From assembly GCF_025996515.1 (NCBI RefSeq), contig NZ_BLRH01000034.1, positions 682,001 to 746,000 on the forward strand: a stretch of 64,000 nucleotides of DNA. The letters run 5' to 3'. The notes under the pieces were generated by a model. It was not told the origin of the DNA, ran no database searches, and saw nothing but the letters and a program-made list of their open reading frames with translations. This document shows, one piece after another, positions 1-64,000 of this stretch (position 1 is the stretch's first letter; each line of letters starts with the position of its first letter). The stretch is from Rhizohabitans arisaemae (GTDB lineage: Bacteria; Actinomycetota; Actinomycetes; Streptosporangiales; Streptosporangiaceae). Made by a program: the position numbers and the translations under genes.

Positions 1-153
1 TGGGCCGTGGACGGGAAACTCGAGGTCCGCAAGGTCACCCAGCTCTCCTTCAGCTTCGACCACCGGGTCTGCGACGGCGGGGTCGCGGGCGGGTTCCTGC
101 GCTACGTGGCCGACTGTGTGGAGCACCCCGAGACCCTGCTGCTCGACCTCTGA
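1..153 (+). CDS. 2-oxoacid dehydrogenase E2 (dihydrolipoamide acyltransferase), C-terminal end
   Basis: Only the last 50 codons are in the window; the gene begins to the left. The fragment carries DHRVCDGG (visible residues 20-27), which matches the DHRxxDG active-site motif of E2 acyltransferases, in which His and Asp catalyse acyl transfer from lipoamide to CoA. The final stretch (LRYVADCVEHPETLLLDL) is the usual E2 C-terminus. Pyruvate and branched-chain complexes cannot be told apart from this piece. A strong hairpin follows at once, so this is probably the last gene of its operon. Confidence 0.9.
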   Translation, partial: WAVDGKLEVRKVTQLSFSFDHRVCDGGVAGGFLRYVADCVEHPETLLLDL

Positions 154-167
154 GGTCCCGCCGGGTT

Positions 168-203
168 CCCCGCCGCCAAAGTCACGTCCACCCGGCGGCG
201 GGG
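168..203 (+). terminator. Hairpin terminator after E2 gene
   Basis: CCCCGCCGCC (168-177) and GGCGGCGGGG (194-203) form a perfect 10-bp GC stem around a 16-nt loop, 14 bp after the stop codon. There is no U-tract, as is common for actinobacterial terminators. The rest of the gap up to 450 shows no supported gene. Confidence 0.6.
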
Positions 204-450
204 ACGGTGCCACCGGTCACCCGTACGCCGTCGAGCCGGTGACCGGACATGCACCGCCGGCCTGCCGACGACCGGAAACGGCGGTCGGCACGACCACCGC
301 CCGAACGGCCGACGAACCCTTACTGATCGTGTCAGGAGGATGGCAGGGCTTAGAAAGTCCCCGTGACTAACGTCGGTTCCGTCAACGCGAACCCATGGAT
401 CCCGGTGACGTCGAGTCGCCGGGACATTCGTTGGTCAAGGGGAGTCCACC

Positions 451-852
451 ATGAGCGAAGTGCAGGTGACCGCCGGGAAACCCACCCTCCGGAGCCGGGT
501 CGCCAGGCCACTGGCCGTCCTCGGCGCCGCCGCGGTCCTCGCCGTCGGCGTCGTGTCGCCGGCGGCCGCGGACAGCGGGCGGAACGGATCCCTGTGGATC
601 CGTGCGCACGGCGGCGTCGTCGACTCGCAGCACTACCCCGGCCCGCCGGTCGGGACCTACCACATCCACTACTGGCGGGCGGGAGGCGGCTGGGACCGGA
701 ACGGCGCCAACTACCACTTCCCCGGACGGACGGTGTACGGGAGGATCGCGGCTCCCGTCCCGGTGGGGGCCACGGTGTGCGCCGAACTCTGGTACCACAA
801 GCCCGGTGGCGGCTACGGCTCGTACGGCCTTCCCTGCGTGCGCATGAGCTGA
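451..852 (+). CDS. Small secreted protein of unknown function
   Basis: A 133-residue protein with an N-terminal signal peptide: basic residues around 14-18, a hydrophobic core at about 20-36 and a likely cleavage after SPAAA (near residue 40). The mature part of about 93 residues is rich in Gly, Tyr, Trp and His and has two cysteines (in ATVCAEL and GLPCVRM) that could form a disulfide. AAGGGGAG lies about 7 nt before the ATG, which supports this start. I recognise no family. It is followed by another small exported protein, and the two may be expressed together. Confidence 0.75.
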   Translation: MSEVQVTAGKPTLRSRVARPLAVLGAAAVLAVGVVSPAAADSGRNGSLWIRAHGGVVDSQHYPGPPVGTYHIHYWRAGGGWDRNGANYHFPGRTVYGRIAAPVPVGATVCAELWYHKPGGGYGSYGLPCVRMS

Positions 853-928
853 CGCCGGGATGTGAGCGAAACGGGGCCCGGCCACGCAGGCGCGGTCAGG
901 CCCCGCCCCTTCGCGGGAAAGGAACCTC

Positions 929-1240
929 ATGCGTATGTGGAAGCCGATGCTCACCTGTACGGTCGCGGCGCTCGCGGTGACGGCCCTGCACGCGACGCCG
1001 GCCGCCGCCGCACGCGGGTCGCTGACCCTGGTCACGCCGACCGGGGCCGCGGTCGTCCTGCGCGATCCCGCCCCCGGATGCCACACGTCCGCCCAGCCGT
1101 TCACGGGTGTGGCCAACCGTACCGACACCTTTGTCACGGCGTACGCGGACACCGGCTGCTCGGGACCGTCGCAGGTCGTCGTCCCGCAGCCGGGAACGGT
1201 CGCCGTGGGCGTGCGGCGAAGCGTGGCGATCCCCCGCTGA
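929..1240 (+). CDS. Small secreted protein of unknown function
   Basis: A 103-residue protein with an obvious signal peptide: MRMWK, then a hydrophobic stretch to about residue 24, with likely cleavage near ATPAAAA. The mature region of about 75 residues has two cysteines (PGCHTS and TGCSGP) and otherwise resembles a small beta-rich domain. GAAAGGAA just before the ATG is a good ribosome binding site. It lies 76 bp after the preceding exported protein and converges with the SARP-type regulator, whose stop is one base away. No function can be assigned. Confidence 0.7.
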   Translation: MRMWKPMLTCTVAALAVTALHATPAAAARGSLTLVTPTGAAVVLRDPAPGCHTSAQPFTGVANRTDTFVTAYADTGCSGPSQVVVPQPGTVAVGVRRSVAIPR

Positions 1241-1241
1241 G

Positions 1242-3155
1242 TCACCCCGGCTCCGGCGTCCGCGCCGACCACTCCCGCAGGCGCCGGACGGCCGCCGAGC
1301 GCTCCTGCCGGGTCTCCTCCTCGTCCAGGCGTTCGGCCGCGTACAGCCGGACCAGCTCCTGCATCGCATGCGCCGTAAGCCCGTGCCGGACGAGTTGATG
1401 TGCCCGGACGAGTTCGTCGAGCGACCGCCGCGCGTCCGGGATCGGGACGCCGAGCAGCGCCGCCACCGCCTCCTCCTCGACGGCGGCACCGCCCGGGTGC
1501 AGGCTCAGCAGCCGGAAGAGGTGCGCCGCCGGCGGGGTCAGGGCCCGGTAGGACCAGGAGAGCACGGATCGCAGGTCGCCCTGGGGATCGTCCCCCGTGG
1601 ACAGGACGTTCAGCCGATCCCGCTGCGCTCGCAGGCGCCGGACCAGGTCGGCCGGCCCGTCGGCGGGTTGCCGTCCGGCCAGTTCGGCGGCGATGCACAA
1701 GGCGAGAGGCAGCCGGCCGCACAGCTCGGCCAGCTCGTACCCGAGTGCCGCCGGGGGCGCCGCCGGGCCCAGGATCTCGCCGAGCAGCGCCAGCGATTCC
1801 GGCGGCCGGAGCGGGTGCACGGTGACGCGGTGGGCACCCGCGAGGGCGCCCAGACCTCGGAGCTGGTTCCTGCTGGTCACGAGCACGAACACCTGCGACC
1901 CCGGCAAAAGCGGGCGCACCTGGGCACTGTCGCGGGCGTTGTCCAGGACGATGAGCATCCGCCGCCCGGTGAGGACGCTGCGCAGCAGCGCCGCACGCAT
2001 GTCGACGCCGACCGGGAGCCGCGCCGCAGGCACGTCCAGCGCCTGGAGGAGCAGGCCCAGCGCCGCCGACGGCTCCACGGGTTCCGCGGTGCCGTAGCCG
2101 CGCAGGTCGAGGTAGAGCTGCCCGTCCGGAAAGCGGTCGCGTACGGCGTGTGCCCAGCGGACCGCCAGCGCGGTCTTGCCGACCCCCGCCGGACCGGACA
2201 CCACCGCGATCTCGATCGGCCGTGAGGCGGGCTCCGTGCCCGGCCCGTGCTGCGCGCCGGAGCGGTGCAGGACGGCGTCGAGCTCGGCCAGCGTGTCCTC
2301 CCGCCCGGTGAAGCGGGAGACGTCCGACGGCAACTGCCGCAAGGGGACGGATGCCGACGCCGTCGGCACGGCCGGGCGTCGCCCGGGTGCGGTGAGGCCC
2401 TCGCGTGTGTCGTCCGGGGTCCCCTGGAGGAGCGCGCCGTGCAGCCGGCGCAGCCGCCGGCCGGGCTCCAGGCCCAGCTCCTCACGCAGCACCGAGCGGG
2501 CCTGCCGGTACACCTGGAGGGCGTCGGCGCGGCGCCCGGCTCCCTGGAGCGCCAGCATCAGCCGCTCCCAGACGGGTTCGCGGAGCGGATAGGCCGCGGC
2601 CAGATTCCACAGCTCGGGAAGCACCCCGTCGTGGTACCCGGCGGCCATCTCCAGGTCGAACCGCCGGGTCAGCGCCGCGAACCACTCCTCCTCGACCTGC
2701 GGCGCCAGCTCCCGCTCCAGCCAGGACGAGTCCACGCCGCCGAACGGCTCCCCCCTGCGCAACGCCAGGGCCTCGCGCAGGAGCCGCATCTCCTCCTCGG
2801 CGGTTCCGGCCGCCGCCGCCCGCCGTGCCCGGGCGGCCAGTTCACGGAAGCGCAGCAGGTCCACGTCCTGCCGGCGGATCCGGAGCGCGTAGCCGTGCGC
2901 CACGGTCTCGACGGTCTGCGGCCCGAGCAGGCGGCGCAGCCGCGTGATGTTGGTCTGGAGCGCGCCGCGTGGCCGCCCGGGAAGACGGTCCGCCCACATC
3001 CGCTCGGTGAGCGTGTCGGTCGAGACCATGCCGCCGCCCTCCAGCGCGAGGCAGACCAGCAGTGTCCGCAGCCGGCCGCCGGGCACCGCGACGGGTCTGC
3101 GGTCGGTGCTGACCGCAAGCGGCCCCCACAGACTCACCTGTATGTCCCCGTGCAT
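1242..3155 (-). CDS. SARP/AfsR-type transcriptional regulator with BTAD and NTPase domains
   Basis: A 637-residue regulator. An N-terminal OmpR-like winged helix (residues about 5-85, with the GALQTNITRLRRLLG recognition region) is followed by a bacterial transcriptional activation domain (about 90-235) and an NB-ARC-type NTPase domain with Walker A GPAGVGKTALA near 322-332 and a Walker B-like LIVLDNA near 402. The protein ends about 130 residues after the NTPase core, without the TPR array of full AfsR proteins (about 990 residues). An in-frame ATG exists at 3182, but GGGGG four bases before the ATG at 3155 favours the shorter form. Members of this family usually activate nearby or secondary-metabolite genes. 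Here the divergent neighbour is a STAND-WD40 protein, so targets are uncertain. Confidence 0.88.
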   Translation of the reverse strand: MHGDIQVSLWGPLAVSTDRRPVAVPGGRLRTLLVCLALEGGGMVSTDTLTERMWADRLPGRPRGALQTNITRLRRLLGPQTVETVAHGYALRIRRQDVDLLRFRELAARARRAAAAGTAEEEMRLLREALALRRGEPFGGVDSSWLERELAPQVEEEWFAALTRRFDLEMAAGYHDGVLPELWNLAAAYPLREPVWERLMLALQGAGRRADALQVYRQARSVLREELGLEPGRRLRRLHGALLQGTPDDTREGLTAPGRRPAVPTASASVPLRQLPSDVSRFTGREDTLAELDAVLHRSGAQHGPGTEPASRPIEIAVVSGPAGVGKTALAVRWAHAVRDRFPDGQLYLDLRGYGTAEPVEPSAALGLLLQALDVPAARLPVGVDMRAALLRSVLTGRRMLIVLDNARDSAQVRPLLPGSQVFVLVTSRNQLRGLGALAGAHRVTVHPLRPPESLALLGEILGPAAPPAALGYELAELCGRLPLALCIAAELAGRQPADGPADLVRRLRAQRDRLNVLSTGDDPQGDLRSVLSWSYRALTPPAAHLFRLLSLHPGGAAVEEEAVAALLGVPIPDARRSLDELVRAHQLVRHGLTAHAMQELVRLYAAERLDEEETRQERSAAVRRLREWSARTPEPG

Positions 3156-3308
3156 CGAACCCCCGTATGTCCACACGATCACGTGACTGACCGTGGTCCT
3201 CGTCCCCGTCCGATCGGGTGCCCGTTTCGAATAGTCGGGCGATGTGCCGTTCGCCAGGCCGGTAAATGCGGCGGCGCAGGGACTGTTTCGATGCTAGGTG
3301 CGGTGTCC

Positions 3309-3346
3309 GATTGTCCGAAAGAGGTGCCGACCAGCGCCGGACAATC
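3309..3346. promoter_or_regulatory. Inverted repeat in SARP/STAND divergent promoter region
   Basis: GATTGTCCG (3309-3317) and CGGACAATC (3338-3346) are perfect 9-bp inverted arms separated by 20 bp, inside the 364-bp gap between the two divergent genes. It could be a dimer operator or an mRNA hairpin. The gap also has a comparatively AT-rich patch around 3362-3405, suitable for promoter elements. I see no gene in the gap. Confidence 0.4.
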
Positions 3347-3519
3347 CTCTGACCTGGGCTTTTGTGCTCAGTAATTATCGGGTTCACGCTATTTCATGAC
3401 ATAGGGCACATGCACGGCGGCTGGGAACCCGTGTTCGGAAGTGGCGGTGCCGAGCCGGAGCGTAGGATGGATTCTCCGACGGCGGAGACTCGGCATGTTG
3501 ACCAGGGGCCTTCACAACG

Positions 3520-6500
3520 ATGGGTGCGGAACGGAGGGCGGGGCGGCCGGAGGGGTCGATCGATCCCGACGCCGGGCCCGCGGAACGCTTCGCCTGGGAG
3601 CTGCGGCTGCTCCGGGAGGAGGCCGGCGCTCCCGGCTATCGGGCCCTCGCCCGGAGGGCGCACTATTCGGCGAGCACCCTGGCCGAGGCCGCGCGGGGCA
3701 GGCGGCTGCCCACCCTGGAGGTGACCCTCGCCTACGCCGAGGCCTGCGGCGGAGACCGCCAGGAGTGGACGGCACGCTGGCAGGCGGCCGCAAGCCTGGT
3801 GAACGCCACCACGGCGCCCCATGCCGACGAGGGGTGCCCGTATCCGGGGCTGGCCGCCTTTCGGGCGCGCGACGCCGACTGGTTCTTCGGACGGTCGGAC
3901 CTCGTCACCCGGCTCTCCCGGCGGCTGCGGGCCGACGGGCCCCAGGGCCTCACCGCGCTGTTCGGCGCCTCGGGCAGCGGAAAATCGTCGCTGATTCAGG
4001 CCGGCCTGCTCCCGGCCCTGCCGCGGGAGTGGTGTCCCGTGGTGTTCACCCCGGGCGCCCATCCCCTCGCCGAACTCGCCGACGCGCTCGCCGTACGGAC
4101 CGGGGACGACCCCGGCGCGCTTGCCGCGAGAGTGGCCGAGGACCCCTCATCGGTCGGGCCGCTGATCGGCACCTGGCTGGCCGACCGGCCGGAGCGCACA
4201 CACCTGCTGCTCGTCGTCGACCAGTTCGAGGAGACCTTCACGCTCTGCTCGGACACCGGCGAACGCGACGTCTTCCTGCGCGCCGTCCGCGAGGCCGCGC
4301 GTGCCCCCCTCGATCGTCTCCGGGTGGTCCTGGCGGTACGGGCGGACTTCTACGCGCACTGCTCCGGCGACCCCCACCTCGTCGCCGCGCTGACCGAGGG
4401 GACCCAGGTGCCGATCGGCCCGCTCAGCCAGGACGGGCTGCGCGAGATCATCACCGCGCCGGCGGCCAAGGCCGGCCTCGACGTCGAGGCCGATCTCGTC
4501 ACCGTGCTCTGCGCGGAGGCCGGCGGCGAGCCCGGCGCGCTGCCCCTGCTTTCCCACGCGCTGCGCGAGACGTGGCGCCGCAGAACGGGGCCGGTCCTGC
4601 GGCTGGGGGACTACCGGGCGGGCGGCGGCCTGCGCGGCAGCATCGCCCAGACCGCCGAGACGATCTACCTGGCCGGCGACGCGGTACGGCGCCGGGCGAT
4701 CCGCACCGTCTTCCTCCGGCTCACCGCCCTCGGCGAGGGCACCAAGGACACCCGGCGGCGCGTCGGCCACGCCGAGCTGACCGGCGTGACCGGGGCCGGG
4801 GATCTGCTGGAGACGCTGGCCCGCGCCCGCCTGGTCGTGCTCGACCGGGACACGGTCGAGGTCGCCCACGAGGCGCTCATCTCGGCGTGGCCGCGGCTGC
4901 GCCACTGGCTGGCCGACAGCCGGGACGATCTGCGCACCCACCGACGGCTGACCCAGGCCGCGCTCACCTGGGCGGAGCTCGGCCGCGACCGGGGGACTCT
5001 CCTGCGCGGCGGTTATCTCGCCGCCCTGCGCGACTGGGCCGCCCGGCGGCGGGAAGACCTCAACACCCTCGAAGAGGAGTTCCTCGCCGCCTGCTCCGGA
5101 GCGGAACGGCGCCGCAGCCGCCTGGCCCGGTATCTGGTCGCCGCGATGGCGGTGCTGCTGGCCCTCGCCGTCGCCGCGGCCGTCACCGCGGTGAACGCGC
5201 AGGATGTGGCGCACGACCAGCGGGACACGGCCCTCGCGGAGAAGGCCGCCGGGGAGGCCGCCGCGCTGCGCGAGGCCGATCCGGCGCTCGCCGCGCAGCT
5301 CGGCCTCGCGGCCTACGGCCTGGCCCCCACGGTCGCTACCAGGAGCAGTCTGCTGAGCGCGTTCGCCGCCCCGTTCGCCACGAAGATCGCCCATCACATC
5401 AACACCGTCGCGTTCGCGCCCGACGGGCGGGTCATGGCGGCCGGGGGCGACGACCGGACGATCCGGCTCTGGGACATGTCCGCGCCGCACCGCCCCGTGC
5501 TCCTCGCCGATCTTCCCGGGCAGCCGGACGCCGTCGAGTCGATCGGCCTCATCGACGGGGGGCGGACCATGATCAGTGCCGCCTACGACGGTTCGGTGCG
5601 GTTCTGGGACCTGTCCGAGCCGCGCCGCCCCGTGCTTCGCTCCGGGTTCGCCGCGCACGACGCCGCCGTCTACCACGCGCTGCCGGGGCCCGACGGCCGT
5701 ACCCTGTTCACGGCGGGCGGGGACGGCACCGTGCGCGTCTGGGACCTGTCCCGCCCCTCGCGTCCGACCAGGATCGCCGAGCTGACCGGGCATAAGACGA
5801 TGATCGGCGCGGCCGCCCTCAGCCGGGACGGCGACACGCTCGTCACCGGCGGCCCCGACGGGAGCACCAGGATCTGGGACGTCCGCACCCCGCGCCGCCC
5901 CCGCCTGCTCACCCGGCTCCCCGACCGCAAGGACCAGGTCACCTCCGTCGCCCTCGCTCCGGACGGGCGAACCCTGGCGGTCGCCGGGTACGACCACCGG
6001 ACGACGCTGTGGGACCTCACCTCACCCGGTGAGCCGGTTGCCCTCGCGACGCCGGCCGGGCACACGGCGCCCGTCCAGAAGGTCGCGTTCAGCCCGGACG
6101 GGCGGCTGATGGCGACCGGCGGATGGGACTTCACCGTGCGCGTGTGGGACGTCTCCCGGCCGCGGCGGCCGACCGCGCACACCACGCTGTCCGGGCATAC
6201 CAACACAATCTGGGGGTTGGCCTTCAGCCGCGACGGATCGCACCTGATCTCAGCCGCCGCGGACGGCACCGCCCTCGTCACCGACCTGCCGGGACCGGTC
6301 CTGGCTGGACACGGCGGCGCCCTGTCCACCCTGGACGTCCGGGCCGACGGCAGACTCGCCGTCGTCGGCGGCGAGGACTCCACCGCCCGGCTGTGGGACG
6401 TCGCCGACCCGCACCGGCCCGTCCCCCTGCCGGTCCTGACCGGGCACACGGCACAGGTCAAGGCCGTGGCCTTCAGCGGCTCGGGGCGGCTGGCCGCCAG

Positions 6501-7326
6501 CGGCGGCATCGACACGCGGGTGCACCTCTGGGACGTGTCCGATCCGCGGCGCCCGGTGCGGCGGGACACCCTGGAGACGGGCGCCGACGTCCGGACCGTC
6601 GTCTTCCTGCCCGGCGACGGGCTCCTGGCGAGCGCGGGGGGCAGCGTGGCGGAGGTCAAGCTCTGGGCGGTGTCCGGCCGCAGGCAGCGGCGGCCCATCG
6701 GAGTGATCAAGCAGAACATGGGCTCGCTGTCGCTCGCCGCCGACCCCCGCGGCGGGCTGCTCGCCGTCGTCCAGGACCGTGAGGTGCACCTGTGGGACGT
6801 CCGCGACCCGCGTCGCCCCAGCAGGACGGCCGTGTTCACCGCGCACCCGAACACCGTCCAGAAGATCGTCTTCGACCGCGGCGGGCACCGGCTGGCCACC
6901 GCCGGGCTCGACGGCACCGCCCGGGTGTGGGACGTCGCCGACCCGGCGCGGCCGCGGGCGCTGGCCACCCTCGCCAGCCACGTCGGCGGCGTGCAATCCG
7001 TCGCCTTCGCACCGGACGGCCGCATCCTGGCCACCGCCGGACTGGACGGCACCGCCCGGCTGTGGCGCCTGCGCGCCGACGCCCCGCCGGAGCCGTACGC
7101 CGTGCTCACCGGGCACGGTGACCGCGTGCACGCGCTCGTGTTCGGGCCGGGGTCGCACACCCTGCTCACCGCCGGTGAGGATCGCACCGCGCGGCTGTGG
7201 GACGTCGACCCCCACCGGGTGGCGGCGCGGATCTGCGCCCTCGCCCATCCGCGGATCGGGCCGCGGGAGTGGACCGGGCACTTCCCCGGCCTCCCCTACC
7301 GGCCACCGTGCGGGCCGCCGCCGTAG
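3520..7326 (+). CDS. HTH-STAND NTPase with transmembrane segment and 14-blade WD40 region
   Basis: A 1268-residue signalling protein. Residues about 20-90 form an XRE-like helix-turn-helix (SASTLAEAARGRRLPTL). Residues about 105-500 are a novel-STAND NTPase domain beginning PYPGLAAF, with Walker A GASGSGKS (149-156) and Walker B LLLVVDQFEE near 230-239. A hydrophobic segment near 540-560 is a probable membrane span. From about 625 to the end I count 14 WD40 units, mostly ending in variants of (T/S)(A/V)RLWD(V/L), enough for two seven-blade propellers. Unit 7 is degenerate (TALVTDLP). STAND proteins act as NTP-driven switches whose repeats sense a ligand; no effector domain is visible here. 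The start ATG is poorly supported by a ribosome site. Confidence 0.88.
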   Translation: MGAERRAGRPEGSIDPDAGPAERFAWELRLLREEAGAPGYRALARRAHYSASTLAEAARGRRLPTLEVTLAYAEACGGDRQEWTARWQAAASLVNATTAPHADEGCPYPGLAAFRARDADWFFGRSDLVTRLSRRLRADGPQGLTALFGASGSGKSSLIQAGLLPALPREWCPVVFTPGAHPLAELADALAVRTGDDPGALAARVAEDPSSVGPLIGTWLADRPERTHLLLVVDQFEETFTLCSDTGERDVFLRAVREAARAPLDRLRVVLAVRADFYAHCSGDPHLVAALTEGTQVPIGPLSQDGLREIITAPAAKAGLDVEADLVTVLCAEAGGEPGALPLLSHALRETWRRRTGPVLRLGDYRAGGGLRGSIAQTAETIYLAGDAVRRRAIRTVFLRLTALGEGTKDTRRRVGHAELTGVTGAGDLLETLARARLVVLDRDTVEVAHEALISAWPRLRHWLADSRDDLRTHRRLTQAALTWAELGRDRGTLLRGGYLAALRDWAARRREDLNTLEEEFLAACSGAERRRSRLARYLVAAMAVLLALAVAAAVTAVNAQDVAHDQRDTALAEKAAGEAAALREADPALAAQLGLAAYGLAPTVATRSSLLSAFAAPFATKIAHHINTVAFAPDGRVMAAGGDDRTIRLWDMSAPHRPVLLADLPGQPDAVESIGLIDGGRTMISAAYDGSVRFWDLSEPRRPVLRSGFAAHDAAVYHALPGPDGRTLFTAGGDGTVRVWDLSRPSRPTRIAELTGHKTMIGAAALSRDGDTLVTGGPDGSTRIWDVRTPRRPRLLTRLPDRKDQVTSVALAPDGRTLAVAGYDHRTTLWDLTSPGEPVALATPAGHTAPVQKVAFSPDGRLMATGGWDFTVRVWDVSRPRRPTAHTTLSGHTNTIWGLAFSRDGSHLISAAADGTALVTDLPGPVLAGHGGALSTLDVRADGRLAVVGGEDSTARLWDVADPHRPVPLPVLTGHTAQVKAVAFSGSGRLAASGGIDTRVHLWDVSDPRRPVRRDTLETGADVRTVVFLPGDGLLASAGGSVAEVKLWAVSGRRQRRPIGVIKQNMGSLSLAADPRGGLLAVVQDREVHLWDVRDPRRPSRTAVFTAHPNTVQKIVFDRGGHRLATAGLDGTARVWDVADPARPRALATLASHVGGVQSVAFAPDGRILATAGLDGTARLWRLRADAPPEPYAVLTGHGDRVHALVFGPGSHTLLTAGEDRTARLWDVDPHRVAARICALAHPRIGPREWTGHFPGLPYRPPCGPPP

Positions 7327-7407
7327 GCTCGGGCCGCCTTCAGGCCGTACCGGAACGGGGTGGAAAACACCCGCCGGATCGGGTACGGACACGTCCGGGC
7401 GTCCCGG

Positions 7408-8577
7408 TCAGGCGATGGACCGGAGGATCTCCTCGACGTCCTGCCGGGTCACCGGCTTGGGGTTGTTGCGCAGCATCGGGTCCCCCATCGCGGCACGGGC
7501 CACGTCCACCGGATCGAAGGGGCCGGCGTCGGTGTCCCGCAGCGACATCGGGAGTCCCAGGTGCCGGGCCATGGCACGGACCGCGTCCCCCAGCGAGCCG
7601 GACCGGTCGACCCGCACCGGAGTCCCCTCGGGGATCGCGCGCATGAGTTCCCGCTGCCGCTCCCGGGAGTGGCTCTCGTTGAAGTCGAGGACGTGGGGCA
7701 GCACGAGGGAGGCCGTGTATCCGTGCGGGATGCCGGTGCTCGGCCCCAGATGATGGCCGATCGCGTGCGACAGGCCGCCGATGACGTTCAGTGCGCCGTA
7801 CGCTGCCATCCACGCCGCCTCCTGGCACCGCAGCCGCGACAGCGACGTCGGGGTGTCCTCGCAGGCCGGAGGCAGGTTCTCCCACAGAAGACGCCACGCG
7901 CCCAGGCACAGGGCGTCGGTGAAGGAGGAACGGCCGGTGGAGAGGTACCACTCCACGCAGTGGTCGAGGGTTTTCATGCCGCCCGCCGCCCACAGCCACG
8001 TGGGGGTCCGCGCCGCGAGAACGGGATCCAGAACGGCCTCCACCGGGGCGAGCCGCTCATCCCAGAACATGGCCTTGGTCCGCGTACGCGGATCCGTCAC
8101 GGTGAACGAGTACGTGAACTCGGAGCTGCCGAGCGTGGTCGGCACCGCCACGTGCGGGAGCGGCGCCCGCTCCAGTGGAGCGGGCCGGGCACCGCCGTCG
8201 ATGCGGTGGGCCGCGAACGCGTCCCAGTCGGTGAGCCCGTTCGGGACGCCCATGGCGACGGCTTTGGCGGTGTCGACGACGCTGCCGCCGCCGATGCTCA
8301 CCACCCCGTCGGCCTCGATCGACGCACCGGTGCGAACCGCCTCGATCGCCGAGGCGGCCGGCACGTGCGGCCGGACCCCGGAGAACAGCCGCACCCCCTC
8401 GGGGACACCGCCCTCCGCGAGCAGGGCCTGAACGGACGGGCTGGTCACGAGCAGGACCCGGTGCAGGCCGAGCCGCTTCAGGTGTCCCGCCAGGTCGTCC
8501 AGGGTCCGCTCGCCGTAGTGCACCACGGCCAGCGGCGGCAGCGTGAACGATCGGGCGTCCGGGCCTCCGTATGCCAC
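7408..8577 (-). CDS. Iron-containing alcohol dehydrogenase / maleylacetate reductase-like
   Basis: A 389-residue group III (Fe-dependent) dehydrogenase. The N-terminal half holds the dinucleotide site with SIGGGSVVDTAKA, and the C-terminal half the metal ligands in LDHCVEW, LSHAIGHHLG and PHGYTASLVLPHVL. The family reduces maleylacetate or oxidises/reduces small alcohols with NAD(P). I chose GTG at 8577 because AGGAGA stands 6 nt before it; a longer ATG form starts at 8619. It is the last gene of a leftward set with MmgE/PrpD (63-bp gap) and the XRE-cupin regulator. A clear paralog sits at 12818-14026 in the divergent arm, so the cluster carries two related reductases, perhaps for two aldehyde or keto intermediates. 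Confidence 0.85.
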   Translation of the reverse strand: MAYGGPDARSFTLPPLAVVHYGERTLDDLAGHLKRLGLHRVLLVTSPSVQALLAEGGVPEGVRLFSGVRPHVPAASAIEAVRTGASIEADGVVSIGGGSVVDTAKAVAMGVPNGLTDWDAFAAHRIDGGARPAPLERAPLPHVAVPTTLGSSEFTYSFTVTDPRTRTKAMFWDERLAPVEAVLDPVLAARTPTWLWAAGGMKTLDHCVEWYLSTGRSSFTDALCLGAWRLLWENLPPACEDTPTSLSRLRCQEAAWMAAYGALNVIGGLSHAIGHHLGPSTGIPHGYTASLVLPHVLDFNESHSRERQRELMRAIPEGTPVRVDRSGSLGDAVRAMARHLGLPMSLRDTDAGPFDPVDVARAAMGDPMLRNNPKPVTRQDVEEILRSIA

Positions 8578-8640
8578 AGAAGATCTCCTAGTGTGCGAAG
8601 GGAATCGGCTTCCGGTCACGGGCGATGCCCGCCCGGCGTC

Positions 8641-10014
8641 CTACGCGGGTGTCAGCCGCCGCACGTCCGGCAGGCGGTCGCAGTCCAGCAGCGTGTCCCA
8701 CAGCCGCTCCGCGTCACCCGTGGGCAGCGCCGCTCCGGCCAGCTGGAGGAACTTCCGGCGGATGTGGTGATCGCTTGCCGGGTTCTTGTCGTTGCCGTAG
8801 GGGTTGTCACACCACCCCGTCACGATCCTCCCGTCGCGGAACCGCACCTCGGCCCCGGCCCGGTGGATGTCGGGGAACAGCTCGTCGAGCGCGGGATCCG
8901 CGACGATCGCGACCCGGGACGCCAGCGCGCGGATCCGCGGATCCGCCAGCGCGTCCGGTTCGAACGCGTCCACGCCCGCGTGCCCGTGGGCGAGCAAGGC
9001 GGCCGTCGCGTAGCGGATCGAGAACCTCGCCGAGAGCGCGGAACCCGGCGGGGGCAGGTGGCCGAGTTCCGCGGCGCGGGCGCTCACGGTCACCGTCACC
9101 GCCTCGATGCTCTCCGGATCCGGCGCCGACGCCATCCGCCAGGGCGTGCCGTCGTTCCCGAACGCCTCGACCAGGGCGTCGAGCACCGGATGGACGTGCC
9201 CGCACGTGGAGTGGAACTTGACGTACCCCGCGTCGACCGCCCACTTCTCACCCAGGTCCCGCGTCAGCTCGTCGTCGTCGACCGACGAACCCAGTAACCG
9301 GCCGAAAACCTCCGGCACGGCTTCACCGTTGGACGTGAAGCCGGCGTCCGCGAGCCGCAGGGCGAGGAATCCGGCCGAGCCGCTCAACGTGGGCGTCGCG
9401 CTGTGCATGTCGGCACCTGAGTACGGGGAGCCGTACGACGTCGCCGAGGCGACCCCGGCGGCGCCGTTCATCGCGGTCAGCACTATGGGCGCCGGGCGGC
9501 CCAGCAGCCGGGCCAGTCCCGCCGCGACCGCCGCGTGGCCGAGGTTGCCGTGGCAGTGCACGCGGTCCCTGAGCCGTACAGCTCGCTGGAGGCGACCCTG
9601 GACCTCGTACCCCAGGATGAACGCCGTGAGGAAGTCGTAGCCGCTCATTCCCTCGGCCTGGGCCAGGGCCAGGAGCGGCGGGAGGACGTGCATGGCGGGG
9701 TGGCCGGTCGGCCGGGCGCCCTCGTCGAGTTCGGTGGAGCAGATGAAGATCGCATTGAGAAGCGCGGCCTCCTGGTAGGAGGCGGTGGGAAAGCCCGGTG
9801 CGAGCAGCCGGGCCGCACCCTCGGTGCCGTGCGCGGCGATCAGGCGACGGGCGGGGAGGGTCCGCGAGCCGCGGATCCCGACCCCGAACGTGTCGGCCAC
9901 GACACGGGCGGCCCGGCGGCGGGTGGACGCCGGGATGTCCTCGCCCCGCACGCCGGCGACGAACTCGGCGAGCGACGCCATCGCCTCCGCAGTCCTGGAC
10001 GGCTTCTCCTGCAT
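8641..10014 (-). CDS. MmgE/PrpD family dehydratase
   Basis: A 457-residue MmgE/PrpD protein, the fold of 2-methylcitrate dehydratase, iminodisuccinate epimerase and cis-aconitate decarboxylase. Family features include the N-terminal helical region (RAARVVADTFGVGIRG), GHPAMHVLPPLLALA, CHGNLGHAAVAAGLARLLG and FHSTCGHVHPVLDAL. The exact substrate cannot be read from the sequence; these enzymes typically act on carboxylic acids. The ATG at 10014 is preceded by AAAGGTGG; an upstream in-frame start at 10104 would add 30 residues without family likeness. It lies between the XRE-cupin regulator (150 bp upstream) and an Fe-alcohol dehydrogenase (63 bp downstream), all leftward, so they are probably co-transcribed. 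Confidence 0.85.
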   Translation of the reverse strand: MQEKPSRTAEAMASLAEFVAGVRGEDIPASTRRRAARVVADTFGVGIRGSRTLPARRLIAAHGTEGAARLLAPGFPTASYQEAALLNAIFICSTELDEGARPTGHPAMHVLPPLLALAQAEGMSGYDFLTAFILGYEVQGRLQRAVRLRDRVHCHGNLGHAAVAAGLARLLGRPAPIVLTAMNGAAGVASATSYGSPYSGADMHSATPTLSGSAGFLALRLADAGFTSNGEAVPEVFGRLLGSSVDDDELTRDLGEKWAVDAGYVKFHSTCGHVHPVLDALVEAFGNDGTPWRMASAPDPESIEAVTVTVSARAAELGHLPPPGSALSARFSIRYATAALLAHGHAGVDAFEPDALADPRIRALASRVAIVADPALDELFPDIHRAGAEVRFRDGRIVTGWCDNPYGNDKNPASDHHIRRKFLQLAGAALPTGDAERLWDTLLDCDRLPDVRRLTPA

Positions 10015-10164
10015 CCGGTGACACCACCTTTGGTACGCCCGACGGAGGGGCTTGGACACTGACGATCGTTTGCTGAAAGGTCCGGCCGACCGGAAGACGG
10101 GCACTCAGACGAGCCTCGGCGCCCGGGCGGCGAGGTCGGGGAGGAACGTGCCGGTCGAGGCCGG

Positions 10165-10791
10165 TTACTTATCCGAGTAGCACCCGGCTGTGGTGGGTGG
10201 GGTCGAGCAGCCGAGGAAGACGGCGGATTGCCGGGTCGGGTTGGCGTAGGCGTGGGGCACGGAGGAGTCGAAGGAGATGGAGTCGCCGGTCCCCACCCGG
10301 TAGCCGTGTCCGTCCAGGTAAACGATCAGCTCTCCTTCGATGACGAGGAAGACCTCCTCACCGATGTGCGCCATGGGCGTTTCCTCGGTCGAGAACTGCG
10401 GCGGCACCGTCGTCCAGACGAGGCCCAGCTTCCGGTTCGTCACCGGCGTGAGCAACTCCTGCTGCAGACCGTGTCCGTCGTCGTCCCCGTTCGCGGCCAT
10501 CACGAGGTTCCTGCGCTCGTGCCGCCGTACGATGATCCGCTCGGACTCATACTCGTTGGCGCCTTGGAAGAAGGCCACAATGGGAAGGCCGAGCGCCCGG
10601 GACAATCTCATCAATGTATTGAAGGACGGGTTGCCGATTCCCCGCTCCAGCTGACTGATGAGGCCCGCGCTCACCCCCGCCACATCGGCGAGCTCCTCAA
10701 CGGTCATGCGGCCTTCCCGGCTGCTGCGGAGTATCCGGCCCAGATGAGCGACCCGCGCTTCGCTGTCGGGTAGAGCTCCCCGTGTTCCCAT
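10165..10791 (-). CDS. XRE-cupin transcriptional regulator (PuuR-like architecture)
   Basis: A 208-residue regulator. An N-terminal XRE helix-turn-helix (residues about 15-70; MTVEELADVAGVSAGLISQ then LERGIGNPSFNTLMRLSRAL) is joined to a C-terminal cupin (about 120-195; GEEVFLVIEGELIVYLDG and GDSISFDSSVPHAYAN). This is the architecture of PuuR and related repressors of amine, amino acid and carbon catabolism, where the cupin senses a small ligand. AAGGAG 9 nt before the ATG supports the start. It is divergent from the aldolase-CapA-dehydrogenase-amidohydrolase operon and heads the opposite arm. An AT-rich motif in the shared promoter recurs before the binding-protein gene at 21994, making it the best candidate regulator of the whole 7-27 kb region. 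Confidence 0.88.
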   Translation of the reverse strand: MGTRGALPDSEARVAHLGRILRSSREGRMTVEELADVAGVSAGLISQLERGIGNPSFNTLMRLSRALGLPIVAFFQGANEYESERIIVRRHERRNLVMAANGDDDGHGLQQELLTPVTNRKLGLVWTTVPPQFSTEETPMAHIGEEVFLVIEGELIVYLDGHGYRVGTGDSISFDSSVPHAYANPTRQSAVFLGCSTPPTTAGCYSDK

Positions 10792-10881
10792 ACGCTGACC
10801 GCTCCTTCGCGTCTATCCTTCTTCATTATATACATGCTACGTTCTCTCTTGTGAAGAACGGTGGTGCTGGAAGGGGCTTGT
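10792..10881. promoter_or_regulatory. Divergent promoter with TTCATTATATA operator candidate
   Basis: This 90-bp gap serves the XRE-cupin gene (leftward) and the aldolase gene (rightward). TTCATTATATA at 10822-10832 stands out in a GC-rich setting and recurs exactly at 21948-21958. Read leftward it contains TATAATG, a good -10 for the regulator gene. In that direction ATGTATATAATGAAGA resembles my recollection of the E. coli PuuR box (AAAATATAATGAACA). An autoregulatory operator is therefore likely. Confidence 0.55.
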
Positions 10882-11631
10882 GTGAAGGCTGAATCGGGGA
10901 GCCGGGACCTGCGGGCGGGGATTCTCACGGCGGACCTATCGCCCGTCCTTATCCGCCTGCTGGCGCAATCCCGCGTCGACTTCGTCGTCCTGGACGCGGA
11001 ACAGACCGGTATTCTCCCACGTGACTGCGCGGACGTGGTCCAGCGCCTCCTGTATTCGTCCGTCCACGTGGCCGTACGCGTCCCAGACCTCGACGAACGC
11101 ACCCTCGTGGAGTTCGCCAACACGGGGGCGCACGAGCTGGTGCTCCCGCGCGTACGCAGCCCGCACGAGGTGGAGGACGCGCACCGGGCGACCCGGTACC
11201 CACCGTCCGGCAGACGATCGAAGCAGGTCTCATACGCCTCCTCCCTCGGGACGGACTACAGCCTGGTGCCCCGGCTGAGCGTGCTCTTCGAGACGGTTGA
11301 GGCTATCGACAACGTGGCGGAGTTCGCAGCGTCGAAATTCGTCGAGGGGATGTGGGTCGGCCCCAACGACCTCGCGATGGACCTGGAGGCCCACGGCCGG
11401 GGCGGCCGGGAGAACCTCGAGGCGGCCATCGACCGCACCGTCGCGGTGATGGCCGAGGCGGGGCACTCGATCGGTTTGCCGGCCTCGTCCGTCGACGGCC
11501 TCCAGGACGCCTTCGCCCGAGGCGCCGACCGCTGCGCCGTCTACTGGGAGCGCCAGCTCGGCGCGCTGGTCGGACAGGTGGGCGGAGCGGCCGCGTACTT
11601 TCAGAGTTCGAGAGAGGAAATCGCATCGTGA
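10882..11631 (+). CDS. HpcH/HpaI family aldolase/citrate lyase-type enzyme
   Basis: A 249-residue TIM-barrel protein of the HpcH/HpaI family (4-hydroxy-2-oxoheptanedioate aldolase type), which cleaves 2-oxo-acid aldol products with a divalent metal. Seen: VVLDAEQTG at the first acidic site, VRVPDLDERTLVEFANTGAHE, the loop YPPSGRR, and EGMWVGPNDLAMDL, which matches the family GPxDL(S/A) element. The usual EH of the first site is EQ here, a possible change in the active site. GTG at 10882 follows GGAAGGGG by about 5 nt; a GTG at 10861 is less well placed. It is first in a rightward operon and overlaps the CapA-type gene by GTGA. Confidence 0.8.
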   Translation: MKAESGSRDLRAGILTADLSPVLIRLLAQSRVDFVVLDAEQTGILPRDCADVVQRLLYSSVHVAVRVPDLDERTLVEFANTGAHELVLPRVRSPHEVEDAHRATRYPPSGRRSKQVSYASSLGTDYSLVPRLSVLFETVEAIDNVAEFAASKFVEGMWVGPNDLAMDLEAHGRGGRENLEAAIDRTVAVMAEAGHSIGLPASSVDGLQDAFARGADRCAVYWERQLGALVGQVGGAAAYFQSSREEIAS

Positions 11632-12821
11632 AGCAGGACATCGACCAGGGGACGGCCGCGCGGTCCGCGCTGCGCCTGGGAGCGGTGGGAGACATCCTCG
11701 TCGACCGGGACGAACCCCACACCGCCTTCGCCCGCAGCACCGCGGTGCTGGACGACGTCGACGTCCTCTTCGGCAACTGTGAAGCCGTCTACGCCGACGG
11801 CGTGCACCCCGCGCCCAGTGCGAGCATCCCGGTCCTCGGGAAGCCCGAACACGGCCGCGACCTCGGGAAAGCCGGCTTCGACGTCATGTCGCTGGCCAAC
11901 AACCACACCGTGGACGGCGGGTACGAGGGCCTGCGCCAGACGCTGCGGCTCCTGCACGACCAGGACATCGTGACCTGCGGCGGCGGCGAGAACCGGGCCC
12001 AGGCCGTCGCCCCGGCCGTGATCGAGCGCAACGGGTGGCGCATCGCCTTCCTCGCCTACACCTGCGTCTACCCCGCCGGTTACGAGGCGGGCACGGACAC
12101 GCCCGGCCTGGCCGTTCTGCGCACCCACGACATCTACGTCCGGTCCGAGATGGACGCCTTCCAGTCCGGCGGGGCGCCGGAGCGGCTCACCGTGCTGGAC
12201 CCGCGGGACCTGCGTACCCTCCGATCCCACATCGCCGACGCCCGCCGGACGGCCGACGTCGTCGTGGTGAGCGTGCACGCGGGTGACGGCAGCCGGCCCG
12301 CGGTGGTCCTCGACTACGAGCGCGACATCGCGCGCGCCGCGATCGACGCGGGCGCCGACGCGTACCTGGGCCACCATCACCACATGCTCCGGGGCGCCGA
12401 GTACTACCGGGGCAAGCCGGTGTTCTACGGGCTGGGCCACTTCGTGTTCGACGTGCCGGACTTCGAGAGCCAGGTGCCCCCGAGCATCCTGGCCCGGATG
12501 GCCGAGCACGCCGGCGAGTACGGCTACGGGTATCGCGACGACGGCTATCCGCTGCTGCCCATGCACCCGGAGGCGAGGATGACCGTGTTCGCCGTGTGCG
12601 ACTTCGATCCGGACGGGACCGTGCACGCCGGCGTGGTCGCGACGAGGCTCAACCCCGAGGGTCAGCCCGTGCCGCTCGACCCGGCCGGGGAGGACGGCGC
12701 GGTGGTCCTCGGCTATCTCCGCGACATCACCGGGCGTGCCGAGCTGTCCGCGGACTGGCGCGTGGGAGACCGCACAGTGGGCGGCTACCGCGTCATCGAC
12801 CTCGTCGAATCCGTCTCATGA
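11628..12821 (+). CDS. CapA family metallophosphoesterase-like protein
   Basis: A 397-residue protein of the poly-gamma-glutamate biosynthesis CapA / PGA_cap family, with a calcineurin-like metallophosphoesterase fold. Metal-site-like motifs are GAVGDILVDRD near the start, GNCEAVYAD, SLANNHTVDGGYEGL, VSVHAGDGSRP and LGHHHHMLRG, then PVFYGLGHFVFD. No signal peptide or membrane anchor is seen, unlike capsule CapA proteins, so a cytoplasmic catabolic role is plausible. GTG at 11628 overlaps the previous stop (GTGA), and AGAGAGGAAA is the ribosome site. Its place among catabolic genes suggests hydrolysis of a phosphoester, amide or peptide-like substrate, but this is inference. Confidence 0.8.
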   Translation: MKQDIDQGTAARSALRLGAVGDILVDRDEPHTAFARSTAVLDDVDVLFGNCEAVYADGVHPAPSASIPVLGKPEHGRDLGKAGFDVMSLANNHTVDGGYEGLRQTLRLLHDQDIVTCGGGENRAQAVAPAVIERNGWRIAFLAYTCVYPAGYEAGTDTPGLAVLRTHDIYVRSEMDAFQSGGAPERLTVLDPRDLRTLRSHIADARRTADVVVVSVHAGDGSRPAVVLDYERDIARAAIDAGADAYLGHHHHMLRGAEYYRGKPVFYGLGHFVFDVPDFESQVPPSILARMAEHAGEYGYGYRDDGYPLLPMHPEARMTVFAVCDFDPDGTVHAGVVATRLNPEGQPVPLDPAGEDGAVVLGYLRDITGRAELSADWRVGDRTVGGYRVIDLVESVS

Positions 12822-14026
12822 GCGGCAACGGCCCGGCCGGCGGCAGCGCCCTGGCCGACTCGGGCAGCCGGGCGTTCGACCTGCCCCAGCTCTCGCGAGT
12901 GCTGTACGGCCCCAAGGCGCTGTCACAGGTCTCCTTGGAAGTGGAACGTTCCAGCTGCCGTCGGGTGCTGCTGGTGACGAATCCCGCCACGTACCGGCGC
13001 ACCGACGTGCCGGAGCGCCTGCGGGACATCCTCGGGAGCGCGCTCGTCGGCGTGTTCCCCGAGGCGGGCGCGCACGTGCCGCTCGCCACCGTGGAGGCGG
13101 CGACGGCGATGGCCAAGGAGCGGGGCGCCGACCTCGTCGTGAGCGTCGGCGGCGGCAGCGCCGTGGACTGCGCGAAGGCGGTCGCCCTGTGCGCGCCGCA
13201 GGAGACCTCGGCCTCGGCCGCCCTCGCCCGCCACGAGGTACACGGGGGAGACGCCGCCGGTCACCGGCCGCTGCCGCACATCGCCGTCCCCACCACGCTC
13301 TCCGCCGCCGAGTACACGCCCACGTTCACGGTGACCATGCCGGACGGCGCCAAGGTGATGTACCACCACCCGGACATCACCTCCCGGACGGTCGTCCTGG
13401 ACTCGTCGGTGGCCCGGAACACCCCGGCCTGGCTCTGGAGCGCCACCGGGGCACGGGCCGTCGACCACTGCGTCGAGTGGTTCCTGTCCCGGGCGCACAT
13501 GCCGTTCACCGACGCCCTGGTCGTCCGGGCGCTGGAGATGCTGTGGCGGAGCCTGCCCGCGGTGGCGGAGAACCCCGACGACCTCGACGCCCGGCAGGAA
13601 GGCCAGCTCGCGGCCTGGATGAGCGTGTTCGGCTCCACCAACGTCCTCGGCGGCCTCTCCCACGCGATCGGCCACCAGCTCGGCAGCCACACGGGGATGC
13701 TGCACGGTCATACGACCTGCGTGATCCTCCCCCACGTGCTCGAGTTCAACGCGCCCGCGGCGCAAGACCGGCTGGCGCGGCTCGCCGAGGTGGTCGGGGT
13801 GCGGGACGGCGACGGCGCGCACACCGCGCAGGCCTTCGTCGAAGGACTCCGGGGCCTGTTCCGGCGCCTCGGCCTGCCCTCGACCATCTCCGAGGCCACG
13901 GACTCGGCCGTCGACGTCGCCTCCATCGGCGACGCGGTGATGACCGAGATCGCGATCGCCAACAATCCGCGTGAGGTGACCCGTGACGACGTCCAAGCCA
14001 TCCTCGAAAAGGCCCTCGGGGCCTGA
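12818..14026 (+). CDS. Iron-containing alcohol dehydrogenase / maleylacetate reductase-like (paralog 2)
   Basis: A 402-residue group III dehydrogenase. It has VSVGGGSAVDCAKAVAL for the cofactor, and metal-ligand motifs VDHCVEWFLS, LSHAIGHQLG and LHGHTTCVILPHVLEFN. It is plainly a paralog of the 7408-8577 product: the same motifs occur in the same order. ATG at 12818 overlaps the CapA-type stop (ATGA). Its 3' end overlaps the amidohydrolase start by 44 bp. Two such enzymes in one cluster suggest successive reductions or oxidations, or different aldehydes. No specific substrate can be named. Confidence 0.85.
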   Translation: MSGNGPAGGSALADSGSRAFDLPQLSRVLYGPKALSQVSLEVERSSCRRVLLVTNPATYRRTDVPERLRDILGSALVGVFPEAGAHVPLATVEAATAMAKERGADLVVSVGGGSAVDCAKAVALCAPQETSASAALARHEVHGGDAAGHRPLPHIAVPTTLSAAEYTPTFTVTMPDGAKVMYHHPDITSRTVVLDSSVARNTPAWLWSATGARAVDHCVEWFLSRAHMPFTDALVVRALEMLWRSLPAVAENPDDLDARQEGQLAAWMSVFGSTNVLGGLSHAIGHQLGSHTGMLHGHTTCVILPHVLEFNAPAAQDRLARLAEVVGVRDGDGAHTAQAFVEGLRGLFRRLGLPSTISEATDSAVDVASIGDAVMTEIAIANNPREVTRDDVQAILEKALGA

Positions 14027-15410
14027 GCGCCCGCCCGCCCCGCTGGTCCTCGCCGATGTGGGGGCCGCGTGGGTGGGGCCCGCCGGCGCCCGCGGTCTCG
14101 TCCACGGCGTCGACGTCGTCGTGGAGGACGGTCGCGTACGGGCCGTCGGGCCGGCGGCCCCGCGCCCCGGCGGGGCCCGTGTCCTGGACGCCTCACGGTG
14201 GATCGTCCTGCCGGGCATGGTGAACGCGCACCATCACCTCAACCAGCAGCTGACCAGGACACTCGTGCCCGCAGGGAGCATCGACGACTGGCTCGCCGCG
14301 GCCTACCCCCGGTGGTCGCTGGTGGACGCGAGGACGGCGTGGGCGGGTGCCCGCGCCGGTCTGGCCGAGCTGGTGCTCACCGGTGTGACGACGGTCGGAG
14401 ACCTCAGTTACTACTTCCCCCGCGGGCACGCCGACGTGTTCGACGCCCAGGTGGAGGCGGCGGCCGAGATCGGGTGCCGCATGGTCGCGGCCCGGGGCGG
14501 GCTCCGGGACGCCGGACCGGCGGTACGGCGCCGGGTGGGCGACCTGGTGGACGCCACGATCGAGTCCCCCGACTTCCTCCTCGCCGAGCTGGATCGGGTT
14601 TTCCGGGGGTACCACGACCCCGCCGACGACGCCATGGTCAAGGTGGCCGTGGGTCTCACCGAGCCGCTCTGGGACGAACCGGATCTCATGCGCGAGCTCT
14701 CCGCCTTCGCGCGGTCCCGGGATCTCCGGATGCACACGCACCTGCACCCCCGGCCCTCGGACCACGAGGCCACCGGGGGTGACGTGGTGGCACGCCTGTC
14801 CGAACTCGGATGGTGGGGGCCCGACGTCTGGGTCGCGCACGGCACCCGGCTGGACGCCCGGGAGCGGGCGGCGATGGCGGCCGACGGCGTCGCCCTCGCG
14901 ACGTGCCCCTCCTCGAACGCGCGTCTCGCCACGCCGATCGCGCCCGCCTGGGCGTTGCACCGTGAAGGGGGCGTCGTCGCACTGGGCGTCGACGGCGCGG
15001 CGTCCAACGACGGCGGCGACTTCCTGCTCGAATGCCGCCTCGCCTGGCAGGTGCAGCGCATCGCGGGCGGCCCGGCGGCTAGCGGCCTGCTGCCCGAGGT
15101 CGTTCTCGACTGGGCGACCGCCGGTGGTGCGCGGGCACTGGGCTGGCCGGGCCTGGGAGAGCTTCGCCCCGGGGGCCTGGCCGACCTCGCGTGCTTCGAC
15201 GTGTCGGGCCTGGACTTCGCCGGTGTCACGGATCTGCTCGCCGGCCTCGTGCTGTGCGGAATCAGCCATCGCGCCGAGACCGTGATCGTGGGAGGCCGGG
15301 TCGTCGTCGAGGACCGGCACCTGGTGTCCGCCGACGAGGACGAGATCGCGCGCACCGCGCACCGCCACGCCAAGGCGCTGCGGGACGGTGCGCGCGAAGC
15401 CGGTCTGTGA
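13983..15410 (+). CDS. Amidohydrolase, 8-oxoguanine deaminase / TrzN-like
   Basis: A 475-residue amidohydrolase-superfamily deaminase. MVNAHHHLNQQ (residues 79-89) supplies the first metal ligands, HTHLHP near 250 and VAHGTR near 284 further histidines, and GVDGAASNDGGDFL near 335 the catalytic aspartate; this last motif is close to that of 8-oxoguanine deaminase. The family deaminates or dechlorinates N-heterocycles (8-oxoguanine, s-triazines). The GTG start lies inside the preceding gene; the first about 20 residues are Ser/Pro-rich and unlike the family, so a later start cannot be excluded. It ends the rightward operon, 9 bp from the converging ThDP enzyme gene. A ring-deaminating step feeding the hydantoinase pathway is an attractive inference. 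Confidence 0.8.
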   Translation: MTTSKPSSKRPSGPERPPAPLVLADVGAAWVGPAGARGLVHGVDVVVEDGRVRAVGPAAPRPGGARVLDASRWIVLPGMVNAHHHLNQQLTRTLVPAGSIDDWLAAAYPRWSLVDARTAWAGARAGLAELVLTGVTTVGDLSYYFPRGHADVFDAQVEAAAEIGCRMVAARGGLRDAGPAVRRRVGDLVDATIESPDFLLAELDRVFRGYHDPADDAMVKVAVGLTEPLWDEPDLMRELSAFARSRDLRMHTHLHPRPSDHEATGGDVVARLSELGWWGPDVWVAHGTRLDARERAAMAADGVALATCPSSNARLATPIAPAWALHREGGVVALGVDGAASNDGGDFLLECRLAWQVQRIAGGPAASGLLPEVVLDWATAGGARALGWPGLGELRPGGLADLACFDVSGLDFAGVTDLLAGLVLCGISHRAETVIVGGRVVVEDRHLVSADEDEIARTAHRHAKALRDGAREAGL

Positions 15411-15419
15411 CCGCCGCCG

Positions 15420-17039
15420 CTACTCGCGGGGAAGGAGCTGCTTGATCTCGCGGAACGTGTCGCTCACCAGATCGCCGTTGACCGCGATGTCGATGAGGGT
15501 GGGGCCTTCCCCGGACAGGAACTCGGGAATCCGGGCCAGTCCGGCGACATCGACGACGTGCAGGGCGCGTACGCCCATGGCCCGTGCCATCTCGGCGAAC
15601 GCCGGCGAGGGGTAGTTGGACTCGTCGACCGGGAGGCCCTCGGCCGCCAGGGTGTGCCGCTCGATGCCGAAGCCCGCGTCGTTCAGCACCACCACGGAGA
15701 GCGGCGCACGGGTCCGTACGGCGGTCTCCAGTTCGTGGATGCTCATCGCGGCCGCCCCGTCGCCCATCACCGCCACGACCCTGCGGCCGTTCAGCCCGAC
15801 GGCGGCGCCGAGCGCCAGGGGCAGGCTCTGCGCGATCGAGCCGAAGGAGAACCCGTGGGTGAACGACCGGGGCACCCGCGGGCCGATCAGCTGCGCGGCC
15901 CAGATGCAGACGTGACCGCCGTCGACGACGACCGCGGCGTCGGCCGGGAGCGCCTCGTCGACCGCCGCGCAGGCCCGCCGGGGGTCCACCGTGCCCACGC
16001 CGTCGTCGAAGACGACGACGGGGGAGTCCGCCGACGGCTCGCCCGGCCAGTACTTCCTCGGCTCGGCGGGCGCACAGGCCGCTCTGAGCTGCCGGGCGGT
16101 CACCGCACCGTCGCCCAGTACGGCCAGCCGCGGCCGTACGAACCGTCCGAGGGCCTCCACGCGGGTGTCCACGTGGATCAGCACCGCGTCGTCGCGGAAG
16201 TCGGCCTTGGTCGTGGTCCAGTCGTTGAGCTGTGCACCGAACGCGACGACGCAGTCGGCGGCGGCCAGCGCGGCGGTCGCCCGCGTGTCGCCGAGGCCGC
16301 CCGTCACGCCCAGGTACCTGGGGTGGCCCGCGAAGTTCCCCTTGCCCAGCAGCGAGGTGACGATCGGCGCGTCCAGGTGCTCCGCGAGTGCGACGATCTC
16401 GGCGATCGCCTCGTCGCCCGAGGCCCCGCGACCGGCCAGCAGGACAGGCTGCGAGGCTTCGGCGAGGAACCCGGCCACGGTCTCGACGGCGGCCGGGTCG
16501 GCGGCCATCGGCCGCGGGTCCGGCCGTCCCGGCGTCCGGGCCCCGGCGCAGTCACCCAGTTGCACGTCGGTCGGGGCGTGCAGCACGACCGTCCGCTCGG
16601 TGGCGCAGAGGCGCAGCGCCTCCGCGACGTCCAGGCCGGCGCGCTCGCTGGTGGTGAGGGCGACGACCCGGGCCCCCAGCACCTGGCAGAAGGCCACCTG
16701 GTCGAGCCGTTGCAGGTTGTGGACGTCGCCTGCCGCCAGCCCGCCCGCGATGAGCAGGACCTTGGAACCGTGGGCGGCGGCCGTGGCGAGCGAGGTGGCG
16801 GTGTTCGTCAGCCCCGGGCCGTGCGTCACGGTGGCCACGCCGAGGCGCCCGGTGAGCCGGGAGTAGCCGTCGGCCATCGCGACCGCGCCCTGCTCATGGC
16901 GCGCGTGGACGATGCGGATCGCGTGCTTGCTCGACAGCTCGGCCAGGAGGTGCAGGTTGCCGTCTCCCATGACGGCGAACACGGTGTCCACCCCCTCCTC
17001 CGCGAGCGCGGCGGCGAGGAGTTCGAAGCCGCGCATCAC
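15420..17039 (-). CDS. Thiamine diphosphate-dependent enzyme (acetolactate synthase / 2-oxoacid decarboxylase-like)
   Basis: A 539-residue ThDP enzyme. The catalytic Glu is in HARHEQGAVAMADGYSR (E49). A central DHS-type domain spans about 190-330. The cofactor-binding motif is GDGAAAMS (426-) ending VVVLNDAG (N453-D454). The arrangement fits acetolactate synthase, benzoylformate decarboxylase and 5-guanidino-2-oxopentanoate decarboxylase. With no small ALS subunit and an aminotransferase in the linked operon, a 2-oxoacid decarboxylase is the likelier role. GTG at 17039 overlaps the TGA of a 36-codon ORF; ATG at 17036 forms TGATG. Expression seems to come from an inverted copy of the transporter-operon promoter at 17.3 kb. 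Confidence 0.82.
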   Translation of the reverse strand: MMRGFELLAAALAEEGVDTVFAVMGDGNLHLLAELSSKHAIRIVHARHEQGAVAMADGYSRLTGRLGVATVTHGPGLTNTATSLATAAAHGSKVLLIAGGLAAGDVHNLQRLDQVAFCQVLGARVVALTTSERAGLDVAEALRLCATERTVVLHAPTDVQLGDCAGARTPGRPDPRPMAADPAAVETVAGFLAEASQPVLLAGRGASGDEAIAEIVALAEHLDAPIVTSLLGKGNFAGHPRYLGVTGGLGDTRATAALAAADCVVAFGAQLNDWTTTKADFRDDAVLIHVDTRVEALGRFVRPRLAVLGDGAVTARQLRAACAPAEPRKYWPGEPSADSPVVVFDDGVGTVDPRRACAAVDEALPADAAVVVDGGHVCIWAAQLIGPRVPRSFTHGFSFGSIAQSLPLALGAAVGLNGRRVVAVMGDGAAAMSIHELETAVRTRAPLSVVVLNDAGFGIERHTLAAEGLPVDESNYPSPAFAEMARAMGVRALHVVDVAGLARIPEFLSGEGPTLIDIAVNGDLVSDTFREIKQLLPRE

Positions 17040-17146
17040 CGGACCACCACCCGCGAGGTCGGCCTCGTCGCGGAGATCCCCGCGTCCGGCCGTACACCGT
17101 CCGGCGGCGTCACGCCGCTCCCGTGGGTCGGGGGCAGGTCAAGCAT
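17036..17146 (-). pseudogene. Degraded N-terminal fragment of a dihydropyrimidinase gene, now a 36-codon leader ORF
   Basis: This reading frame (MLDLPPTHGSGVTPPDG, then VRPDAGISATRP...) aligns with the first about 28 residues of the dihydropyrimidinase at 26162 (MLDLLLTNGIVATPSGG, ARLDVGIKDGT), including the DNA around the start: AGAAAGGGATAAGC before this ATG, GAAAGGGAAGAAG before the intact one. After about 28 codons the likeness stops. The ORF has a good ribosome site and its TGA overlaps the start of the ThDP enzyme gene, so it probably serves as a translated leader. Confidence 0.65.
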
Positions 17147-17148
17147 GC

Positions 17149-17256
17149 TTATCCCTTTCTGTGTTGACCGGGCCACGGCGGGCTCCGCCGCACCACGCCG
17201 GGTGCGGCCTTCACCGCGGTGTGTCCGGGGGTGGCCGGGAACGACGGGTCCGTCAT
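17149..17256 (-). pseudogene. Degraded N-terminal fragment of an ABC permease gene (inverted copy)
   Basis: The first 25 codons (MTDPSFPATPGHTAVK, AAPGVVRRS) match the start of the DppC-type permease at 18054 (MTNPSFPATSRHAAVK, LAPGVVRRS). The match ends at 17182, and the frame then runs 10 unrelated codons to a TAA two bases before the next fragment's ATG. It is the coding end of the inverted promoter duplication. It is likely still transcribed, as leader of the ThDP enzyme gene. Confidence 0.7.
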
Positions 17257-17412
17257 GCGAGATCACCCGGCCTCGTCACTCCTCTTAGCGGAAACGCCCC
17301 CGAACGGTCGACCGATACCTCTTCATCAGAATGAACGCAACCCCACTATATGGATGTCTTCACTGTCAAGACCCCTCGCCAAGTTTCCCAATGTGGCCAA
17401 CATCTGGACATA
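17182..17412 (-). repeat. Inverted repeat, left arm: promoter and permease 5' end copy
   Basis: Read on the minus strand this about 230-bp segment aligns almost without gaps to 17901-18128 on the plus strand, roughly four-fifths identical by eye. It includes TTGACA (17367-17372), the TATAG element, TTCATTCTGATGAA (an inverted repeat with 4-bp centre), the leader region and 25 permease codons. The leader-peptide ATG of the right arm is AGG here. Its direction places the duplicated promoter upstream of the ThDP enzyme gene. Confidence 0.85.
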
Positions 17413-17900
17413 TCATCCTAAAGACTACAAAATGGGATTATTTGGACATGTGCTGTCGGGCTCACAGGGGTGCCGCGACCCCGGCACAGAGAAGAGGACA
17501 GGCCGGCGAAGGCCCCGGGAGACGGACGCCGGCTCCGAAGTCTCACGGCCGGGCGAAGAGGGACGCCAACCGGCCGACTTCCCGGAGGACCGGGGAGCTG
17601 TGACGGCTTCGGCGGGAGACCGCCGGAGAATCCACCCGAAGGAGGTGCCGAAGGAGCCATGACCTCCGGCACGAGGAAATGAAGAGGACGAGCCGAGCCC
17701 CGGCCATCACTTCACCCTCTTACCCGGGGGCGATCCAGTGGTGCCGACCCCCGGCCGCCCATGACCCCCGATCCGTCCGGTGATACCGGCCACGGGGATC
17801 ACGGCGTCGCCACCCCGTCACCGAAGGACCTGGTGATGTATGCCCAGATGGCACTTCCTGCCCGATGATCTCATTCTGGGGCTTTCGTGGCTAAGTGTTC
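17413..17900. other. Spacer between inverted promoter copies; no gene seen
   Basis: About 490 bp without a convincing gene. The first part (17400-17450) is unusually AT-rich for this genome and has two TGGACAT(A/G)T direct repeats about 40 bp apart (near 17405 and 17443), which could be regulator sites. Open frames here lack family likeness and a credible context. Confidence 0.5.
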
Positions 17901-17937
17901 ATGTGTCCGCCGCATTGGGGGAACTTGGTGGAGGGTC

Positions 17938-17987
17938 TTGACAGTGACTGCATTCATATAGTGGGGTGGCGTTCATTCTGATGAAGA
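17938..17987 (+). promoter_or_regulatory. Transporter operon promoter and operator
   Basis: TTGACA (17938-17943) and TATAGT (17957-17962) are separated by only 13 bp, too short for a standard sigma-70 promoter, yet the spacing is the same in the inverted copy. Just downstream lies TTCAT-TCTG-ATGAA (about 17972-17985), a perfect 5-bp inverted repeat conserved in both arms. The short spacer suggests a regulator-dependent promoter or a different true -35. Confidence 0.5.
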
Positions 17988-18036
17988 GGCAGCGGCCGAC
18001 CGTGCGGGGTCGTCGTTTCCGCAGGGAGGAGTGACG

Positions 18037-18057
18037 ATGCTGGGTGATCTTGCATGA
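18037..18057 (+). CDS. Six-residue leader peptide MLGDLA
   Basis: ATG at 18037 follows GGGAGGAG by 5 nt, the best ribosome site in this leader, and reads M-L-G-D-L-A before a TGA that overlaps the permease ATG (ATGA at 18054-18057). The permease itself has no comparable ribosome site, so its translation probably depends on termination of this short ORF. In the inverted copy the ATG has become AGG. Confidence 0.5.
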   Translation: MLGDLA

Positions 18058-18938
18058 CAAACCCGTCGTTCCCAGCGACCTCCAGACACGCCGCCGTGAA
18101 GCTCGCACCCGGTGTGGTGCGGCGGAGCGCGGAGTTTCTGGGGAAGGCCGCGGGCACGGTCATCGGCTGCGCCATATTGGCGGGGCTGATTCTGGCGGGG
18201 TTGTTCGCCCCATTGCCGTTCGACCCGGTGGCACCCGACCCGATGTCCATCCTCCAGGCGCCCAGTGCCACGCACATCATGGGCACGGACGGCTCGGGGT
18301 TCGACGTCTTCTCCCGGGTGATCGATTCGGCGCAGCGGGACATCCCGCTGGCTTTGGGCGGGGTCCTGGTGTCGATCCTCATCGGTGTACCGCTCGGACT
18401 GCTGGCGGGAGGCCGGGCCCGATGGACCGAGGGCCTCATGCGGGCGGTCGAGGTGTTTCAGGCGTTTCCGCTCATCGTCCTGGCGATCGTCATCGTCAAG
18501 GTGAGCGGCAACCGGCCGGAGAACGTGATCCTCGCCCTGGCCATCGTTAACGTTCCCCGCTTCATCCGCCTGGTCCGCGGCGAGGTCCTGAGCATCCGGG
18601 AGAGCCGGTTCGTCGAGGCGGCCGCCGCAACCGGCTGTTCACCCGCGCGTGTCACCTTCCGGCACATTCTGCCGAACGTACCGGGGATCATCCTGGTGCA
18701 GAGCTCGCTGGCTGCGGCGAACGGCATGATCGTCGTGGCGACCCTGAACTTCATCGGGCTGGGCGCCGACCCGCCGACGGCCGCCTGGGGGGCGATGATC
18801 CAGGACGGAAGCCAGTACATCCCGCAGGGTGCGTGGTGGGTGGCCGTGTTCCCCGGTCTGGCGATCTTCGTCACCGTGATCGCCTTCAACCTCATCGCGG
18901 ACAACATTGAGAAGATCTTGAGAGTGGGTCGCCGGTGA
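18054..18938 (+). CDS. ABC transporter permease, DppC/OppC type
   Basis: A 294-residue inner-membrane permease of the peptide/nickel family. There are about six hydrophobic spans, the first at about 35-52, then GTDGSGFDVFSRVIDSAQ and the EAA-loop (EAAAATGCSPARVTFRHILPN, about residues 190-210) that docks to the ATPases. It starts by ATGA overlap with a six-codon leader peptide. The next gene starts by GTGA overlap. The operon order (permease C, ATPase D, ATPase F, permease B, binding protein) is unusual only in placing the binding protein last. Its 5' 25 codons are duplicated in inverted orientation at 17182-17256. Confidence 0.9.
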   Translation: MTNPSFPATSRHAAVKLAPGVVRRSAEFLGKAAGTVIGCAILAGLILAGLFAPLPFDPVAPDPMSILQAPSATHIMGTDGSGFDVFSRVIDSAQRDIPLALGGVLVSILIGVPLGLLAGGRARWTEGLMRAVEVFQAFPLIVLAIVIVKVSGNRPENVILALAIVNVPRFIRLVRGEVLSIRESRFVEAAAATGCSPARVTFRHILPNVPGIILVQSSLAAANGMIVVATLNFIGLGADPPTAAWGAMIQDGSQYIPQGAWWVAVFPGLAIFVTVIAFNLIADNIEKILRVGRR

Positions 18939-19927
18939 AGGCCTCGGGCGAACTCAAAGTGGAAGACCTCCGTGTGTCGTTCCAGACGGCACAGGGCACG
19001 GTGCGCGCCGTCAACGGCGTCGGCTTCGTCGTCAAGCCGGGGGACGTCCTCGGCGTCGTCGGGGAGTCGGGGTGCGGCAAGTCGGCGACCCTGCGCGCGA
19101 TCGCGGGGCTGACGCAGCCGCCCGGGCACATCGACGGCGGCCGGGTGGAGTTCGACGGCCGGGAGCTCACCGGGCTCGGGCGCGGCGGGCTGCGGCGCAT
19201 CCTCGGCAACGAGATCGGCTTCATCAGTCAGAGCCCCTTCGGCGCCCTCAACCCCATCCTGTCCATCGAGCGGCAGTTCCGGAACGTCATCAAAGCGCAT
19301 CGGCGCGCGTCCGCACGCGAGTGCCGCGAGATCGCCCTGAAGGCGCTGCGCGACGTCGGGATCGCCGGACCCGAGCGGGTCCTCGACGGCTACGCCCACC
19401 AGCTGAGCGGCGGGATGGCCCAGCGTGTCGTGATCGCCATGGCCACGGTCCACAATCCGCAGCTGATCCTCGCGGACGAGCCCACCACGGCGCTGGACGT
19501 CACCGTTCAGCGGCAGATCCTCGATCTGATCACCGGGCTGATCGCCGAAAGCAACCGGTCGATGCTCATCGTCACCCACGACCTCGGCGTCGTGGCCCAG
19601 TACTGCACCCGCGTGCTGGTGATGTACGCCGGCCAGGCCGTCGAGGAGGGCACGGTCGACCAGGTGTTCCGCACGCCGCAGCACCCTTACACCCAGGCCC
19701 TGCTCGCCGCCGTGCCCAAGGTGGGCGGCGAGATCCGGGGATTGCAGGGAGGGTTGCCGGACCTGATCAACTACCCCAGCGGCTGCCCGTACGCCGACCG
19801 GTGTCCCAAGGCCACCGAGGTCTGCGTGGAGACCCGGCCCCCGATGGTCCGGGCCGGACAGGGAAGAAGAACCGCGTGTCATCACGCTGCCGGGGAGGTG
19901 GCCGGCTATGCCGCTGCTCGAAGTTGA
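18935..19927 (+). CDS. ABC transporter ATP-binding protein, DppD/OppD type
   Basis: A 330-residue ATPase. Walker A GESGCGKSATLR lies near residues 42-53, signature LSGGMAQR near 160, Walker B LILADEPTT near 180 and the H-loop IVTHD near 210. The C-terminal oligopeptide/dipeptide extension (YPSGCPYADRCPKATEVC) has the cysteine pattern typical of the D/F subfamily. GTG start overlaps the permease stop by four bases. It should form a heterodimer with the next ATPase. Confidence 0.92.
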   Translation: MKASGELKVEDLRVSFQTAQGTVRAVNGVGFVVKPGDVLGVVGESGCGKSATLRAIAGLTQPPGHIDGGRVEFDGRELTGLGRGGLRRILGNEIGFISQSPFGALNPILSIERQFRNVIKAHRRASARECREIALKALRDVGIAGPERVLDGYAHQLSGGMAQRVVIAMATVHNPQLILADEPTTALDVTVQRQILDLITGLIAESNRSMLIVTHDLGVVAQYCTRVLVMYAGQAVEEGTVDQVFRTPQHPYTQALLAAVPKVGGEIRGLQGGLPDLINYPSGCPYADRCPKATEVCVETRPPMVRAGQGRRTACHHAAGEVAGYAAARS

Positions 19928-20894
19928 AAACGTGGTGAAGACGTTCCGCCGCGGCGGCGGTCCGGCGGTCCGCGCCGTGGACGACGTCAGCTTCTCCATC
20001 GAAGCCGGCCAGACCATGACGCTGATCGGCGAGAGCGGATCGGGCAAGTCCACCGTGGCGCGCATCGTCCTGGGCCTGGAGCGGCCCGACTCCGGCCGCG
20101 TCGTCTTCGACGGCCAGGATCTCACCGCGATGTCGCCGCGGGATCTGCGTGCCAAGCGCTCCACCCTCACCGCGGTGTTCCAGGAGCCCTACGAGTCCCT
20201 CAACCCCCGGATGAAGGTCGAGTCGATCGTCGGCGAGCCGTTGAAGCTCTTCGACCGCACCCTGTCCAAGGCCGCCCGGCGCGACCGGGTGGTCGCGTCC
20301 CTGGAGGAGGTCGGCCTCGGGGCCGGGATCCTGCGCCGCTACCCCGGTGACCTCAGCGGCGGCCAGCAGCAGCGGCTCGGCATCGCGCGCGCGCTGATCC
20401 TCAGCCCGCGGCTGATCGTCCTGGACGAGCCGACGTCCTCGCTCGACCTGACGGTCCGGGCGACGATCCTGACCCTGCTCAAGGAGCTGCAGCTCCGCCA
20501 CTCCCTCACCTACCTGTTCATCTCCCACGACATCGCCACGGTGCGCTACTTCAGCACCAACACGGGCGTGATGTATCTGGGCCGCTTCGTGGAGCGCGGG
20601 CCGACCGAGGAGATCATCGACGATCCCCGTCACCCCTACAGCGTCGCCCTGCTGTCCTCGACCCTGTCGACCGATCCCGGCGAGATGAAACCCGCCCGGC
20701 CGCTGACGGGCGACGCGCCCAGCCCCACCACGCGCTTCCCGGGCTGCCCGCTCGTCGGCCGCTGCCCGGTGCAGGTCGACGAGTGCGCCACCCGTCCGGT
20801 GCCGATGACATCCATCACGCCCACCCGCTCGGCCGCCTGCATCCGGGTCCGGCCGGGCACCGCCGGGCCCGAACGGAACGAGGCCCCCTCGTGA
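19908..20894 (+). CDS. ABC transporter ATP-binding protein, DppF/OppF type
   Basis: A 328-residue ATPase with Walker A GESGSGKSTVAR (near 41-52), Q-loop VFQEPYESLNP, signature LSGGQQQRLG, Walker B LIVLDEPTS and H-loop FISHD. The oligopeptide C-terminal motif is FPGCPLVGRCPVQVDEC. It overlaps the preceding gene by 20 bp and the next by GTGA, so translation is probably coupled through the operon. Confidence 0.92.
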   Translation: MPLLEVENVVKTFRRGGGPAVRAVDDVSFSIEAGQTMTLIGESGSGKSTVARIVLGLERPDSGRVVFDGQDLTAMSPRDLRAKRSTLTAVFQEPYESLNPRMKVESIVGEPLKLFDRTLSKAARRDRVVASLEEVGLGAGILRRYPGDLSGGQQQRLGIARALILSPRLIVLDEPTSSLDLTVRATILTLLKELQLRHSLTYLFISHDIATVRYFSTNTGVMYLGRFVERGPTEEIIDDPRHPYSVALLSSTLSTDPGEMKPARPLTGDAPSPTTRFPGCPLVGRCPVQVDECATRPVPMTSITPTRSAACIRVRPGTAGPERNEAPS

Positions 20895-21904
20895 GGTCCA
20901 CGCTCACCTACGCGCTCAAACGGCTCCTGCTGGTGCCGTTCATGCTGTTCCTGATCGCGACGCTGTCGTTCCTGCTGCTCGCGTTGATCCCCGGCGACCC
21001 CGCCGTACTGATCGTCGGCGAGTTCGCCGACCAGGAGACGCTGGCCCGGGTACGCGCCGACCTCGGGCTGGACCGGCCGTTCTGGGAGCAGTACCTCACC
21101 TACCTGGCCGCGGTCGCCCAAGCCGACCTCGGCCAGTCCTACCTCACCGGGACCCCGGTGATGGAGGAGATCGGGCAACGCCTCCCCAACAGCCTGGTGA
21201 TCATCATCCCGTCGCTGCTGATGGCCGTCGTGGTCGGGACGGTCGTGGGGACCGCAGGCGGCTACTTCCGGCGCGGCCCGGTGGGCAAGGTCACCTCGGT
21301 CCTGATCTCGGCGGCCCAGGGTGTGCCGCCGTTCTTCCTGGCGATCGTGCTCATCTACCTGCTGGTTTTCACCATCCGGATGTTCCCCGTCCCCACCGGG
21401 ATGCTGTACTCCTCGATGCGGCCTCCGCCCGAGGTGACCGGGGTGGTGCCGCTGGACGCGCTCCTGGCCGGGCAGTGGTCGGTGCTGGGGGCGATCACGG
21501 CGCACGCCATTCTCCCGGTGATCGCCACGGGGCTGTTCCTGGCGTCCTACTTCGCCAAGACGGTCCGCACGAGTGTGACCCAGGCGATGGCCACCCCGCA
21601 GGTCGAGTTCGCCCGCGCCTGCGGGCTTCCCGAGCGGCAGGTCGTCCGGTACGCCCTGCTCACCGCGCGGACCTCGGTCCTCACCTACACCGCGGTCCTG
21701 TTCGGGGTGATGCTGAGCGCCACCGCGGTCGTGGAGGTGGTGTTCTCCTGGCCGGGAATCGGCGCGTGGGCGCTGGACGGGGTCCTCAAGGGTGACCTGC
21801 CCATCATCCAGGGCTTCATCGTCGTCACCGGCGGCCTTGTCATCATCGCCTACGTGGTGCTGGACGTGTTGGTGGCCGCGCTGGACCCGCGGATCCGTCA
21901 CTGA
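20891..21904 (+). CDS. ABC transporter permease, DppB/OppB type
   Basis: A 337-residue permease. N-terminal span (about 10-32), then LIPGDPAVLIVGEF and LGLDRPFWEQYLTYL, both characteristic of DppB. About six spans in all. The EAA-loop region is EFARACGLPERQVVRYALLTARTS near 238-262, and WPGIGAWALDGVLKGD is the C-terminal family motif. GTG start overlaps the ATPase stop (GTGA). A 90-bp gap with its own promoter separates it from the binding-protein gene. Confidence 0.9.
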   Translation: MRSTLTYALKRLLLVPFMLFLIATLSFLLLALIPGDPAVLIVGEFADQETLARVRADLGLDRPFWEQYLTYLAAVAQADLGQSYLTGTPVMEEIGQRLPNSLVIIIPSLLMAVVVGTVVGTAGGYFRRGPVGKVTSVLISAAQGVPPFFLAIVLIYLLVFTIRMFPVPTGMLYSSMRPPPEVTGVVPLDALLAGQWSVLGAITAHAILPVIATGLFLASYFAKTVRTSVTQAMATPQVEFARACGLPERQVVRYALLTARTSVLTYTAVLFGVMLSATAVVEVVFSWPGIGAWALDGVLKGDLPIIQGFIVVTGGLVIIAYVVLDVLVAALDPRIRH

Positions 21905-21932
21905 CGGGCCCGCTCCGGGCACCTGTGGCCCG

Positions 21933-21962
21933 TTGACTGGCAACAATTTCATTATATAGTTT
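21933..21962 (+). promoter_or_regulatory. Internal promoter and operator candidate before binding-protein gene
   Basis: TTGACT (21933-21938), 16-bp spacer, TATAGT (21955-21960) is a near-consensus sigma-70 promoter. The spacer and -10 contain TTCATTATATA (21948-21958), identical to the motif in the XRE-cupin regulator's promoter. On the minus strand the site reads AACTATATAATGAAA. This would let the binding protein and downstream enzymes be expressed separately from, or above, the transporter core. Confidence 0.6.
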
Positions 21963-21993
21963 TAGTAATCATTAAGTTGAAGGGAGCCGGTCT

Positions 21994-23610
21994 ATGGATG
22001 TCCGTGCTCGGTCCGGGCGTGCGCGTCGCGCGGGAGTTGCGGCGGTGGCGCTCGGGGTTCTCCTCGGCGGCTGCAGCCTGCAGGAACCTGCCGGCGACGG
22101 CTCCCCTCAGGGAGACGCCGAGAAAGTCTTCGTCTACGCGGCGCCCGGTGTGCCGGCCCACCTGGACCAGTTCCCCTGGGGTGGGCAGCCGAGCAAGCTC
22201 GTGTACGGGGTGATCGACTCGACCCTGGTCCGCTACGAGGGCAAGTGCGATGTCCTGGGGCAGAACGACGACCTCACGCCGTCGCTCGCCGCGTCCTGGG
22301 AGCGCGCGGAGGACGGCAAGAGCGTGGTCTTCAAGCTCGCCGACGCCGTCAGCCCGGCCGGCAACAAGCTCACCGCCGAAGACGTGAAGTGGAGCGTCGA
22401 GCGCCAGCTCGAACGCGAGCCCTTCATCGCCACCGCCCTCGGGTTCATCGGCCGGTTCGACGTCAAGAAGCTCGTCGAGGTCGTGGACGAGAAGACGGTG
22501 AAGATCAACGCCCTCGAGGCGTCCTCGTTCGACGTGATGCAGTTCGCCAGCACCCTCCTGACGATCCACGACAGCAAGACCGCCAAGACGCACGCCACCC
22601 CGGACGACCCGTGGGCGACCAAGTGGCTGGCGAAGAACACCGCCAACTTCGGCCCGTGGCAGGCCGAGCGCTTCGAGCCCTCCAGCGAGGTCGTCTTCAC
22701 GGCGAACCCCAACTACAAGGGCAAGCGCGGCAACATCGACCGGGTCATCGTCCGGGCGGTTCCGGATTCGGCGACCCGCATGCAGCTCGTCCGCTCGGGC
22801 GACGCGAGCTGGGCCGACTCCCTGACCTTCGCCGAGTACGCGCAGCTGCAGAGCGCCCCGGGCGTCAAGGTCGAGGACTGCGTCGCCGCCGACCGCGACG
22901 ACATCCTGCTCCAGCAGAAGAACAAGATCTTCTCGGACCCGCAGGTCAGGCAGGCACTGGCCATGGCCATCGACCGCGACCGCATCGTCAAGTCGATCTA
23001 CCGCGGGTTCGGCGAGCCGGCGAAGTCCGGCGTCCCGCAGTACTACAAGTTCCCCGAGCCCCGCAAGGTGTACGAGTACGACCCCGAGGGCGCCCGCGCA
23101 CTGCTCGCCAAGGCCGGTCACCCCAACGGTTTCTCCTTCACCGCGCTCTACAGCGAGTCCCGGCCCGGCCCGCACGTCAAGGACGTCGCGGTCCAGGTCC
23201 AGGCGGACCTCAAGCAGGTCGGCATCGACATGAAGCTCCAGCGCGTGCCGGGCGCGGCCGAGTTCTTCCAGCTCGTCCGGGAGCACCGCTACGACGCCGT
23301 GTTCTACAGCGACTCGACCTTCGTCGGCGACGCCTCGTACGGGGCCGCCGCCTTCACCCTCTCCACGTCCAACATCAACACCTTCGGGTACAAGAACCCC
23401 AAGTACGACGAGCTGGTGTTCGCGGCCAGGGCCGCGGAGGGTGAGAAGCGCGACAACTACATCCGGGACATCGCCGAGCTGGGGGTCACCGACACACCCA
23501 TCGCCTACCTCGTCGACAGCGCCAACGTGCAGGCGCACCGGGACAACATCACCGGCTTCACCAACAGCCCCATGCGCACGGTGAACCCCTCGCAGATGAC
23601 CATGGGGTGA
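21994..23610 (+). CDS. ABC transporter substrate-binding lipoprotein (SBP_bac_5 family)
   Basis: A 538-residue extracytoplasmic binding protein. The signal peptide ends in the lipobox LLGGC (Cys about 26), so it is lipid-anchored. The body has family landmarks: LVYGVIDSTLVRYEG, LTPSLAASWERAEDGK, LTAEDVKWSVERQL and VRQALAMAIDRDRIV. The family binds oligopeptides, nickel, or amine and glycan-derived solutes. The ligand cannot be read, though the hydantoinase/amidase genes that follow suggest a cyclic ureide or acylated amino acid. AAGGGAG lies 8 nt before the ATG. The gene stop overlaps the next GTG. Confidence 0.9.
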   Translation: MDVRARSGRARRAGVAAVALGVLLGGCSLQEPAGDGSPQGDAEKVFVYAAPGVPAHLDQFPWGGQPSKLVYGVIDSTLVRYEGKCDVLGQNDDLTPSLAASWERAEDGKSVVFKLADAVSPAGNKLTAEDVKWSVERQLEREPFIATALGFIGRFDVKKLVEVVDEKTVKINALEASSFDVMQFASTLLTIHDSKTAKTHATPDDPWATKWLAKNTANFGPWQAERFEPSSEVVFTANPNYKGKRGNIDRVIVRAVPDSATRMQLVRSGDASWADSLTFAEYAQLQSAPGVKVEDCVAADRDDILLQQKNKIFSDPQVRQALAMAIDRDRIVKSIYRGFGEPAKSGVPQYYKFPEPRKVYEYDPEGARALLAKAGHPNGFSFTALYSESRPGPHVKDVAVQVQADLKQVGIDMKLQRVPGAAEFFQLVREHRYDAVFYSDSTFVGDASYGAAAFTLSTSNINTFGYKNPKYDELVFAARAAEGEKRDNYIRDIAELGVTDTPIAYLVDSANVQAHRDNITGFTNSPMRTVNPSQMTMG

Positions 23611-24260
23611 GGGTGAGCCAGGCACAGGCTCCTCAGACGGAGCGAATCGATCCGAGGTCGTCCGCCCTCATCGTGGTGGACATGCAGAACGGGTTCTGTC
23701 ATCCCGACGGAACGGTGGCCCAGGCCGGTCCGGTGGACGCGCATCGCGCGGTGATCGCGCCCGTGGCGCGGCTGGCGCAGGCCTGCCACGAGGCCGGGAT
23801 CCCGGTCTTCTGGTCCCTGCAGGAGCACTTCGAGGGTGACGTCTCGATCGACAGGTCACGTCTGGACAACCCGCAGGCGCGGCTGCCTCAGCCGCCGTGC
23901 CTGCGGGGCACCTGGGACGCCGAGCTCGTCGACGAGCTACGTGACCTGGCACACGGCGACGTACACATCGTCAAACACCGGGCCAGCGCCTTCTACGGCA
24001 CCGGGCTGGAGGTCGAGCTCCGGATGCGCGGTGTCCGCACCGTGGTGGTGACCGGAGTCAGCACCAGCTACTGCGTGGACGCGACGATCAGGGACGCGTA
24101 CGCACGGGACCTCGGCGTGATCGTGGTGGAGGACGCGTGCGCCTCCCCGTGGCCCGACCTGCACGCAGCAACCATGAAGAACGCGGCGATCTTCCACGGG
24201 ACGGTGACGAACACCGCCCACGTCCTGGGGATGATCGCTGCCGGGAAAGGACCGCAATGA
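23607..24260 (+). CDS. Cysteine hydrolase, isochorismatase / N-carbamoylsarcosine amidase-like
   Basis: A 217-residue isochorismatase-fold hydrolase with the full amidase triad: Asp25 in VVDMQNGF, Lys123 in IVKHRASAFYG and the nucleophile Cys156 in VSTSYCVDATIRDA. Relatives hydrolyse N-carbamoylsarcosine, ureidoacrylate, biuret and nicotinamide. Next to a dihydropyrimidinase, an N-carbamoyl amino acid amidase is the natural inference. GTG at 23607 overlaps the preceding stop; GTG at 23613 is an alternative. It is followed by the aminotransferase through ATGA overlap. Confidence 0.85.
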   Translation: MRVSQAQAPQTERIDPRSSALIVVDMQNGFCHPDGTVAQAGPVDAHRAVIAPVARLAQACHEAGIPVFWSLQEHFEGDVSIDRSRLDNPQARLPQPPCLRGTWDAELVDELRDLAHGDVHIVKHRASAFYGTGLEVELRMRGVRTVVVTGVSTSYCVDATIRDAYARDLGVIVVEDACASPWPDLHAATMKNAAIFHGTVTNTAHVLGMIAAGKGPQ

Positions 24261-25207
24261 ACGTCAGCGTCGACGACGTGCCGGCGCAGCCGGCCGGAAA
24301 GCCCAACCAGCCGCGCTACCTGCTCCGGGACGGTGAGCTGGTGGAGTACGCGGACGCCAGGCTCCACGTGCTCAGCACGACCCTGAAGTACGGCGTCGGC
24401 GTCTTCGAGGGCTTCCGGGCGTACTGGAGCGAGGAGGAGGGCCAGCTGTACGGCTTCCGCCTCGACGCGCACATGAGGCGGCTCGTCGAATCCATGCGGG
24501 TGGTCGAGATCGACGGCCCCACCGACGTCCAGGTCCTGCACGACCAGATGGTCGAGCTGATCCGCGCCAACGAGCTGCGGCAGAACCTGCACATGCGCGC
24601 GCAGGTGTTCGTCGACTCCCCCGACGGCAAGCCGGAGGACCGGGGGCCGTCGACGACCTTCATGGCGGCGATCCCCATGGGCAACTACTTCGGCGCCAAG
24701 GGGCTCGACGTCCAGATCAGCTCCTGGACCCGGCTCAGCGACCGGTCGATGCCGCCCCGGGTGAAGTCGATCGCGAACTACCAGAACGCACGCCTGGCCC
24801 TGCTTGAGGCGAGGCGGAACGGCTACGACGCGGCACTGCTGATGACCACCGAGGGCCGGGTGTCCGAGGGTCCCGGCTACAACCTGTTCATCGTCCGCAA
24901 CGGCAGGCTGACCACGCCGCCGGTCACCGAAAGCATCCTGGAGGGCGTCACCCGCGACAGCATCCTCCAGCTCGCCAAGGACGCGGGACTGGACGTGGAC
25001 GTCCGCCCCATCGACCGTACGGAGCTGTACTCGGCGGAGGAGGCGTTCGTGTGCGGGAGCGCCGCGGAGGTCAACCACCTGCGCTCGGTGGACCGCATCC
25101 CGTTCGGCGACACCAACCCCGGCCCGATCACCCGGCAGCTGCAGGAGATGTTCCGGGACGCCGTCCTGGGCCGTACGAAGCACGCCTGGACGACCGAGAT
25201 CTATTGA
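24257..25207 (+). CDS. Class IV PLP aminotransferase (branched-chain / D-amino acid type)
   Basis: A 316-residue fold-type IV transaminase. The PLP lysine is K170 in PRVKSIANYQNA, followed by GYDAALLMTTEGRVSEGPGYNLF, the phosphate-binding and Glu motif. STTLKYGVGVFEGFRAY near 40-56 is the N-terminal BCAT signature. It converts an amino acid to the 2-oxo acid with 2-oxoglutarate or similar as acceptor. In this operon it would follow amidase release of the amino acid and precede the ThDP decarboxylase at 15420. Start overlaps the previous stop by ATGA; the stop overlaps the next start by TGATG. Confidence 0.88.
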   Translation: MNVSVDDVPAQPAGKPNQPRYLLRDGELVEYADARLHVLSTTLKYGVGVFEGFRAYWSEEEGQLYGFRLDAHMRRLVESMRVVEIDGPTDVQVLHDQMVELIRANELRQNLHMRAQVFVDSPDGKPEDRGPSTTFMAAIPMGNYFGAKGLDVQISSWTRLSDRSMPPRVKSIANYQNARLALLEARRNGYDAALLMTTEGRVSEGPGYNLFIVRNGRLTTPPVTESILEGVTRDSILQLAKDAGLDVDVRPIDRTELYSAEEAFVCGSAAEVNHLRSVDRIPFGDTNPGPITRQLQEMFRDAVLGRTKHAWTTEIY

Positions 25208-26169
25208 TGGCCGGACCAGGCGTCGTCCAGGCCGATCCACCGGTGATCGGCCTGGACCACACACACGGGCATTTCTCCGCCGAGATCGAGCCCGGACTCG
25301 CCGTCACGCCGGGGCAGCGGTTCGTCGTACGGGCCGCGAGTCTGCTGACCAACCCGCTCTTCGGCAAGTCCGACGAGTACGAACGGATGGCCATTCCCAT
25401 CACCGGGCCCATCCACGTGACGGGTGCCGTGGCCGGTGCCACCCTTCGGGTGGACATCCACCGCATCGGCCTCGCCGACCGCGGCGCCATGGTGACCATC
25501 CCCGGGAGGGGCGCCTTCGGCGGTGCCCCGCTTGGCCGGTACGGGCGCACGATGGAGATTTCCGGGGGCTTCGTCCACTTTGACGAGGACACCCGCATCC
25601 CCGTGGACCCGATGGTCGGCAAGATCGGTGTGGCCGTTCCCGGTCCCCCGCCCGTGTCGAGCACGGTGGGGACCTTCGGCGGGAACCTCGACTGCCGCGA
25701 GATCCGCGCCGGGTGTTCCGTCTTCCTCCCCGTCCAAGTCGACGGCGCGTACCTCTACGTCGGCGACCTCCATGCCGCGCAGGGCGACGGGGAGTGCTCC
25801 ATGACCGCCGTCGAGGTCGAGGGAGAGGTCGAGCTCAGCTGCTCTCTGGTGCCGGAGGTGACGCTCGAACGGCCGATGCTGGTCACCCCCACGTCCCTCT
25901 TCACCATCGGCGACGGCGACGATCTCGACGCGGCCGCCCGTACCGCCCTCGACGACATGCTGGCCTTGGTGACCGGGGACCGCGGCTGGTCCCGGGAGAA
26001 GGCGGCCATGTTCCTGAGCGCCGCGGCGGACGTGGCCGTCTGCCAGATCGTGAATCCGCGTGCTTCGGCGCGCGCCGGGGTCCTCCTCGACTACCTGCGT
26101 TCCCGGCGACTCCGTGAGACCTTCCGGCCGCTGGTTCCGGTCGTGAATGAAAGGGAAGAAGATGCTTGA
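25207..26169 (+). CDS. Acetamidase/formamidase family protein
   Basis: A 320-residue FmdA/AmdA-family amidase. Seen: a metal-site-like HTHGHF near residue 18, VGTFGGNLDCREI near 155-168 and VGDLHAAQGDGE near 185-196, the usual signature segments; the last includes the conserved acidic and His residues. The family releases ammonia from formamide, acetamide and other short amides. It may complete hydrolysis of an amide by-product of ring opening. It is TGATG-coupled to the aminotransferase gene and overlaps the dihydropyrimidinase start by 8 bp. Confidence 0.87.
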   Translation: MAGPGVVQADPPVIGLDHTHGHFSAEIEPGLAVTPGQRFVVRAASLLTNPLFGKSDEYERMAIPITGPIHVTGAVAGATLRVDIHRIGLADRGAMVTIPGRGAFGGAPLGRYGRTMEISGGFVHFDEDTRIPVDPMVGKIGVAVPGPPPVSSTVGTFGGNLDCREIRAGCSVFLPVQVDGAYLYVGDLHAAQGDGECSMTAVEVEGEVELSCSLVPEVTLERPMLVTPTSLFTIGDGDDLDAAARTALDDMLALVTGDRGWSREKAAMFLSAAADVAVCQIVNPRASARAGVLLDYLRSRRLRETFRPLVPVVNEREEDA

Positions 26170-27586
26170 CCTGCTGCTGACCAACGGAATCGTCGCGACG
26201 CCTTCCGGCGGCGCGCGGCTGGACGTGGGGATCAAGGACGGGACGATCGTGTCGCTGCGCGCGTCCGGTCACGGCGTCCCCGACGAGGCCACGCGCGTCA
26301 TCGACTGCGCGGGCAAGCTGATCGTGCCCGGAGGCATCGACCCGCACGTCCACACCAACTCGGTGCTCCCCACGGCCGCCGAGAGCGGCATCAAGTGCTT
26401 CGGCCCGGACCGGGTGAGCGAAGGCGCCGTCTACGGCGGGACCACCACGCTCGTCGACTTCGCACACTGGAAGCCCGGCGACGAGCTGGAGCAGAGCTTC
26501 AAGCGCAAGGCCGCCGAGTGGGACGGATACTCCTACACCGACTACGCGCTGCACGGCACCTTCAACCAGCCGGAGATCCCCTTCGAGGTCCTGGACCAGA
26601 TCCCGGACGCCGTCGCGAACGGGCACGGCAGCTACAAGGTGTGGATGACGGACACCACGCCCACCAGGCCGAAGCAGAAGACCGACATCGGGCACATCTG
26701 GGCCATCATGGAGCGCACGGCGGCCGCCGGCGCGATGCTCTGCGTGCACGGCGAGGACGACGACATCGTCATGTACTCGTACAAGAAGCTGCAGCGCGAG
26801 GGCAAAATCGGCCTGGAGTACATGTCCCACGCCCACAACAGCCTCTCCGAGAAGCTCTCGTTCCAGCGGGTGATCACCCTCGCCGAGCACGTCGGGGCGC
26901 CCATCTACCTCATGCACGTCAGCGCCCGCGAGGGCATCGAGGCCATCCGTGAGGCACGTGGCCGCGGGCAGGCGGTGTACGGGGAGATCCTCCCGCACTA
27001 CGCGCACTTCACCGAGGAGGACTACCGGCACGAGCACGGGGCCATCTACCACACGTACCCCTCGCTGAAGTCCGCCGACGACCGTGACGCGATGTGGGAG
27101 GCGCTGGTCGCGGGCACGGTGAGCACCCTCGCCACGGACGGGGTGTGCACCGACTTCGAGGTGAAGACGCGCGGCAAGACCATCATCGACGCGACCGGCG
27201 GACACGCGGGGGTGGAGCTGCGGATGGCGGTGGCCTACACCGAGGGCGTCCACCGCCGGGGCCTGGACCTGTCCCGGTTCGTGGACCTCACGTCCACCAA
27301 CGCCGCCAAGATCCTCGGGCTGTACCCGCGCAAGGGTGTCATCGCCGTGGGCAGCGACGCCGACCTGGCCGTACTCGACACGAACGTACGGCACAAAGTC
27401 ACGGCCGCCGACCTGCACGAGGCCGACTACACCGCATGGGAGGGCTACGAGATCGCCGCACGGAACACGATGACCGTACTGCGCGGCAAGGTGATCGTGG
27501 AGGGCGGCCGGCTGACGACGGAGCCGGAAGGCCGCCTCCAGGAGCAGCGGCTGTCGAGCGACGTGGCGAGCCGCCCGGCTTGCTGA
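26162..27586 (+). CDS. Dihydropyrimidinase / D-hydantoinase
   Basis: A 474-residue cyclic amidohydrolase. GGIDPHVHTN gives His62 and His64; GSYKVWMT (Lys159) is the site of the bridging carboxylated lysine; further ligands are in CVHGED, LMHVSARE and the catalytic ATDGVCTDF. It opens dihydropyrimidines or 5-substituted hydantoins to N-carbamoyl amino acids. ATG at 26162 sits next to AAAGGGAAG; an in-frame ATG at 26147 is possible. It is the last gene of the operon. A degraded copy of its first 28 codons precedes the ThDP enzyme gene at 17036-17146. Confidence 0.88.
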   Translation: MLDLLLTNGIVATPSGGARLDVGIKDGTIVSLRASGHGVPDEATRVIDCAGKLIVPGGIDPHVHTNSVLPTAAESGIKCFGPDRVSEGAVYGGTTTLVDFAHWKPGDELEQSFKRKAAEWDGYSYTDYALHGTFNQPEIPFEVLDQIPDAVANGHGSYKVWMTDTTPTRPKQKTDIGHIWAIMERTAAAGAMLCVHGEDDDIVMYSYKKLQREGKIGLEYMSHAHNSLSEKLSFQRVITLAEHVGAPIYLMHVSAREGIEAIREARGRGQAVYGEILPHYAHFTEEDYRHEHGAIYHTYPSLKSADDRDAMWEALVAGTVSTLATDGVCTDFEVKTRGKTIIDATGGHAGVELRMAVAYTEGVHRRGLDLSRFVDLTSTNAAKILGLYPRKGVIAVGSDADLAVLDTNVRHKVTAADLHEADYTAWEGYEIAARNTMTVLRGKVIVEGGRLTTEPEGRLQEQRLSSDVASRPAC

Positions 27587-27599
27587 CGGGGCTGAAGGC

Positions 27600-28277
27600 T
27601 CAGAAAGGCGAGCCGTCGGTAACCAGGGCGAGCACGAAGCCGTCGTAACCTTTGCCGCCCACGGTCTGCAGCGCGGTTGCGCTCAGGCGGGGGTGGGCGG
27701 CAACCAGCTCGGTGAAGCGCCGAACCCCCTGGACCCGGGGGTCGGCGCTGCCGGCGTCGACGACCTCCCCGTCGCGGACCACGTTGTCGGCGACGATGAG
27801 GGCGCCCGGCCGGGTGAGCTTCAGCGCCCAGTCGAGATAGCCGGGGTTGCCCGGCTTGTCCGCATCGATGAACACCAGGTCGAAGCTGTGCCCTTCCTCG
27901 GCCAGCCGCGGAAGCGACTCCAGGGCGAAGCCCGTACGGATCTCCGTCACTCCGTGGAGACCGGCACGCCGGATGTTGGCCCGCGCGACCTCGGCGTGGC
28001 CCGGGTCCGCCTCAAGCGAGATCAACCGCCCTTCGGGCGGGAGCGCACGAGCGAGCCAGATCGTGCTGTACCCGCCCAAAGTGCCGATCTCCAGGATCGT
28101 TCTCGCCCCCTGGATCCGCGCCAGCAGGTGCAGGAGCTTGCCCTGGTTGGGGGCGACTTGGTGGGGCGGCAGCCCGGCGGCCTCACTGTCGGCGACCGCC
28201 GCGTCCAACGCCGGGTCCGAGCCCACCAGCAGGCCGTTGAAATAGTCGTCGACCTCGGCCCACCGGCGTGACTCCAC
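27600..28277 (-). CDS. O-methyltransferase (class I SAM, catechol-type)
   Basis: A 225-residue Methyltransf_3 protein. SAM-binding motif I is TILEIGTLGGYSTIWLA (near residues 60-76), followed by LEADPGHAEVAR, and VFIDADKPGNPGYLDWAL supplies the metal-binding Asp region of the catechol/caffeoyl-CoA type. GTG at 28277 with AAAGG 8 nt before it is preferred; a longer ORF from 28325 lacks support. It converges with the dihydropyrimidinase gene, 13 bp away, and is probably not part of that pathway. Confidence 0.85.
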   Translation of the reverse strand: MESRRWAEVDDYFNGLLVGSDPALDAAVADSEAAGLPPHQVAPNQGKLLHLLARIQGARTILEIGTLGGYSTIWLARALPPEGRLISLEADPGHAEVARANIRRAGLHGVTEIRTGFALESLPRLAEEGHSFDLVFIDADKPGNPGYLDWALKLTRPGALIVADNVVRDGEVVDAGSADPRVQGVRRFTELVAAHPRLSATALQTVGGKGYDGFVLALVTDGSPF

Positions 28278-28385
28278 AGTGATTTCCTTTCGTCCCTCCA
28301 CGGGAGGCCACCCCGCCGGGAGCACCCGTACGCGACCTTGACCCCGGGCGGAACCGAGTCTCAGCCGCTGCGGCGTCCTACTGTT

Positions 28386-28754
28386 TCAGGCGAACCTGCG
28401 TACGGCCTCCAGATAGGCCAGCAGGGCGTCGCGGTTGCGTGCCAGGCAGTCGATGCGTGCGGTGATGCGATCGGCCTCGGCCTGGAGCAGGCGTGCCAGC
28501 TCCGGCGTCAGGCACTGCGGATGCAGGTGGATGTGGTGAGGCTTGTCCAGGAACGGCAGGATCCGCCGGATGATCTCGGTGGTGAGCCCGGCGTCGAGCA
28601 GCCCGCGGATCTGCCGCACCCGCATCACATCCGTCGCCGCGTACACGCGGTAGCCGTTCGCGGCCCGCGCCACCTCCAGCAGCCCCTGCTCCTCGTAGTA
28701 GCGCAGCATGCGGGTCGGCACGCCGGTGCGCCGGGACAGCTCGCCGATCCGCAT
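28386..28754 (-). CDS. MerR family transcriptional regulator
   Basis: A 122-residue MerR protein. The N-terminal winged HTH begins MRIGELSRRTGVPTRMLRYY, typical of the family, followed by a coiled-coil dimer helix (about 80-115). The C-terminus is short, so no large effector domain is present. ATG at 28754 has GGGGGA before it; an ATG at 28778 lies inside the operator and is less likely. It is divergent from an MFS exporter, with a palindrome between them that it presumably occupies. Confidence 0.88.
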   Translation of the reverse strand: MRIGELSRRTGVPTRMLRYYEEQGLLEVARAANGYRVYAATDVMRVRQIRGLLDAGLTTEIIRRILPFLDKPHHIHLHPQCLTPELARLLQAEADRITARIDCLARNRDALLAYLEAVRRFA

Positions 28755-28771
28755 GGTCCCCCGATGATTTG

Positions 28772-28791
28772 CCTTCACACTGATGTGAAGG
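28772..28791. promoter_or_regulatory. MerR-type operator
   Basis: CCTTCACA (28772-28779), CTGA, TGTGAAGG (28784-28791): perfect 8-bp arms with a 4-bp centre between the divergent MerR and MFS genes. This is the usual form and place of a MerR operator in the -35/-10 spacer. The right end is 15 bp before the MFS start, implying a very short leader for that gene. Confidence 0.75.
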
Positions 28792-28806
28792 TTTCACGAT
28801 ATCGGC

Positions 28807-29943
28807 ATGTCCTCCCCCCGGATGCCGGTCATGGCGCTGGCCTCCCTGTCGTGTGCCGCCTTCACCGCCGTCGTGACCGAGCTGCTGCCCGCCGGCCTCC
28901 TGCCCGAACTCAGCCGTGACCTGGGTGTTCCCGCCGGACGGGCCGGGTTCCTGGTCACGGGGTACGCGCTGGCCTCCTTCCTGTCCGCGATCCCGGTCAC
29001 CGTCGCGGTGCGGGGACTGCCGCGGCGGCCGATCCTGCTGACGGTGCTGGTGTGCTTCGCGGCGCTGAACGCGGGGACGGCGCTGTCGGGATCCTACGCG
29101 CTGACGTTCGCCCTGCGGCTGCTGGCCGGGGTCGCGGGCGGCACTCTGTGGGCGATGCTGGTGGGGTACGCGGCCCGGCTGGTGCCCGACGAGCGGCGGG
29201 GCCGGGCGATCGCGATCGTCTCGGCCGGCGTCACCGTGGCGTTGTGCGCGGGGATTCCGGCCGGGAGCGCGCTCGCGGGCGTCGCCGGATGGCGGGCCGC
29301 CTTCGCCGTACTGGCCGCCGCGTCGGCGCTGCTCGCGGTGTGGGTGTGGCGGTCGGTTCCGCCCGTGGCCGGAGAGCGGGCCGGGCGGCGGCTGCCGCTC
29401 CGCGCGGTGCTGGGCCTGACCGGGGTGCGCGTCTCGCTGGCCGTCACGCTCGTGGTGCTGGTGGGGCATCAGATCGTCTACACCTTCCTGGCGCCGCTGG
29501 CAGCCCGTGCCGGGCTTGGTGAGGCGGGGGTTGCGCTGCTGGTGTTCGGGCTGGCCACGGTGGCGGGGGTGTGGCTGACGGGCGCGCTCATCGACGGGCG
29601 GGTACGGGCGCTGCTGCCGACCGCCCTGGCGGGGACGGTGGCCGCGATGACCGTCTTGGCCGTCTTCGGACAGCACGCGGGGCCGCTCCTGGGGGCGACG
29701 GCGGTATGGGGGCTGGGCTTCGGCGGGCTGCCGACCCTGCTGCAGAGCACGCTGATCGAGCGCACGGGAGCCCGTAACGCCGATGTCGCCACCTCGCTGC
29801 AGACGACCGTGTACAACGCGGGGATCGCCGCCGGGTCGTTCGCGGGTGGGCTGCTCCTGGACGGGCTCGGCGCCGTCGTTCTGCCGTGGGCGAGCCTCGC
29901 GCTGCTGTCGCTGGCCCTGGCCGCTGTGGCACTGCTGCCTTGA
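28807..29943 (+). CDS. MFS transporter (DHA1, AraJ-like efflux)
   Basis: A 378-residue integral membrane protein with about 12 hydrophobic segments. It has the DHA1 arrangement: ELLPAGLLPELSRDLGVPAGRAG after helix 1, LPRRPILL in the 2-3 loop, and RRGRAIAIVSAGVTVALCAGIPAG, the motif C-like antiporter segment. Probably a drug or sugar exporter controlled by the divergent MerR regulator. The ATG has no clear ribosome site and lies close to the operator, so the mRNA may be nearly leaderless, or translation may start at a later Met (codon 6). Confidence 0.85.
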   Translation: MSSPRMPVMALASLSCAAFTAVVTELLPAGLLPELSRDLGVPAGRAGFLVTGYALASFLSAIPVTVAVRGLPRRPILLTVLVCFAALNAGTALSGSYALTFALRLLAGVAGGTLWAMLVGYAARLVPDERRGRAIAIVSAGVTVALCAGIPAGSALAGVAGWRAAFAVLAAASALLAVWVWRSVPPVAGERAGRRLPLRAVLGLTGVRVSLAVTLVVLVGHQIVYTFLAPLAARAGLGEAGVALLVFGLATVAGVWLTGALIDGRVRALLPTALAGTVAAMTVLAVFGQHAGPLLGATAVWGLGFGGLPTLLQSTLIERTGARNADVATSLQTTVYNAGIAAGSFAGGLLLDGLGAVVLPWASLALLSLALAAVALLP

Positions 29944-30011
29944 GTGTCTTTCCGAACTGCCCTGGTGCGGAGCCGGAGGTGCCCGTACACCCCGGCTCGT
30001 TCGCCGACGGA

Positions 30012-30692
30012 CTACCGCCAGTTTTCGCGCTCTCGCCGCAGTCCGTCGAGGATCAGGTCGAGTCCGACGCGGAACTCCTCGGTGTAGACGTAACCAGGTT
30101 TCAGAGCGCGGTCGACGATCATCTCGGTGAGGTGCGGGAACTCGTCGCGGGGCAGCTGCTCCAGGATCGAGCCCGCCACGTCCTCCAGACCTGCTGACGA
30201 TGTGAAGGGCAGGCTGAGCCCTTGGAGCGTGAACCCGTAGATGTAGCTGTCCAGTACCGAGACCGCGTGTGTCGCGCCGGCGATCGAGAAGCCGCCCGAA
30301 CGCAGGCACCCGATGACCGCGTCGTGGTGGCGCAGCGTCGCGTGGCCGGGGTTCTTCCGTGAGTCCATCAGGCTGATCGCCCACGGGTGGCGGATGAGTG
30401 CGCCGCGCATCGAGTCCGCCCGCCGTCGCATCGCGGCCTGCCAGCCGATGTCGTCCGGCGGGAGTTCGATCTCGCCGAAGACGAGGTCGAGCATGCCGTC
30501 GAGGATCAGGTCCTTGTTGCGGAAGTGGTGGTACAGCGACATGGCCTCGATACCGAGCCGTTCGGCGAGCTTGCGCATGCTCGGCGCGCCGGTGCCGGTC
30601 TCGTCCGCCATCGCGACCGCCGTGCGGAGCACCTTCTCCTTGGTGAGCGAGTTGCGGCGGGGCGCGGGCGTGCCCGCTGTCTCCATGGCCAC
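30012..30692 (-). CDS. TetR family transcriptional regulator
   Basis: About 226 residues with an N-terminal TetR HTH (LTKEKVLRTAVAMADETG, then PSMRKLAERLGIEAMSLYHH) and the TetR_C-like C-terminal ligand domain (about 95-220). GTG at 30692 lies 5 nt after AGGAGG; ATG at 30686 is next best, and an ORF from 30743 would run into the operator. It is divergent from a DUF4386 membrane protein; the palindrome between the two starts is its probable site. Confidence 0.85.
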   Translation of the reverse strand: MAMETAGTPAPRRNSLTKEKVLRTAVAMADETGTGAPSMRKLAERLGIEAMSLYHHFRNKDLILDGMLDLVFGEIELPPDDIGWQAAMRRRADSMRGALIRHPWAISLMDSRKNPGHATLRHHDAVIGCLRSGGFSIAGATHAVSVLDSYIYGFTLQGLSLPFTSSAGLEDVAGSILEQLPRDEFPHLTEMIVDRALKPGYVYTEEFRVGLDLILDGLRRERENWR

Positions 30693-30726
30693 GAGGTCCT
30701 CCTGCCTGGTCTGCTTGGACGGCTTG

Positions 30727-30749
30727 ACAACCTTACACCGCAAGGTTGT
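30727..30749. promoter_or_regulatory. TetR-type operator
   Basis: ACAACCTT (30727-30734) and AAGGTTGT (30742-30749) are perfect 8-bp arms with a 7-bp centre. A further half-like GTAAGG copy on the minus strand follows near 30750-30757. TTGACA (30724-30729) overlaps the left arm, so binding should block a rightward promoter. Confidence 0.75.
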
Positions 30750-30839
30750 ACCTTACAGCGTATGGGTAGCCGACAAGCAGAGGAGAGGGCCGTGGAACCA
30801 GACGGAGCCGGGAAGCCGGGCGCGGCTCGGAGGTATCCG

Positions 30840-31562
30840 ATGACCACACCGAAGACGCTCGCGAGGATCGCGGGGGTTCTGTATCTGCTCGTCGCCGCGT
30901 TCAACATCTTCGCCGGGCTGGTGAACACGCGCATCGTCGAGTCAGGGGACGCGGCGGCCACGGCCGACAACATCGGCGCCTCGGCCACCCTGTTTCGCCT
31001 CGGCTTCGTTGGCGAGCTGGTGGGGGCCACGGTCTTTCTGCTGCTGGGCTTGGCCCTGTACCTACTGCTCAATCATGTGAACCGGTTTGCCGCCGCCGCG
31101 ATGGCCGTCTTCGTCGCGGTGGGCGCCGCGATCCAAGGCTTGAACGCGCTCAACCGGAAGGCGGCGCTGACGATCGCCACCGGCCAGGACCACGCCGGCG
31201 CCTTCGGTCCGGCGGGTTCCGACCAGCTCACCATGCTGTTCGCCGACCTGCACCACGACGGGTACCTCATCGCCCAGATGTACTTCGGCCTGTGGCTGCT
31301 GCCGCTGGGCTACCTGATCGTCAAGTCGGGCTACTTCCCCAAGGCGCTGGGCGTCCTGATGGTGATCGGATGCTCCGGCCATCTCGTGGACATGTTCGCG
31401 CGCTTCCTCGCCCCCGGCATCGCCGCGAACATCTCACCGTTCGCCATGACCCCTCCGGCGGTCGCGGAGATTTCGCTCATCGTGTGGCTGCTGGTCAAGG
31501 CCGTGCGAGTGCCCGTACCCGACGTGCGGGCAGCCTCCGTCGCCCACTCCGGCTCCGGTTGA
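30840..31562 (+). CDS. DUF4386 family membrane protein
   Basis: A 240-residue protein with about six hydrophobic spans and the DUF4386 hallmarks: an N-terminal ARIAGVLYLLVAAFNIFAGL helix, and GYLIAQMYFGLWLLPLGYL with SGYFPKALGVLM later. Function is unknown in the family. ATG at 30840 follows CGGAGG by 6 nt; an upstream in-frame ATG at 30762 is less favoured. The operator context says it is controlled by the divergent TetR protein. Confidence 0.85.
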   Translation: MTTPKTLARIAGVLYLLVAAFNIFAGLVNTRIVESGDAAATADNIGASATLFRLGFVGELVGATVFLLLGLALYLLLNHVNRFAAAAMAVFVAVGAAIQGLNALNRKAALTIATGQDHAGAFGPAGSDQLTMLFADLHHDGYLIAQMYFGLWLLPLGYLIVKSGYFPKALGVLMVIGCSGHLVDMFARFLAPGIAANISPFAMTPPAVAEISLIVWLLVKAVRVPVPDVRAASVAHSGSG

Positions 31563-31614
31563 GCACCCGGCCGCCCGCCTAAATGGCCAGGCCGACCACC
31601 CGCCCGTCCCCGAC

Positions 31615-31661
31615 GCCGTACACCTCCCCGCCCATCCGCCGGCGACAGGGAGGTGTACGGC
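31615..31661. terminator. Hairpin terminator after DUF4386 gene
   Basis: GCCGTACACCTCCC (31615-31628) and GGGAGGTGTACGGC (31648-31661) form a perfect 14-bp stem with a 19-nt loop, between the DUF4386 stop and the end of the epoxide-hydrolase remnant. It could work in both directions. Confidence 0.65.
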
Positions 31662-31662
31662 C

Positions 31663-31880
31663 TCAGGCGTGACGCCCGGCCGGGTTCGCACGGCGGAGCC
31701 CGCGGAAGAACGCCCGGACGTCCGCGGTGAACAGCTCGGGCTCCTCCATCGCGGCGAAGTGGCCACCCCTGTCCGACTCCGACCAGTACACGAGGTTAAG
31801 CGTTTCGTTCCATTCGGCGATCCGCCGTACGGGACGGGCGTTGTCGCCGGCGAAGGCGGCCACACCCGTGGGTACCGGCG
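31663..31880 (-). pseudogene. C-terminal remnant of an epoxide hydrolase-like gene
   Basis: About 70 codons ending at 31663 read like the C-terminus of actinobacterial epoxide hydrolases: VPTGVAAFAGDNARPVRR, LVYWSESDRGGHFAAMEEP (with the catalytic His in GGHFAAMEEP), then LFTADVRAFFRGLRRA. Upstream in the same frame (to 32073) no alpha/beta-hydrolase sequence, nucleophile Asp or oxyanion motif can be found, so the N-terminal 300 or so residues are gone. The left boundary is approximate. Confidence 0.6.
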
Positions 31881-32058
31881 AGCGGGAGACGCTCGCGGGC
31901 CAGGGCGGGTGAAACGCCTCCGAATGGAGCCGGGCCGACGACAGTCCACCGCCTCTGCGGACGGGGCGAGCACCGGGATGGCGATCGGCCGAAAAAGGGG
32001 GGCGCCCTTGCCGCCAGGTACTGAACGCTGCGGCCACTTCATTGGGGCTGTGCTTGCC

Positions 32059-32081
32059 AATATTGTGTGGCACACACTATT
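32059..32081. promoter_or_regulatory. PadR-type operator
   Basis: AATATTGTGTG (32059-32069), G, CACACACTATT (32071-32081): a 23-bp palindrome with one mismatched pair, centred 21 bp before the PadR start. This is consistent with autoregulation by the gene that follows. Confidence 0.7.
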
Positions 32082-32090
32082 GTATGAGGC

Positions 32091-32426
32091 ATGCTAGATG
32101 ATGAGCTGCTCTCGGTACACCTGCAGGAGATCCGGCGGGGAACCGTGGTGCTCGCCTGCCTGCTCATCCTGAAACAGCCGAACTACGGATACGCACTGCT
32201 GGACCAGCTCGGCCGGAGCGGGTTCGCCGTCGACGCCAACACCCTCTACCCGCTGCTGCGCCGGCTGGAGAAGCAAGGACTGCTGACCAGCGACTGGAAC
32301 ACCGAGGAGTCCAGGCCGCGCAAGTTCTACCGCACGAGCGATGAGGGCGTCACGCTCGCCGACACCCTGACCGGCGCCTGGGATGAGTTGCACACCGCAT
32401 TCCGCACTCTGAAAGGCGAGTCATGA
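32091..32426 (+). CDS. PadR family transcriptional regulator
   Basis: A 111-residue PadR-like winged HTH protein. GTVVLACLLILKQPNYGYALLDQL and DANTLYPLLRRLEKQGLL are the recognition-helix and wing segments; the family's C-terminal helix follows with no extra domain. It starts 10 bp after a palindromic operator with only a short GAGG ribosome site. ATGA overlap couples it to the HAAS-domain membrane protein, a very common PadR pairing. Confidence 0.9.
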   Translation: MLDDELLSVHLQEIRRGTVVLACLLILKQPNYGYALLDQLGRSGFAVDANTLYPLLRRLEKQGLLTSDWNTEESRPRKFYRTSDEGVTLADTLTGAWDELHTAFRTLKGES

Positions 32427-33373
32427 CGAGCCCGAAAACCCTCACCGACCGCTATGTGGACGCGGTGCTGCATCGAGTCCCCACGCATCAGCGCCCCGAC
32501 ATAGAACGAGAGCTCCGCGCCTCGATCGGGGACGCCGTGGACGACAGGATCTCCGCCGGGGACGACCCCGCCGACGCGGAGGCGGCCGTCCTCACCGAAC
32601 TCGGCGACCCGGTACGGCTTGCCGCGGGGTACGCGGATCGCCCGCTCCAGTTGATCGGCCCCGCGTTCTACCTCGACTACACGAGGCTGCTGATCGCCCT
32701 GCTCACCGTGATCGTGCCCGCCGTCGCCGCGGCCGTGGGGCTCACCCGGGGCCTGTCCGGCGACGACGCCCTCACCGTGGCCGGGGAGACCCTGGGGGCC
32801 GTGGTGACCACCGTCGTCCACATCGCCTTCTGGACCACCCTCGTCTTCGCGGTCATCGAGCGGATCCCGGCGCTGCGCCGGGCTCGGAGAAGGCCCTGGA
32901 CCCCGGACTCCCTGCCCGAGCCGCCCAGCCGCCGCGCCCGATACGGCGAACTGATCACCTTGAGCGTGGTGCTGGTGCTGTGCACCACCTTCATCGTGCT
33001 CTCCCCCGTGGTCAGCCCGGAGACCGACGCGAACGGCAAGCCCATTCCGATCATCACTCCCTGGTGGTGGGAGAGCGGCGTCGTCTACCTCTTCATCGTC
33101 CTCGTCGTCGCCGGTCTCGGCTTCGTCTTCGCCAAGTACTACGTCCGCTGGAGCGTTCCCCTCGCCGTCGCCGGGTCGCTCGTCGACATGGCCGCCCCGA
33201 TCCTGATGCTCTGGCTCGCCGCGAACGACCGGGTGCTCAACCCGGCCTTCGTCCAGGCGATCGGATGGTCACCCGAGGCCGCCGGGCGAGTCAATACGGT
33301 GCTCATCGTGCTCGCCGTCGTCTCGATCATCAACACCGTCCTTCAAGGGCTTATCCGAGCCCGCCGCGGCTGA
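32423..33373 (+). CDS. HAAS/permease-prefix domain membrane protein
   Basis: A 316-residue protein. The N-terminal about 70 residues form a HAAS-type helical domain (LTDRYVDAVLHRVPTHQR, DPADAEAAVLTELGDP), which in this family contacts the adjacent PadR regulator or a membrane partner. About six hydrophobic spans follow. It starts within the PadR stop codon (ATGA). The pair is likely a membrane-stress or efflux-linked sensing unit; no transporter ATPase follows. Confidence 0.8.
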   Translation: MTSPKTLTDRYVDAVLHRVPTHQRPDIERELRASIGDAVDDRISAGDDPADAEAAVLTELGDPVRLAAGYADRPLQLIGPAFYLDYTRLLIALLTVIVPAVAAAVGLTRGLSGDDALTVAGETLGAVVTTVVHIAFWTTLVFAVIERIPALRRARRRPWTPDSLPEPPSRRARYGELITLSVVLVLCTTFIVLSPVVSPETDANGKPIPIITPWWWESGVVYLFIVLVVAGLGFVFAKYYVRWSVPLAVAGSLVDMAAPILMLWLAANDRVLNPAFVQAIGWSPEAAGRVNTVLIVLAVVSIINTVLQGLIRARRG

Positions 33374-33468
33374 GCGAGCACCGGGTGGCGTCGACACAGT
33401 GATGCCGCCCCGGTGCGACGACCGCCGCCCGACAACCGTCCCGAACCACGCCCCCAGGAGGAGCAGCC

Positions 33469-34431
33469 ATGCACGCGATCGTCTACCGGAAGTACGGCGG
33501 GCCCGAGGTCCTGCGGTACACCGAGGTCGACAAGCCGTCCGTCGGCGACGACGGAGTACTCGTCCGGGTCCACGCGACCTCCATCAACTTCGGCGACCTG
33601 GCCGCCATCCACGGCGTACCGCGCATCGGGCGACTCGGATTCGGGATCGGGCGCCCCAAGAAGAACATCCCCGGACGTGCCATCGCGGGGACGGTTGAGG
33701 CGGTCGGGAGCACGGTGACCCGATTCCGCGTCGGCGACGAGGTCCTCGGTGAGATGAACCAGCGGGGCTTCGCCGAGTACGTGGTGGCGCCCGAGTCGCA
33801 CCTGGTGACCAAACCCGCCGGGGTGACGTTCGAGCAGGCGGCCACCCTGCCGGTGGCGGCGACCACCGCACTGCTGCTGCTCCGGGGCGAGGCCGGGCCG
33901 GGCCGGACGGTGCTCGTCAACGGGGCCTCCGGCGGGGTCGGCACCTTCGCCGTACAGGTGGCGAAGGTCCTCGGCGCGGAGGTGACCGGCGTCTGCAGCA
34001 CGCGGAACGTGGAACTGGTGCGCTCGATCGGCGCCGACCATGTGATCGACTACACCCGGGAGGACGTCACCCGGGGAACCGCCCGCTTCGACGTCGTCGT
34101 CGACCTGGTGGGCAATCACCGGCTCGCCGACATCCGCCGAATCCTCGTCCCCAAGGGGATCTTCCTCCCCTGCAGCGGTACCGGCGGCCCGGTCCTCGGA
34201 CCGATGCCGCGCCTGCTCGCCGCCATCCTCACCTCGCCGTTCGTCTCGCAACGGCTCAGCGTGCGCGTGCAGACACAGAACGCCGAGGACCTGGCCTACC
34301 TCGCCGGGCTGGTGGAGTCGGGGCAGATCACCCCGGTCATCCAGGCGAGGTATCCCCTCAGTGAAACCGCGGAGGCCATCCGCTTTCTGGAAGCGGACCA
34401 TGCCCGCGGCAAGGTCGTGCTCACGGTGTGA
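33469..34431 (+). CDS. MDR-family NAD(P)-dependent oxidoreductase (quinone oxidoreductase-like)
   Basis: A 320-residue zinc-independent medium-chain reductase. The N-terminal GroES-like domain (YRKYGGPEVLRYTEVDKP, VHATSINFGDL) is followed by the Rossmann domain with VNGASGGVGTFAVQVAKVLG (near 147-165). No structural zinc cysteines are present. Such enzymes reduce quinones or enones with NAD(P)H. AGGAGGAG before the ATG is a strong ribosome site. Confidence 0.88.
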   Translation: MHAIVYRKYGGPEVLRYTEVDKPSVGDDGVLVRVHATSINFGDLAAIHGVPRIGRLGFGIGRPKKNIPGRAIAGTVEAVGSTVTRFRVGDEVLGEMNQRGFAEYVVAPESHLVTKPAGVTFEQAATLPVAATTALLLLRGEAGPGRTVLVNGASGGVGTFAVQVAKVLGAEVTGVCSTRNVELVRSIGADHVIDYTREDVTRGTARFDVVVDLVGNHRLADIRRILVPKGIFLPCSGTGGPVLGPMPRLLAAILTSPFVSQRLSVRVQTQNAEDLAYLAGLVESGQITPVIQARYPLSETAEAIRFLEADHARGKVVLTV

Positions 34432-34569
34432 CCCCGGAGGAGTGCGAATCCCGGTGGCCTCACCGCCGGGCCTCCGGGGATGGGTACGAGTACACCGACA
34501 GCAGTTGAGGCACCCGCCCGGCGAATCCGCTGATCACGCCCAGGGTGCGGTCAAGCCGATCGGCAGTTG

Positions 34570-34589
34570 ACCTCTATCAAAGTAGAGGT
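34570..34589. promoter_or_regulatory. Palindromic operator (MerR/SoxR-like layout) before DHA2 transporter
   Basis: ACCTCTA (34570-34576), TCAAAG, TAGAGGT (34583-34589). TTGACC overlaps the left arm and the transporter ATG follows 6 bp after the right arm. The layout (TTGACCTC...GAGGT) resembles MerR/SoxR-controlled promoters, but no regulator gene is adjacent. Confidence 0.6.
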
Positions 34590-34595
34590 TTCAGA

Positions 34596-36146
34596 ATGGC
34601 CGGCATGACAAATCCACCCGCCGGAAAGAGGGAGTGGATCGCACTCGCGGTCCTCGCGCTTCCCGCCCTGCTGGCCTCTCTGGAACTGACCGTCACCCAT
34701 CTGGCGTTGCCCGCCATCGGCGCGGACCTGGCCGCGAGCAGCACCCAGCTGCTCTGGATCGTGGACGTGTACGCCTTCCTGCTCGCCGGCTCGCTGATCA
34801 CCATGGGGGTTGTGGGCGACCGGATCGGGCGGCGCCGGCTCCTGCTGATCGGCGCCGCCGGGTACGGTGCCGCCTCGCTGCTCGCCACGTACGCGCCCGA
34901 CGCCGAGACGCTGATCGTCGCCCGGGCGCTGATGGGCGTGGCCGGATCGACGCTGATGCCGTCCGTCCTGGCCATCACCACGACGATGTTCACCGAGCCG
35001 CGGCAGCGGACGACCGCGATCGGCATCGTCGTCGCGAGCGTCTCGGCCGGCACCGCGATCGGGCCGCTCGTCGGCGGCTGGCTGCTGGAGCGGTTCTGGT
35101 GGGGGTCGGCGTTCCTGATCGGCGTACCGGTGATGGGCCTGCTGCTGGTGCTCGGGCCGATGCTCCTCCCCGAAAACCGCAAACCCGACGCGGGTCACCT
35201 CGACGTCCGCAGCGCGCTGCTGTCCATGGCCGCCGTGCTTCCCACGGTGTACGGCCTCAAGCAGCTCGCCGCGGACGGGGTACGGACGACATCGGCCCTG
35301 GCGGTTCTCGTCGGCGTCGTCATGGCGGCCGTGTTCGTGCATCGTCAGCGCAGGCTCGCCGATCCCTTCGTCGACCTCCGGCTCTTCGCGAACCGGGTGT
35401 TCGGCGTCTCGACGGCCACGCTGGCCCTCGGCATCTTCGTCCTCTGGGGGTCGAACTACACGATCGCCCAATACCTGCAGCTGGTGCACGGCCTGAATCC
35501 GCTGGAGGCCGGCCTGTGGACGGCTCCCCCGGCGCTCGGCGTCATCGCCGGGTCCATGCTCGCGCCCAGGCTCGCCCGCCGGTTCCGCTCCTCGTCGGTC
35601 GTCGCCGCGGGCCTGGTGCTCTCGGCCGCCGGGTACGCCGTGCTCGCCCAGGCCGGATCCGGTGACCTCGCGACGCTGGTGACCGGTGCCGTCGTCGTCT
35701 CGACCGGGCTCGGTCCGATGATGGCGCTCGCCACCGACATGGTGGTGGGATCGGCTCCGCCGGAGCGTGCCGGAGCGGCGGCCGCGATCTCCTCGACCGC
35801 TCCCCAGCTCGGCGGCGCGCTCGGCATCGCGCTGCTGGGCAGCGTCATCACCGCCGTCTACCGGGACCGGCTGGCCGGGGCCGTCCCCGCAGGCGTGGAC
35901 GCGGGTGCCGTCTCCGCAGCGCAGGACGGCCTCGGCGCGGCCGTCACCGTGGCCGGCACACTCCCCGACGGGTCCGCCACGGCACTGCTCGCCACGGCCC
36001 GGGAGGCGTTCGTGCACGGATTCCGGCTGACGGCGTTGATCAGTGCGGTCCTGGTCGCGGGTATCGCCGTCCTTATCGTGGCCCTGCTTCGCCGTACCCA
36101 CCCTGCTCCCGTCTCCGGTCAGGCCCGGGCGGTCCACCCCGGGTGA
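34596..36146 (+). CDS. DHA2 family MFS drug transporter (EmrB/QacA-like)
   Basis: A 516-residue exporter with about 14 hydrophobic segments. DHA2 landmarks: ALPALLASLELTVTHLALP in helix 1 (usually LDxTIVNVALP; here E-L-T-V-T), SSTQLLWIVDVYAFLLAG, GDRIGRRRLLLIG and the motif C segment ASVSAGTAIGPLVGGWL. ATG at 34596 is preceded by AGAGG, part of the operator's right arm; the longer ORF from 34545 spans the operator and is rejected. Likely proton-driven efflux of cationic or other drugs. Confidence 0.88.
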   Translation: MAGMTNPPAGKREWIALAVLALPALLASLELTVTHLALPAIGADLAASSTQLLWIVDVYAFLLAGSLITMGVVGDRIGRRRLLLIGAAGYGAASLLATYAPDAETLIVARALMGVAGSTLMPSVLAITTTMFTEPRQRTTAIGIVVASVSAGTAIGPLVGGWLLERFWWGSAFLIGVPVMGLLLVLGPMLLPENRKPDAGHLDVRSALLSMAAVLPTVYGLKQLAADGVRTTSALAVLVGVVMAAVFVHRQRRLADPFVDLRLFANRVFGVSTATLALGIFVLWGSNYTIAQYLQLVHGLNPLEAGLWTAPPALGVIAGSMLAPRLARRFRSSSVVAAGLVLSAAGYAVLAQAGSGDLATLVTGAVVVSTGLGPMMALATDMVVGSAPPERAGAAAAISSTAPQLGGALGIALLGSVITAVYRDRLAGAVPAGVDAGAVSAAQDGLGAAVTVAGTLPDGSATALLATAREAFVHGFRLTALISAVLVAGIAVLIVALLRRTHPAPVSGQARAVHPG

Positions 36147-36187
36147 CTCCCGGCGTCCCTTCGCCCGGGGGCACCCGCCAACCGTCT

Positions 36188-36211
36188 TGCCCGATCGCGG
36201 GCGATCGGGCA
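36188..36211. terminator. Hairpin terminator between DHA2 and pentapeptide genes
   Basis: TGCCCGATCG (36188-36197), a CGGG loop, and CGATCGGGCA (36202-36211): perfect 10-bp stem 42 bp after the DHA2 stop. It lies between convergent genes and may serve both. The remaining about 180 bp to the pentapeptide gene show nothing else. Confidence 0.7.
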
Positions 36212-36394
36212 CGGTCGCCACCGGAGAACCGCGAAACGGAGGGGCACGGCATGCGTCCGGCTCCCGGCCCAATCGGGCGGACCCGGGGTGACGGGAGTCT
36301 CGCGACGCCGACGAGGAGGCCGGAGCCGCGCCGGCCCCGCTCGACCGTGACCTCGCTTCGGCCGGGAAACCGAGGAGCCGGGACGAGGCCGCGG

Positions 36395-37294
36395 TCACCT
36401 TCGGCGGGGACGGCGCCCTTGGCGAGGCCTTGCGGAAGCACGGCCGACCGGGAGGTCCGAGGCTCCCCAATGTGCGGGCCGGGCCAGGAAGGCCGGAACC
36501 CTGGTGGCGGAGTCGCCTCTCGCCGCGTTGAGCTGGGTCTGGGTGAGAAAGAGGGCTCCGGTGAGATCGGTGCCGGACAGGTCGGCGCCTCGCAGGTCGG
36601 CTCCGGTGAGATCGGCGAGCCTCAGGTCGGCTCGCCGGAGGTCGGCCCCGATCAGGTGACTCCCCCGCAGATTGGCCCCACGCAGATCGGCGCCGCGCAA
36701 CCGGGCTCCGATCAGGTCGGCGCCCCGGTGGTCCCGCCGCCCCGGCACGCCGGCCCGGGCGAGTTCGCTGGCGCGGACCAGCAGCTCGTTGACCTCCGCC
36801 CGGTACGCGGGGACGTCCAGCTCCAAGAGGGGATCGAGGTCGCCGTGCACCAGGTGCTCCGTCCGTGCCAGGGCGAGACGGATCTCGTCGTGGAGCGGAG
36901 CGGCTGCGAGCAGGGTGAGGGCCCGGGTGAGATACCAGAGAAGCTCGTGGAGCTGCCGGACGACCGGAAACACCTGAAACATCCGCCGCGCGGTCTCCCG
37001 CGACCCCCGCCAATCCCGGCCGCCGAAGACGACCTGGGAGACCTGCTGCCCCGCGCCGAAGCAGTCGTAGACCGTGCAGCCGGGAAATCCCCGTTCCCGC
37101 AACCGCGCGTGAATGCCGCAGCGGAAGTCCTCCCGCAGATTGACGCAGGGCTCCCCCGCCGCCTTGTCGAGGGCGAAATCCGCCGACGCGGCGAAAGGCA
37201 GCGCGACACAGCACAGCCCGAAGCAGTTCCCGCAGTCGGCCCGCAGATCGACGGGGCTTCGCTCATCGGACAAGGTCGCTGACTCCTCGGGCAT
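36395..37294 (-). CDS. Pentapeptide repeat protein with Cys-rich N-terminal domain
   Basis: About 299 residues. The N-terminal 80 or so carry many cysteines ([29 protein letters not shown]), a likely metal-chelating module like the YkgJ type. A helical middle follows, then about 12 pentapeptide repeats of the A(D/N)LRG kind (near 190-252), which fold as a right-handed quadrilateral helix. The tail is Arg-rich. Some pentapeptide proteins mimic DNA and protect gyrase, but this one has no recognisable gyrase-protection features. ATG at 37294 is chosen over GTG at 37303; neither has a strong ribosome site. Confidence 0.8.
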
Positions 37295-37305
37295 CGGAAA
37301 CACGG

Positions 37306-37347
37306 CCGGCCGGACCGCCGACCTCCAGGGTAGGTCGGGCCGGCCGG
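37306..37347 (-). terminator. Hairpin terminator after isochorismatase-like gene
   Basis: CCGGCCGGACCGCCGACCT (37306-37324) can pair, with small bulges, with AGGTCGGGCCGGCCGG (37332-37347). It lies about 30 bp beyond the stop of the leftward hydrolase gene at 37378 and just upstream of the pentapeptide gene. Confidence 0.5.
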
Positions 37348-37377
37348 GGCTCGTACCACACCCGGGCGGCGCCGGGT

Positions 37378-38034
37378 CTACCGCGGGGCGCCGGACGGCA
37401 TCGCCGCGCCGTGACCGGCGGTGACCGCGCCGTAGAACGGAATGGCGTAGCGTCCGAGTATCTCGGCGGTCCCGGGCCCACCGGGGGTCCTCCAGTCGTG
37501 CAGGAGTTCGGAGAGCACTCCCGCGGTGCTGTTGACGACGATGCCCGCGTCCTGCATCCGGATCAGCGAGGTCTCGCGTGCCAGCACATTGGTGGTGCCG
37601 GAGGCGTCGAGGACGGCGTGCACGCCGAACCCCTTGGCCTTGGCGGACAGGGCCGCGAAGGTGAGACAGACATCGGTGATCACACCTGCGATGACCAGGT
37701 TCGAGCGTCCGGTCTTGCGGACCGCCTTTTCGAAGGCGGGGTCGTCGAACGCGTCGACCTCACCGTCACGGTGAACGATCGGGGTCCCCGGGGGAAGCTC
37801 GGCGATCAATTCGGGAAGGAGCGGGCCATTCGGGCCGGTCGCCGCCGAGGTCGAGGCCACCACCGGCAGCTCGAACACCTTGCCGGCCCGGGCCAGCGCC
37901 ATGGCGTTCCGCCGTACCTCGTTCTGGTCGTGGTCCTGAACACCGACGATGAGTCCGGTCTGATGGTCGACGAGCAGAATCGCGGTGTTCTCCGGGGAGA
38001 GCCGGTGAGCCGGATACTCATACGCCTTGGCCAT
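37378..38034 (-). CDS. Isochorismatase-family hydrolase, YcaC-like
   Basis: A 218-residue cysteine hydrolase. Asp23 in LLVDHQTGL and the nucleophile Cys123 in [16 protein letters not shown] match the YcaC subgroup; DASGT near 140-146 and LLHDWRTP near 180 are also typical of YcaC. Substrates of this subgroup are poorly known. GAGGAG lies 6 nt before the ATG. It stands alone between pentapeptide and ABC genes, and differs clearly from the amidase-type paralog at 23607. Confidence 0.85.
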
Positions 38035-38198
38035 GTCGGCTCCTCAAGCTGTGGCGGCGATTTCCCGCCGTCAAACGTTGTTCGCTTTCCGCCCATACCC
38101 ATCCCGAACTCGATGAACTCACCGAAAGTAATCACTTGACTACGAATGGATCCCATAGCCTCCCAGGCCAAAGCCGTCCCGAGAACCGGCGACACCCG

Positions 38199-39173
38199 TC
38201 ACCCGGTTTCGTGGCGGTGTTCCGGACGGCCGAAGTGGCAGGCGACGGCATGGAGACGTCCTTCGGCGCCGTGGGAGGGGTCGGTGGTCGCGCAGACGTC
38301 GCGGTCGGCCCGCACCAGAGGTCCGACCGGGCAGCGCGGGTGATAGCCGCAGCCGGGCGGCGGGCGGTGCGGATCGGCGGGCTCGGTGTCCGCGACCTCC
38401 GTCGTACCGCCGGACGTAAGCCGGCTGTGCCGGGTCGGCGCGGCGTCGAGGAGGTCGCGGGTGTAGGGGTGCTGCGGATCGGCGAGGACCTGCTCGACCG
38501 GGCCGACCTCGACGATCCGTCCCAGATACATGACGGCGACGATGTCGCTGACATAGCGAACCACGGCCAGGTTGTGCGAGATGAACAGCATGGACAGGTT
38601 CAGCCGCCGCTGCAGATCGCGGACGAGGTTGAGCACGGCACCCTGCACGGACACGTCGAGCGCCGAGGTGATCTCGTCGGCGATCACCACCTGCGGCCGT
38701 CCGGCCAGCGCCCGGGCGAGGGCGACCCGCTGACGCTGCCCGCCCGACAGCCGCCCGGGCAGCACATCGGCACAGTCGGGGCCCAGATTGACCAGTTCCA
38801 GCAGCCGGACGACCTCGGCGCGTCTGGCGGCCGCTCCGGCGCGGCCGTCGAGGTGCATGACTTCGGCGATCGAGCCGCCGATGCTCATCCGCGGATTCAG
38901 CGAGGAGTACGGATCCTGGAACACCATCTGCAGGGGGCGCGGGCGCCGGGGCAGCCGCCGGACGTCGGTGCCGTTCAGCAGCACCCGTCCCGCGCTGACC
39001 GGCGACAGGCCGACCGCCGCACGGGCCAGCGTGGATTTGCCGGAGCCGGACTCGCCGACCAGGCCGACCGTCTTCCCGGCCGGCACGGTCAGGCTGACCC
39101 GGTCGACCGCGGTGAGCCCTTTGCGCCGGTTGCCGTACCGCACGCTCACCCCGTCGAAGACCAACTCGCTCAT
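38199..39173 (-). CDS. ABC transporter ATP-binding protein, OppF/DppF type
   Basis: A 324-residue ATPase: Walker A GESGSGKSTLAR (near 39-50), Q-loop MVFQDPYSSLNP, signature LSGGQRQRVA, Walker B VVIADEIT, H-loop FISHN. Note the IADEITS form (I in place of the usual P in DEPT). The oligopeptide C-terminal motif is CGYHPRCPVGPLVRADRDVC. ATG at 39173 overlaps the stop of the fused permease-ATPase gene (ATGA) after GGAGGTGG; a longer ORF to 39347 is a frame shadow. It is the last gene of a leftward peptide-importer operon. Confidence 0.9.
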   Translation of the reverse strand: MSELVFDGVSVRYGNRRKGLTAVDRVSLTVPAGKTVGLVGESGSGKSTLARAAVGLSPVSAGRVLLNGTDVRRLPRRPRPLQMVFQDPYSSLNPRMSIGGSIAEVMHLDGRAGAAARRAEVVRLLELVNLGPDCADVLPGRLSGGQRQRVALARALAGRPQVVIADEITSALDVSVQGAVLNLVRDLQRRLNLSMLFISHNLAVVRYVSDIVAVMYLGRIVEVGPVEQVLADPQHPYTRDLLDAAPTRHSRLTSGGTTEVADTEPADPHRPPPGCGYHPRCPVGPLVRADRDVCATTDPSHGAEGRLHAVACHFGRPEHRHETG

Positions 39174-41119
39174 GCTCCACCTCCAGCGGGATTGACGGTG
39201 GCCGCCCGGTCGTGTTCCGCCGACACCAGGGCGGTCACCCGGGGCGGCTCCGCGTCGGCCGGGTGCCAGCAGGCGACCCGGTGTGCGTTCGCGATACGGC
39301 CCAGCACCGGATCCTCTTCCCGGCAGCGGTCGTCGGCGACCGGGCAACGCGGGGCGAACGCGCAGCCGACCGGCATCCGATCCGGCTCGGGCGGGCGGCC
39401 GGGGATGACGGCCAGCTCCCGATCCCGGTCGGTCTCCATATCCGGCACCGCCGCGAGCAGGGCACGCGTGTAGGGATGGCGCGGCGCGGTGAACAGGTCC
39501 CCGGTGGGCAGGTCCTCCACGATCCGCCCCGCGTACATGACCAGGATCCGGTCACACGTCTGGGCGACGACCGTGATGTCATGGCTGATCAGCAGGATCG
39601 CGGCGCGCTTCGCGGCCCGCACCTCCGCCAGGAGCCGTAGCACCTGCCGCTGCACGGTGACGTCCAGCGCCGTGGTGGGCTCGTCGGCGATCACCAGCCG
39701 CGGATCGCCCATCAGCCCCATGCCGATCATCGCGCGCTGCCGCATACCCCCGGAGAACTCATGCGGATACTGCCGGGCCCGCCGCTCCGCGCCCGGCACC
39801 CGTACCGCACGCAGCCGGTCCACCGCACGGGCGAACGCGGCACGCCGCGGCAGTCCCTGGTGATGGCGGGATACCTCGGCCAACTGCCGTCCGACGCGCA
39901 TGGTCGGGTTGAACGAGGTCATCGGGTCCTGAAACACCATCGCCATCGACGTTCCCAGCAAGGTGCGCAGCTCCCGCTCCGAGGTGGTCAGCAGTGGGGT
40001 CCCGGCGAACTCCAATCGGTCCGCGCTCACCACGCCGGGGGTCTCGATCAACCGGGACAGGGCCAGCGCGGTCAGACTCTTCCCCGATCCGGATTCACCG
40101 ACCACGCCCACCGACTCGCCGGGATGCACGGTGAAGCCCACCCCGCGTACCGGTGTCGTCCACCCCGACCGGCCGGGGAACGCGACCCGCAGGTTCTCCA
40201 CCGCCAGGATCGGCTCGCCGGGCCCGCTGTCCACGGCTGCGGCGTCACGGGTGACCGGTGCCGGGCGCGGACCGGTCTTCCTTGACGGGGTGCGTACCCC
40301 GACGACCGCGGCCACGGTCTCACCGAACAGGTTGAACGCCAGCCCGGCGATCACCACCGCGATGCCGGGGGCGAGTGCCGCGCCCGGGTTGATGTAGATG
40401 CGGTCGAGGCCCTCGCTGAGCAGCCGGCCCCAGTCGTAGTCCGGTGCCTGAACACCGATACCGAGAAACGAGAGGCCGGCGAAGGCCAGCAGCGCGTTGC
40501 CGGCGCCGATGGTCCCGCTCACCACCAGCGGCTCACCGATGTTGGGCAGGATGTGCCGCGTCAGCAGCCGCACCCTCCCCACCCCGGCCACCCGCGCCGC
40601 GGACACGAAGTCCCGGCCCGCCACCGACGCGGCCAGCGTCTGCGTCAAACGGGCGAACGACGGAGCCCCGGCGAGCGCGATGGCCAGCACCGCGCCGGAC
40701 GTCCCCACTCCGAAGATCACCGCGAAGAACAGCGCCAGCAGCAATCCCGGGATGGCCACGGCGATGTTCACCGCCGCGGTCACCGTCCGTCCCAGCCGGC
40801 GCGGGAGGACCGTCGGGGCCGTGCCGAGGATCGTGCCGATCACCAGCCCGATCGCCGTGGAGAGCAGCGCCAGCTCAAGAGACAACCGGGTCGCGACCAG
40901 CACCCGGTGGAAGATGTCCCGGCCCAGCTGGTCCGTGCCGAGCAGGTGCTCGGCCGAAGGCCCCTGCTGAATGGCGCCTGTGTCGAACTCGGACGCCGCC
41001 TCGCCCCACAGGATCGGTCCGAAGACCGCCAATGCGAACATGAGGGCCAGCAGTACCGCGGAAGAGGCCCCGACCGGGGTGCGGAACACCGCCAGCCATT
41101 TCACCCGACGTCTGGACAT
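39170..41119 (-). CDS. Fused ABC permease-ATPase (DppC-DppD fusion)
   Basis: A 649-residue protein. Residues about 1-275 are a DppC permease: N-terminal span, LLGTDQLGRDIFHRVLVATR, the EAA-loop SAARVAGVGRVRLLTRHILP, and about six spans. A linker of about 35 residues (RTPSRKTGPRP...) leads to a full DppD ATPase at about 310-600: Walker A GESGSGKSLTAL, Q-loop MVFQDPMTSFNP, signature FSGGMRQRAM, Walker B LVIADEPTT, then the Cys-rich tail CAFAPRCPVADDRC. The reading frame is continuous, so this is a real fusion, not an overlap. It should give fixed 1:1 coupling of one permease half to one ATPase. Upstream DppB ends one base away. Confidence 0.9.
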   Translation of the reverse strand: MSRRRVKWLAVFRTPVGASSAVLLALMFALAVFGPILWGEAASEFDTGAIQQGPSAEHLLGTDQLGRDIFHRVLVATRLSLELALLSTAIGLVIGTILGTAPTVLPRRLGRTVTAAVNIAVAIPGLLLALFFAVIFGVGTSGAVLAIALAGAPSFARLTQTLAASVAGRDFVSAARVAGVGRVRLLTRHILPNIGEPLVVSGTIGAGNALLAFAGLSFLGIGVQAPDYDWGRLLSEGLDRIYINPGAALAPGIAVVIAGLAFNLFGETVAAVVGVRTPSRKTGPRPAPVTRDAAAVDSGPGEPILAVENLRVAFPGRSGWTTPVRGVGFTVHPGESVGVVGESGSGKSLTALALSRLIETPGVVSADRLEFAGTPLLTTSERELRTLLGTSMAMVFQDPMTSFNPTMRVGRQLAEVSRHHQGLPRRAAFARAVDRLRAVRVPGAERRARQYPHEFSGGMRQRAMIGMGLMGDPRLVIADEPTTALDVTVQRQVLRLLAEVRAAKRAAILLISHDITVVAQTCDRILVMYAGRIVEDLPTGDLFTAPRHPYTRALLAAVPDMETDRDRELAVIPGRPPEPDRMPVGCAFAPRCPVADDRCREEDPVLGRIANAHRVACWHPADAEPPRVTALVSAEHDRAATVNPAGGGA

Positions 41120-42121
41120 TCAGCTCTCCCGGATAGTCGAACGCGGATCGAGCAATGCCAGCAGCACGTCGATCGTCAGGTTCACGAGAAGTACCGCGAT
41201 GCCGTACACCAGCACGATGCCCTGCACCATCGGGTAGTCCTTCTGCAGGATCGACTGCACGATCGTCGACCCCAGCCCCGGCCAGGCGAACACGTTCTCC
41301 ACCAGAACGGTCCCCGCGATCAGGCCCGTCAGCATCATTCCGCCCAGCGTCAACGTCGTCGTCAGCGCGTTCGGCAGCGCGTGCCGCGCGTACACCAGCC
41401 ATGGCGGCAGCCGCCTGGCCCGCGCCGTACGGATGTAGTCGTCGCCGAGGACCGACAACATCTCCACCCGCACGATCCGCGCGAGCACCGCGGCCGGGCC
41501 GACCGCCAGTGCCAGCACCGGCAGTACATAGGACGAGGCGTCGACGCGCCGGGCGACCGGGAACCAGCCGAGTTTCACCGCGAACACGTACACCAGCCCG
41601 ACCGCGAACAGGAACTCCGGGATCGCCGCCAGCAGCACGCTCGTCGACGTGAACGCCAGCTCGCCGCTCCGCCGGCGTCCGCCCCGGGTGAGCGCCGCCA
41701 TCAGGACACCCACCGGGATCGCCACCACGACGATCGGGACGAACGCCAGCAGCGCAAGCTTAAGCGTCTCCGGCAGCCGGTCCCCGATCACCTGGGTCAC
41801 CGGGGCGTCGTTCACGATCGAGCTTCCGAGGTCGCCGGTGAACAGCCCTTTCAGGTGGTTCCCGTACTGCTCCCAGAGCGGGTCGTTCAGCCCCAGCGCC
41901 TCCCGGCGCTCGTTCACCAGCTCCACCGGGGCCGTCATGCCCAGTGCTCCCCGCACCGGATCGCCCGGAACCAGGTGGATCATCAGGAACGACGCGGTGA
42001 CGAGCAGCCCCAGCGACACGACGAACCGCCAGGATCTGCGCAGGGCGAACGACACCCATGGGGCGCCCCGAAGCCGGTTCAGCAACCCCGGGGGCACCGG
42101 CCTGTCCACACCATCGATCAC
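41120..42121 (-). CDS. ABC transporter permease, DppB/OppB type
   Basis: A 333-residue permease with about six spans. IHLVPGDPVRGALGM and LGLNDPLWEQYGNHL are DppB landmarks; the EAA loop is YIRTARARRLPPWLVYARHALPN (near 228-250) and the C-terminal motif is WPGLGSTIVQSILQKDYP. GTG at 42121 lies 8 nt after GGAGGGA; an in-frame start at 42163 is possible. It follows the binding-protein gene by about 240 bp, longer than elsewhere in the operon. Confidence 0.88.
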   Translation of the reverse strand: MIDGVDRPVPPGLLNRLRGAPWVSFALRRSWRFVVSLGLLVTASFLMIHLVPGDPVRGALGMTAPVELVNERREALGLNDPLWEQYGNHLKGLFTGDLGSSIVNDAPVTQVIGDRLPETLKLALLAFVPIVVVAIPVGVLMAALTRGGRRRSGELAFTSTSVLLAAIPEFLFAVGLVYVFAVKLGWFPVARRVDASSYVLPVLALAVGPAAVLARIVRVEMLSVLGDDYIRTARARRLPPWLVYARHALPNALTTTLTLGGMMLTGLIAGTVLVENVFAWPGLGSTIVQSILQKDYPMVQGIVLVYGIAVLLVNLTIDVLLALLDPRSTIRES

Positions 42122-42358
42122 CGGGGAGTCCCTCCGTCGAGCCGTATGTGAACCTCCGGGCACCGCGCCCCCGGTGACCCCGAGGTTCTCGGCACGGTGG
42201 TCACGCCGGGTCGCAGGCGGGCAGGCATGCGACGTCGCCGATCATTTGTGCCGGGCGCCCGGAACCCTGGCACGATGCTCGGCCCCGGCCGGCACAGTGT
42301 GAGCCGGGCGCACACCGCGCCGACCGTGGAACTGAACGTGAAGGGTTCACCCATCGCG

Positions 42359-43945
42359 TCAGGAGGACCGCAGGCGGATGCTGGTCGGAATGGGCATCTG
42401 CAGCCATCCGTCGGTCTGGGCCTCGGCCCCGCTCAGGAAGAACGGCACCTCCAGGTCGGCGAACGGCACCAGATCCACGTTGCCGAACAGTGCCTGCTCG
42501 GCCTCGTTCCACAGCGCGCAGCCCGCGTCACCGGAGGTGCGGACTGCCTCGGTGGACAGCCGCTGGTAGTCGGCGTTGTCGACGCCGGTGAAGTTCTGCC
42601 CCTTCGGAGGCACCTGTCCGCTGACGAACGGGACCACCTGGTAGGGCATGGTGAACCGCAAACCGACCAGGAAGGCGTCGAAGTCACCGGTCTCGAACAT
42701 GGCGCGGCTGAGGGCCTTGGAATCGTCGGCGGTGAGCTTGACCTCCACGCCCACCGCTTTCCACTGCTTGGCGACGAGTTCCGCCGTGGCCGGACCCCCC
42801 TCACCGCCGGCAGAGTAGTGCAGGTCCATCCGGAGCGGCTTGCCGTTCTTGCCGCGTACGCCGTCCGCCCCGACGGTCCAGCCGGCTTCGTCGAGCAACG
42901 AGGCCGCCTTGGCCGGGTCATGCGCGGGAAGCCGGCCGGTGAGCGTGTCCGCGCCGCACGGCTTCGGGTCGCTTCCCACGATCGCGGTCGGCCTTTTCCC
43001 CTTACCCGAGGTGGAGACCCTCGCCAGCTCGTCGAGATTCAAAGCCGCCGTGAGTGCCTTTCTTACCGGTGCTTCGGAGCCGGGGCGCTTGTCGCGCTGG
43101 TTGAACCACAGTTCGCCGCTCCTGCTGGTGATGGCCATGTACTTCAGGTTCTGCGCGGTCATCCGATCCTGGTCCGCGCCGCTGATCCTGGCCAGGTTGA
43201 CGTCGCCGGAAAGCAGCAGGTTGGCCGCGGTCGTCTCATTGGCGACCACCTGGATCACCACCTTGGACGGAGTGCCCGGCGCATCGGTACTCGCCCCGTT
43301 CGGACCCCAGGTGTATCCCTTGCGTACGGTGAACGTGTAGTGGTCACCGGGTACCACCTCACTCAGCGTGAAGGGCCCGGTGCCCGATGAGGCGTTCTTG
43401 AGCATCGCGGGATCGGCCATCCCCTTGGCGCACACGATCGGCACCCTGCCGATGGTCTCCAGTACGAATCCGAACGGTTTCTCCATGGTCACCGTCACCG
43501 TGCGCGCGGAGTCGTCCGCTTTTACGGTGAACGGAATGGTCGGCACCAGCAATCCGTAGAGCGTCGAACCGTTCTTCGGATCCTTGACGAATTCGAGCGC
43601 GGCGGCGACCTGGCTCGCGGTCAGCGAGGTACCGTCGGAGCAGGTGATCCCGGCCTTGAGGGTGAACGTCGTGCTGTCCGCCTCGGTCTGCCACGTCTCG
43701 GCGAGCCCGGAGACGACCTTGCGGTCCGGAGTCACATTGACCAGGCCGTCGTAGGCCAAGGCCGACACCTCGAGGCTGATCACGTTTCGGTACGGGTCCA
43801 CGACACCGGGGTCGCCGGGCTGGGCCATGGTGAACGTGCCGCCGGTTGTGGTGGCGTTGTCGTTCGCCTCGCCGCCGCCACCGCAGGCCGTGACCAGCCC
43901 GGTGGTTGCGGTTATGGCGATGAGCGCGCGGAAAAGTCTGCGCAT
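42359..43945 (-). CDS. ABC transporter substrate-binding lipoprotein (SBP_bac_5 family)
   Basis: A 528-residue lipoprotein. Signal peptide with lipobox LVTAC (Cys about 20). Body landmarks are DPYRNVISLEVSALAYDGLV, VVSGLAETWQTEADST, LTASQVAAALEFV and PVRKALTAALNLDELA. It binds peptides or similar solutes outside the membrane. ATG at 43945 has GGAG 6 nt before it; the longer ORF to 44065 is not supported. It is the first gene of the leftward importer operon and its promoter region at 44076-44144 is a twin of that before the first gamma-glutamyltransferase. Confidence 0.9.
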   Translation of the reverse strand: MRRLFRALIAITATTGLVTACGGGGEANDNATTTGGTFTMAQPGDPGVVDPYRNVISLEVSALAYDGLVNVTPDRKVVSGLAETWQTEADSTTFTLKAGITCSDGTSLTASQVAAALEFVKDPKNGSTLYGLLVPTIPFTVKADDSARTVTVTMEKPFGFVLETIGRVPIVCAKGMADPAMLKNASSGTGPFTLSEVVPGDHYTFTVRKGYTWGPNGASTDAPGTPSKVVIQVVANETTAANLLLSGDVNLARISGADQDRMTAQNLKYMAITSRSGELWFNQRDKRPGSEAPVRKALTAALNLDELARVSTSGKGKRPTAIVGSDPKPCGADTLTGRLPAHDPAKAASLLDEAGWTVGADGVRGKNGKPLRMDLHYSAGGEGGPATAELVAKQWKAVGVEVKLTADDSKALSRAMFETGDFDAFLVGLRFTMPYQVVPFVSGQVPPKGQNFTGVDNADYQRLSTEAVRTSGDAGCALWNEAEQALFGNVDLVPFADLEVPFFLSGAEAQTDGWLQMPIPTSIRLRSS

Positions 43946-44075
43946 GATGCTCCAATCGAAGCTTGCCCGGCTGGGAGTGGCCGAGCGACGGAGACACCGT
44001 GTGCGGGTGGCCGGCCCCCGAGGCTGAAGACCCACGTCCCACACATAACACCCACATCGGTGCATTCACTACAAA

Positions 44076-44144
44076 CAGCCTGCTACAGGGTTCTGTTGGA
44101 CTCCAACGACATACGTCGCAAACATCCCTGTGATCACACAGCAC
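44076..44144 (-). promoter_or_regulatory. Promoter module of importer operon (copy A)
   Basis: Four blocks are shared with 50379-50447 at identical spacing: CAGCCTGCTA, CCAACGACA, CGTCGCAA and CACAGCAC (plus-strand order). On the minus strand this gives a -10 like TGTAGC, a 17-bp spacer, a -35 region GTCGTT overlapped by an inverted repeat CGAC-GTAT-GTCG, and an upstream GTGCTGTG. The transcript would start about 130 nt before the binding-protein ATG. The rest of the 366-bp gap to 44311 shows no gene. Confidence 0.65.
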
Positions 44145-44311
44145 CTTGTTGAACGATTGCGCCGCCACCGGGAACCGGCCCGGTGACGGCGCCGTCCCGC
44201 GCCGGATCATCCGGCCTCACCCCCGCCGGACCGGTGCCGCGTGGCCCGCACCGCCGAGACCGTCGACGCGGCGGAGCGGAGCCGGACCCGGGCCGGCGAC
44301 GGCCTCGGCGG

Positions 44312-46606
44312 TCAGCCCAACGCCGCGAGGACGTTCGGGTTGAGGGGGACGTCGGCGATCCGATAGCCCGCAGGCGGCTCGACGCCCAGCAGATGCCGGA
44401 CCAGGAAATCCCAGCGGCGCCTGATGACGTAGGCCTCGTAGCCGAAGAAGAGGTGCTCGGCGCCGGGGACGATGAGCAGGTCGAAGTCCTTGTTGGCCGC
44501 GATCAGCCGATCGACGAGTCGCAGGGTCTGGTGGGGATGCACGTTGTCGTCCATCTCCCCGTGGATCAGCAGCAGCTTGCCCTGGAGCCGATCGGCGATC
44601 TCCACGTTCGAGGAGCGGATGTAGGTCTCCTCGTCAAGCGGCCCGTCGTAGGTCTCACCCCACGCCAGGTGGTAGATCCGCTGGTCGTGGTTGCCGCACC
44701 CGGAGACGCCCACCTTGTAGAAATCGGGAAACGCGCACATCGCCCGCATGGTGGCGTACCCGCCGCCGGAATCACCGTAGACGCCGACCCGGTCGAGGTC
44801 CAGCCAGGGGCGGGTGGCGGCGAGCTGCCGGAGCGCCGCGAGATGGTCCTCCAGGAACCCCGCGGTGTCGTACCGGCCGTAGGCGTGGTCGTGGAACGCC
44901 TTGCTCCGCCCCGGCAGGCCCCGGCCGTCGACCTGGAAGACGACGAAACCGAGTGCGGCGAGCGCGTCGGCCTCGCAGTCCCGGCGCGGCTCACCGTCGA
45001 ACGAGGGCTCCAACCGACCCTTCTGCGGGCCGGGATAGGGGCTGTCCAAGACCGGGTACCGTCGCTCCGGGTCGAAGTCGTGGGGCAGGTGCAGCACACC
45101 GTGGATGTCGGTCACGCCGTCGGCCGCTTTGACGGTGAACTGTTCACGGGGCGTCCACCCGGTCGCCAGCAGGGCCGTGACGTCGGCCCGCTCCAGCTCG
45201 ACGAGTACCGCTCCGTCCCACCCGCGGACGCTCGTCACCGGGGGCGTGCCGACCGTCGACGCGGAGTCGAGGTAGTACTCCTCGTTCGCCGGTACGGTCA
45301 CGGCGTGGTCGAGGTCGTCGTCGATCAGGCGGGCGAAGCCCGTACCGTCCAGGCCGACGCGGCAGACCTGGCGGCGGTACGGATCCTCGGCCACCAGTCC
45401 GGTGGCGGTGAAGTAGACCACCCGCTCGTCCTCGTCGACGCGCAGGATCTGCTGGACCGCCCATTCCCCCGCGGTGACCTGCCCGATCAGCTCACCGGAC
45501 CGCAGGTCGTACAGGTAGAGGTGCCCCCAGCCGTCACGCTGGGAGTACCAGAGCACCTCGCGCCCGCTCGGCAGCACGCGCAGGATCGTCTGGCCCATGA
45601 CCTGCCCCGGCTCGACGCGGGGTTCACCGCTCTCCTGCATCAGCGTGCGCACCTCTCCGGTGACCGCGTCGAGGCGATCGAGCCGCAGCGTCTTCAGGTC
45701 GCGCGGCTGGTCGAGGTAGTGGACGGCTGAGCCGTCCTGCGCCCACCACACCCGCTTGAACAGGATGGGCGAGATCATGGACATCAGCAGCGGCTCGCCC
45801 TGGGACGGCACGACGTCGCCGGTCTCGACGTCGAAGACGACGAACCGGCCCTGAGGCACCACCTCGTCCCCGGGCATGGCGTAGTGGTACGCGTGCACCA
45901 CCGGCCTGCCGCCGTCCGGTGGGACGGACTCCACCAGATGGGACTGCCGCACCCCTCGCTGGTCGAGACGGTGGGTGATCACCCGGCGTGAGTCCGGCGA
46001 CCACACCACGAGCGGAGGCAGGGTCGGCGCCCCGAGCTTCCGCAGCAGCTGCCCGTAGGTCAGGCTGTCGGGCTGGGTGCCGTAGGCGTGGTCGGCGGTG
46101 CCGTCGGAGGTGAGCGGCTTCGCCTCACCGGTGTCGAGGGAGCGAATCCACAGGTCGTACCCCTGCCGGAAGACGGCCCATCTCCCGTCCGGAGACGGAA
46201 CCTCCAGCATGTTCGGCGGCTGGTGCCCCTCCACCTTCTCGCACGCGTAGGTGTCGAGCGAACACCGCCAGTGGGTGTCGAAGGCGTCGAATTCCACGGC
46301 TTCGGCGGTCACCTCGATCCCGCCGAACGGCAGCGCCTCGGCGTGGGCGGGGGAACCGGAGGCCTCTTCCAGCGCCTTCGCCAGCCGCTCGTGATCGAAG
46401 GCGGGCTCACGGGTGCCGACGGCCGGATCGACGTGGACGAACCGGTGACCCGCGGGACCCTCGACGCGATACCAGAAGCGGGAACCCTCGCCGATCCATC
46501 GAGGGGCGACCTTCCCCCCGGCCACCAGCGTGGACCGGTTGTGCACAAGGAGCCGTTCCGCACGTTGGTAGGTCGCCGCATCCATCTGCTGCGCCAATGA
46601 CACCAT
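44312..46606 (-). CDS. Prolyl oligopeptidase family (S9) peptidase, DPP IV-like
   Basis: A 764-residue serine peptidase. An N-terminal beta-propeller (about 40-480, with repeated WSPDSRRV-like blades) caps a C-terminal alpha/beta hydrolase domain. The catalytic triad is visible: Ser613 in YGDSGGGY, Asp686/687 in GEMDDNVHP, His718 in PGAEHLF. There is no signal peptide, so it acts inside the cell on imported peptides, probably removing X-Pro or similar dipeptides. AGGAGG is so close to the ATG at 46606 that GTG at 46603 may be the true start. It lies between the importer and dipeptidase genes. Confidence 0.88.
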   Translation of the reverse strand: MVSLAQQMDAATYQRAERLLVHNRSTLVAGGKVAPRWIGEGSRFWYRVEGPAGHRFVHVDPAVGTREPAFDHERLAKALEEASGSPAHAEALPFGGIEVTAEAVEFDAFDTHWRCSLDTYACEKVEGHQPPNMLEVPSPDGRWAVFRQGYDLWIRSLDTGEAKPLTSDGTADHAYGTQPDSLTYGQLLRKLGAPTLPPLVVWSPDSRRVITHRLDQRGVRQSHLVESVPPDGGRPVVHAYHYAMPGDEVVPQGRFVVFDVETGDVVPSQGEPLLMSMISPILFKRVWWAQDGSAVHYLDQPRDLKTLRLDRLDAVTGEVRTLMQESGEPRVEPGQVMGQTILRVLPSGREVLWYSQRDGWGHLYLYDLRSGELIGQVTAGEWAVQQILRVDEDERVVYFTATGLVAEDPYRRQVCRVGLDGTGFARLIDDDLDHAVTVPANEEYYLDSASTVGTPPVTSVRGWDGAVLVELERADVTALLATGWTPREQFTVKAADGVTDIHGVLHLPHDFDPERRYPVLDSPYPGPQKGRLEPSFDGEPRRDCEADALAALGFVVFQVDGRGLPGRSKAFHDHAYGRYDTAGFLEDHLAALRQLAATRPWLDLDRVGVYGDSGGGYATMRAMCAFPDFYKVGVSGCGNHDQRIYHLAWGETYDGPLDEETYIRSSNVEIADRLQGKLLLIHGEMDDNVHPHQTLRLVDRLIAANKDFDLLIVPGAEHLFFGYEAYVIRRRWDFLVRHLLGVEPPAGYRIADVPLNPNVLAALG

Positions 46607-46720
46607 TCCTCCTATTTACATGATTCTGTGAAGAAAGTCCGATGCTGCTCCCCCGAACCGACCGCGCAACAGGTGTGTCGCCCACCGCCGTCGGCCCCAT
46701 CACTCCGGCCACCGGAGCTT

Positions 46721-47869
46721 TCAGCCGTTGACCTGCTCGAAGACACGGAGAAAGTTCTCGCCGAGAACGCCGTGGATCTGCTTGTCGCTGTAGTTGCGGG
46801 CGACGAGACCCCGGGTGACGTTGATCATGTCCCGGTAGTCGCGAAACCCGTCGAGGTTAAGGCTCACGTCGATGTTGTGCTCGGGGCGGAAGCCGAAATC
46901 GCCCTGCTTGTTGCCGAAGGACCGCTGCATGATGTGCGTGGGCAGCGCCAGCGGCCAGTCGGTGCCGACCGCCACATGCTCCCAGCCGACCAGGTCGGCG
47001 ATGTAGTCGACGTGATCGAAGAACAGCTCGATCGTGGGGTTGACCGTATCGGGGGTGGCCAGGAAGAAGGGGACGACGTACACCCCGATGACACCGCCGG
47101 TGCCGGCGATCGCCCGGAGCTCGTCGTCGCTCTTGGCCCGGTCATGGTGGAAAACCGCGTCGGCGGAGGTATGGGTGGCGATGACCGGTTGCGACGAGGT
47201 GGCGCAGACGTCCAGGGTGGTCTGCCGGCCGGTGTGCGCGGTGTCCACGATGACGCCCACGTCGTTGCACCGGCGGACGAACTGCAGGCCGAAGTGGCTC
47301 AGGCCCGGGTCGTAGCGCTCGGTACAGCCCGCTCCCACGAAGTTCATGATGTTGTAGGCGCAGTCGAGGGTGTTCAGCACCCCGAGATCATGCGCGATGT
47401 CGATCAGATCGAGATCGCCGGGCCGCAGCTGGTTGCTCTGGACCAGGCCCCAGACCGCCGTCTCGCCGACCTCATGCGCGGCGCGGATGTCCCCGGCCGT
47501 ACGGGCGCGGCGCATCCAGGGGAACGCGTCCAGCAACCGGGCGAACCGGTGAGCGGCGGTAAGGATCGAATCCTTGTCCTGGAGGATGTAGCCCCCGGTG
47601 ATCCCGGTCGTCACGCCCGAAGCCTCGAACAGCTCCCGGTACTGGGGGAACTCCCCCGCGATGGCCTTCTCCCGCAGGAAGAACGCCACCGTGAAGAGGT
47701 CGTCCGAGCCGAGCGCCTCCAACTCCGCGACCAGCTCGTCGGTCCAGACATCCGGTGAACACGGCCCCTGAAACAGCAGGTCGATGACGATGCTGTCCTT
47801 GTGCAGGCGCGCCGCCCGGGCCTCCTGCCCCTCGGTCAGCCCGAAGTCGAACGTCCCGTAGCTATGCAT
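46721..47869 (-). CDS. Membrane dipeptidase family (M19) protein
   Basis: A 382-residue M19 peptidase (renal dipeptidase family), a TIM-barrel di-zinc enzyme that cleaves dipeptides, including those with D-residues. Seen: IVDTAHTGRQTTLDV, PVIATHTSADAV (zinc His), HVAVGTDWPLALPTH (Asp motif), and the C-terminal VLGENFLRVFEQV. The usual first-metal motif (DxHxD) near residues 28-32 reads VIDLLFQGPC, so two normal zinc ligands seem missing: an unusual active site. ATG at 47869 follows GAAAGG. A second M19 gene lies at 53705. Confidence 0.82.
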   Translation of the reverse strand: MHSYGTFDFGLTEGQEARAARLHKDSIVIDLLFQGPCSPDVWTDELVAELEALGSDDLFTVAFFLREKAIAGEFPQYRELFEASGVTTGITGGYILQDKDSILTAAHRFARLLDAFPWMRRARTAGDIRAAHEVGETAVWGLVQSNQLRPGDLDLIDIAHDLGVLNTLDCAYNIMNFVGAGCTERYDPGLSHFGLQFVRRCNDVGVIVDTAHTGRQTTLDVCATSSQPVIATHTSADAVFHHDRAKSDDELRAIAGTGGVIGVYVVPFFLATPDTVNPTIELFFDHVDYIADLVGWEHVAVGTDWPLALPTHIMQRSFGNKQGDFGFRPEHNIDVSLNLDGFRDYRDMINVTRGLVARNYSDKQIHGVLGENFLRVFEQVNG

Positions 47870-48009
47870 GACATGCCTTTCGACAGTGCCGGATTCCCGT
47901 TGTTCCGCGATGGTAGGCAGCGGCGTCGCCGCCGTTCTCCGACACGATGTGGAGATTGAGCCGCCCGATCGCTGCATCCGATGAACGGGCCGTCCGGCGG
48001 CATCCGGCC

Positions 48010-48702
48010 TCAGACCCCACGACGATCGCTGCCCCAGGAGAGCACGTGCTCCGGCACGGCCGTGTCCGCCGGGAGGGCCGGATCGGGTATGGGGGTTCCG
48101 GGCACGATTCGCAGGGGCACCTCGCCTGCCCACACCGGCCAGTCGTAGTCGGACGCGTGGTCGGTGGGCGGCCCGGTGCGCACCTTGGCGGAGTACTCGC
48201 TCAGCTCGACGGCGATGACGCGTACGCCTCGGAGCTCCTTCTCGGTCATCGGGCGCAGCCGGTCGAGGCGGCCCGGGACGACCCGGTCGATGAGCTCCAG
48301 CATGACCTCCCGCTTGAGCACCGGGTCGAGCACCTCACTCCCGCTGCCGAACGCGACCACCGAGCGGTAGTTCACCGAGTTCTGGGCCACGGCGCGGCTG
48401 AGCGTCAGCGAGTCGAGGATGGTCGCCTCCACGCAGACGGGGACGCCTTCGCTCACCCGTTTGATCATCCGGTTGGCGGGCGAGCCGTGGATGTAGAGCA
48501 CGTCGTCCCGGCGCACGTGCAGCGTGGGCAGCACCACGGGCCCGCCGTCGTCCACGAAGGCGACATGGCACATGAACGCCTCGTCGAGAATCGCATGGAC
48601 CAGTTCGGGGTCGTACGATCCACGCATCGCGCGTCGCCGGACCTTGACCCGGTCGCTCGCCGGTCCCGGCTTTCCATCGTTGATCGCGTCAGCGGACACC
48701 AC
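48010..48702 (-). CDS. Pyridoxamine 5'-phosphate oxidase-like flavin protein
   Basis: A 230-residue split-barrel protein of the nitroimidazole-resistance/PPOX type. It has AFMCHVAFVDDGGPVVLPTLHVRRDDVLYIHGSPANRM near residues 42-80, then ATILDSLTLSRAVAQNSVNYRSVVAFG, the usual FMN-binding arrangement. Function in this cluster is unclear; related proteins are flavin or pyridoxal-phosphate binding. GAGGGAGAC precedes the GTG start. It lies 40 bp downstream of the first gamma-glutamyltransferase gene and is probably co-transcribed with it. Confidence 0.82.
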   Translation of the reverse strand: MVSADAINDGKPGPASDRVKVRRRAMRGSYDPELVHAILDEAFMCHVAFVDDGGPVVLPTLHVRRDDVLYIHGSPANRMIKRVSEGVPVCVEATILDSLTLSRAVAQNSVNYRSVVAFGSGSEVLDPVLKREVMLELIDRVVPGRLDRLRPMTEKELRGVRVIAVELSEYSAKVRTGPPTDHASDYDWPVWAGEVPLRIVPGTPIPDPALPADTAVPEHVLSWGSDRRGV

Positions 48703-48742
48703 GATGTCTCCCTCTCGTTCGTTCTTCGGGTACGCGTTGATG

Positions 48743-50302
48743 TCAGTAGCCGGCGGCCCGGCCGAGGCGGCGGGGGTCGGCGACCCCGTGCAGGGTCCCG
48801 TCGGGACGGATGTGCACGGCCTGGCAGCTGCCCAGCTCCGGCTCCCACGGCGACACCCGGGTGATTCCGATGCCGCGGCGCTCCACCTCGGCGAGCACGT
48901 GCTCGCCCATGGTCGACTCCACCATCGGCCGCCGGCTGGGATAGCCGGAGGCCCCGAACATCGGCTGCCACACCGACTCGGCCGGATCCATGCCCCGCTC
49001 CAGGACGTTCACCGAGTTCTGCAGCACGTTCTGCAGCGCCGAGATGCTGGGCGAGGCCGCCGCGAACACCGGACGGCCGTCCCGTACCGCCAGCATCGAC
49101 GTGGCCCATCCGACGGGCACAGGGATCACCGGGTCGGCGCAGAGGAACATCGGGCGTGGCACGATCACGCCGTCGACCATCAGCCCGACCCCGAAGGGTG
49201 TGGACGTCGCCGAGTGAGCGCCATGGGCGATCATGCCGGACTCGTCGACCGCCACAATCGCGTTGGTACCCAGGTTCATCGGGTCGAACGGCCTCGGCGG
49301 CCCCGACTCGACCTGCCGCCACATCTTCTCCGCGACCTCGGGCGTGACCGCCTCGACCATCTCCTCCCTGTGCGGCAGCCGGAAGGCGCCGTTGTTGAAG
49401 GTGAGGCCGTGGTGCCAGGCTTCCTCGACGATGCGCATCAGCAAGTACAGGCTCTCGGGATCCTCATCGGGCCGACCCCGCCGCCCCAGACCGCCGATTC
49501 CGGCCATGCTCAGCATCAACGCGTACAACGACCCGGTGGTGTGCAGCTCGTAACCCCCGGCCACCGGCAGCACCGGCAGCGCGGTGTCGTGGGCCGACCC
49601 CGCGGCCATGTCGTCCAGGGTGATCCGGCCCCCGGCCGCCCGGGCTGTCTCCACATAGCGGCGGGCGAACTCCCCCTCATAGAAATAGGACGGACCCTGC
49701 TCGGCCAGCTGCTCGATCGTGCGGGCCAGCGCAGGCTGGCGCAGCACCTCCCCCACCCTGAACATGTGCCCGTCCGGGAACCACACCTGCCGACCGGCCG
49801 CATACCGGCCCGCCACCGTCCGGCACTCAAAGGCCCAGCCCCACAGCAGCTGATCGACCGTGAAACCCTCCCGGGCCGCCGTCAGCGCATCGGTGAACAG
49901 CTCCGCCCAGCCCAGCCGCCCCCACTTCGACCAGGCCGTGTGCGCCGCCAGCACCCAGCCCGGGGTGACGACGGTACGGCCCGACCAGCGGCCCGCCTCG
50001 TCCAGATCGCCGTCCTCGGCGGCCGGCACGTGTCCCAGGTGGTGGATGAACCGGCTCTCACCGGTGGCCGGGTCGTACACCGTCATCGACATCGTGCCGG
50101 CCAGGGTCGTCATGGTGGGCTCGACCACGGTCTGCACCGCGGCCGCCGCCAGATAGGCGTCCACCGCACTGCCACCCGCACGCAACGCGGCCACCCCCGC
50201 CGCCGACGCCGCCGGATGCGACGTCGAGATCATCGCACCACGGCCCACCGCCGACACCTGCGCCGGATCCGGCCGCGACGGCCGCGCCGGGACCTCACTC
50301 AT
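48743..50302 (-). CDS. Gamma-glutamyltransferase-family Ntn hydrolase, copy 1
   Basis: A 519-residue GGT-type autoprocessing hydrolase. The N-terminal AMISTSHPAASAAGVAALRAGGSAVDAYLAAAAVQTVVEP is the family opening. The processing site and nucleophile appear to be Thr346 in LGTNAIVAVDESG, which aligns with TTHxSVxDxxG of classical enzymes although the His is Asn. There is no signal peptide, so it is cytoplasmic, unlike most GGTs. Relatives act on gamma-glutamyl peptides or as cephalosporin acylases. GAGGAG lies 5 nt before the ATG. It is a tandem paralog of 50590-52152 with diverged patches. Confidence 0.85.
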   Translation of the reverse strand: MSEVPARPSRPDPAQVSAVGRGAMISTSHPAASAAGVAALRAGGSAVDAYLAAAAVQTVVEPTMTTLAGTMSMTVYDPATGESRFIHHLGHVPAAEDGDLDEAGRWSGRTVVTPGWVLAAHTAWSKWGRLGWAELFTDALTAAREGFTVDQLLWGWAFECRTVAGRYAAGRQVWFPDGHMFRVGEVLRQPALARTIEQLAEQGPSYFYEGEFARRYVETARAAGGRITLDDMAAGSAHDTALPVLPVAGGYELHTTGSLYALMLSMAGIGGLGRRGRPDEDPESLYLLMRIVEEAWHHGLTFNNGAFRLPHREEMVEAVTPEVAEKMWRQVESGPPRPFDPMNLGTNAIVAVDESGMIAHGAHSATSTPFGVGLMVDGVIVPRPMFLCADPVIPVPVGWATSMLAVRDGRPVFAAASPSISALQNVLQNSVNVLERGMDPAESVWQPMFGASGYPSRRPMVESTMGEHVLAEVERRGIGITRVSPWEPELGSCQAVHIRPDGTLHGVADPRRLGRAAGY

Positions 50303-50378
50303 CCGATCTCCTCACCCTCGCCCAAAGACGAGACTGCATACGCCCAGAAACGGGCGAACGCGACTCAGTGGCACAATT

Positions 50379-50447
50379 CAGCCTGCTATATGGGATGGCG
50401 CGAGACCAACGACAACCGTCGCAATCCCCACCTGCGCGGCACAGCAC
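50379..50447 (-). promoter_or_regulatory. Promoter module of GGT copy 1 (copy B)
   Basis: It has the same four blocks and spacing as 44076-44144. On the minus strand: upstream GTGCTGTG, inverted repeat CGAC-GGTT-GTCG over the -35 region, 17-bp spacer, and -10 TATAGC. The transcript would begin about 75 nt before the GGT ATG at 50302. Confidence 0.65.
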
Positions 50448-50494
50448 TTTGTCGGATCGACCGCCGTCACAGGTACGCGACCGGGGTCATACGA

Positions 50495-50556
50495 GAGCGG
50501 GCGCCGAGCGCACGACGTCAGCACCGTTGATGACGTCGTGCGCTCGGCGCCCGCTC
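50495..50556. terminator. Perfect 26-bp hairpin between the GGT genes
   Basis: Bases 50495-50520 are the exact reverse complement of 50531-50556, with a 10-nt loop. It lies 34 bp downstream of the GGT copy 2 stop, so it probably ends that transcript before the copy 1 promoter. No U-tract follows in either direction. Confidence 0.7.
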
Positions 50557-50589
50557 GGCAAAAGGACCGGGGGTTACCCGTGTGCCGGG

Positions 50590-52152
50590 TCAGTAGCCGG
50601 CGGCCCGGCCGAGGCGGCGGGGGTCGGCGACCCCGTGCAGGGTCCCGTCGGGACGGATGTGCACCGCCTGGAAGCTGCCCATTTCCGGTTCCCACGGCGA
50701 CACCCGGGTGATTCCCAAACCGCGGCGTTCCACCTCGGTGATGGCCTGCTCGCCCATGGTCGACTCCACCATCGGCCGCCGGCTGGGATAGCGCGCAGCC
50801 CCGAACATCGGCTGCCGGACCGACTCCGCCGGATCCATGCCCCGCTCCAGGATGTTCACCGAGTTCTGCAGCACGTTCTGCAAGGCGGAGACACTGGGCG
50901 AGCCGGCGGCCAGCACCGGACGGCCGTCCCGTACCGCCAGCAGCGAGGTCCCCCAGCCCATCGGTATGGGCGCCCACCGCTCGGTGAACAGCGTGATGGG
51001 GCGGGTCACGACAACGCCGTCCACCATCAGGCCGACCCCGAACGGCGTGGACGTCGCCGAGTGCGTCCCGTACGCGATCATGCCGGACCCGTCGACCACC
51101 ACGATCGCGTTGGTGCCCATGTTCATCGCGTCGAACGGCCTCGGCGGCCCCGACTCGACCTGCCGCCACAACCTCTCCGCGACCTCGGGCGAGACCGCGT
51201 CGGCCATCGCGTCAAGGGGGGATTTCCCGCTGAAGGGATCTCCGGAGATCGACAATCCGTAATGCCAGGCTTCCTCGACGATACGCATCAGCAGATACAG
51301 GCTCTCGGGATCCTCATCGGGCCGGCCCCGCCGCCCCAGACCGCCGATTCCGGCCATGCTCAGCATCAACGCGTACAACGACCCGGTGGTGTGCAGCTCG
51401 TAACCCCCGGCCACCGGCAATACCGGCAACGCCACGTCGGCCGCCGCCCCCGCGGCCATGTCGTCCAAGGTGATCCGGCCCCCGGCCGCCCGCGCGGTCT
51501 CCACATAACGACGGGCGAACTCCCCCTCATAGAAATAGGACGGACCCTGCTCGGCCAGCTTCCCGATGGTCTCGGCCAGCTCCGGCTGCCGCAACACCTC
51601 CCCCACGCCGAACATGTGCCCGTCCGGGAACCACACCCGGCGACCGGCCGCATACCGGCCCGCCACCGTCCGGCACTCAAAGGCCCAGCCCCACAGCAGC
51701 TGATCGACCGTGAAACCCTCCCGGGCCGCCGTCAGCGCACCGGAGAACAGCTCCGCCCAGCCCAGCCGCCCCCACTTCGACCACGCCGCATGCGCCCCCA
51801 GCACCCAGCCCGGGGTGACCACGGTACGGCCCGACCAGCGGCCCGCCTCGTCCAGATCGCCGTCCTCGGCGGCGGGAAGCCCGCCGGCAGCGGCCACCAT
51901 GCGGCCGGCACCCGTGGCCGGGTCGTACACCGCGACCATCAGGCCGCCACCCAGGGTGGTCATGGTGGGTTCGACCACGGTCTGCACCGCGGCCGCCGCC
52001 AGATAGGCGTCCACCGCACTGCCACCCGCACGCAACGCGGCCACCCCCGCCGCCGACGCCGCCGGATGCGACGTTGAGATCATCGCACCACGGCCCACCG
52101 CCGACATCTGCGCCGGATCCGGCCGCGACGGCCGCGCCGGGACCTCACTCAT
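50590..52152 (-). CDS. Gamma-glutamyltransferase-family Ntn hydrolase, copy 2
   Basis: A 520-residue paralog of copy 1, with the same family opening and the presumed nucleophile Thr347 in MGTNAIVVVDGSG. It differs from copy 1 mainly in three patches: about residues 67-92 (LGGGLMVAVYDPATGAG against LAGTMSMTVYDPATGES), about 300-322 and about 378-400. These may line the substrate pocket. ATG at 52152 overlaps the stop of a short upstream ORF and has no ribosome site of its own; a GTG at 52158 is an alternative. No signal peptide. It follows the serine hydrolase gene by 87 bp. Confidence 0.85.
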   Translation of the reverse strand: MSEVPARPSRPDPAQMSAVGRGAMISTSHPAASAAGVAALRAGGSAVDAYLAAAAVQTVVEPTMTTLGGGLMVAVYDPATGAGRMVAAAGGLPAAEDGDLDEAGRWSGRTVVTPGWVLGAHAAWSKWGRLGWAELFSGALTAAREGFTVDQLLWGWAFECRTVAGRYAAGRRVWFPDGHMFGVGEVLRQPELAETIGKLAEQGPSYFYEGEFARRYVETARAAGGRITLDDMAAGAAADVALPVLPVAGGYELHTTGSLYALMLSMAGIGGLGRRGRPDEDPESLYLLMRIVEEAWHYGLSISGDPFSGKSPLDAMADAVSPEVAERLWRQVESGPPRPFDAMNMGTNAIVVVDGSGMIAYGTHSATSTPFGVGLMVDGVVVTRPITLFTERWAPIPMGWGTSLLAVRDGRPVLAAGSPSVSALQNVLQNSVNILERGMDPAESVRQPMFGAARYPSRRPMVESTMGEQAITEVERRGLGITRVSPWEPEMGSFQAVHIRPDGTLHGVADPRRLGRAAGY

Positions 52153-52172
52153 CCGCACTCATCCGTTCTCAT
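52149..52172 (-). CDS. Seven-residue upstream ORF (MRTDECG) of GGT copy 2
   Basis: A 10-bp unit beginning GGATGAG is present three times in a row here but once before copy 1. The added units move the AGGAG ribosome site away from the GGT start and give it a new ATG (52172) at proper distance. That frame reads seven codons and its TGA overlaps the GGT ATG. Translation of copy 2 is probably coupled to it. Confidence 0.5.
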   Translation of the reverse strand: MRTDECG

Positions 52173-52238
52173 CCGTTCTCCTGATCCTCGCCCGGAAACG
52201 GGCGAACGCACCTTCACTCTTCGAGGGGATTCAGACTG

Positions 52239-53639
52239 TCACTCGACGACCCGCCCGCGACCCACCGAGAGGGAGCCGACGCGGCGGTACAGGCGGCCGA
52301 TGAAATCGACACCCACCACGGCGCCCGTCTCATCACGACGGAAGCAGCCTCGGGTGCCGGTGAAGGCCCCGCTCATGAGGATGTACCGATCTCCCCTTCC
52401 GGGCAGCAGGCCGAGCGTGAACGGCGGGTAGTCGAACACCACCTCGCTCAACGCGACATTCGCCTCCGGCTTCACCCCGAACTCCAGGGTGAGTTCCCGG
52501 CCGGACGACGTGACCGTCACCCATGCGGCACTCGACTCGTAGGTTCCTTCGACCGCCGAGGCGCGTCCTTCGTCGAAGGCGAGCGGCTCAGGGTCGCGGG
52601 CCGCGAGCCCGAGTTCCGCGTCGAGGACCCACCGGACGACGTCCTTGGTGAACCGGTTGCCGTCCGGGGCGCCGTTGGCGGCGGCGACCACCGCGAAGTC
52701 ACGCTCGGGGACCATGAGCAGCTGGGCGAACTGACTGTTCATCGATCCGCCGTGGCCGACGGTGCGCACACCGTCCACGTCGCGCAGGAACCAGCCGATC
52801 CCGACGGCGTCGCCCAGCGCGCTGCCGAACAGCTCGGCCGACGGTTGCCGCATCAGCGCCGCCAGTTCGCGGGGCAGAATCCGCTTCCCCGCCGAGTCGC
52901 ATCCGTCCGCGAGGTGGAAGAGCGCCCACGTCAGCTGGTCGGCGACCGTGGAGGTGACACCCCCCATGGGATTGCCGTTCCGGGTGCCACGCCAGGGCCG
53001 GGTCACACTCACCGAACCGTCGGGGTTGCCGTGGTGCCCGACCGCGGCCCTCCGGGTGATGGCCTCGTTCGCCGAGAAGAAGGTCCGTGTCAGGCCGAGC
53101 GGTCCGAGCAGCAGCGACCCGACGGCCTTCTCATAGGTCTTCCCGGTCACCTTCTCAATGACCCGGCCGGCGAGGGTGAAGGCCGCATTGTTGTACGAGG
53201 CACTCGATCCCACGGGGAAGAGCTGCCCCAGGCCGGCCATTCTCGCCACGTACCCCGCGAGGGCGTCGTCCCCCTCGCCGGTGTCGACGATCAGGCCGTC
53301 CCAGCCCGAGGTGTGGTTGACCAGCTGCAGGACCGTCACCGTGTCGGCCACCCGCTCGTCCTTGACCCGGAACTCGGGGAGGTAGCGGCGGACGGGGGCG
53401 CCGAGATCGACATCGCAGGAGGCGACGAGGCACATCAGCGCGGTGGCGGTGAAGGTCTTGGTGATCGAGCCGAAATGAAACAGCGTGTTGTGATCGACCG
53501 CCAGCGGGTTCTCGACACTGGTCACGCCGTGCGAGGTGAAGGTCTTCCTGCCGTCCGTCGCAACGCCGACGGCGACGCCCGGCATGCCAAGCTCTTCAGC
53601 TCTGACCCTAACAAAGTCTGATAAGTCAGCTTGTGACAC
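52239..53639 (-). CDS. Serine hydrolase, beta-lactamase / D-aminopeptidase family
   Basis: A 466-residue class C-type penicillin-recognising hydrolase. The SxxK motif is Ser58-Ile-Thr-Lys61, YxN is Tyr149-Asn-Asn151, and the third motif is HGG (296-298) in VGHGGSMNSQ. The C-terminal about 120 residues form an extra beta domain. No signal peptide is seen, so it is likely cytoplasmic and an esterase or D-amino-acid-specific peptidase rather than a secreted beta-lactamase. GTG start with GGGAG 7 nt upstream. Upstream AT-richer DNA contains TCAGCT/AGCTGA arms (about 53642-53665), a possible operator. Confidence 0.85.
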   Translation of the reverse strand: MSQADLSDFVRVRAEELGMPGVAVGVATDGRKTFTSHGVTSVENPLAVDHNTLFHFGSITKTFTATALMCLVASCDVDLGAPVRRYLPEFRVKDERVADTVTVLQLVNHTSGWDGLIVDTGEGDDALAGYVARMAGLGQLFPVGSSASYNNAAFTLAGRVIEKVTGKTYEKAVGSLLLGPLGLTRTFFSANEAITRRAAVGHHGNPDGSVSVTRPWRGTRNGNPMGGVTSTVADQLTWALFHLADGCDSAGKRILPRELAALMRQPSAELFGSALGDAVGIGWFLRDVDGVRTVGHGGSMNSQFAQLLMVPERDFAVVAAANGAPDGNRFTKDVVRWVLDAELGLAARDPEPLAFDEGRASAVEGTYESSAAWVTVTSSGRELTLEFGVKPEANVALSEVVFDYPPFTLGLLPGRGDRYILMSGAFTGTRGCFRRDETGAVVGVDFIGRLYRRVGSLSVGRGRVVE

Positions 53640-53704
53640 TAATCAGCTCCCTGTCTCATTAGCTGAGGCGGATGTAAGTGAAATGTGGAGATCGCCACCG
53701 AAGG

Positions 53705-54739
53705 TCACCGCCCGGGAACCCCCATGACCTGACGGAGAACGCGCATCACGTTCTCACCGAGCACCTTCTTGATGTCGGCCTCGCTGAAGCCACGCCGCGC
53801 CATCACCTCGGTGATCTTGGGAAGGTCGGCCGGGCGCTCGATCTCGGCGGGGGTGAACCCGCTTTCGTGCCCCGGTATCAGCTGCCATCCGCCGAAGTGA
53901 TTCTGGAAGTAGTCCTCGATGAAGTCCGGTCCGATGCCGACGTGGTCGACGCCCGCGGTCACCACCATGTGCTCGATGTGGTCCACGACCCGTTCCGCCG
54001 ACGGATTCACCGGGTCGATGAAGTGCGGAATCGCGGCGGCGACGCTGATCACGCCACCGAGTTCGGCGATGCGTTTCATCTGCTCGTCGCCGAGGTTGCG
54101 ATGACTGTCGTGGATGGCCAGACAGGCCGAATGGGTCGCCAGGAACGGACGTGTCGCGAGCTGGAGCACGTCCTCGACCCCGCCGAGGCCGAGATGGCTG
54201 ATGTCGAAGACGATCCCCAGCCGCTCCATCTCCTTGAGCACCTCGATGCCCTGCGGCGTCAACCGGCTGCGGGAGGAGTCGTCGAACCCGCTGCCGTCGG
54301 CCAGGAACGTACGGCCGTAGTGCGCCATCGAGACCACACGGACACCGACGCGTTCCATGGACCGGATCAAGGCCGGATCCTGCCCGATCGCATGGGCGCC
54401 CTCAAGCGCGATGACCAACGCGATCTTGTTTGCCGCGAGCGCGGCGTCGATGTCCGCCGCGGTCAGGCAGACGGCGACCTCGCCGGAGTTCTCCGCGGCG
54501 AGCTCGTGGATCCGCTCGACCTGCAGCAGGGTACGGCGCAGCGCGCCCTCCGACTGGAACTGCTCCTCGATCCAGATCGGCAGTACCTGGACGTCGACCC
54601 CTCCGGCACGCAGCTGGGGAAGCCAGTACTCGGCGAAGTGCCGCCGCTGATACCGCTGGTCGAAGTGGTCGACCAGCAGGATCAGGTCGTTGTGCGTGTC
54701 CACGACGACGGCGTCCCGATGCAACGTGTGTGCGTCCAT
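53705..54739 (-). CDS. Membrane dipeptidase family (M19) peptidase
   Basis: A 344-residue M19 dipeptidase. DAVVVDTHNDL near residues 9-19 carries the first metal ligands (HND in place of HxD). Further motifs are VIALEGAHAIG (bridging Glu), IVFDISHLG, PFLATHSACLAIHDSHRN (zinc His), VDHVGIGPDFIED and the C-terminal VLGENVMRVLRQVMG. Active-site residues look more complete than in the 46721 paralog. No signal peptide or GPI-type signal, so it is cytoplasmic. Likely cleaves dipeptides produced by the S9 peptidase or GGT proteins, possibly with D-residues. Confidence 0.88.
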   Translation of the reverse strand: MDAHTLHRDAVVVDTHNDLILLVDHFDQRYQRRHFAEYWLPQLRAGGVDVQVLPIWIEEQFQSEGALRRTLLQVERIHELAAENSGEVAVCLTAADIDAALAANKIALVIALEGAHAIGQDPALIRSMERVGVRVVSMAHYGRTFLADGSGFDDSSRSRLTPQGIEVLKEMERLGIVFDISHLGLGGVEDVLQLATRPFLATHSACLAIHDSHRNLGDEQMKRIAELGGVISVAAAIPHFIDPVNPSAERVVDHIEHMVVTAGVDHVGIGPDFIEDYFQNHFGGWQLIPGHESGFTPAEIERPADLPKITEVMARRGFSEADIKKVLGENVMRVLRQVMGVPGR

Positions 54740-54925
54740 CCGCGTTCTCCTCGTGAGAGCCGGTGTTCGAGCGTTCGGGGAGGCCTCACACCCCTGGATG
54801 GGTCGAACCTAGAATCGACGCACCGTCCATCACCATGTGCACCTGTCGTGGATTGCCGTCCGGATTTGCGACCGTGAGAGTACGGCGGCTGTGCTCCCGG
54901 CCGCAGACGCCTTCCGGAAAGGCGT

Positions 54926-56185
54926 CTAGCGGGACCGGCCGTAGCCCCTGTCGCGGAGGGAGACGTGGCCGGCACTCAGGTCCGCCATGCGGGCGACCCC
55001 GAGAAGCTGCAAGGTCCGGACGGCCTCCTGCTCCAGAATGCCCAGTGCCCGGCACACCCCGCGCTCGCCACCGGCCATCAGCCCGAAGAGATAGGCACGG
55101 CCCACCATCCCCGCCGAGGCGCCGAGCGCGCGGGCGGCCACGAGGTCGGCACCCGAGCGGATGCCGGTGTCGACGAGGACCTCGGCCTTCGCGCCCACGG
55201 CGTCGACGACACGCGGCAGAAGCTCCAGCGGGGTCGGGGCCCGGTCCAGCTGCCGGCCACCGTGGTTGGAGACGACGACCGCGTCGGCCCCGCGCTCGAC
55301 CACCGCAACCGCGTCCTCGACGCTCTGGACGCCCTTGACGACGAGTTTTCCGGGCCATCGGCCGCGCAGCCAGGAAAGATCGCGCAGATCGGCCCGGGGA
55401 TCGAACATCTGATTGACGAGCTCGGCGACCGTTCCGTGCCACGACGTCAGCGAGGCGAACTCCAGCGGCCGGGTGGTGAGCAGGTTGAACCACCACGACG
55501 GATGGCGCGCCATCGCGGCCAGCGTGCGCGGGGTCAGCGTGGGGGGAATCGTCAGACCGTTGCGCACGTCCCGCAGCCGCGCGCCGGCCACCGGTGTGTC
55601 CACGGTCAGGACCAGCGCCTCGTACTTGGCCGCGGCCGCCCGCTCGATGAGCCGCGCGCCGGCGTCACGGTCCCGCCATAGATACAGCTGGAACCAGTGA
55701 CGCGCGCCGGGAACCGCGTGGACGAGGTCCTCGATCGAGGTCGTCCCCATGGCCGACAGTGTGTACGGGACACCGGCTCGTGCCGCGGCGCGAGCCACGG
55801 CGATCTCACCTTCGTGGTGCATCATCCGGGTGAAGCCGGTCGGTGCCAGGACGAGCGGCAGTGGGCTCGGTCCCCCGAGGATGTCCACGGACGTGTCGAC
55901 GACGCTGACGTCCCGGAGCACACGGGGGTGGAATTCGAGGTCGCGATAGGCCGCGTACGCCCGCTCGATGCCGATCTCGTTCTCGGCCGCGCCGTCGACG
56001 TAGTCGAAGACCGGTCGCGGTGTGCGCCGGCGGGCGAGCGACCGGAGATCCGCGATGGTGTGCGCCCGGCTCAGCCGCCGGTCGACACCGTCGACGACGA
56101 GGGGGCGCCACCGGAGCAGCGGCCGAAGCTCCGACCATCGTGCCAGCCGTCGCGGGGTCTTCCGTTTCCCGGGCGGTGCGGCCAT
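54926..56185 (-). CDS. FMN-dependent alpha-hydroxy acid dehydrogenase
   Basis: A 419-residue enzyme of the L-lactate dehydrogenase / glycolate oxidase family. FMN and catalytic motifs: FDYVDGAAENE, PLVLAPTGFTRMMHHEGE, FQLYLWRDR, VLTVDTPVAGARLRD, GKLVVKGVQ (catalytic Lys region), VVSNHGGRQLD (catalytic His and Arg) and LVDTGIRSGADLVAARALGA. It oxidises an L-2-hydroxy acid to the 2-oxo acid. GAGAGGAG precedes the ATG. It is divergent from the proline-racemase-like gene. Confidence 0.9.
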   Translation of the reverse strand: MAAPPGKRKTPRRLARWSELRPLLRWRPLVVDGVDRRLSRAHTIADLRSLARRRTPRPVFDYVDGAAENEIGIERAYAAYRDLEFHPRVLRDVSVVDTSVDILGGPSPLPLVLAPTGFTRMMHHEGEIAVARAAARAGVPYTLSAMGTTSIEDLVHAVPGARHWFQLYLWRDRDAGARLIERAAAAKYEALVLTVDTPVAGARLRDVRNGLTIPPTLTPRTLAAMARHPSWWFNLLTTRPLEFASLTSWHGTVAELVNQMFDPRADLRDLSWLRGRWPGKLVVKGVQSVEDAVAVVERGADAVVVSNHGGRQLDRAPTPLELLPRVVDAVGAKAEVLVDTGIRSGADLVAARALGASAGMVGRAYLFGLMAGGERGVCRALGILEQEAVRTLQLLGVARMADLSAGHVSLRDRGYGRSR

Positions 56186-56344
56186 CCGGATGCTCCTCTC
56201 TTCGTGCGACGACCACCGGCTGACCGGTCCGCGCCGTCATGAGGTTAGGTGCGGGGCGGCGGTACGGCATCCGCCCGCCGTCGCAAGCCCGCCGCGGATT
56301 CTCCATCGCCTGTCGGTCGAAGTCGTCTGCGGCGTGAAGTGACG

Positions 56345-57262
56345 ATGAACACCGTGATTCGTGATACCCATCTCTCCTTGGTGGCCGTCGGCTCGGCATC
56401 CGGTCAACCTGTGGCGTGTGTCGACGCCTCGTCCGTCGTGCACGGCGCGACGTCGATGGACGGCGTCCGCGAGGCTCTGGCCGAGACGTTGGAGCGCATC
56501 CGGACCGAGTTCTTCGACGAACGGAACGGCGACCCCGACTCGATCGTCGCGGTCGTGACCCGCCCGCCGGCGCCGGGGGCCGACCACGGGCTGCTCTTCG
56601 TCGCCGCGGACGGGCCCCTCGGGGGGTGCGGCGAAGCGACCATGCTCGCCGGCCGTATGCTCGCGTCCGGCCCGGGTTCCACCGTCGTCCTCGATACCAC
56701 CGCCGGTCCGATTCTCGCCGCAGACCTCGGGAACGGCTCCATGGCCTTGCGGATGCAGACCCCGGCCGAACACTCCGCCGATCACGTCGTCGGCGTCGAG
56801 GGCCGCCGGCTGAGGGTGAGGACCCTGACCGTGGCCGGCAACACGTTCGCCGTCGTCGCCGCCGACGACGTCGGGCTCGACATCGGCGGAACGCTGCCGG
56901 TGCTGCTGGCCTCCCGGGGCGACGCCCTGCTGCGGGCGATTTCCACGGCCGTCGTCGGGCGGACCGCCGAGACGGCCCCCACCATGCTGCTCCTCACCGA
57001 GCCCGTCGTCGGCGGTTCGACGACGAGTGCGGTCGTATGGGGTAACGCCATCCTGAACCGTGGCCCCTGCGGCACGGGCACCTGCGCCCGGCTGGTCGTC
57101 GCCCTCGAAGACGGCGAGATAGGCGCCGGGAACACGTTGCAGCATATGAGCCCGTTCGGCTACGCGTTCACGGCTCGGCTGGACGGCGCTTCCCTCGGCG
57201 CCGGCGCCGGTGAAGGTCCCCACATCGTGCTCCAGGGCCAGGTCGGCACCCAGGCCGGTTGA
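56345..57262 (+). CDS. Proline racemase / hydroxyproline epimerase family protein
   Basis: A 305-residue member of the proline racemase superfamily. The N-terminal active-site motif is GGCGEA (Cys95) where the family usually has MCGH: the Cys remains but His is Glu. The C-terminal motif is GPCGTGTCA (Cys242), with the second catalytic Cys present. Both half-site cysteines fit a two-base racemase/epimerase, but the H to E change leaves the substrate open (other members are trans-3-hydroxyproline dehydratases). ATG at 56345 is preceded by a weak GAAGTGA; the ORF continues upstream to 56249 without family likeness. Next is the PucR regulator gene, same direction. Confidence 0.78.
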   Translation: MNTVIRDTHLSLVAVGSASGQPVACVDASSVVHGATSMDGVREALAETLERIRTEFFDERNGDPDSIVAVVTRPPAPGADHGLLFVAADGPLGGCGEATMLAGRMLASGPGSTVVLDTTAGPILAADLGNGSMALRMQTPAEHSADHVVGVEGRRLRVRTLTVAGNTFAVVAADDVGLDIGGTLPVLLASRGDALLRAISTAVVGRTAETAPTMLLLTEPVVGGSTTSAVVWGNAILNRGPCGTGTCARLVVALEDGEIGAGNTLQHMSPFGYAFTARLDGASLGAGAGEGPHIVLQGQVGTQAG

Positions 57263-57375
57263 ACGCTTGCTTCCGGGCGTCCGCAAAAACCCCGGGGTCC
57301 GGCCGCGGAATCGGTGCTCCCGGTGGCTCGTCACATACCCAAGGAGGCAACCCATTCTGTAGTGAATGGCGACTC

Positions 57376-57417
57376 TATAGCCATAAACAGGGTGATTGCG
57401 TACTTTATGGCGCTATA
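57376..57417. promoter_or_regulatory. Inverted repeat in AT-rich promoter region before PucR gene
   Basis: TATAGCCATAAA (57376-57387), 16-bp spacer, TTTATGGCGCTATA (57404-57417): arms pair perfectly apart from two extra bases in the right arm. The region 57350-57440 is markedly AT-rich for this genome. It is a probable operator or promoter element about 110 bp before the PucR-type gene. Confidence 0.55.
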
Positions 57418-57525
57418 CGGGTTCCGTGTAACTCAGTCTGGATACGTACCCCCGTGTTAACGTAACGCACCCGCTAAGACGCCGGCGATCCCGTCGAACC
57501 GGGTAAGCCTGGTGGGAGGCTCGCT

Positions 57526-58755
57526 GTGACAGCTACAGAGCTGAAACGTCTCGTCGACGGCTTGGGCCAGCGCCTGCGACGCAATGTCACGGTCGACGAC
57601 CCACGCCTGCGGCAACTGGCCTTCTCCTCACATGAGTACGGCGCGATCGATCGGCTCAGGGAGCAATCGATCTTCAAACGCGAGGTACCCCGGGAGGTCG
57701 CAGACTGGATCCGTTCCGCCGGGGGGAAGACCGCGACGGGGCCCTTTCGCCCGCCCGTCAACCCCGAGATCGGCGCGACGACCCAGCGGCTCGGCCTCCC
57801 GATCCGGCAGCGGGGTGTGCTGCTTGGCTTCGTGTGGATTCTCGAGGGTGACGACCCGCTCACCGAAGCCGAGATTCAGACCGTCCTCGACACGATCGAC
57901 ACGATCGCCGTCGTGATCCAGCGCGACCAGCTCGCCCACCAGCTGCATCGCAGCCGTGCTAGGGAGCTCCTCCGCGACCTGGTGGCCCACGACGATCAAG
58001 CCACCCGGGAGCAGGCCGCGGCCGACCTGGTGGACGCCGATCTGTTCGCCGCCGGTGAGCCGGTCGTCGCCTTGGTCGTCACCCTTCATCCAGACGATCG
58101 GGCACTGCTGGACGGCGAACGCGACACCCTCGCCGACTGCCTCGAGCGCGTGAGCGGCCGGCTGTCGGACCGGCGCCACGCCAGCCTGGTCCGCCGCAAC
58201 CACGGCCTGCTCCTTCTCTCCACCAGAGATCCCCTGGTCAGTGGGGACGCCAAGCTGGGTCTGGCCGAGGAGTTGCTCGACGCTCTCGCGCGCGGATTCC
58301 CCGGCGCGCGGCCCATGGCCGGATTCGGTGACGTGGCGGAGACCCTTACCGGCTTCCACCGGTCCTACGGCCAGGCCGAACGCGCCGCGCGGGTCGCGCG
58401 GACGGTGGAGGGCCTTGGGCCTGTGGCCCGGTTCGACCGCCTCGGCGTGTACGGGCTTCTCGCCCGTATCCCGCGGGAGGAGCTCACCCTCGACGCGCTT
58501 CCCCCGGGGCTGCTCCGCCTGCTGGACGTCGGCGCCAAAGGCGAGCAGCTGGCCTCCACCTTGGAGGCGTATCTCGACCATGCCGGTGACGTCCAGGCCA
58601 CGGCGGAGAAGCTCTTCGTCCACCGGACGACGCTCTACTACCGGCTCCAGCGGATCGAGGGGATAACCGGGGCGCAGCTGACGAACGGTGAAGACCGTCT
58701 GACCTTCCACATAGGACTGAAGATCGCGCGCTTGGTGGGGCTTCGACACGACTAG
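57526..58755 (+). CDS. PucR/CdaR-type transcriptional regulator
   Basis: A 409-residue regulator. An N-terminal GAF-like or unknown sensor region (about 1-140) and a central GGDEF-like helical region lead to the C-terminal PucR HTH (about 345-400: AYLDHAGDVQATAEKLFVH, RTTLYYRLQRIEGITG). The family activates catabolic operons for purines, amino acids, D-glucarate and polyols. It is placed between the peptide/proline-racemase cluster and the glycerate kinase gene, either of which could be its target. GTG start with GGGAGG 6 nt before it. The gene converges with glycerate kinase. Confidence 0.87.
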   Translation: MTATELKRLVDGLGQRLRRNVTVDDPRLRQLAFSSHEYGAIDRLREQSIFKREVPREVADWIRSAGGKTATGPFRPPVNPEIGATTQRLGLPIRQRGVLLGFVWILEGDDPLTEAEIQTVLDTIDTIAVVIQRDQLAHQLHRSRARELLRDLVAHDDQATREQAAADLVDADLFAAGEPVVALVVTLHPDDRALLDGERDTLADCLERVSGRLSDRRHASLVRRNHGLLLLSTRDPLVSGDAKLGLAEELLDALARGFPGARPMAGFGDVAETLTGFHRSYGQAERAARVARTVEGLGPVARFDRLGVYGLLARIPREELTLDALPPGLLRLLDVGAKGEQLASTLEAYLDHAGDVQATAEKLFVHRTTLYYRLQRIEGITGAQLTNGEDRLTFHIGLKIARLVGLRHD

Positions 58756-58806
58756 CCCTCGGCCGTACCGAAACTCCTCAGGCGGCTCCGCGGCGACCTG
58801 CCGGGT

Positions 58807-58847
58807 GGCGCCCCCGGCCGCTGAGGGGTGAGGGTGCCGGGGGCGCC
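58807..58847. terminator. Bidirectional hairpin terminator
   Basis: GGCGCCCCCGGC (58807-58818) and GCCGGGGGCGCC (58836-58847): a perfect 12-bp stem between the convergent PucR and glycerate kinase genes, followed by TTGTC. Confidence 0.75.
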
Positions 58848-58891
58848 TTGTCAGGGCGTCGGGCTACCCCGTCGACGCCCGCGGATGGTTC

Positions 58892-60109
58892 TCAGGCCGC
58901 TCCCCGGCCCGCCAGGCGGTGGGCCGGTTCGAGGCCGTACGTCCGCCCGATGGCGGTGCCCACGAGGATGAGGCGGAGCGCCCGTTCGGTGGCGTCGGTG
59001 ATGAGGTGCGCCGCCTGGGCGATGGCCCCGTCCAGGTCGATGGGGCCGGCCAGGATGCCGGCGAAGGCGTCGATGCCGGTGTCGTAGGTGTCCCGGGCGC
59101 CGTGCCCGATCGTCCCGGCCAGGGCGATGACCGGCTTGCCGTACCGCTTGGCCCTCCGGGCGACCTCGGCCGGCACCTTGCCGTACCGGGTCTGGAAGTC
59201 GATCGCCCCCTCCGCGGTGATCACCAGGTCGGCCGTCGCCAGCCGCGCGTCGAGGTCCACGTGGTCCAGCACGACCTCGAACCGGGGGAGCAACCGGGCG
59301 CCGAGGACCGCCGCCAAGCCGGCCCCGAGCCCGCCCGAGGCGCCCCCGCCCGCGACCTCGCGCAGGTCGAGGCCGCTGTGGGCGGCCATGAGCTTGGCCC
59401 AGTGGTCCATCGCGGCCGACAGCGTCTCCACCTGCTCGGGTGTGGCGCCTTTCTGCGGGCCGAACACCCGGGCCACGCCGCGTTCACCGGTCAGCAGGTT
59501 GTGCGGGTTGCAGGCGACGAGGATCTCGGTCGTGGCGATCCTGGGGTCCAGGCCGGAGGCGTCGAGCGTGGTCACCGCCGACAGCACGGCGCCGCCGGGG
59601 CCCACCGGCTCGCCGTCGGCGTCCAGAAGCTTCACCCCGAGCGCCCGCAGTGCCCCGGCGCCGCCGTCGCAGGTGCCCGAATCGCCGCAGCCGACCAGGA
59701 TCCGTTCGCAGCCGTGGTCGAGCGCGGCCCGGATGAGCAGGCCCACGCCGTACGTGCAGGTCCGACCGGGATCCCGGAGCCCCGCGGGAACCAGGCGCAG
59801 TCCGGCAGCCGCCGCCATCTCGACGACCGCGGTGCGCGGTCCCGCACCGCCGAGCACCGCGAAATGCGCGGCGACGGGTTCACCGACCGGACCGGTGACC
59901 GTCACGTCCACGATCCGCCCGCCGGTGGCCGCGGCGAGGGTCCTGGCCGACCCTTCACCGCCGTCCACCAGGGGGATCATGTCGACGAGGGCGCCGGGCA
60001 CGACCCGGCGTACCCCCGCGGCGATGGCGTCGGCGACCGCCTCCGCGGTCAGGGACTCCTTGAAACCGCTCGGCGCGACGACGAAACGCAGGGGAACTAT
60101 CGCGGTCAT
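58892..60109 (-). CDS. Glycerate kinase (GlxK/GarK family)
   Basis: A 405-residue glycerate 2-kinase-type enzyme that phosphorylates D-glycerate with ATP. Family segments: VVAPSGFKESLTAEAVADAI at the N-terminus, IPLVDGGEGSARTL, VGCGDSGTCDGGAGALRALG, FGPQKGATPEQVE, GGGASGGLGAGLAA and TAEGAIDFQTRYGKVPAEVA. GGAGAA lies before the ATG. It follows a SLC13 permease gene by 13 bp, suggesting that the permease brings in glycerate or a related hydroxy acid. Confidence 0.92.
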   Translation of the reverse strand: MTAIVPLRFVVAPSGFKESLTAEAVADAIAAGVRRVVPGALVDMIPLVDGGEGSARTLAAATGGRIVDVTVTGPVGEPVAAHFAVLGGAGPRTAVVEMAAAAGLRLVPAGLRDPGRTCTYGVGLLIRAALDHGCERILVGCGDSGTCDGGAGALRALGVKLLDADGEPVGPGGAVLSAVTTLDASGLDPRIATTEILVACNPHNLLTGERGVARVFGPQKGATPEQVETLSAAMDHWAKLMAAHSGLDLREVAGGGASGGLGAGLAAVLGARLLPRFEVVLDHVDLDARLATADLVITAEGAIDFQTRYGKVPAEVARRAKRYGKPVIALAGTIGHGARDTYDTGIDAFAGILAGPIDLDGAIAQAAHLITDATERALRLILVGTAIGRTYGLEPAHRLAGRGAA

Positions 60110-60122
60110 GTCTTCTCCAGGA

Positions 60123-61661
60123 TCAATGAAGGGGAAGGCCGAGCAGCGGCCAGATGAAAAGCGCGAAGACCAGGACGAGTCCGGCGGTGAGCGGCGCCAG
60201 GAACAGCGACAGCCGGAGCAGGTCTGACTTGCGGTAGGTGGCCACGTCCAGGACCGCCGCGAACATCGCGACCGGCTTGGCGGAGGAGGGCAGGGTGTGG
60301 CAGAAGCCGGCGGCGGCGGTCGAGGCGAACGCGACCGCGGCGGGGTTGAGGGCGAACGCGGCCGAGATCGGGATCAGCAGCGGCACCAGCACCGAGGATC
60401 GGGCGGAGCGCGACTGGAGCACCAGGTGCGCCGCCGTGCTCACCGCCACCACGATGATCAGAAAGCGTTCACCGCTGATCGCCTCCGTGCCCCGGAACAT
60501 CACCCCCGCCAGCCAGCCCGCCGCCCCCGAGTTGGCCAGTGTGCCGCCCAGGACGGTCGTCGTCGCCATGAACAGGAGCAGCGACCAGGGCACGGTGGAC
60601 ATCGCGCGGCTCATCTTGACCGTGCCGAGCCGGGGCGTGGTGATCGCCACCGCGCCGAGCAGGGCGACCATCGCCGGGCCGATGCCGTGGAGCGACTCGG
60701 TGCACCACAGCGCGACCACGACGAGGAGCAGCAGCCCGGATCGCCGCTGGGCGCCGGTGAGCGGCCCTTCGACCTGGGCGCCGGCCTGCTCGGCGAGGGC
60801 CGCCCGGTCGACGGACAGCCGGGTGCGACGGTCCTTGTGCCGGGTCATCAGGAACAGCACGAGCTCGGTGGCCAGGTGTGAGCTGAGCACCGCGAACGGC
60901 AGGCCCAGGATCAGCCACCGGCCGAACCCGATGCCGGTTCCCGTCGTCGCCGCGAGCACCTCACTGGTGATCAGGTGTGCTCCGGCCCCGATCAGCGTCG
61001 CGACCGCGGACAGCAGGATGACGGTCGGGAAGAGCAGCGCCAGCATCCGCACCACCCGGACCCGGGCCGCCAGGGCGGTGGCCAGCGAGGTGAACACCGG
61101 CACCGCGAGCGCCGCCCGCCCCGACGTGGAGGGTACGGCCAGCGCCGTGACGAGCAGCGAGGCGGTCACCAGGTGGGCGAGCTGCCGTACCGAGGTCGCC
61201 TTGGACACCAGGGCGACGGCGAGCCGGGCGGGGAGCCCCGAGGAGTTGAGCCCGGCGGCCAGCACGAACGCCGAGATGAGCAGCCAGATCGTCTCGCCGC
61301 CCATGGACCGGAACAGGTCGGCCGAGCTGAGCACGCCGACCACGACCAGTGTGGCCGCCGCGGCCAACCCCACGAAGGTGTCGTCCAGCCGTCCCGACAT
61401 CCAGGCGAGTACGGCACAGGCGAACACCACCAGCGTGATCCGCCCTTCCTCCGACAGCCCCGCCTCCGCTCCCGGGACGACGTGGAGCATGACCGTGGGG
61501 AAGGCGGCCAGCACGGCGAGGACGACCCACAGCGGGAGCCGGCGTTTTCGGCGTGGTTCTTTCGAGCGTTCAGGGTTTTCATCCGGTTCGCTCGACACGA
61601 CGACCGGCAACGGCAGGGTGTCCCCGCGCCGTGGTGTCGTCGCATAGGTGGTAACCGTCAT
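60123..61661 (-). CDS. SLC13 family permease (DASS / anion:sodium symporter)
   Basis: A 512-residue membrane protein with a 40-residue polar N-terminal tail and about 11-12 spans. The SLC13 features include the paired SNT-like hairpins (here VPSTSGRAALAVP near 178-190) and a second half with TLANSGAAGWLAG and FASTAAAGFCHTLPSSAKPVAMFA near 450-475, the C-terminal substrate/sodium motif. It is followed by glycerate kinase in the same operon, so glycerate or a C3-C4 hydroxy acid is the likely substrate. The ATG has no strong ribosome site. It is transcribed 74 bp downstream of the response regulator gene. Confidence 0.86.
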   Translation of the reverse strand: MTVTTYATTPRRGDTLPLPVVVSSEPDENPERSKEPRRKRRLPLWVVLAVLAAFPTVMLHVVPGAEAGLSEEGRITLVVFACAVLAWMSGRLDDTFVGLAAAATLVVVGVLSSADLFRSMGGETIWLLISAFVLAAGLNSSGLPARLAVALVSKATSVRQLAHLVTASLLVTALAVPSTSGRAALAVPVFTSLATALAARVRVVRMLALLFPTVILLSAVATLIGAGAHLITSEVLAATTGTGIGFGRWLILGLPFAVLSSHLATELVLFLMTRHKDRRTRLSVDRAALAEQAGAQVEGPLTGAQRRSGLLLLVVVALWCTESLHGIGPAMVALLGAVAITTPRLGTVKMSRAMSTVPWSLLLFMATTTVLGGTLANSGAAGWLAGVMFRGTEAISGERFLIIVVAVSTAAHLVLQSRSARSSVLVPLLIPISAAFALNPAAVAFASTAAAGFCHTLPSSAKPVAMFAAVLDVATYRKSDLLRLSLFLAPLTAGLVLVFALFIWPLLGLPLH

Positions 61662-61735
61662 GATGACCAGGATCGGCGGGCTGTCTGAGGCGAAGATGAG
61701 CCTTCGATGACAACGCTCTCATCCGGGCCGGGCCG

Positions 61736-62395
61736 TCACGGCAGCAGCCGGTAACCGACCCCGCGCACCGTTTCGATGCGGTCGTGCCCGATCTTTCGCC
61801 GCAGGTAGCGCACATAGACGTCCACGACGTTGGACCCCGGGTCGAAGTCGAACCCCCACACATGGCTCAGCAGCTGCTCACGGGTGAGAACCTGATCCGG
61901 ATGCCGGCAGAACACCTCGCAGAGGGCGAACTCCCTCGTGGACAGCTCGACGGCCCGATCCCCCACATGGGCCCGCCTGGCCCGCAGATCCAGCGAGAGG
62001 TCGCCGACGCGCAGCACCGTCACCTCCGGCACCCGGTCGCCGCGCAGGCGCAGCCGTACCCGGGCCAGCAACTCCTCGAACGCGAACGGCTTGGCGATGT
62101 AGTCGTCCGCGCCGCCGGACAGCGCGGCGACCGTGTCCGCGACGCTGTCCCGGGCCGTCAGGACGATGACCGAGATCGGGGTCCTCGCCTCCCGGAGCCT
62201 GCGCAGCACCGTGAAACCGTCGCAGCGCGGCAGTCCGATGTCGAGGATCAACAGGTCGAACTCGCCGCTGGTCGCATAGTCGTACGCGGCGACGCCGTCT
62301 CCCACCACGGTGGTGGTGAAGCCGTTGCCGCGCAACCCCTTCTCCAGGAACGACGTGATGCGCACCTCGTCCTCCGCGATCAAAATGCGGTTCAC
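61736..62395 (-). CDS. OmpR-family response regulator
   Basis: A 219-residue two-component regulator. Receiver domain: AEDE (acidic pocket), phosphoacceptor Asp52 in LLILDIGLPRCDG, and Lys near 102 in DYIAKPFAFEELLARV. The C-terminal winged helix has LSTREFALCEVFCRHPDQVL, then SNVVDVYVRYLRRKI. GTG start overlaps the kinase stop by GTGA. Its neighbour is the SLC13/glycerate kinase pair, which it may control. Confidence 0.93.
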   Translation of the reverse strand: MNRILIAEDEVRITSFLEKGLRGNGFTTTVVGDGVAAYDYATSGEFDLLILDIGLPRCDGFTVLRRLREARTPISVIVLTARDSVADTVAALSGGADDYIAKPFAFEELLARVRLRLRGDRVPEVTVLRVGDLSLDLRARRAHVGDRAVELSTREFALCEVFCRHPDQVLTREQLLSHVWGFDFDPGSNVVDVYVRYLRRKIGHDRIETVRGVGYRLLP

Positions 62396-63777
62396 CCATC
62401 CTCCTCTTCCAGGTTCACGAGGGGTCCGTCGTGCGGGATGCGGACGACGAACAGCGCCCCTCCCCCGTGGTTCTCCTCGACTCGTACGTCCCCGCCGTGG
62501 GCGTGGGCGATCGAGGACACGATGGCCAGCCCCAGCCCGGCGCCCTCACCGGTGCGGCTCCCGGCCCGGACGAACCTGCCGAAGATCCGCTCCCGGTCCT
62601 CAGCGGGCACCCCCGGCCCGCAGTCGCGCACCCACAGCTCGACGGCGCCGTCACGTACGGCGGAACCCACGGCGATCGGGTCGCCCGGAACCGTGTGCCG
62701 TACGGCGTTCGCCACCAGCTGGATCAGCGCCTGGGTCAGGCGGTGCCGGTCGGCCGGCATCTTGGTGTCGGCCACCTCCTCGACCCGCCAGGTACGCGGC
62801 CCGAGCGCCCGGACCTTCGCCAGGACGCTCACCGTCAGGTCGGCGATCTCGACCTCCTCGATCGTCAGGAAGCCCGGCTGCTGCGACTTGGCCAGGGTGA
62901 GCAGGTCGTCGACGATCCGGTTCATCCGATCGAGCTCGTCGAGGACCAGTGCGATCGTCTCCGCGTTGTCCGCCGGATCGTCGCCCATGAGCTCCAGATG
63001 ACCGCGGACGACCGTGATGGGGGTACGCAGCTCGTGGCCGGCGTCGTCCACGAAATCACGCTGGACGGCGAAGGCGCGCTCCAGCCGGTCGAGCATGTGG
63101 TTGAACGTCGCGGACAGCGCGGCCACGTCGTCGTGGCCCCGGACCTCGAGTCGCCGACTCAGATCGGAGGAGTCGCCGATCCGGGCGGCCGTCTGTCGCA
63201 CCAGGCGGATCGGCGCCAGCACCTGGCCCGCGACCAGCCACCCCGCCAGGCACGCCAAGGCCAGCGCCACCAGCGCCGTGATGCTGAGCGCGCTCACGGC
63301 GTCGACGACCTCCCCCCTCAGCCGGTCGTAGAACACCGCGACGACCAGCGCGCCGGACTGGGTGTCGCTCCGCACCGGGATGACCGCGTAGTGCACCCGG
63401 CCGGCGGCGCTCGCGGCCCAGCCGTGTATGGGCTTGGCGGCCGTTGCGGCTGCCGTGACCAGCGCCTTGTCGGTGTGCAGGTCCGCCGGCGGCCGGGCGA
63501 ACGTTCGCCGATGGAGCCGGCCGTCGAGGACCGTGAAGAAGGTCTCGTACCCGTCGGGGACGTTGACCGTCAGATATCCGCTGAGAAGCAGGTCGATGTC
63601 GCGTTCGGTACTGGCCGTGACGTAGCTGCGGAGCTTGCTGGCCTCGTTGGTCAGTTCGGCGTTCACCCGATGGTCGAGACGGGAGAGCAGGATCTGCCAG
63701 GTCGCGAAGACCGCCACCCCGAAGGCCAGGGCCACCACCAGCGCCATCCAGCCCATGATGCGGGCTCGCGCGCTCAC
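62392..63777 (-). CDS. Sensor histidine kinase
   Basis: A 461-residue membrane kinase. Helix 1 at about 8-30, an extracytoplasmic sensor (about 33-155), helix 2 at about 162-185, HAMP domain, dimerisation domain with His248 in DDAGHELRTPIT, and an ATPase domain with N-box (LIQLVANAVRHT), G1 DCGPGVPAED and G2 GAGLGLAIV. It pairs with the response regulator downstream. GTG start; a small Pro/Lys/Asp-rich protein gene is 23 bp upstream and could supply a signal or accessory partner. Confidence 0.92.
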   Translation of the reverse strand: MSARARIMGWMALVVALAFGVAVFATWQILLSRLDHRVNAELTNEASKLRSYVTASTERDIDLLLSGYLTVNVPDGYETFFTVLDGRLHRRTFARPPADLHTDKALVTAAATAAKPIHGWAASAAGRVHYAVIPVRSDTQSGALVVAVFYDRLRGEVVDAVSALSITALVALALACLAGWLVAGQVLAPIRLVRQTAARIGDSSDLSRRLEVRGHDDVAALSATFNHMLDRLERAFAVQRDFVDDAGHELRTPITVVRGHLELMGDDPADNAETIALVLDELDRMNRIVDDLLTLAKSQQPGFLTIEEVEIADLTVSVLAKVRALGPRTWRVEEVADTKMPADRHRLTQALIQLVANAVRHTVPGDPIAVGSAVRDGAVELWVRDCGPGVPAEDRERIFGRFVRAGSRTGEGAGLGLAIVSSIAHAHGGDVRVEENHGGGALFVVRIPHDGPLVNLEEEDG

Positions 63778-63800
63778 AGGATCAATCCGTCCCCGCCGCG

Positions 63801-64000
63801 TCAGTCGTCGTCATCGTCGTCGTCGCTCACCCGGGGCGGCGGTGGGGGGTTCACCGGCTGGCCTTGATCGCGCCGTGATACCCGGGGGGAAGACGGTTTG
63901 GCGCTCGGCTTCGCCTTGGGTTTCGGCTTGGGGGTGGCCTTGGGCGTGGGAGCCGGAGCGACCGAGGCCGCGGGGTTGGACACCACCAGGGCCGAACCCA
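63801..64000 (-). CDS. Partial Pro/Lys-rich protein with poly-Asp C-terminus
   Basis: The gene runs off the right edge; the last 65 codons are visible. The sequence opens GSALVVSNPAASVAPAP, then alternates Pro-Lys-Ala, a Ser/Arg/Gln stretch and PPPPP, and ends in seven Asp. An upstream start may exist outside the window. Low-complexity tails of this kind are common in exported actinobacterial proteins, sometimes next to PepSY-type accessory proteins of two-component systems, but no domain is visible here. Confidence 0.6.
   Translation of the reverse strand, partial: GSALVVSNPAASVAPAPTPKATPKPKPKAKPSAKPSSPRVSRRDQGQPVNPPPPPRVSDDDDDDD

Follow-up and report, generated by a model that had tools for sequence, protein, structure and literature searches.

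In the 64,000-nucleotide stretch of Rhizohabitans arisaemae DNA analysed here (the window), an intact gene for a ThDP-dependent enzyme lies directly downstream of the truncated starts of two other genes, a dppC-type permease and a dihydropyrimidinase (hydantoinase)-like amidohydrolase (DHP), both of which are also present in complete form in a plus-strand operon of the same genome. We consider it very probable that an ancestral ten-gene operon was duplicated head to head and then underwent complementary deletion, which left the ThDP gene behind the relics of its former upstream genes. The parts of the locus are listed below, with primes marking those of the collapsed copy.

11352 to 15410, plus strand: convergent block of genes for a PGA_cap protein, an Fe-dependent alcohol dehydrogenase (Fe-ADH) and an amidohydrolase, found beyond ThDP here, in Amycolatopsis jejuensis and in a Leucobacter MAG
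15420 to 17036, minus strand: ThDP, intact gene for an acetolactate-synthase-like ThDP-dependent enzyme of 538 aa (Pfam, orthologues, GDG...N motif)
17036 to 17146, minus strand: DHP', mini-ORF of 36 codons, of which codons 1-24 are a remnant of the dihydropyrimidinase start (match to 26149-26233)
17149 to 17256, minus strand: dppC', mini-ORF of 35 codons, of which codons 1-25 are a remnant of the permease start (MTDPSFPATPGHTAVKAAPGVVRRS against MTNPSFPATSRHAAVKLAPGVVRRS)
17257 to 17410, minus strand: P', candidate duplicated promoter/operator within a 232-bp inverted repeat, with TTGACA at 17369-17364, TATAGT at 17350-17345 and the palindrome TTCATTCTGATGAAG at 17335-17321
17896 to 18053, plus strand: P, candidate promoter/operator of the intact operon, with TTGACA at 17938-17943, TATAGT at 17957-17962 and the palindrome at 17972-17986
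18054 to 18938, plus strand: dppC, intact permease gene and source of the first remnant (Pfam BPD_transp_1; 83% to A. jejuensis)
18935 to 26169, plus strand: dppD, dppF, dppB, the solute-binding protein gene (SBP) and, after it, genes for an isochorismatase-like hydrolase, a class IV aminotransferase (AT4) and an FmdA/AmdA amidase (Pfam)
26162 to 27586, plus strand: DHP, final gene of the intact copy and source of the second remnant (Pfam Amidohydro_1; NCBIfam D-hydantoinase score below cut-off)

Using the interval 17000-18180 as a query against the organism's own 8.3-Mb genome, we found that the plus-strand operon is its only match besides itself. On the permease side, a 232-bp inverted copy (17179-17410 on the minus strand against 17896-18131 on the plus strand; 82% identity, E 1.4e-60; within the window, 84% over 220 nt, E 6e-56) spans the promoter region and dppC codons 1-25, and on the DHP side, an 85-bp match (17075-17159, minus, against 26149-26233, plus; 75%, E 9e-9) spans the ribosome-binding site and DHP codons 1-24. 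These matches are real and well above chance, confirming an earlier note on this DNA that had placed the two fragments upstream of ThDP, with strands, order and coordinates that all hold, and that had predicted significant nucleotide identity to the intact genes; the duplicated promoter region goes beyond what that note described.

The homology is shorter than the mini-ORFs, so the codon alignments proposed in the earlier note are sound at their 5' ends and too long at their 3' ends. In an ungapped 111-nt alignment of DHP' with DHP, identity amounts to 55 of the first 72 nt and to 13 of the last 39, which is chance. This tail (17036-17074) holds no secure homology apart from a 14-nt colinear match to DHP (13/14) that directly follows the secure part once 43 nt are skipped; DHP homology may therefore extend to about 17061, a weak hint of a small frameshifting deletion. 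Derivation of the 39-nt tail from the 3' end of DHP, by a deletion joining N- and C-termini, was considered and is unsupported (p 0.16 to 0.98). For a straight continuation of DHP into the tail, one comparison among the many tried, with the Leucobacter MAG, gave p 0.003. Likewise, dppC' differs from dppC at 11 of 75 nt, and its homology stops at codon 25-26; the ORF then continues for ~10 codons that cannot be clearly assigned to dppC and show a weak likeness to the FmdA 3' end (p 0.03). The original start context ascribed to both fragments is retained by DHP' but not by dppC', ahead of which the ATG of a small upstream ORF has been lost (AGG in the left copy). In the intact copy this 6-codon ORF overlaps the dppC start by ATGA (MLGDLA-stop, 18038-18056); A. 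jejuensis has an ORF of the same length and position with a different sequence (MSGSMQ-stop, around 502-522), making a conserved coupling mini-ORF possible.

What the arrangement once looked like can be read from relatives. A GTDB scan of 84,980 genomes yielded three close ThDP orthologues, in A. jejuensis (L035; 65% identity), the Leucobacter MAG (L036; 60%) and a Nocardioidaceae MAG (L037; 69%). The first two carry a single operon on one strand in the order promoter-dppC-D-F-B-SBP-isochorismatase-aminotransferase IV-FmdA-DHP-ThDP, and beyond ThDP both have the convergent amidohydrolase, Fe-ADH and PGA_cap genes that the window also shows. The remnants, P'-dppC'-DHP'-ThDP, match the order and strand of P-dppC...DHP-ThDP in both, and the gene order of the 18935-26169 block is identical as well. 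The intact plus-strand operon (18054-27586) is thus a second copy of the remnants' source genes, with nine genes from dppC to DHP and no ThDP at its end; a search for a ThDP remnant downstream of the intact DHP gave no significant match (best E 0.25). The divergent promoter region separates this operon from ThDP and its convergent neighbours, and since the neighbours are the same in A. jejuensis and the Leucobacter MAG, we conclude that the left copy is the in-place operon in its ancestral context. The A. jejuensis DHP gene ends in a stop codon that overlaps the ATG of ThDP (GCATGCTGA), indicating that ThDP was a coupled distal cistron. The proposals that ThDP once followed a duplicated operon, and that it is functionally linked to the hydantoinase operon, are both supported by these two genomes, in which ThDP is the last member of that operon, directly after DHP.

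The same gene set is rearranged in the Nocardioidaceae MAG (L037, 3466-18211), where ThDP follows SBP and isochorismatase-FmdA-DHP is found about 3.6 kb beyond, in an orientation that remains convergent with the amidohydrolase. Because ThDP stands after SBP and not after DHP there, it can move within the operon, and its place has varied. The convergent block accompanies the hydantoinase operon in four actinobacteria and is likely to belong to the same pathway; its PGA_cap protein is weakly similar to the lasso-peptide epimerase MslH, and its amidohydrolase is 8-oxoguanine-deaminase-like.

The ThDP protein carries the three TPP domains (Pfam TPP_enzyme N, M and C, all above cut-off) and the GDG...N motif (at residue 425) of acetolactate-synthase-like ThDP enzymes. 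The best 25 NCBIfam models all fell below their cut-offs (for example, 255.8 against 509 bits), and the protein does not qualify as an acetolactate synthase equivalog. Its longest ORF begins at GTG 17039; the start is most likely ATG 17036, because the relatives align at M-R/L-G-[YF]. In the plus-strand operon, the starts assigned mechanically to the aminotransferase and FmdA ORFs (24137 and 25051) give overlaps of >100 nt with the preceding genes; translation probably begins instead at the coupled junctions, ATGA (about 24257) and TGATG (about 25207), respectively.

We propose that the ancestor had one operon, P-dppC-D-F-B-SBP-isochorismatase-AT4-FmdA-DHP-ThDP, convergent with the amidohydrolase/Fe-ADH/PGA_cap block, and that a second copy, from P through DHP, was placed head to head upstream; inverted duplication within the genome or acquisition from a close relative may have supplied it. 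Redundant genes would then have been lost in complementary fashion, the new (right) copy being without ThDP and the old (left) copy losing its interior in two or three deletions. One would have removed the DNA between dppC codon ~25 and a point shortly ahead of the DHP start, which spans about 8 kb in the intact copy, and another would have taken out roughly 1.3-1.4 kb between DHP codon ~24-43 and the start of ThDP, so that the promoter/operator, the dppC start, the DHP start with its ribosome-binding site, and ThDP would be what remained. The shrinkage proposed in the earlier note is thereby upheld, although two or three internal deletions describe it better than a cutting down to gene starts.

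The DHP' remnant is identical to the window's own DHP at 55 of 72 nt, compared with 43/72 for A. jejuensis, 40/72 for the Nocardioidaceae MAG and 38/72 for the Leucobacter MAG, and dppC' and dppC resemble each other in an N-terminus that can barely be aligned with the relatives. Both remnants are therefore closest to the window's own genes, indicating that the duplication is specific to this lineage or involved a close donor. The promoter arm has diverged by about 18%, which suggests that the duplication is old and argues against an assembly artefact. The differences between DHP' and DHP number 2/9/6 at codon positions 1/2/3, as opposed to 5/3/13 when DHP of A. jejuensis is compared with that of the window (Fisher p 0.016 for the second position); DHP' is thus free of amino-acid constraint and the mini-ORFs are relics. 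For dppC' and dppC, the corresponding spread is 5/1/5, with 6 of 11 differences nonsynonymous.

A variant of the preferred reading, differing from it only in the origin of the second copy and hence overlapping with it in the confidence we assign, is that the right-hand dppC...DHP operon was horizontally transferred from another lineage and displaced resident genes, which decayed. We regard it as a tentative alternative. The operon is indeed sporadic, with three well-conserved orthologues in the GTDB scan and none in the other family genomes searched, and the window's ThDP, DppD and DppF are nearer to the Nocardioidaceae MAG while its DHP, FmdA and AT4 are nearer to A. jejuensis. However, such mixed affinities may reflect nothing but faster evolution in A. 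jejuensis, and P and P', like dppC' and dppC, are far closer mutually than to known relatives, so any donor must be close. Such a transfer would bear on where the second copy came from and leave the collapse itself unaffected.

Alternatively, a separate ThDP gene could have captured a short inverted promoter with a dppC start and received the DHP piece in a separate small transposition, which would fit the presence of short pieces only and the far better preservation of the promoter arm; we judge this improbable, as two independent events would have to reproduce operon order and strand by chance, the pieces sit directly ahead of the very gene that follows DHP in A. jejuensis and the Leucobacter MAG, beside the same convergent block, and less coincidence is required if a copy already in place suffered deletions. 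More improbable still is that the mini-ORFs are a functional regulatory leader (an attenuator or riboswitch-like element) instead of relics. In favour of this, the two ORFs are tightly joined and run without interruption up to the ThDP start; against it, there is no Rfam match at E<=1, no terminator-like stem in 17036-17340 and no regulatory-codon run in either peptide, and DHP' has lost its amino-acid constraint.

Returning to duplication followed by complementary loss, we sought the collapsed state in a second genome and did not find it among 343 family, 395 class, 80 A. jejuensis-related and 200 Nocardioidaceae MAG-related genomes. The family, class, L035-genus and L037-family searches contained neither a two-copy relative nor a further close ThDP orthologue, the host genus being represented by a single genome among those searched. 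Within the organism's own family the best ThDP matches reach about 44% identity, and no operon gene turned up in the short surrounding loci that were retrieved. A DNA search of 343 family genomes with the leader and promoter gave, outside the own genome, short chance-level matches only, and a plasmid collection gave no match. The literature search found no paper on this operon and no precise precedent, and likewise nothing relevant on the mechanism of the duplication.

The two copies share a recognizable promoter/operator block. TTGACA, CATAGTG and a TTCAT..GATGAAG palindrome are kept in A. jejuensis and the Nocardioidaceae MAG and, less exactly, in the Leucobacter MAG, with flanks that align poorly, and the exact 15-mer palindrome occurs twice in the 8.3-Mb genome, in P and P' only. 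P and P' differ at 5 of 52 core promoter positions and 37 of 185 flanking positions, the core being not significantly better conserved (p 0.10). Because the TTGACA-TATAGT spacing is short (13 nt; the alternative is 15 nt to TAGTGG) and a standard sigma-70 scan did not list this promoter, a transcription start near 17338 on the minus strand is a guess from conservation. From the shared block, we infer that ThDP is transcribed from P' and shares its regulator with the other nine genes, with one putative repressor acting on both promoters and ThDP co-induced as a separate transcription unit.

The second fragment does end in TGATG on the ThDP start, as the earlier note had stated: at 17036 the DHP' stop overlaps the ThDP ATG. 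An AAAGGG ribosome-binding site is kept ahead of the DHP' ATG, so the chain has both features expected under translational coupling, namely a stop that overlaps the next start and a ribosome-binding site serving the upstream ORF. The TAA stop of the dppC' ORF lies 2 nt ahead of the DHP' ATG. Coupled junctions are common in the intact copy too (TGATG at AT4/FmdA, ATGA at ISOC/AT4, short overlaps elsewhere). Of the three starts, that of DHP' is the most open in the predicted fold (0.56 unpaired) and that of ThDP is buried (0.23), as expected if ThDP relies on coupling. Ribosomes would then reach the ThDP start partly by termination-reinitiation at TGATG from the DHP' mini-ORF, a plausible route in this model; direct initiation from a weak GGTGG upstream of ThDP is possible as well. 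The frame stays open in 64% of shuffles of the DHP' interior, so open frames are no proof of selection for the chain. That the dppC', DHP' and ThDP chain is maintained as a ribosome-loading leader, with relic starts re-used for coupling after the operon split, is an idea we entertain with some doubt; such upkeep could be expected because ThDP, a former distal cistron without a strong ribosome-binding site of its own, would need a translated upstream ORF.

The locus offers a legible record of a distal gene leaving a long operon yet keeping a promoter/operator block common to both halves, and its scars reveal which deletions were tolerated. It raises a simple, testable question: must deletions that release a coupled distal gene spare a translated upstream start? 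Tying the ThDP enzyme to an uptake operon with hydantoinase, amidase and aminotransferase genes also narrows the search for its substrate.

Translational coupling through TGATG and ATGA overlaps is a known mechanism. The overlap of the DHP' stop with the ThDP start follows the same style as the AT4/FmdA and ISOC/AT4 junctions; the upstream cistron here, however, is a truncated relic and not a functional gene. The event itself is of an ordinary, well-supported kind, and the head-to-head placement and readable scar are unusual. Whole or partial operon duplication with gene loss and rearrangement has been surveyed for exopolysaccharide operons (PMC7112194), and 'operon destruction' is treated in PMC2653477, citing Price et al. 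2006. As in such operon remodelling, the operon occurs in two copies in the window, genes have been lost and rearranged, and what was once a distal cistron ends up as a transcription unit by itself. In contrast to the duplicated operons of PMC7112194, which are at least 10 kb apart, the copies here stand head to head about 0.5 kb apart, the losses in one complement those in the other, and ahead of gene 10 the collapsed copy still has, in order, the promoter, the start of gene 1 and the start of gene 9. The outcome also resembles duplication-degeneration-complementation (PMC2213666), in that each copy lost what the other kept and together they amount to one ancestral operon, but the unit here is an operon whose whole cistrons were partitioned, not a single gene with its subfunctions.

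Follow-up and report, generated by a model that had tools for sequence, protein, structure and literature searches.

Two 69-bp modules that carry the same four blocks at the same spacing precede a peptide-importer operon and a GGT-like gene in the window, the stretch of 64,000 nucleotides analyzed here (G000:C33:682001-746000, part of an 8.33-Mb actinobacterial draft genome). The module is real and conserved at orthologous promoters, and the genome that contains the window has two sites. The best reading of the sequence is a local regulon of two operons, with an operator that would overlap the -35 region of weak promoters. It is probable that the two modules are paired promoter/operator units of this one regulon and that the product of the PucR-type gene at 57526 activates them; binding, activation, the inducer and the start sites are inferred.

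Module A lies at 44076..44144, 5' of the peptide-importer operon, and module B at 50379..50447, 5' of the second GGT gene, both on the minus strand and both where the first-pass annotation of this DNA had located them. As the genes are on the minus strand, the module is read as the reverse complement of the forward-strand letters. It then has the form GTGCTGTG-N15-TTGCGACG-N2-TGTCGTTGG-N17-TAGCAGGCTG in A and B alike, with blocks of 10, 9, 8 and 8 bases (35 in total) and identical spacing over 69 bp. The four equally spaced blocks separated by differing bases, as originally described, are borne out by the counts: 35/35 block positions match between the modules, compared with 9/34 of the other positions, which corresponds to chance. 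The ungapped identity is 44/69, and the flanks agree at chance level. The proximal edge of module A is 130 nt 5' of the start of the substrate-binding protein (SBP) gene (43945), and that of module B is 76 nt 5' of the start of GGT2 (50302).

Each module contains a 19-bp putative operator core, TTGCGACGTATGTCGTTGG in A (44103..44121) and TTGCGACGGTTGTCGTTGG in B (50406..50424), both on the minus strand. In A, the core is a CGAC-N4-GTCG inverted repeat that overlaps the -35 position; core B was assigned from the sequence and the conserved columns. On the same strand, 15 nt 3' of the core, a -10-like hexamer is found, TGTAGC in A (44082..44087), with conserved T..TA columns, and TATAGC in B (50385..50390), recognized from the sequence. 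Alignment of orthologs delineated an upstream conserved element in A (CAACAAG and GTGCTGTG; 44137..44153, minus strand). A promoter scan of 43900-50700 detected no TTGACA/TATAAT-like sigma-70 pair at either module, in keeping with a requirement for an activator.

An identity of 44/69 is by itself unremarkable in a window this rich in GC, where many pairs reach at least 42, mostly coding paralogs or repeats. When four runs of at least 8 within 75 bp are demanded, the modules are the sole direct pair in the window, the tandem GGT duplication being set aside; one inverted pair also passes. Four first-order Markov simulations produced this pattern in neither orientation (0 direct, 0 inverted). A search for the core plus TAGCAGGCTG with up to three mismatches retrieved modules A and B alone in the window (0.00 matches expected), and the core plus TAGCAGG, with the same tolerance, retrieved the same two alone in the whole 8.33-Mb genome. 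The core by itself is not specific, since a looser version with up to two mismatches occurs at 14 places in the genome versus 9 control hits. The proposal of a local regulon is thus upheld by a genome scan that gives two copies only and by recurrence at orthologous promoters. A dispersed repeat, named at the outset as the case that would speak against it, fails for this genome, with two copies only and flanks at chance.

Operon A starts with the gene of an SBP_bac_5 substrate-binding lipoprotein (42359..43945, minus strand; Pfam PF00496), together with genes that encode, according to domain matches, a permease, a permease-ATPase fusion and an ATPase of a peptide/nickel-type ABC importer (38199..42163, minus strand). 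The importer resembles those of the Dpp/Opp type in having SBP_bac_5, two permease domains and two ATPase domains with oligo_HPY, and differs from them in the fusion of one permease to an ATPase. Among the NCBIfam equivalogs listed for the importer, none reaches its cut-off. A paralogous importer cluster of the same genome, on contig C13 (L053 ~6700-8500), is devoid of the module; just 5' of its SBP gene, an apparent PucR-type HTH was noticed by eye.

Operon B is presumed to start with GGT-like gene 2 (48743..50302; PF01019; TIGR00066 140 bits). Genes for a PNPOx-like protein (48010-48702), an M19 dipeptidase (46721-48022) and an S9/DPP4-type peptidase (44312-46606), assigned by domain matches, presumably form the rest of the operon, judging from the small gaps; all four genes are on the minus strand. 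Both GGT-like proteins reach PF01019 and miss the TIGR00066 cut-off of 357.85 (140 and 147 bits). The comparison connects these divergent enzymes with a peptide importer. GGT-like gene 1 (50590..52158, minus strand) was recognized by sequence comparison as a tandem paralog without a module upstream. The duplication spans 48742-52163, with long stretches at about 92% DNA identity, and the module is present 5' of the downstream copy only.

Since SBP homologs in the family-wide searches have at most 48% identity, the GGT-like protein was used instead as the query for footprinting. A scan of genome contigs for the GGT-like family gave five loci (L037-L041), of which the two from Bosea (L040 and L041, 25–28% identity) were left out of the footprinting, L040 being compared by tblastn only. 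The same gene cluster was found in Nonomuraea guangzhouensis (L037) and N. typhae (L038), comprising tandem GGT-like, PNPOx and M19 enzymes, a proline-racemase-like gene, a PucR-type gene and the importer. In both species the PucR-type gene lies directly 5' of the SBP gene and its module, on the same strand. Each locus was scored against only the blocks common to modules A and B (maximum 35), using 100 simulated shuffles per locus as a control. The top matches were 29/35 before GGT2 (L037:7910) and 26/35 before the SBP gene (L037:16819) in N. guangzhouensis, 25/35 directly before the SBP gene in N. typhae (L038:13596), these three with unchanged block spacing, and 25/35 before the PNPOx gene in a further Nonomuraea genome, G326 (L048:15407). 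These real scores of 25–29 compare with shuffle maxima of 23–24. No clear module precedes the GGT genes of N. typhae, and none was found at L039, the locus of a distant GGT homolog.

In an alignment of seven sites from five genomes the core is conserved; conservation peaks at GTCGTT and at a T.TA..A region a fixed distance away. The sites of the window, N. guangzhouensis, N. typhae and G326 all have the same distance between the core and the TAG/TAC in the -10 region. The 19-bp core is an inverted repeat with both arms in 6/7 sites; the 5' arm CGAC is changed in one, the GGT2 site of N. guangzhouensis, where it is degraded (TTACTAC). About 30 bp 5' of the core, an element CRACAA-N2-TGCTG is also conserved. 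Footprinting in four other genomes thereby supports CGAC-N4-GTCG over the -35 position as the shared putative operator, as the first-pass annotation had suggested. The block layout that it gave holds in the window and requires amendment beyond it, as the upstream conserved element is longer and, outside the core, the orthologs keep the blocks less strictly.

A sequence-only profile, R1, was built from six aligned sites. Across nine genomes it returned six sites at 50–62 bits, followed by a next best match of 17 bits; in the genome of the window, modules A and B score 56.9 and 61.7 bits, compared with 15 bits for the third-best match. Within the family, 5/341 genomes have a match of at least 30 bits (G000, G324, G334, G326 and G349). 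The first four contributed training sites to R1, and G349 did not. The site in G349 (30.5 bits, E=2.2e-6) is immediately before the start of a PNPOx gene, and the PucR-type gene is next; scored with the window blocks alone it reaches 23/35, tied with another place and attained by 2/100 shuffles. Among 394 genomes drawn from the class, E 0.001 was passed by G000 and a single 23.6-bit match (G482) only.

The proposed regulator of operons A and B is encoded at 57526..58755 on the plus strand, its distance to the modules in the window being 13 kb (A) and 7 kb (B), and was selected by its domains and its co-occurrence with the module. The protein contains a GGDEF-like domain (GGDEF_2, PF17853; 46.4 bits) and a C-terminal HTH_30 (PF13556; 78.5 bits, residues 342–400). 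PF07905, the N-terminal domain of strict PucR, was not matched at E 0.001, and the protein is therefore called PucR-type and not strict PucR. AdeR is its best NCBIfam model; the protein is ruled out as AdeR itself, since its 76.9 bits fall below the cut-off of 700.

Close orthologs of this protein (57–70% identity, E 1e-130 or better) occur in exactly the five R1-positive genomes of the 341, and the next tier of homologs has 41–45% identity. When 21 genes of the window were compared with the four other clusters, PNPOx, M19b, ProRac and PucR alone were present in all, and the PucR-type protein is the sole one of these four to bind DNA, judging from the domains. The initial mention of this protein as one candidate is reinforced by the exact co-occurrence and by its position as the only regulator common to the five clusters. 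The co-occurrence is partly circular, as four training genomes were found by following the cluster. With training sites taken from the other four genomes, independent evidence comes from G349 and from the 336 genomes that lack both the module and a close ortholog. Another protein of the cluster would show this same co-occurrence if the cluster had been inherited as a whole.

The HTH stretch HRTTLYYRLQRIE is common to the four orthologs whose HTH is aligned, and five more distant homologs mostly have HRASLYYRLRR or a variant. At the loci of the homologs with 41–45% identity (L051, L052, L126, L127), no block match exceeded the shuffles where scored, and the regions upstream of the PucR-type genes at such loci (L051, L052, L124-L127) contained no module where scored. 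A weak half-match, TTGCGAGTGTTGTCGCTGG, is present at L051, divergent from its PucR gene. The promoter of the PucR-type gene in the window is itself without the module. A long inverted repeat unlike the module, CTATAGCCATAAA...TTTATGGCGCTATA, lies 5' of this gene (57373-57417) and is perhaps the gene's own operator. In G326, the reading frame of the PucR-type gene is interrupted, its two parts lying in different frames (L047:15703-16904); either the draft contains an error here or the gene is broken.

Most of the PucR-type regulators described in PMC7652997 are activators, several act on inverted repeats of 17–24 bp, and few have a known operator. GabR of Corynebacterium glutamicum is a PucR-type activator of gabTDP that binds between -87 and -23, and AdeR and PutR of Bacillus subtilis activate amino-acid catabolism from inverted repeats of 24 bp and 17 bp, respectively (as cited in PMC7652997). 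The size of the core fits such operators, inverted repeats of about 17–24 bp near the promoter, by the sizes given there. The likeness to GabR is one of layout, namely an actinobacterial PucR-type protein, inverted repeats in the promoter and a local regulon for a nitrogenous nutrient. GabR differs in that it is without a GGDEF-like domain, whereas the 57526 protein has GGDEF_2, and in that it is encoded divergently beside a single target. With AdeR and PutR, the similarity is in the size and type of the inverted-repeat operator, and the target genes differ. No publication matching this circuit was found, judging by titles and abstract starts. The circuit appears to be small and ordinary in kind, though newly described, and the comparison yields for it a concrete 19-bp candidate operator, a candidate regulator and a list of two target operons in the setting of a rare peptide-use cluster of actinobacteria.

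In the proposed mechanism, the PucR-type protein would bind the inverted repeat TTGCGAC-N3-TGTCGTTRG, also written TTGCGAC-N4-GTCGTTGG. The 3' arm of this repeat would extend over the -35 position, in a promoter whose -10, TGTAGC or TATAGC, is weak. A probable further contact of the protein is the second element, CRACAA-N2-TGCTG, some 30 bp further upstream, and the protein would recruit the polymerase from the overlapping site. A peptide or amino-acid signal, as the target genes suggest, would thus switch on operon A for the peptide-type ABC importer, and the same signal would switch on operon B for the GGT-like, PNPOx, M19 dipeptidase and S9 peptidase proteins. A more elaborate form of this mechanism is possible, and we hold it only tentatively: a multimeric PucR-type activator would occupy three half-sites of a composite promoter (CRACAA at about -70, CGAC and GTCG at about -37) with a constrained -10/+1 stretch TAGCAGGCTG, and would control strictly two operons of an undescribed peptide-scavenging pathway, the members of which would be the importer and the GGT-like, M19, S9 peptidase and proline-racemase-like proteins.

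The same protein and operator could also act in repression, blocking the polymerase over the -35 until a peptide signal releases it, and the position of the core over the -35 would suit such a role. Activation is favored because a consensus -35/-10 pair is absent, the extra upstream element is conserved, and the family precedent is mostly one of activators; repression is accordingly considered unlikely. Less probable still is that an ECF-type alternative sigma factor recognizes the module, with TGTCGTT as -35 and GTA(G/C) as -10, the PucR-type protein being a passenger of the cluster. The best-conserved columns, GTCGTT and the T.TA..A region at a fixed distance, are compatible with this reading, but the 5' arm (CGAC in 6/7 sites) and the upstream element are conserved too, the genes common to the clusters include no sigma factor, and the genome holds two sites only. 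That the module is a conserved leader RNA, a riboswitch or attenuator, and not a DNA operator is very improbable: CGAC-N4-GTCG could form a 4-bp stem, but no Rfam family is matched in 36000-64000, and in G326 and G349 the module is immediately before the start codon, leaving little transcribed leader.

Five R1 matches at 22–23 bits (L119:4016, L120:4347, L121:3201, L122:4192 and L123:4446) belong to one dispersed, transposon-like element, approximately 1 kb long, whose ATPase was judged TniB-like by eye. Present in 5/341 genomes, it carries an exact 15/15 match to the core near its end, and the core alone can therefore arise outside promoters. The functionless remnant of a mobile element or decayed duplication that this match might evoke is strongly disfavored, the least probable of all readings, as the TniB-like element matches the core and none of the other blocks and has no copy in the genome of the window by R1, as a decayed copy would not keep four perfect blocks with the rest at chance, and as the sites recur at orthologous promoters.

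Activation by the PucR-type protein is the preferred reading. A different conserved stretch, GCAGGTGTCGCAGA...TTCCGACC..CGTCC, occurs in both Nonomuraea clusters, in the spacer between the M19b and FMN-dehydrogenase genes or between the M19b and GGT genes (L037:5045-5100; L038:4670-4720 and 6330-6380), and is possibly a weaker, divergent operator pair. In the N. guangzhouensis cluster, a pyrroline-5-carboxylate-reductase-like gene (L037:12370-13206) neighbors the proline-racemase-like gene, a hint that the substrate may be proline or hydroxyproline peptides.
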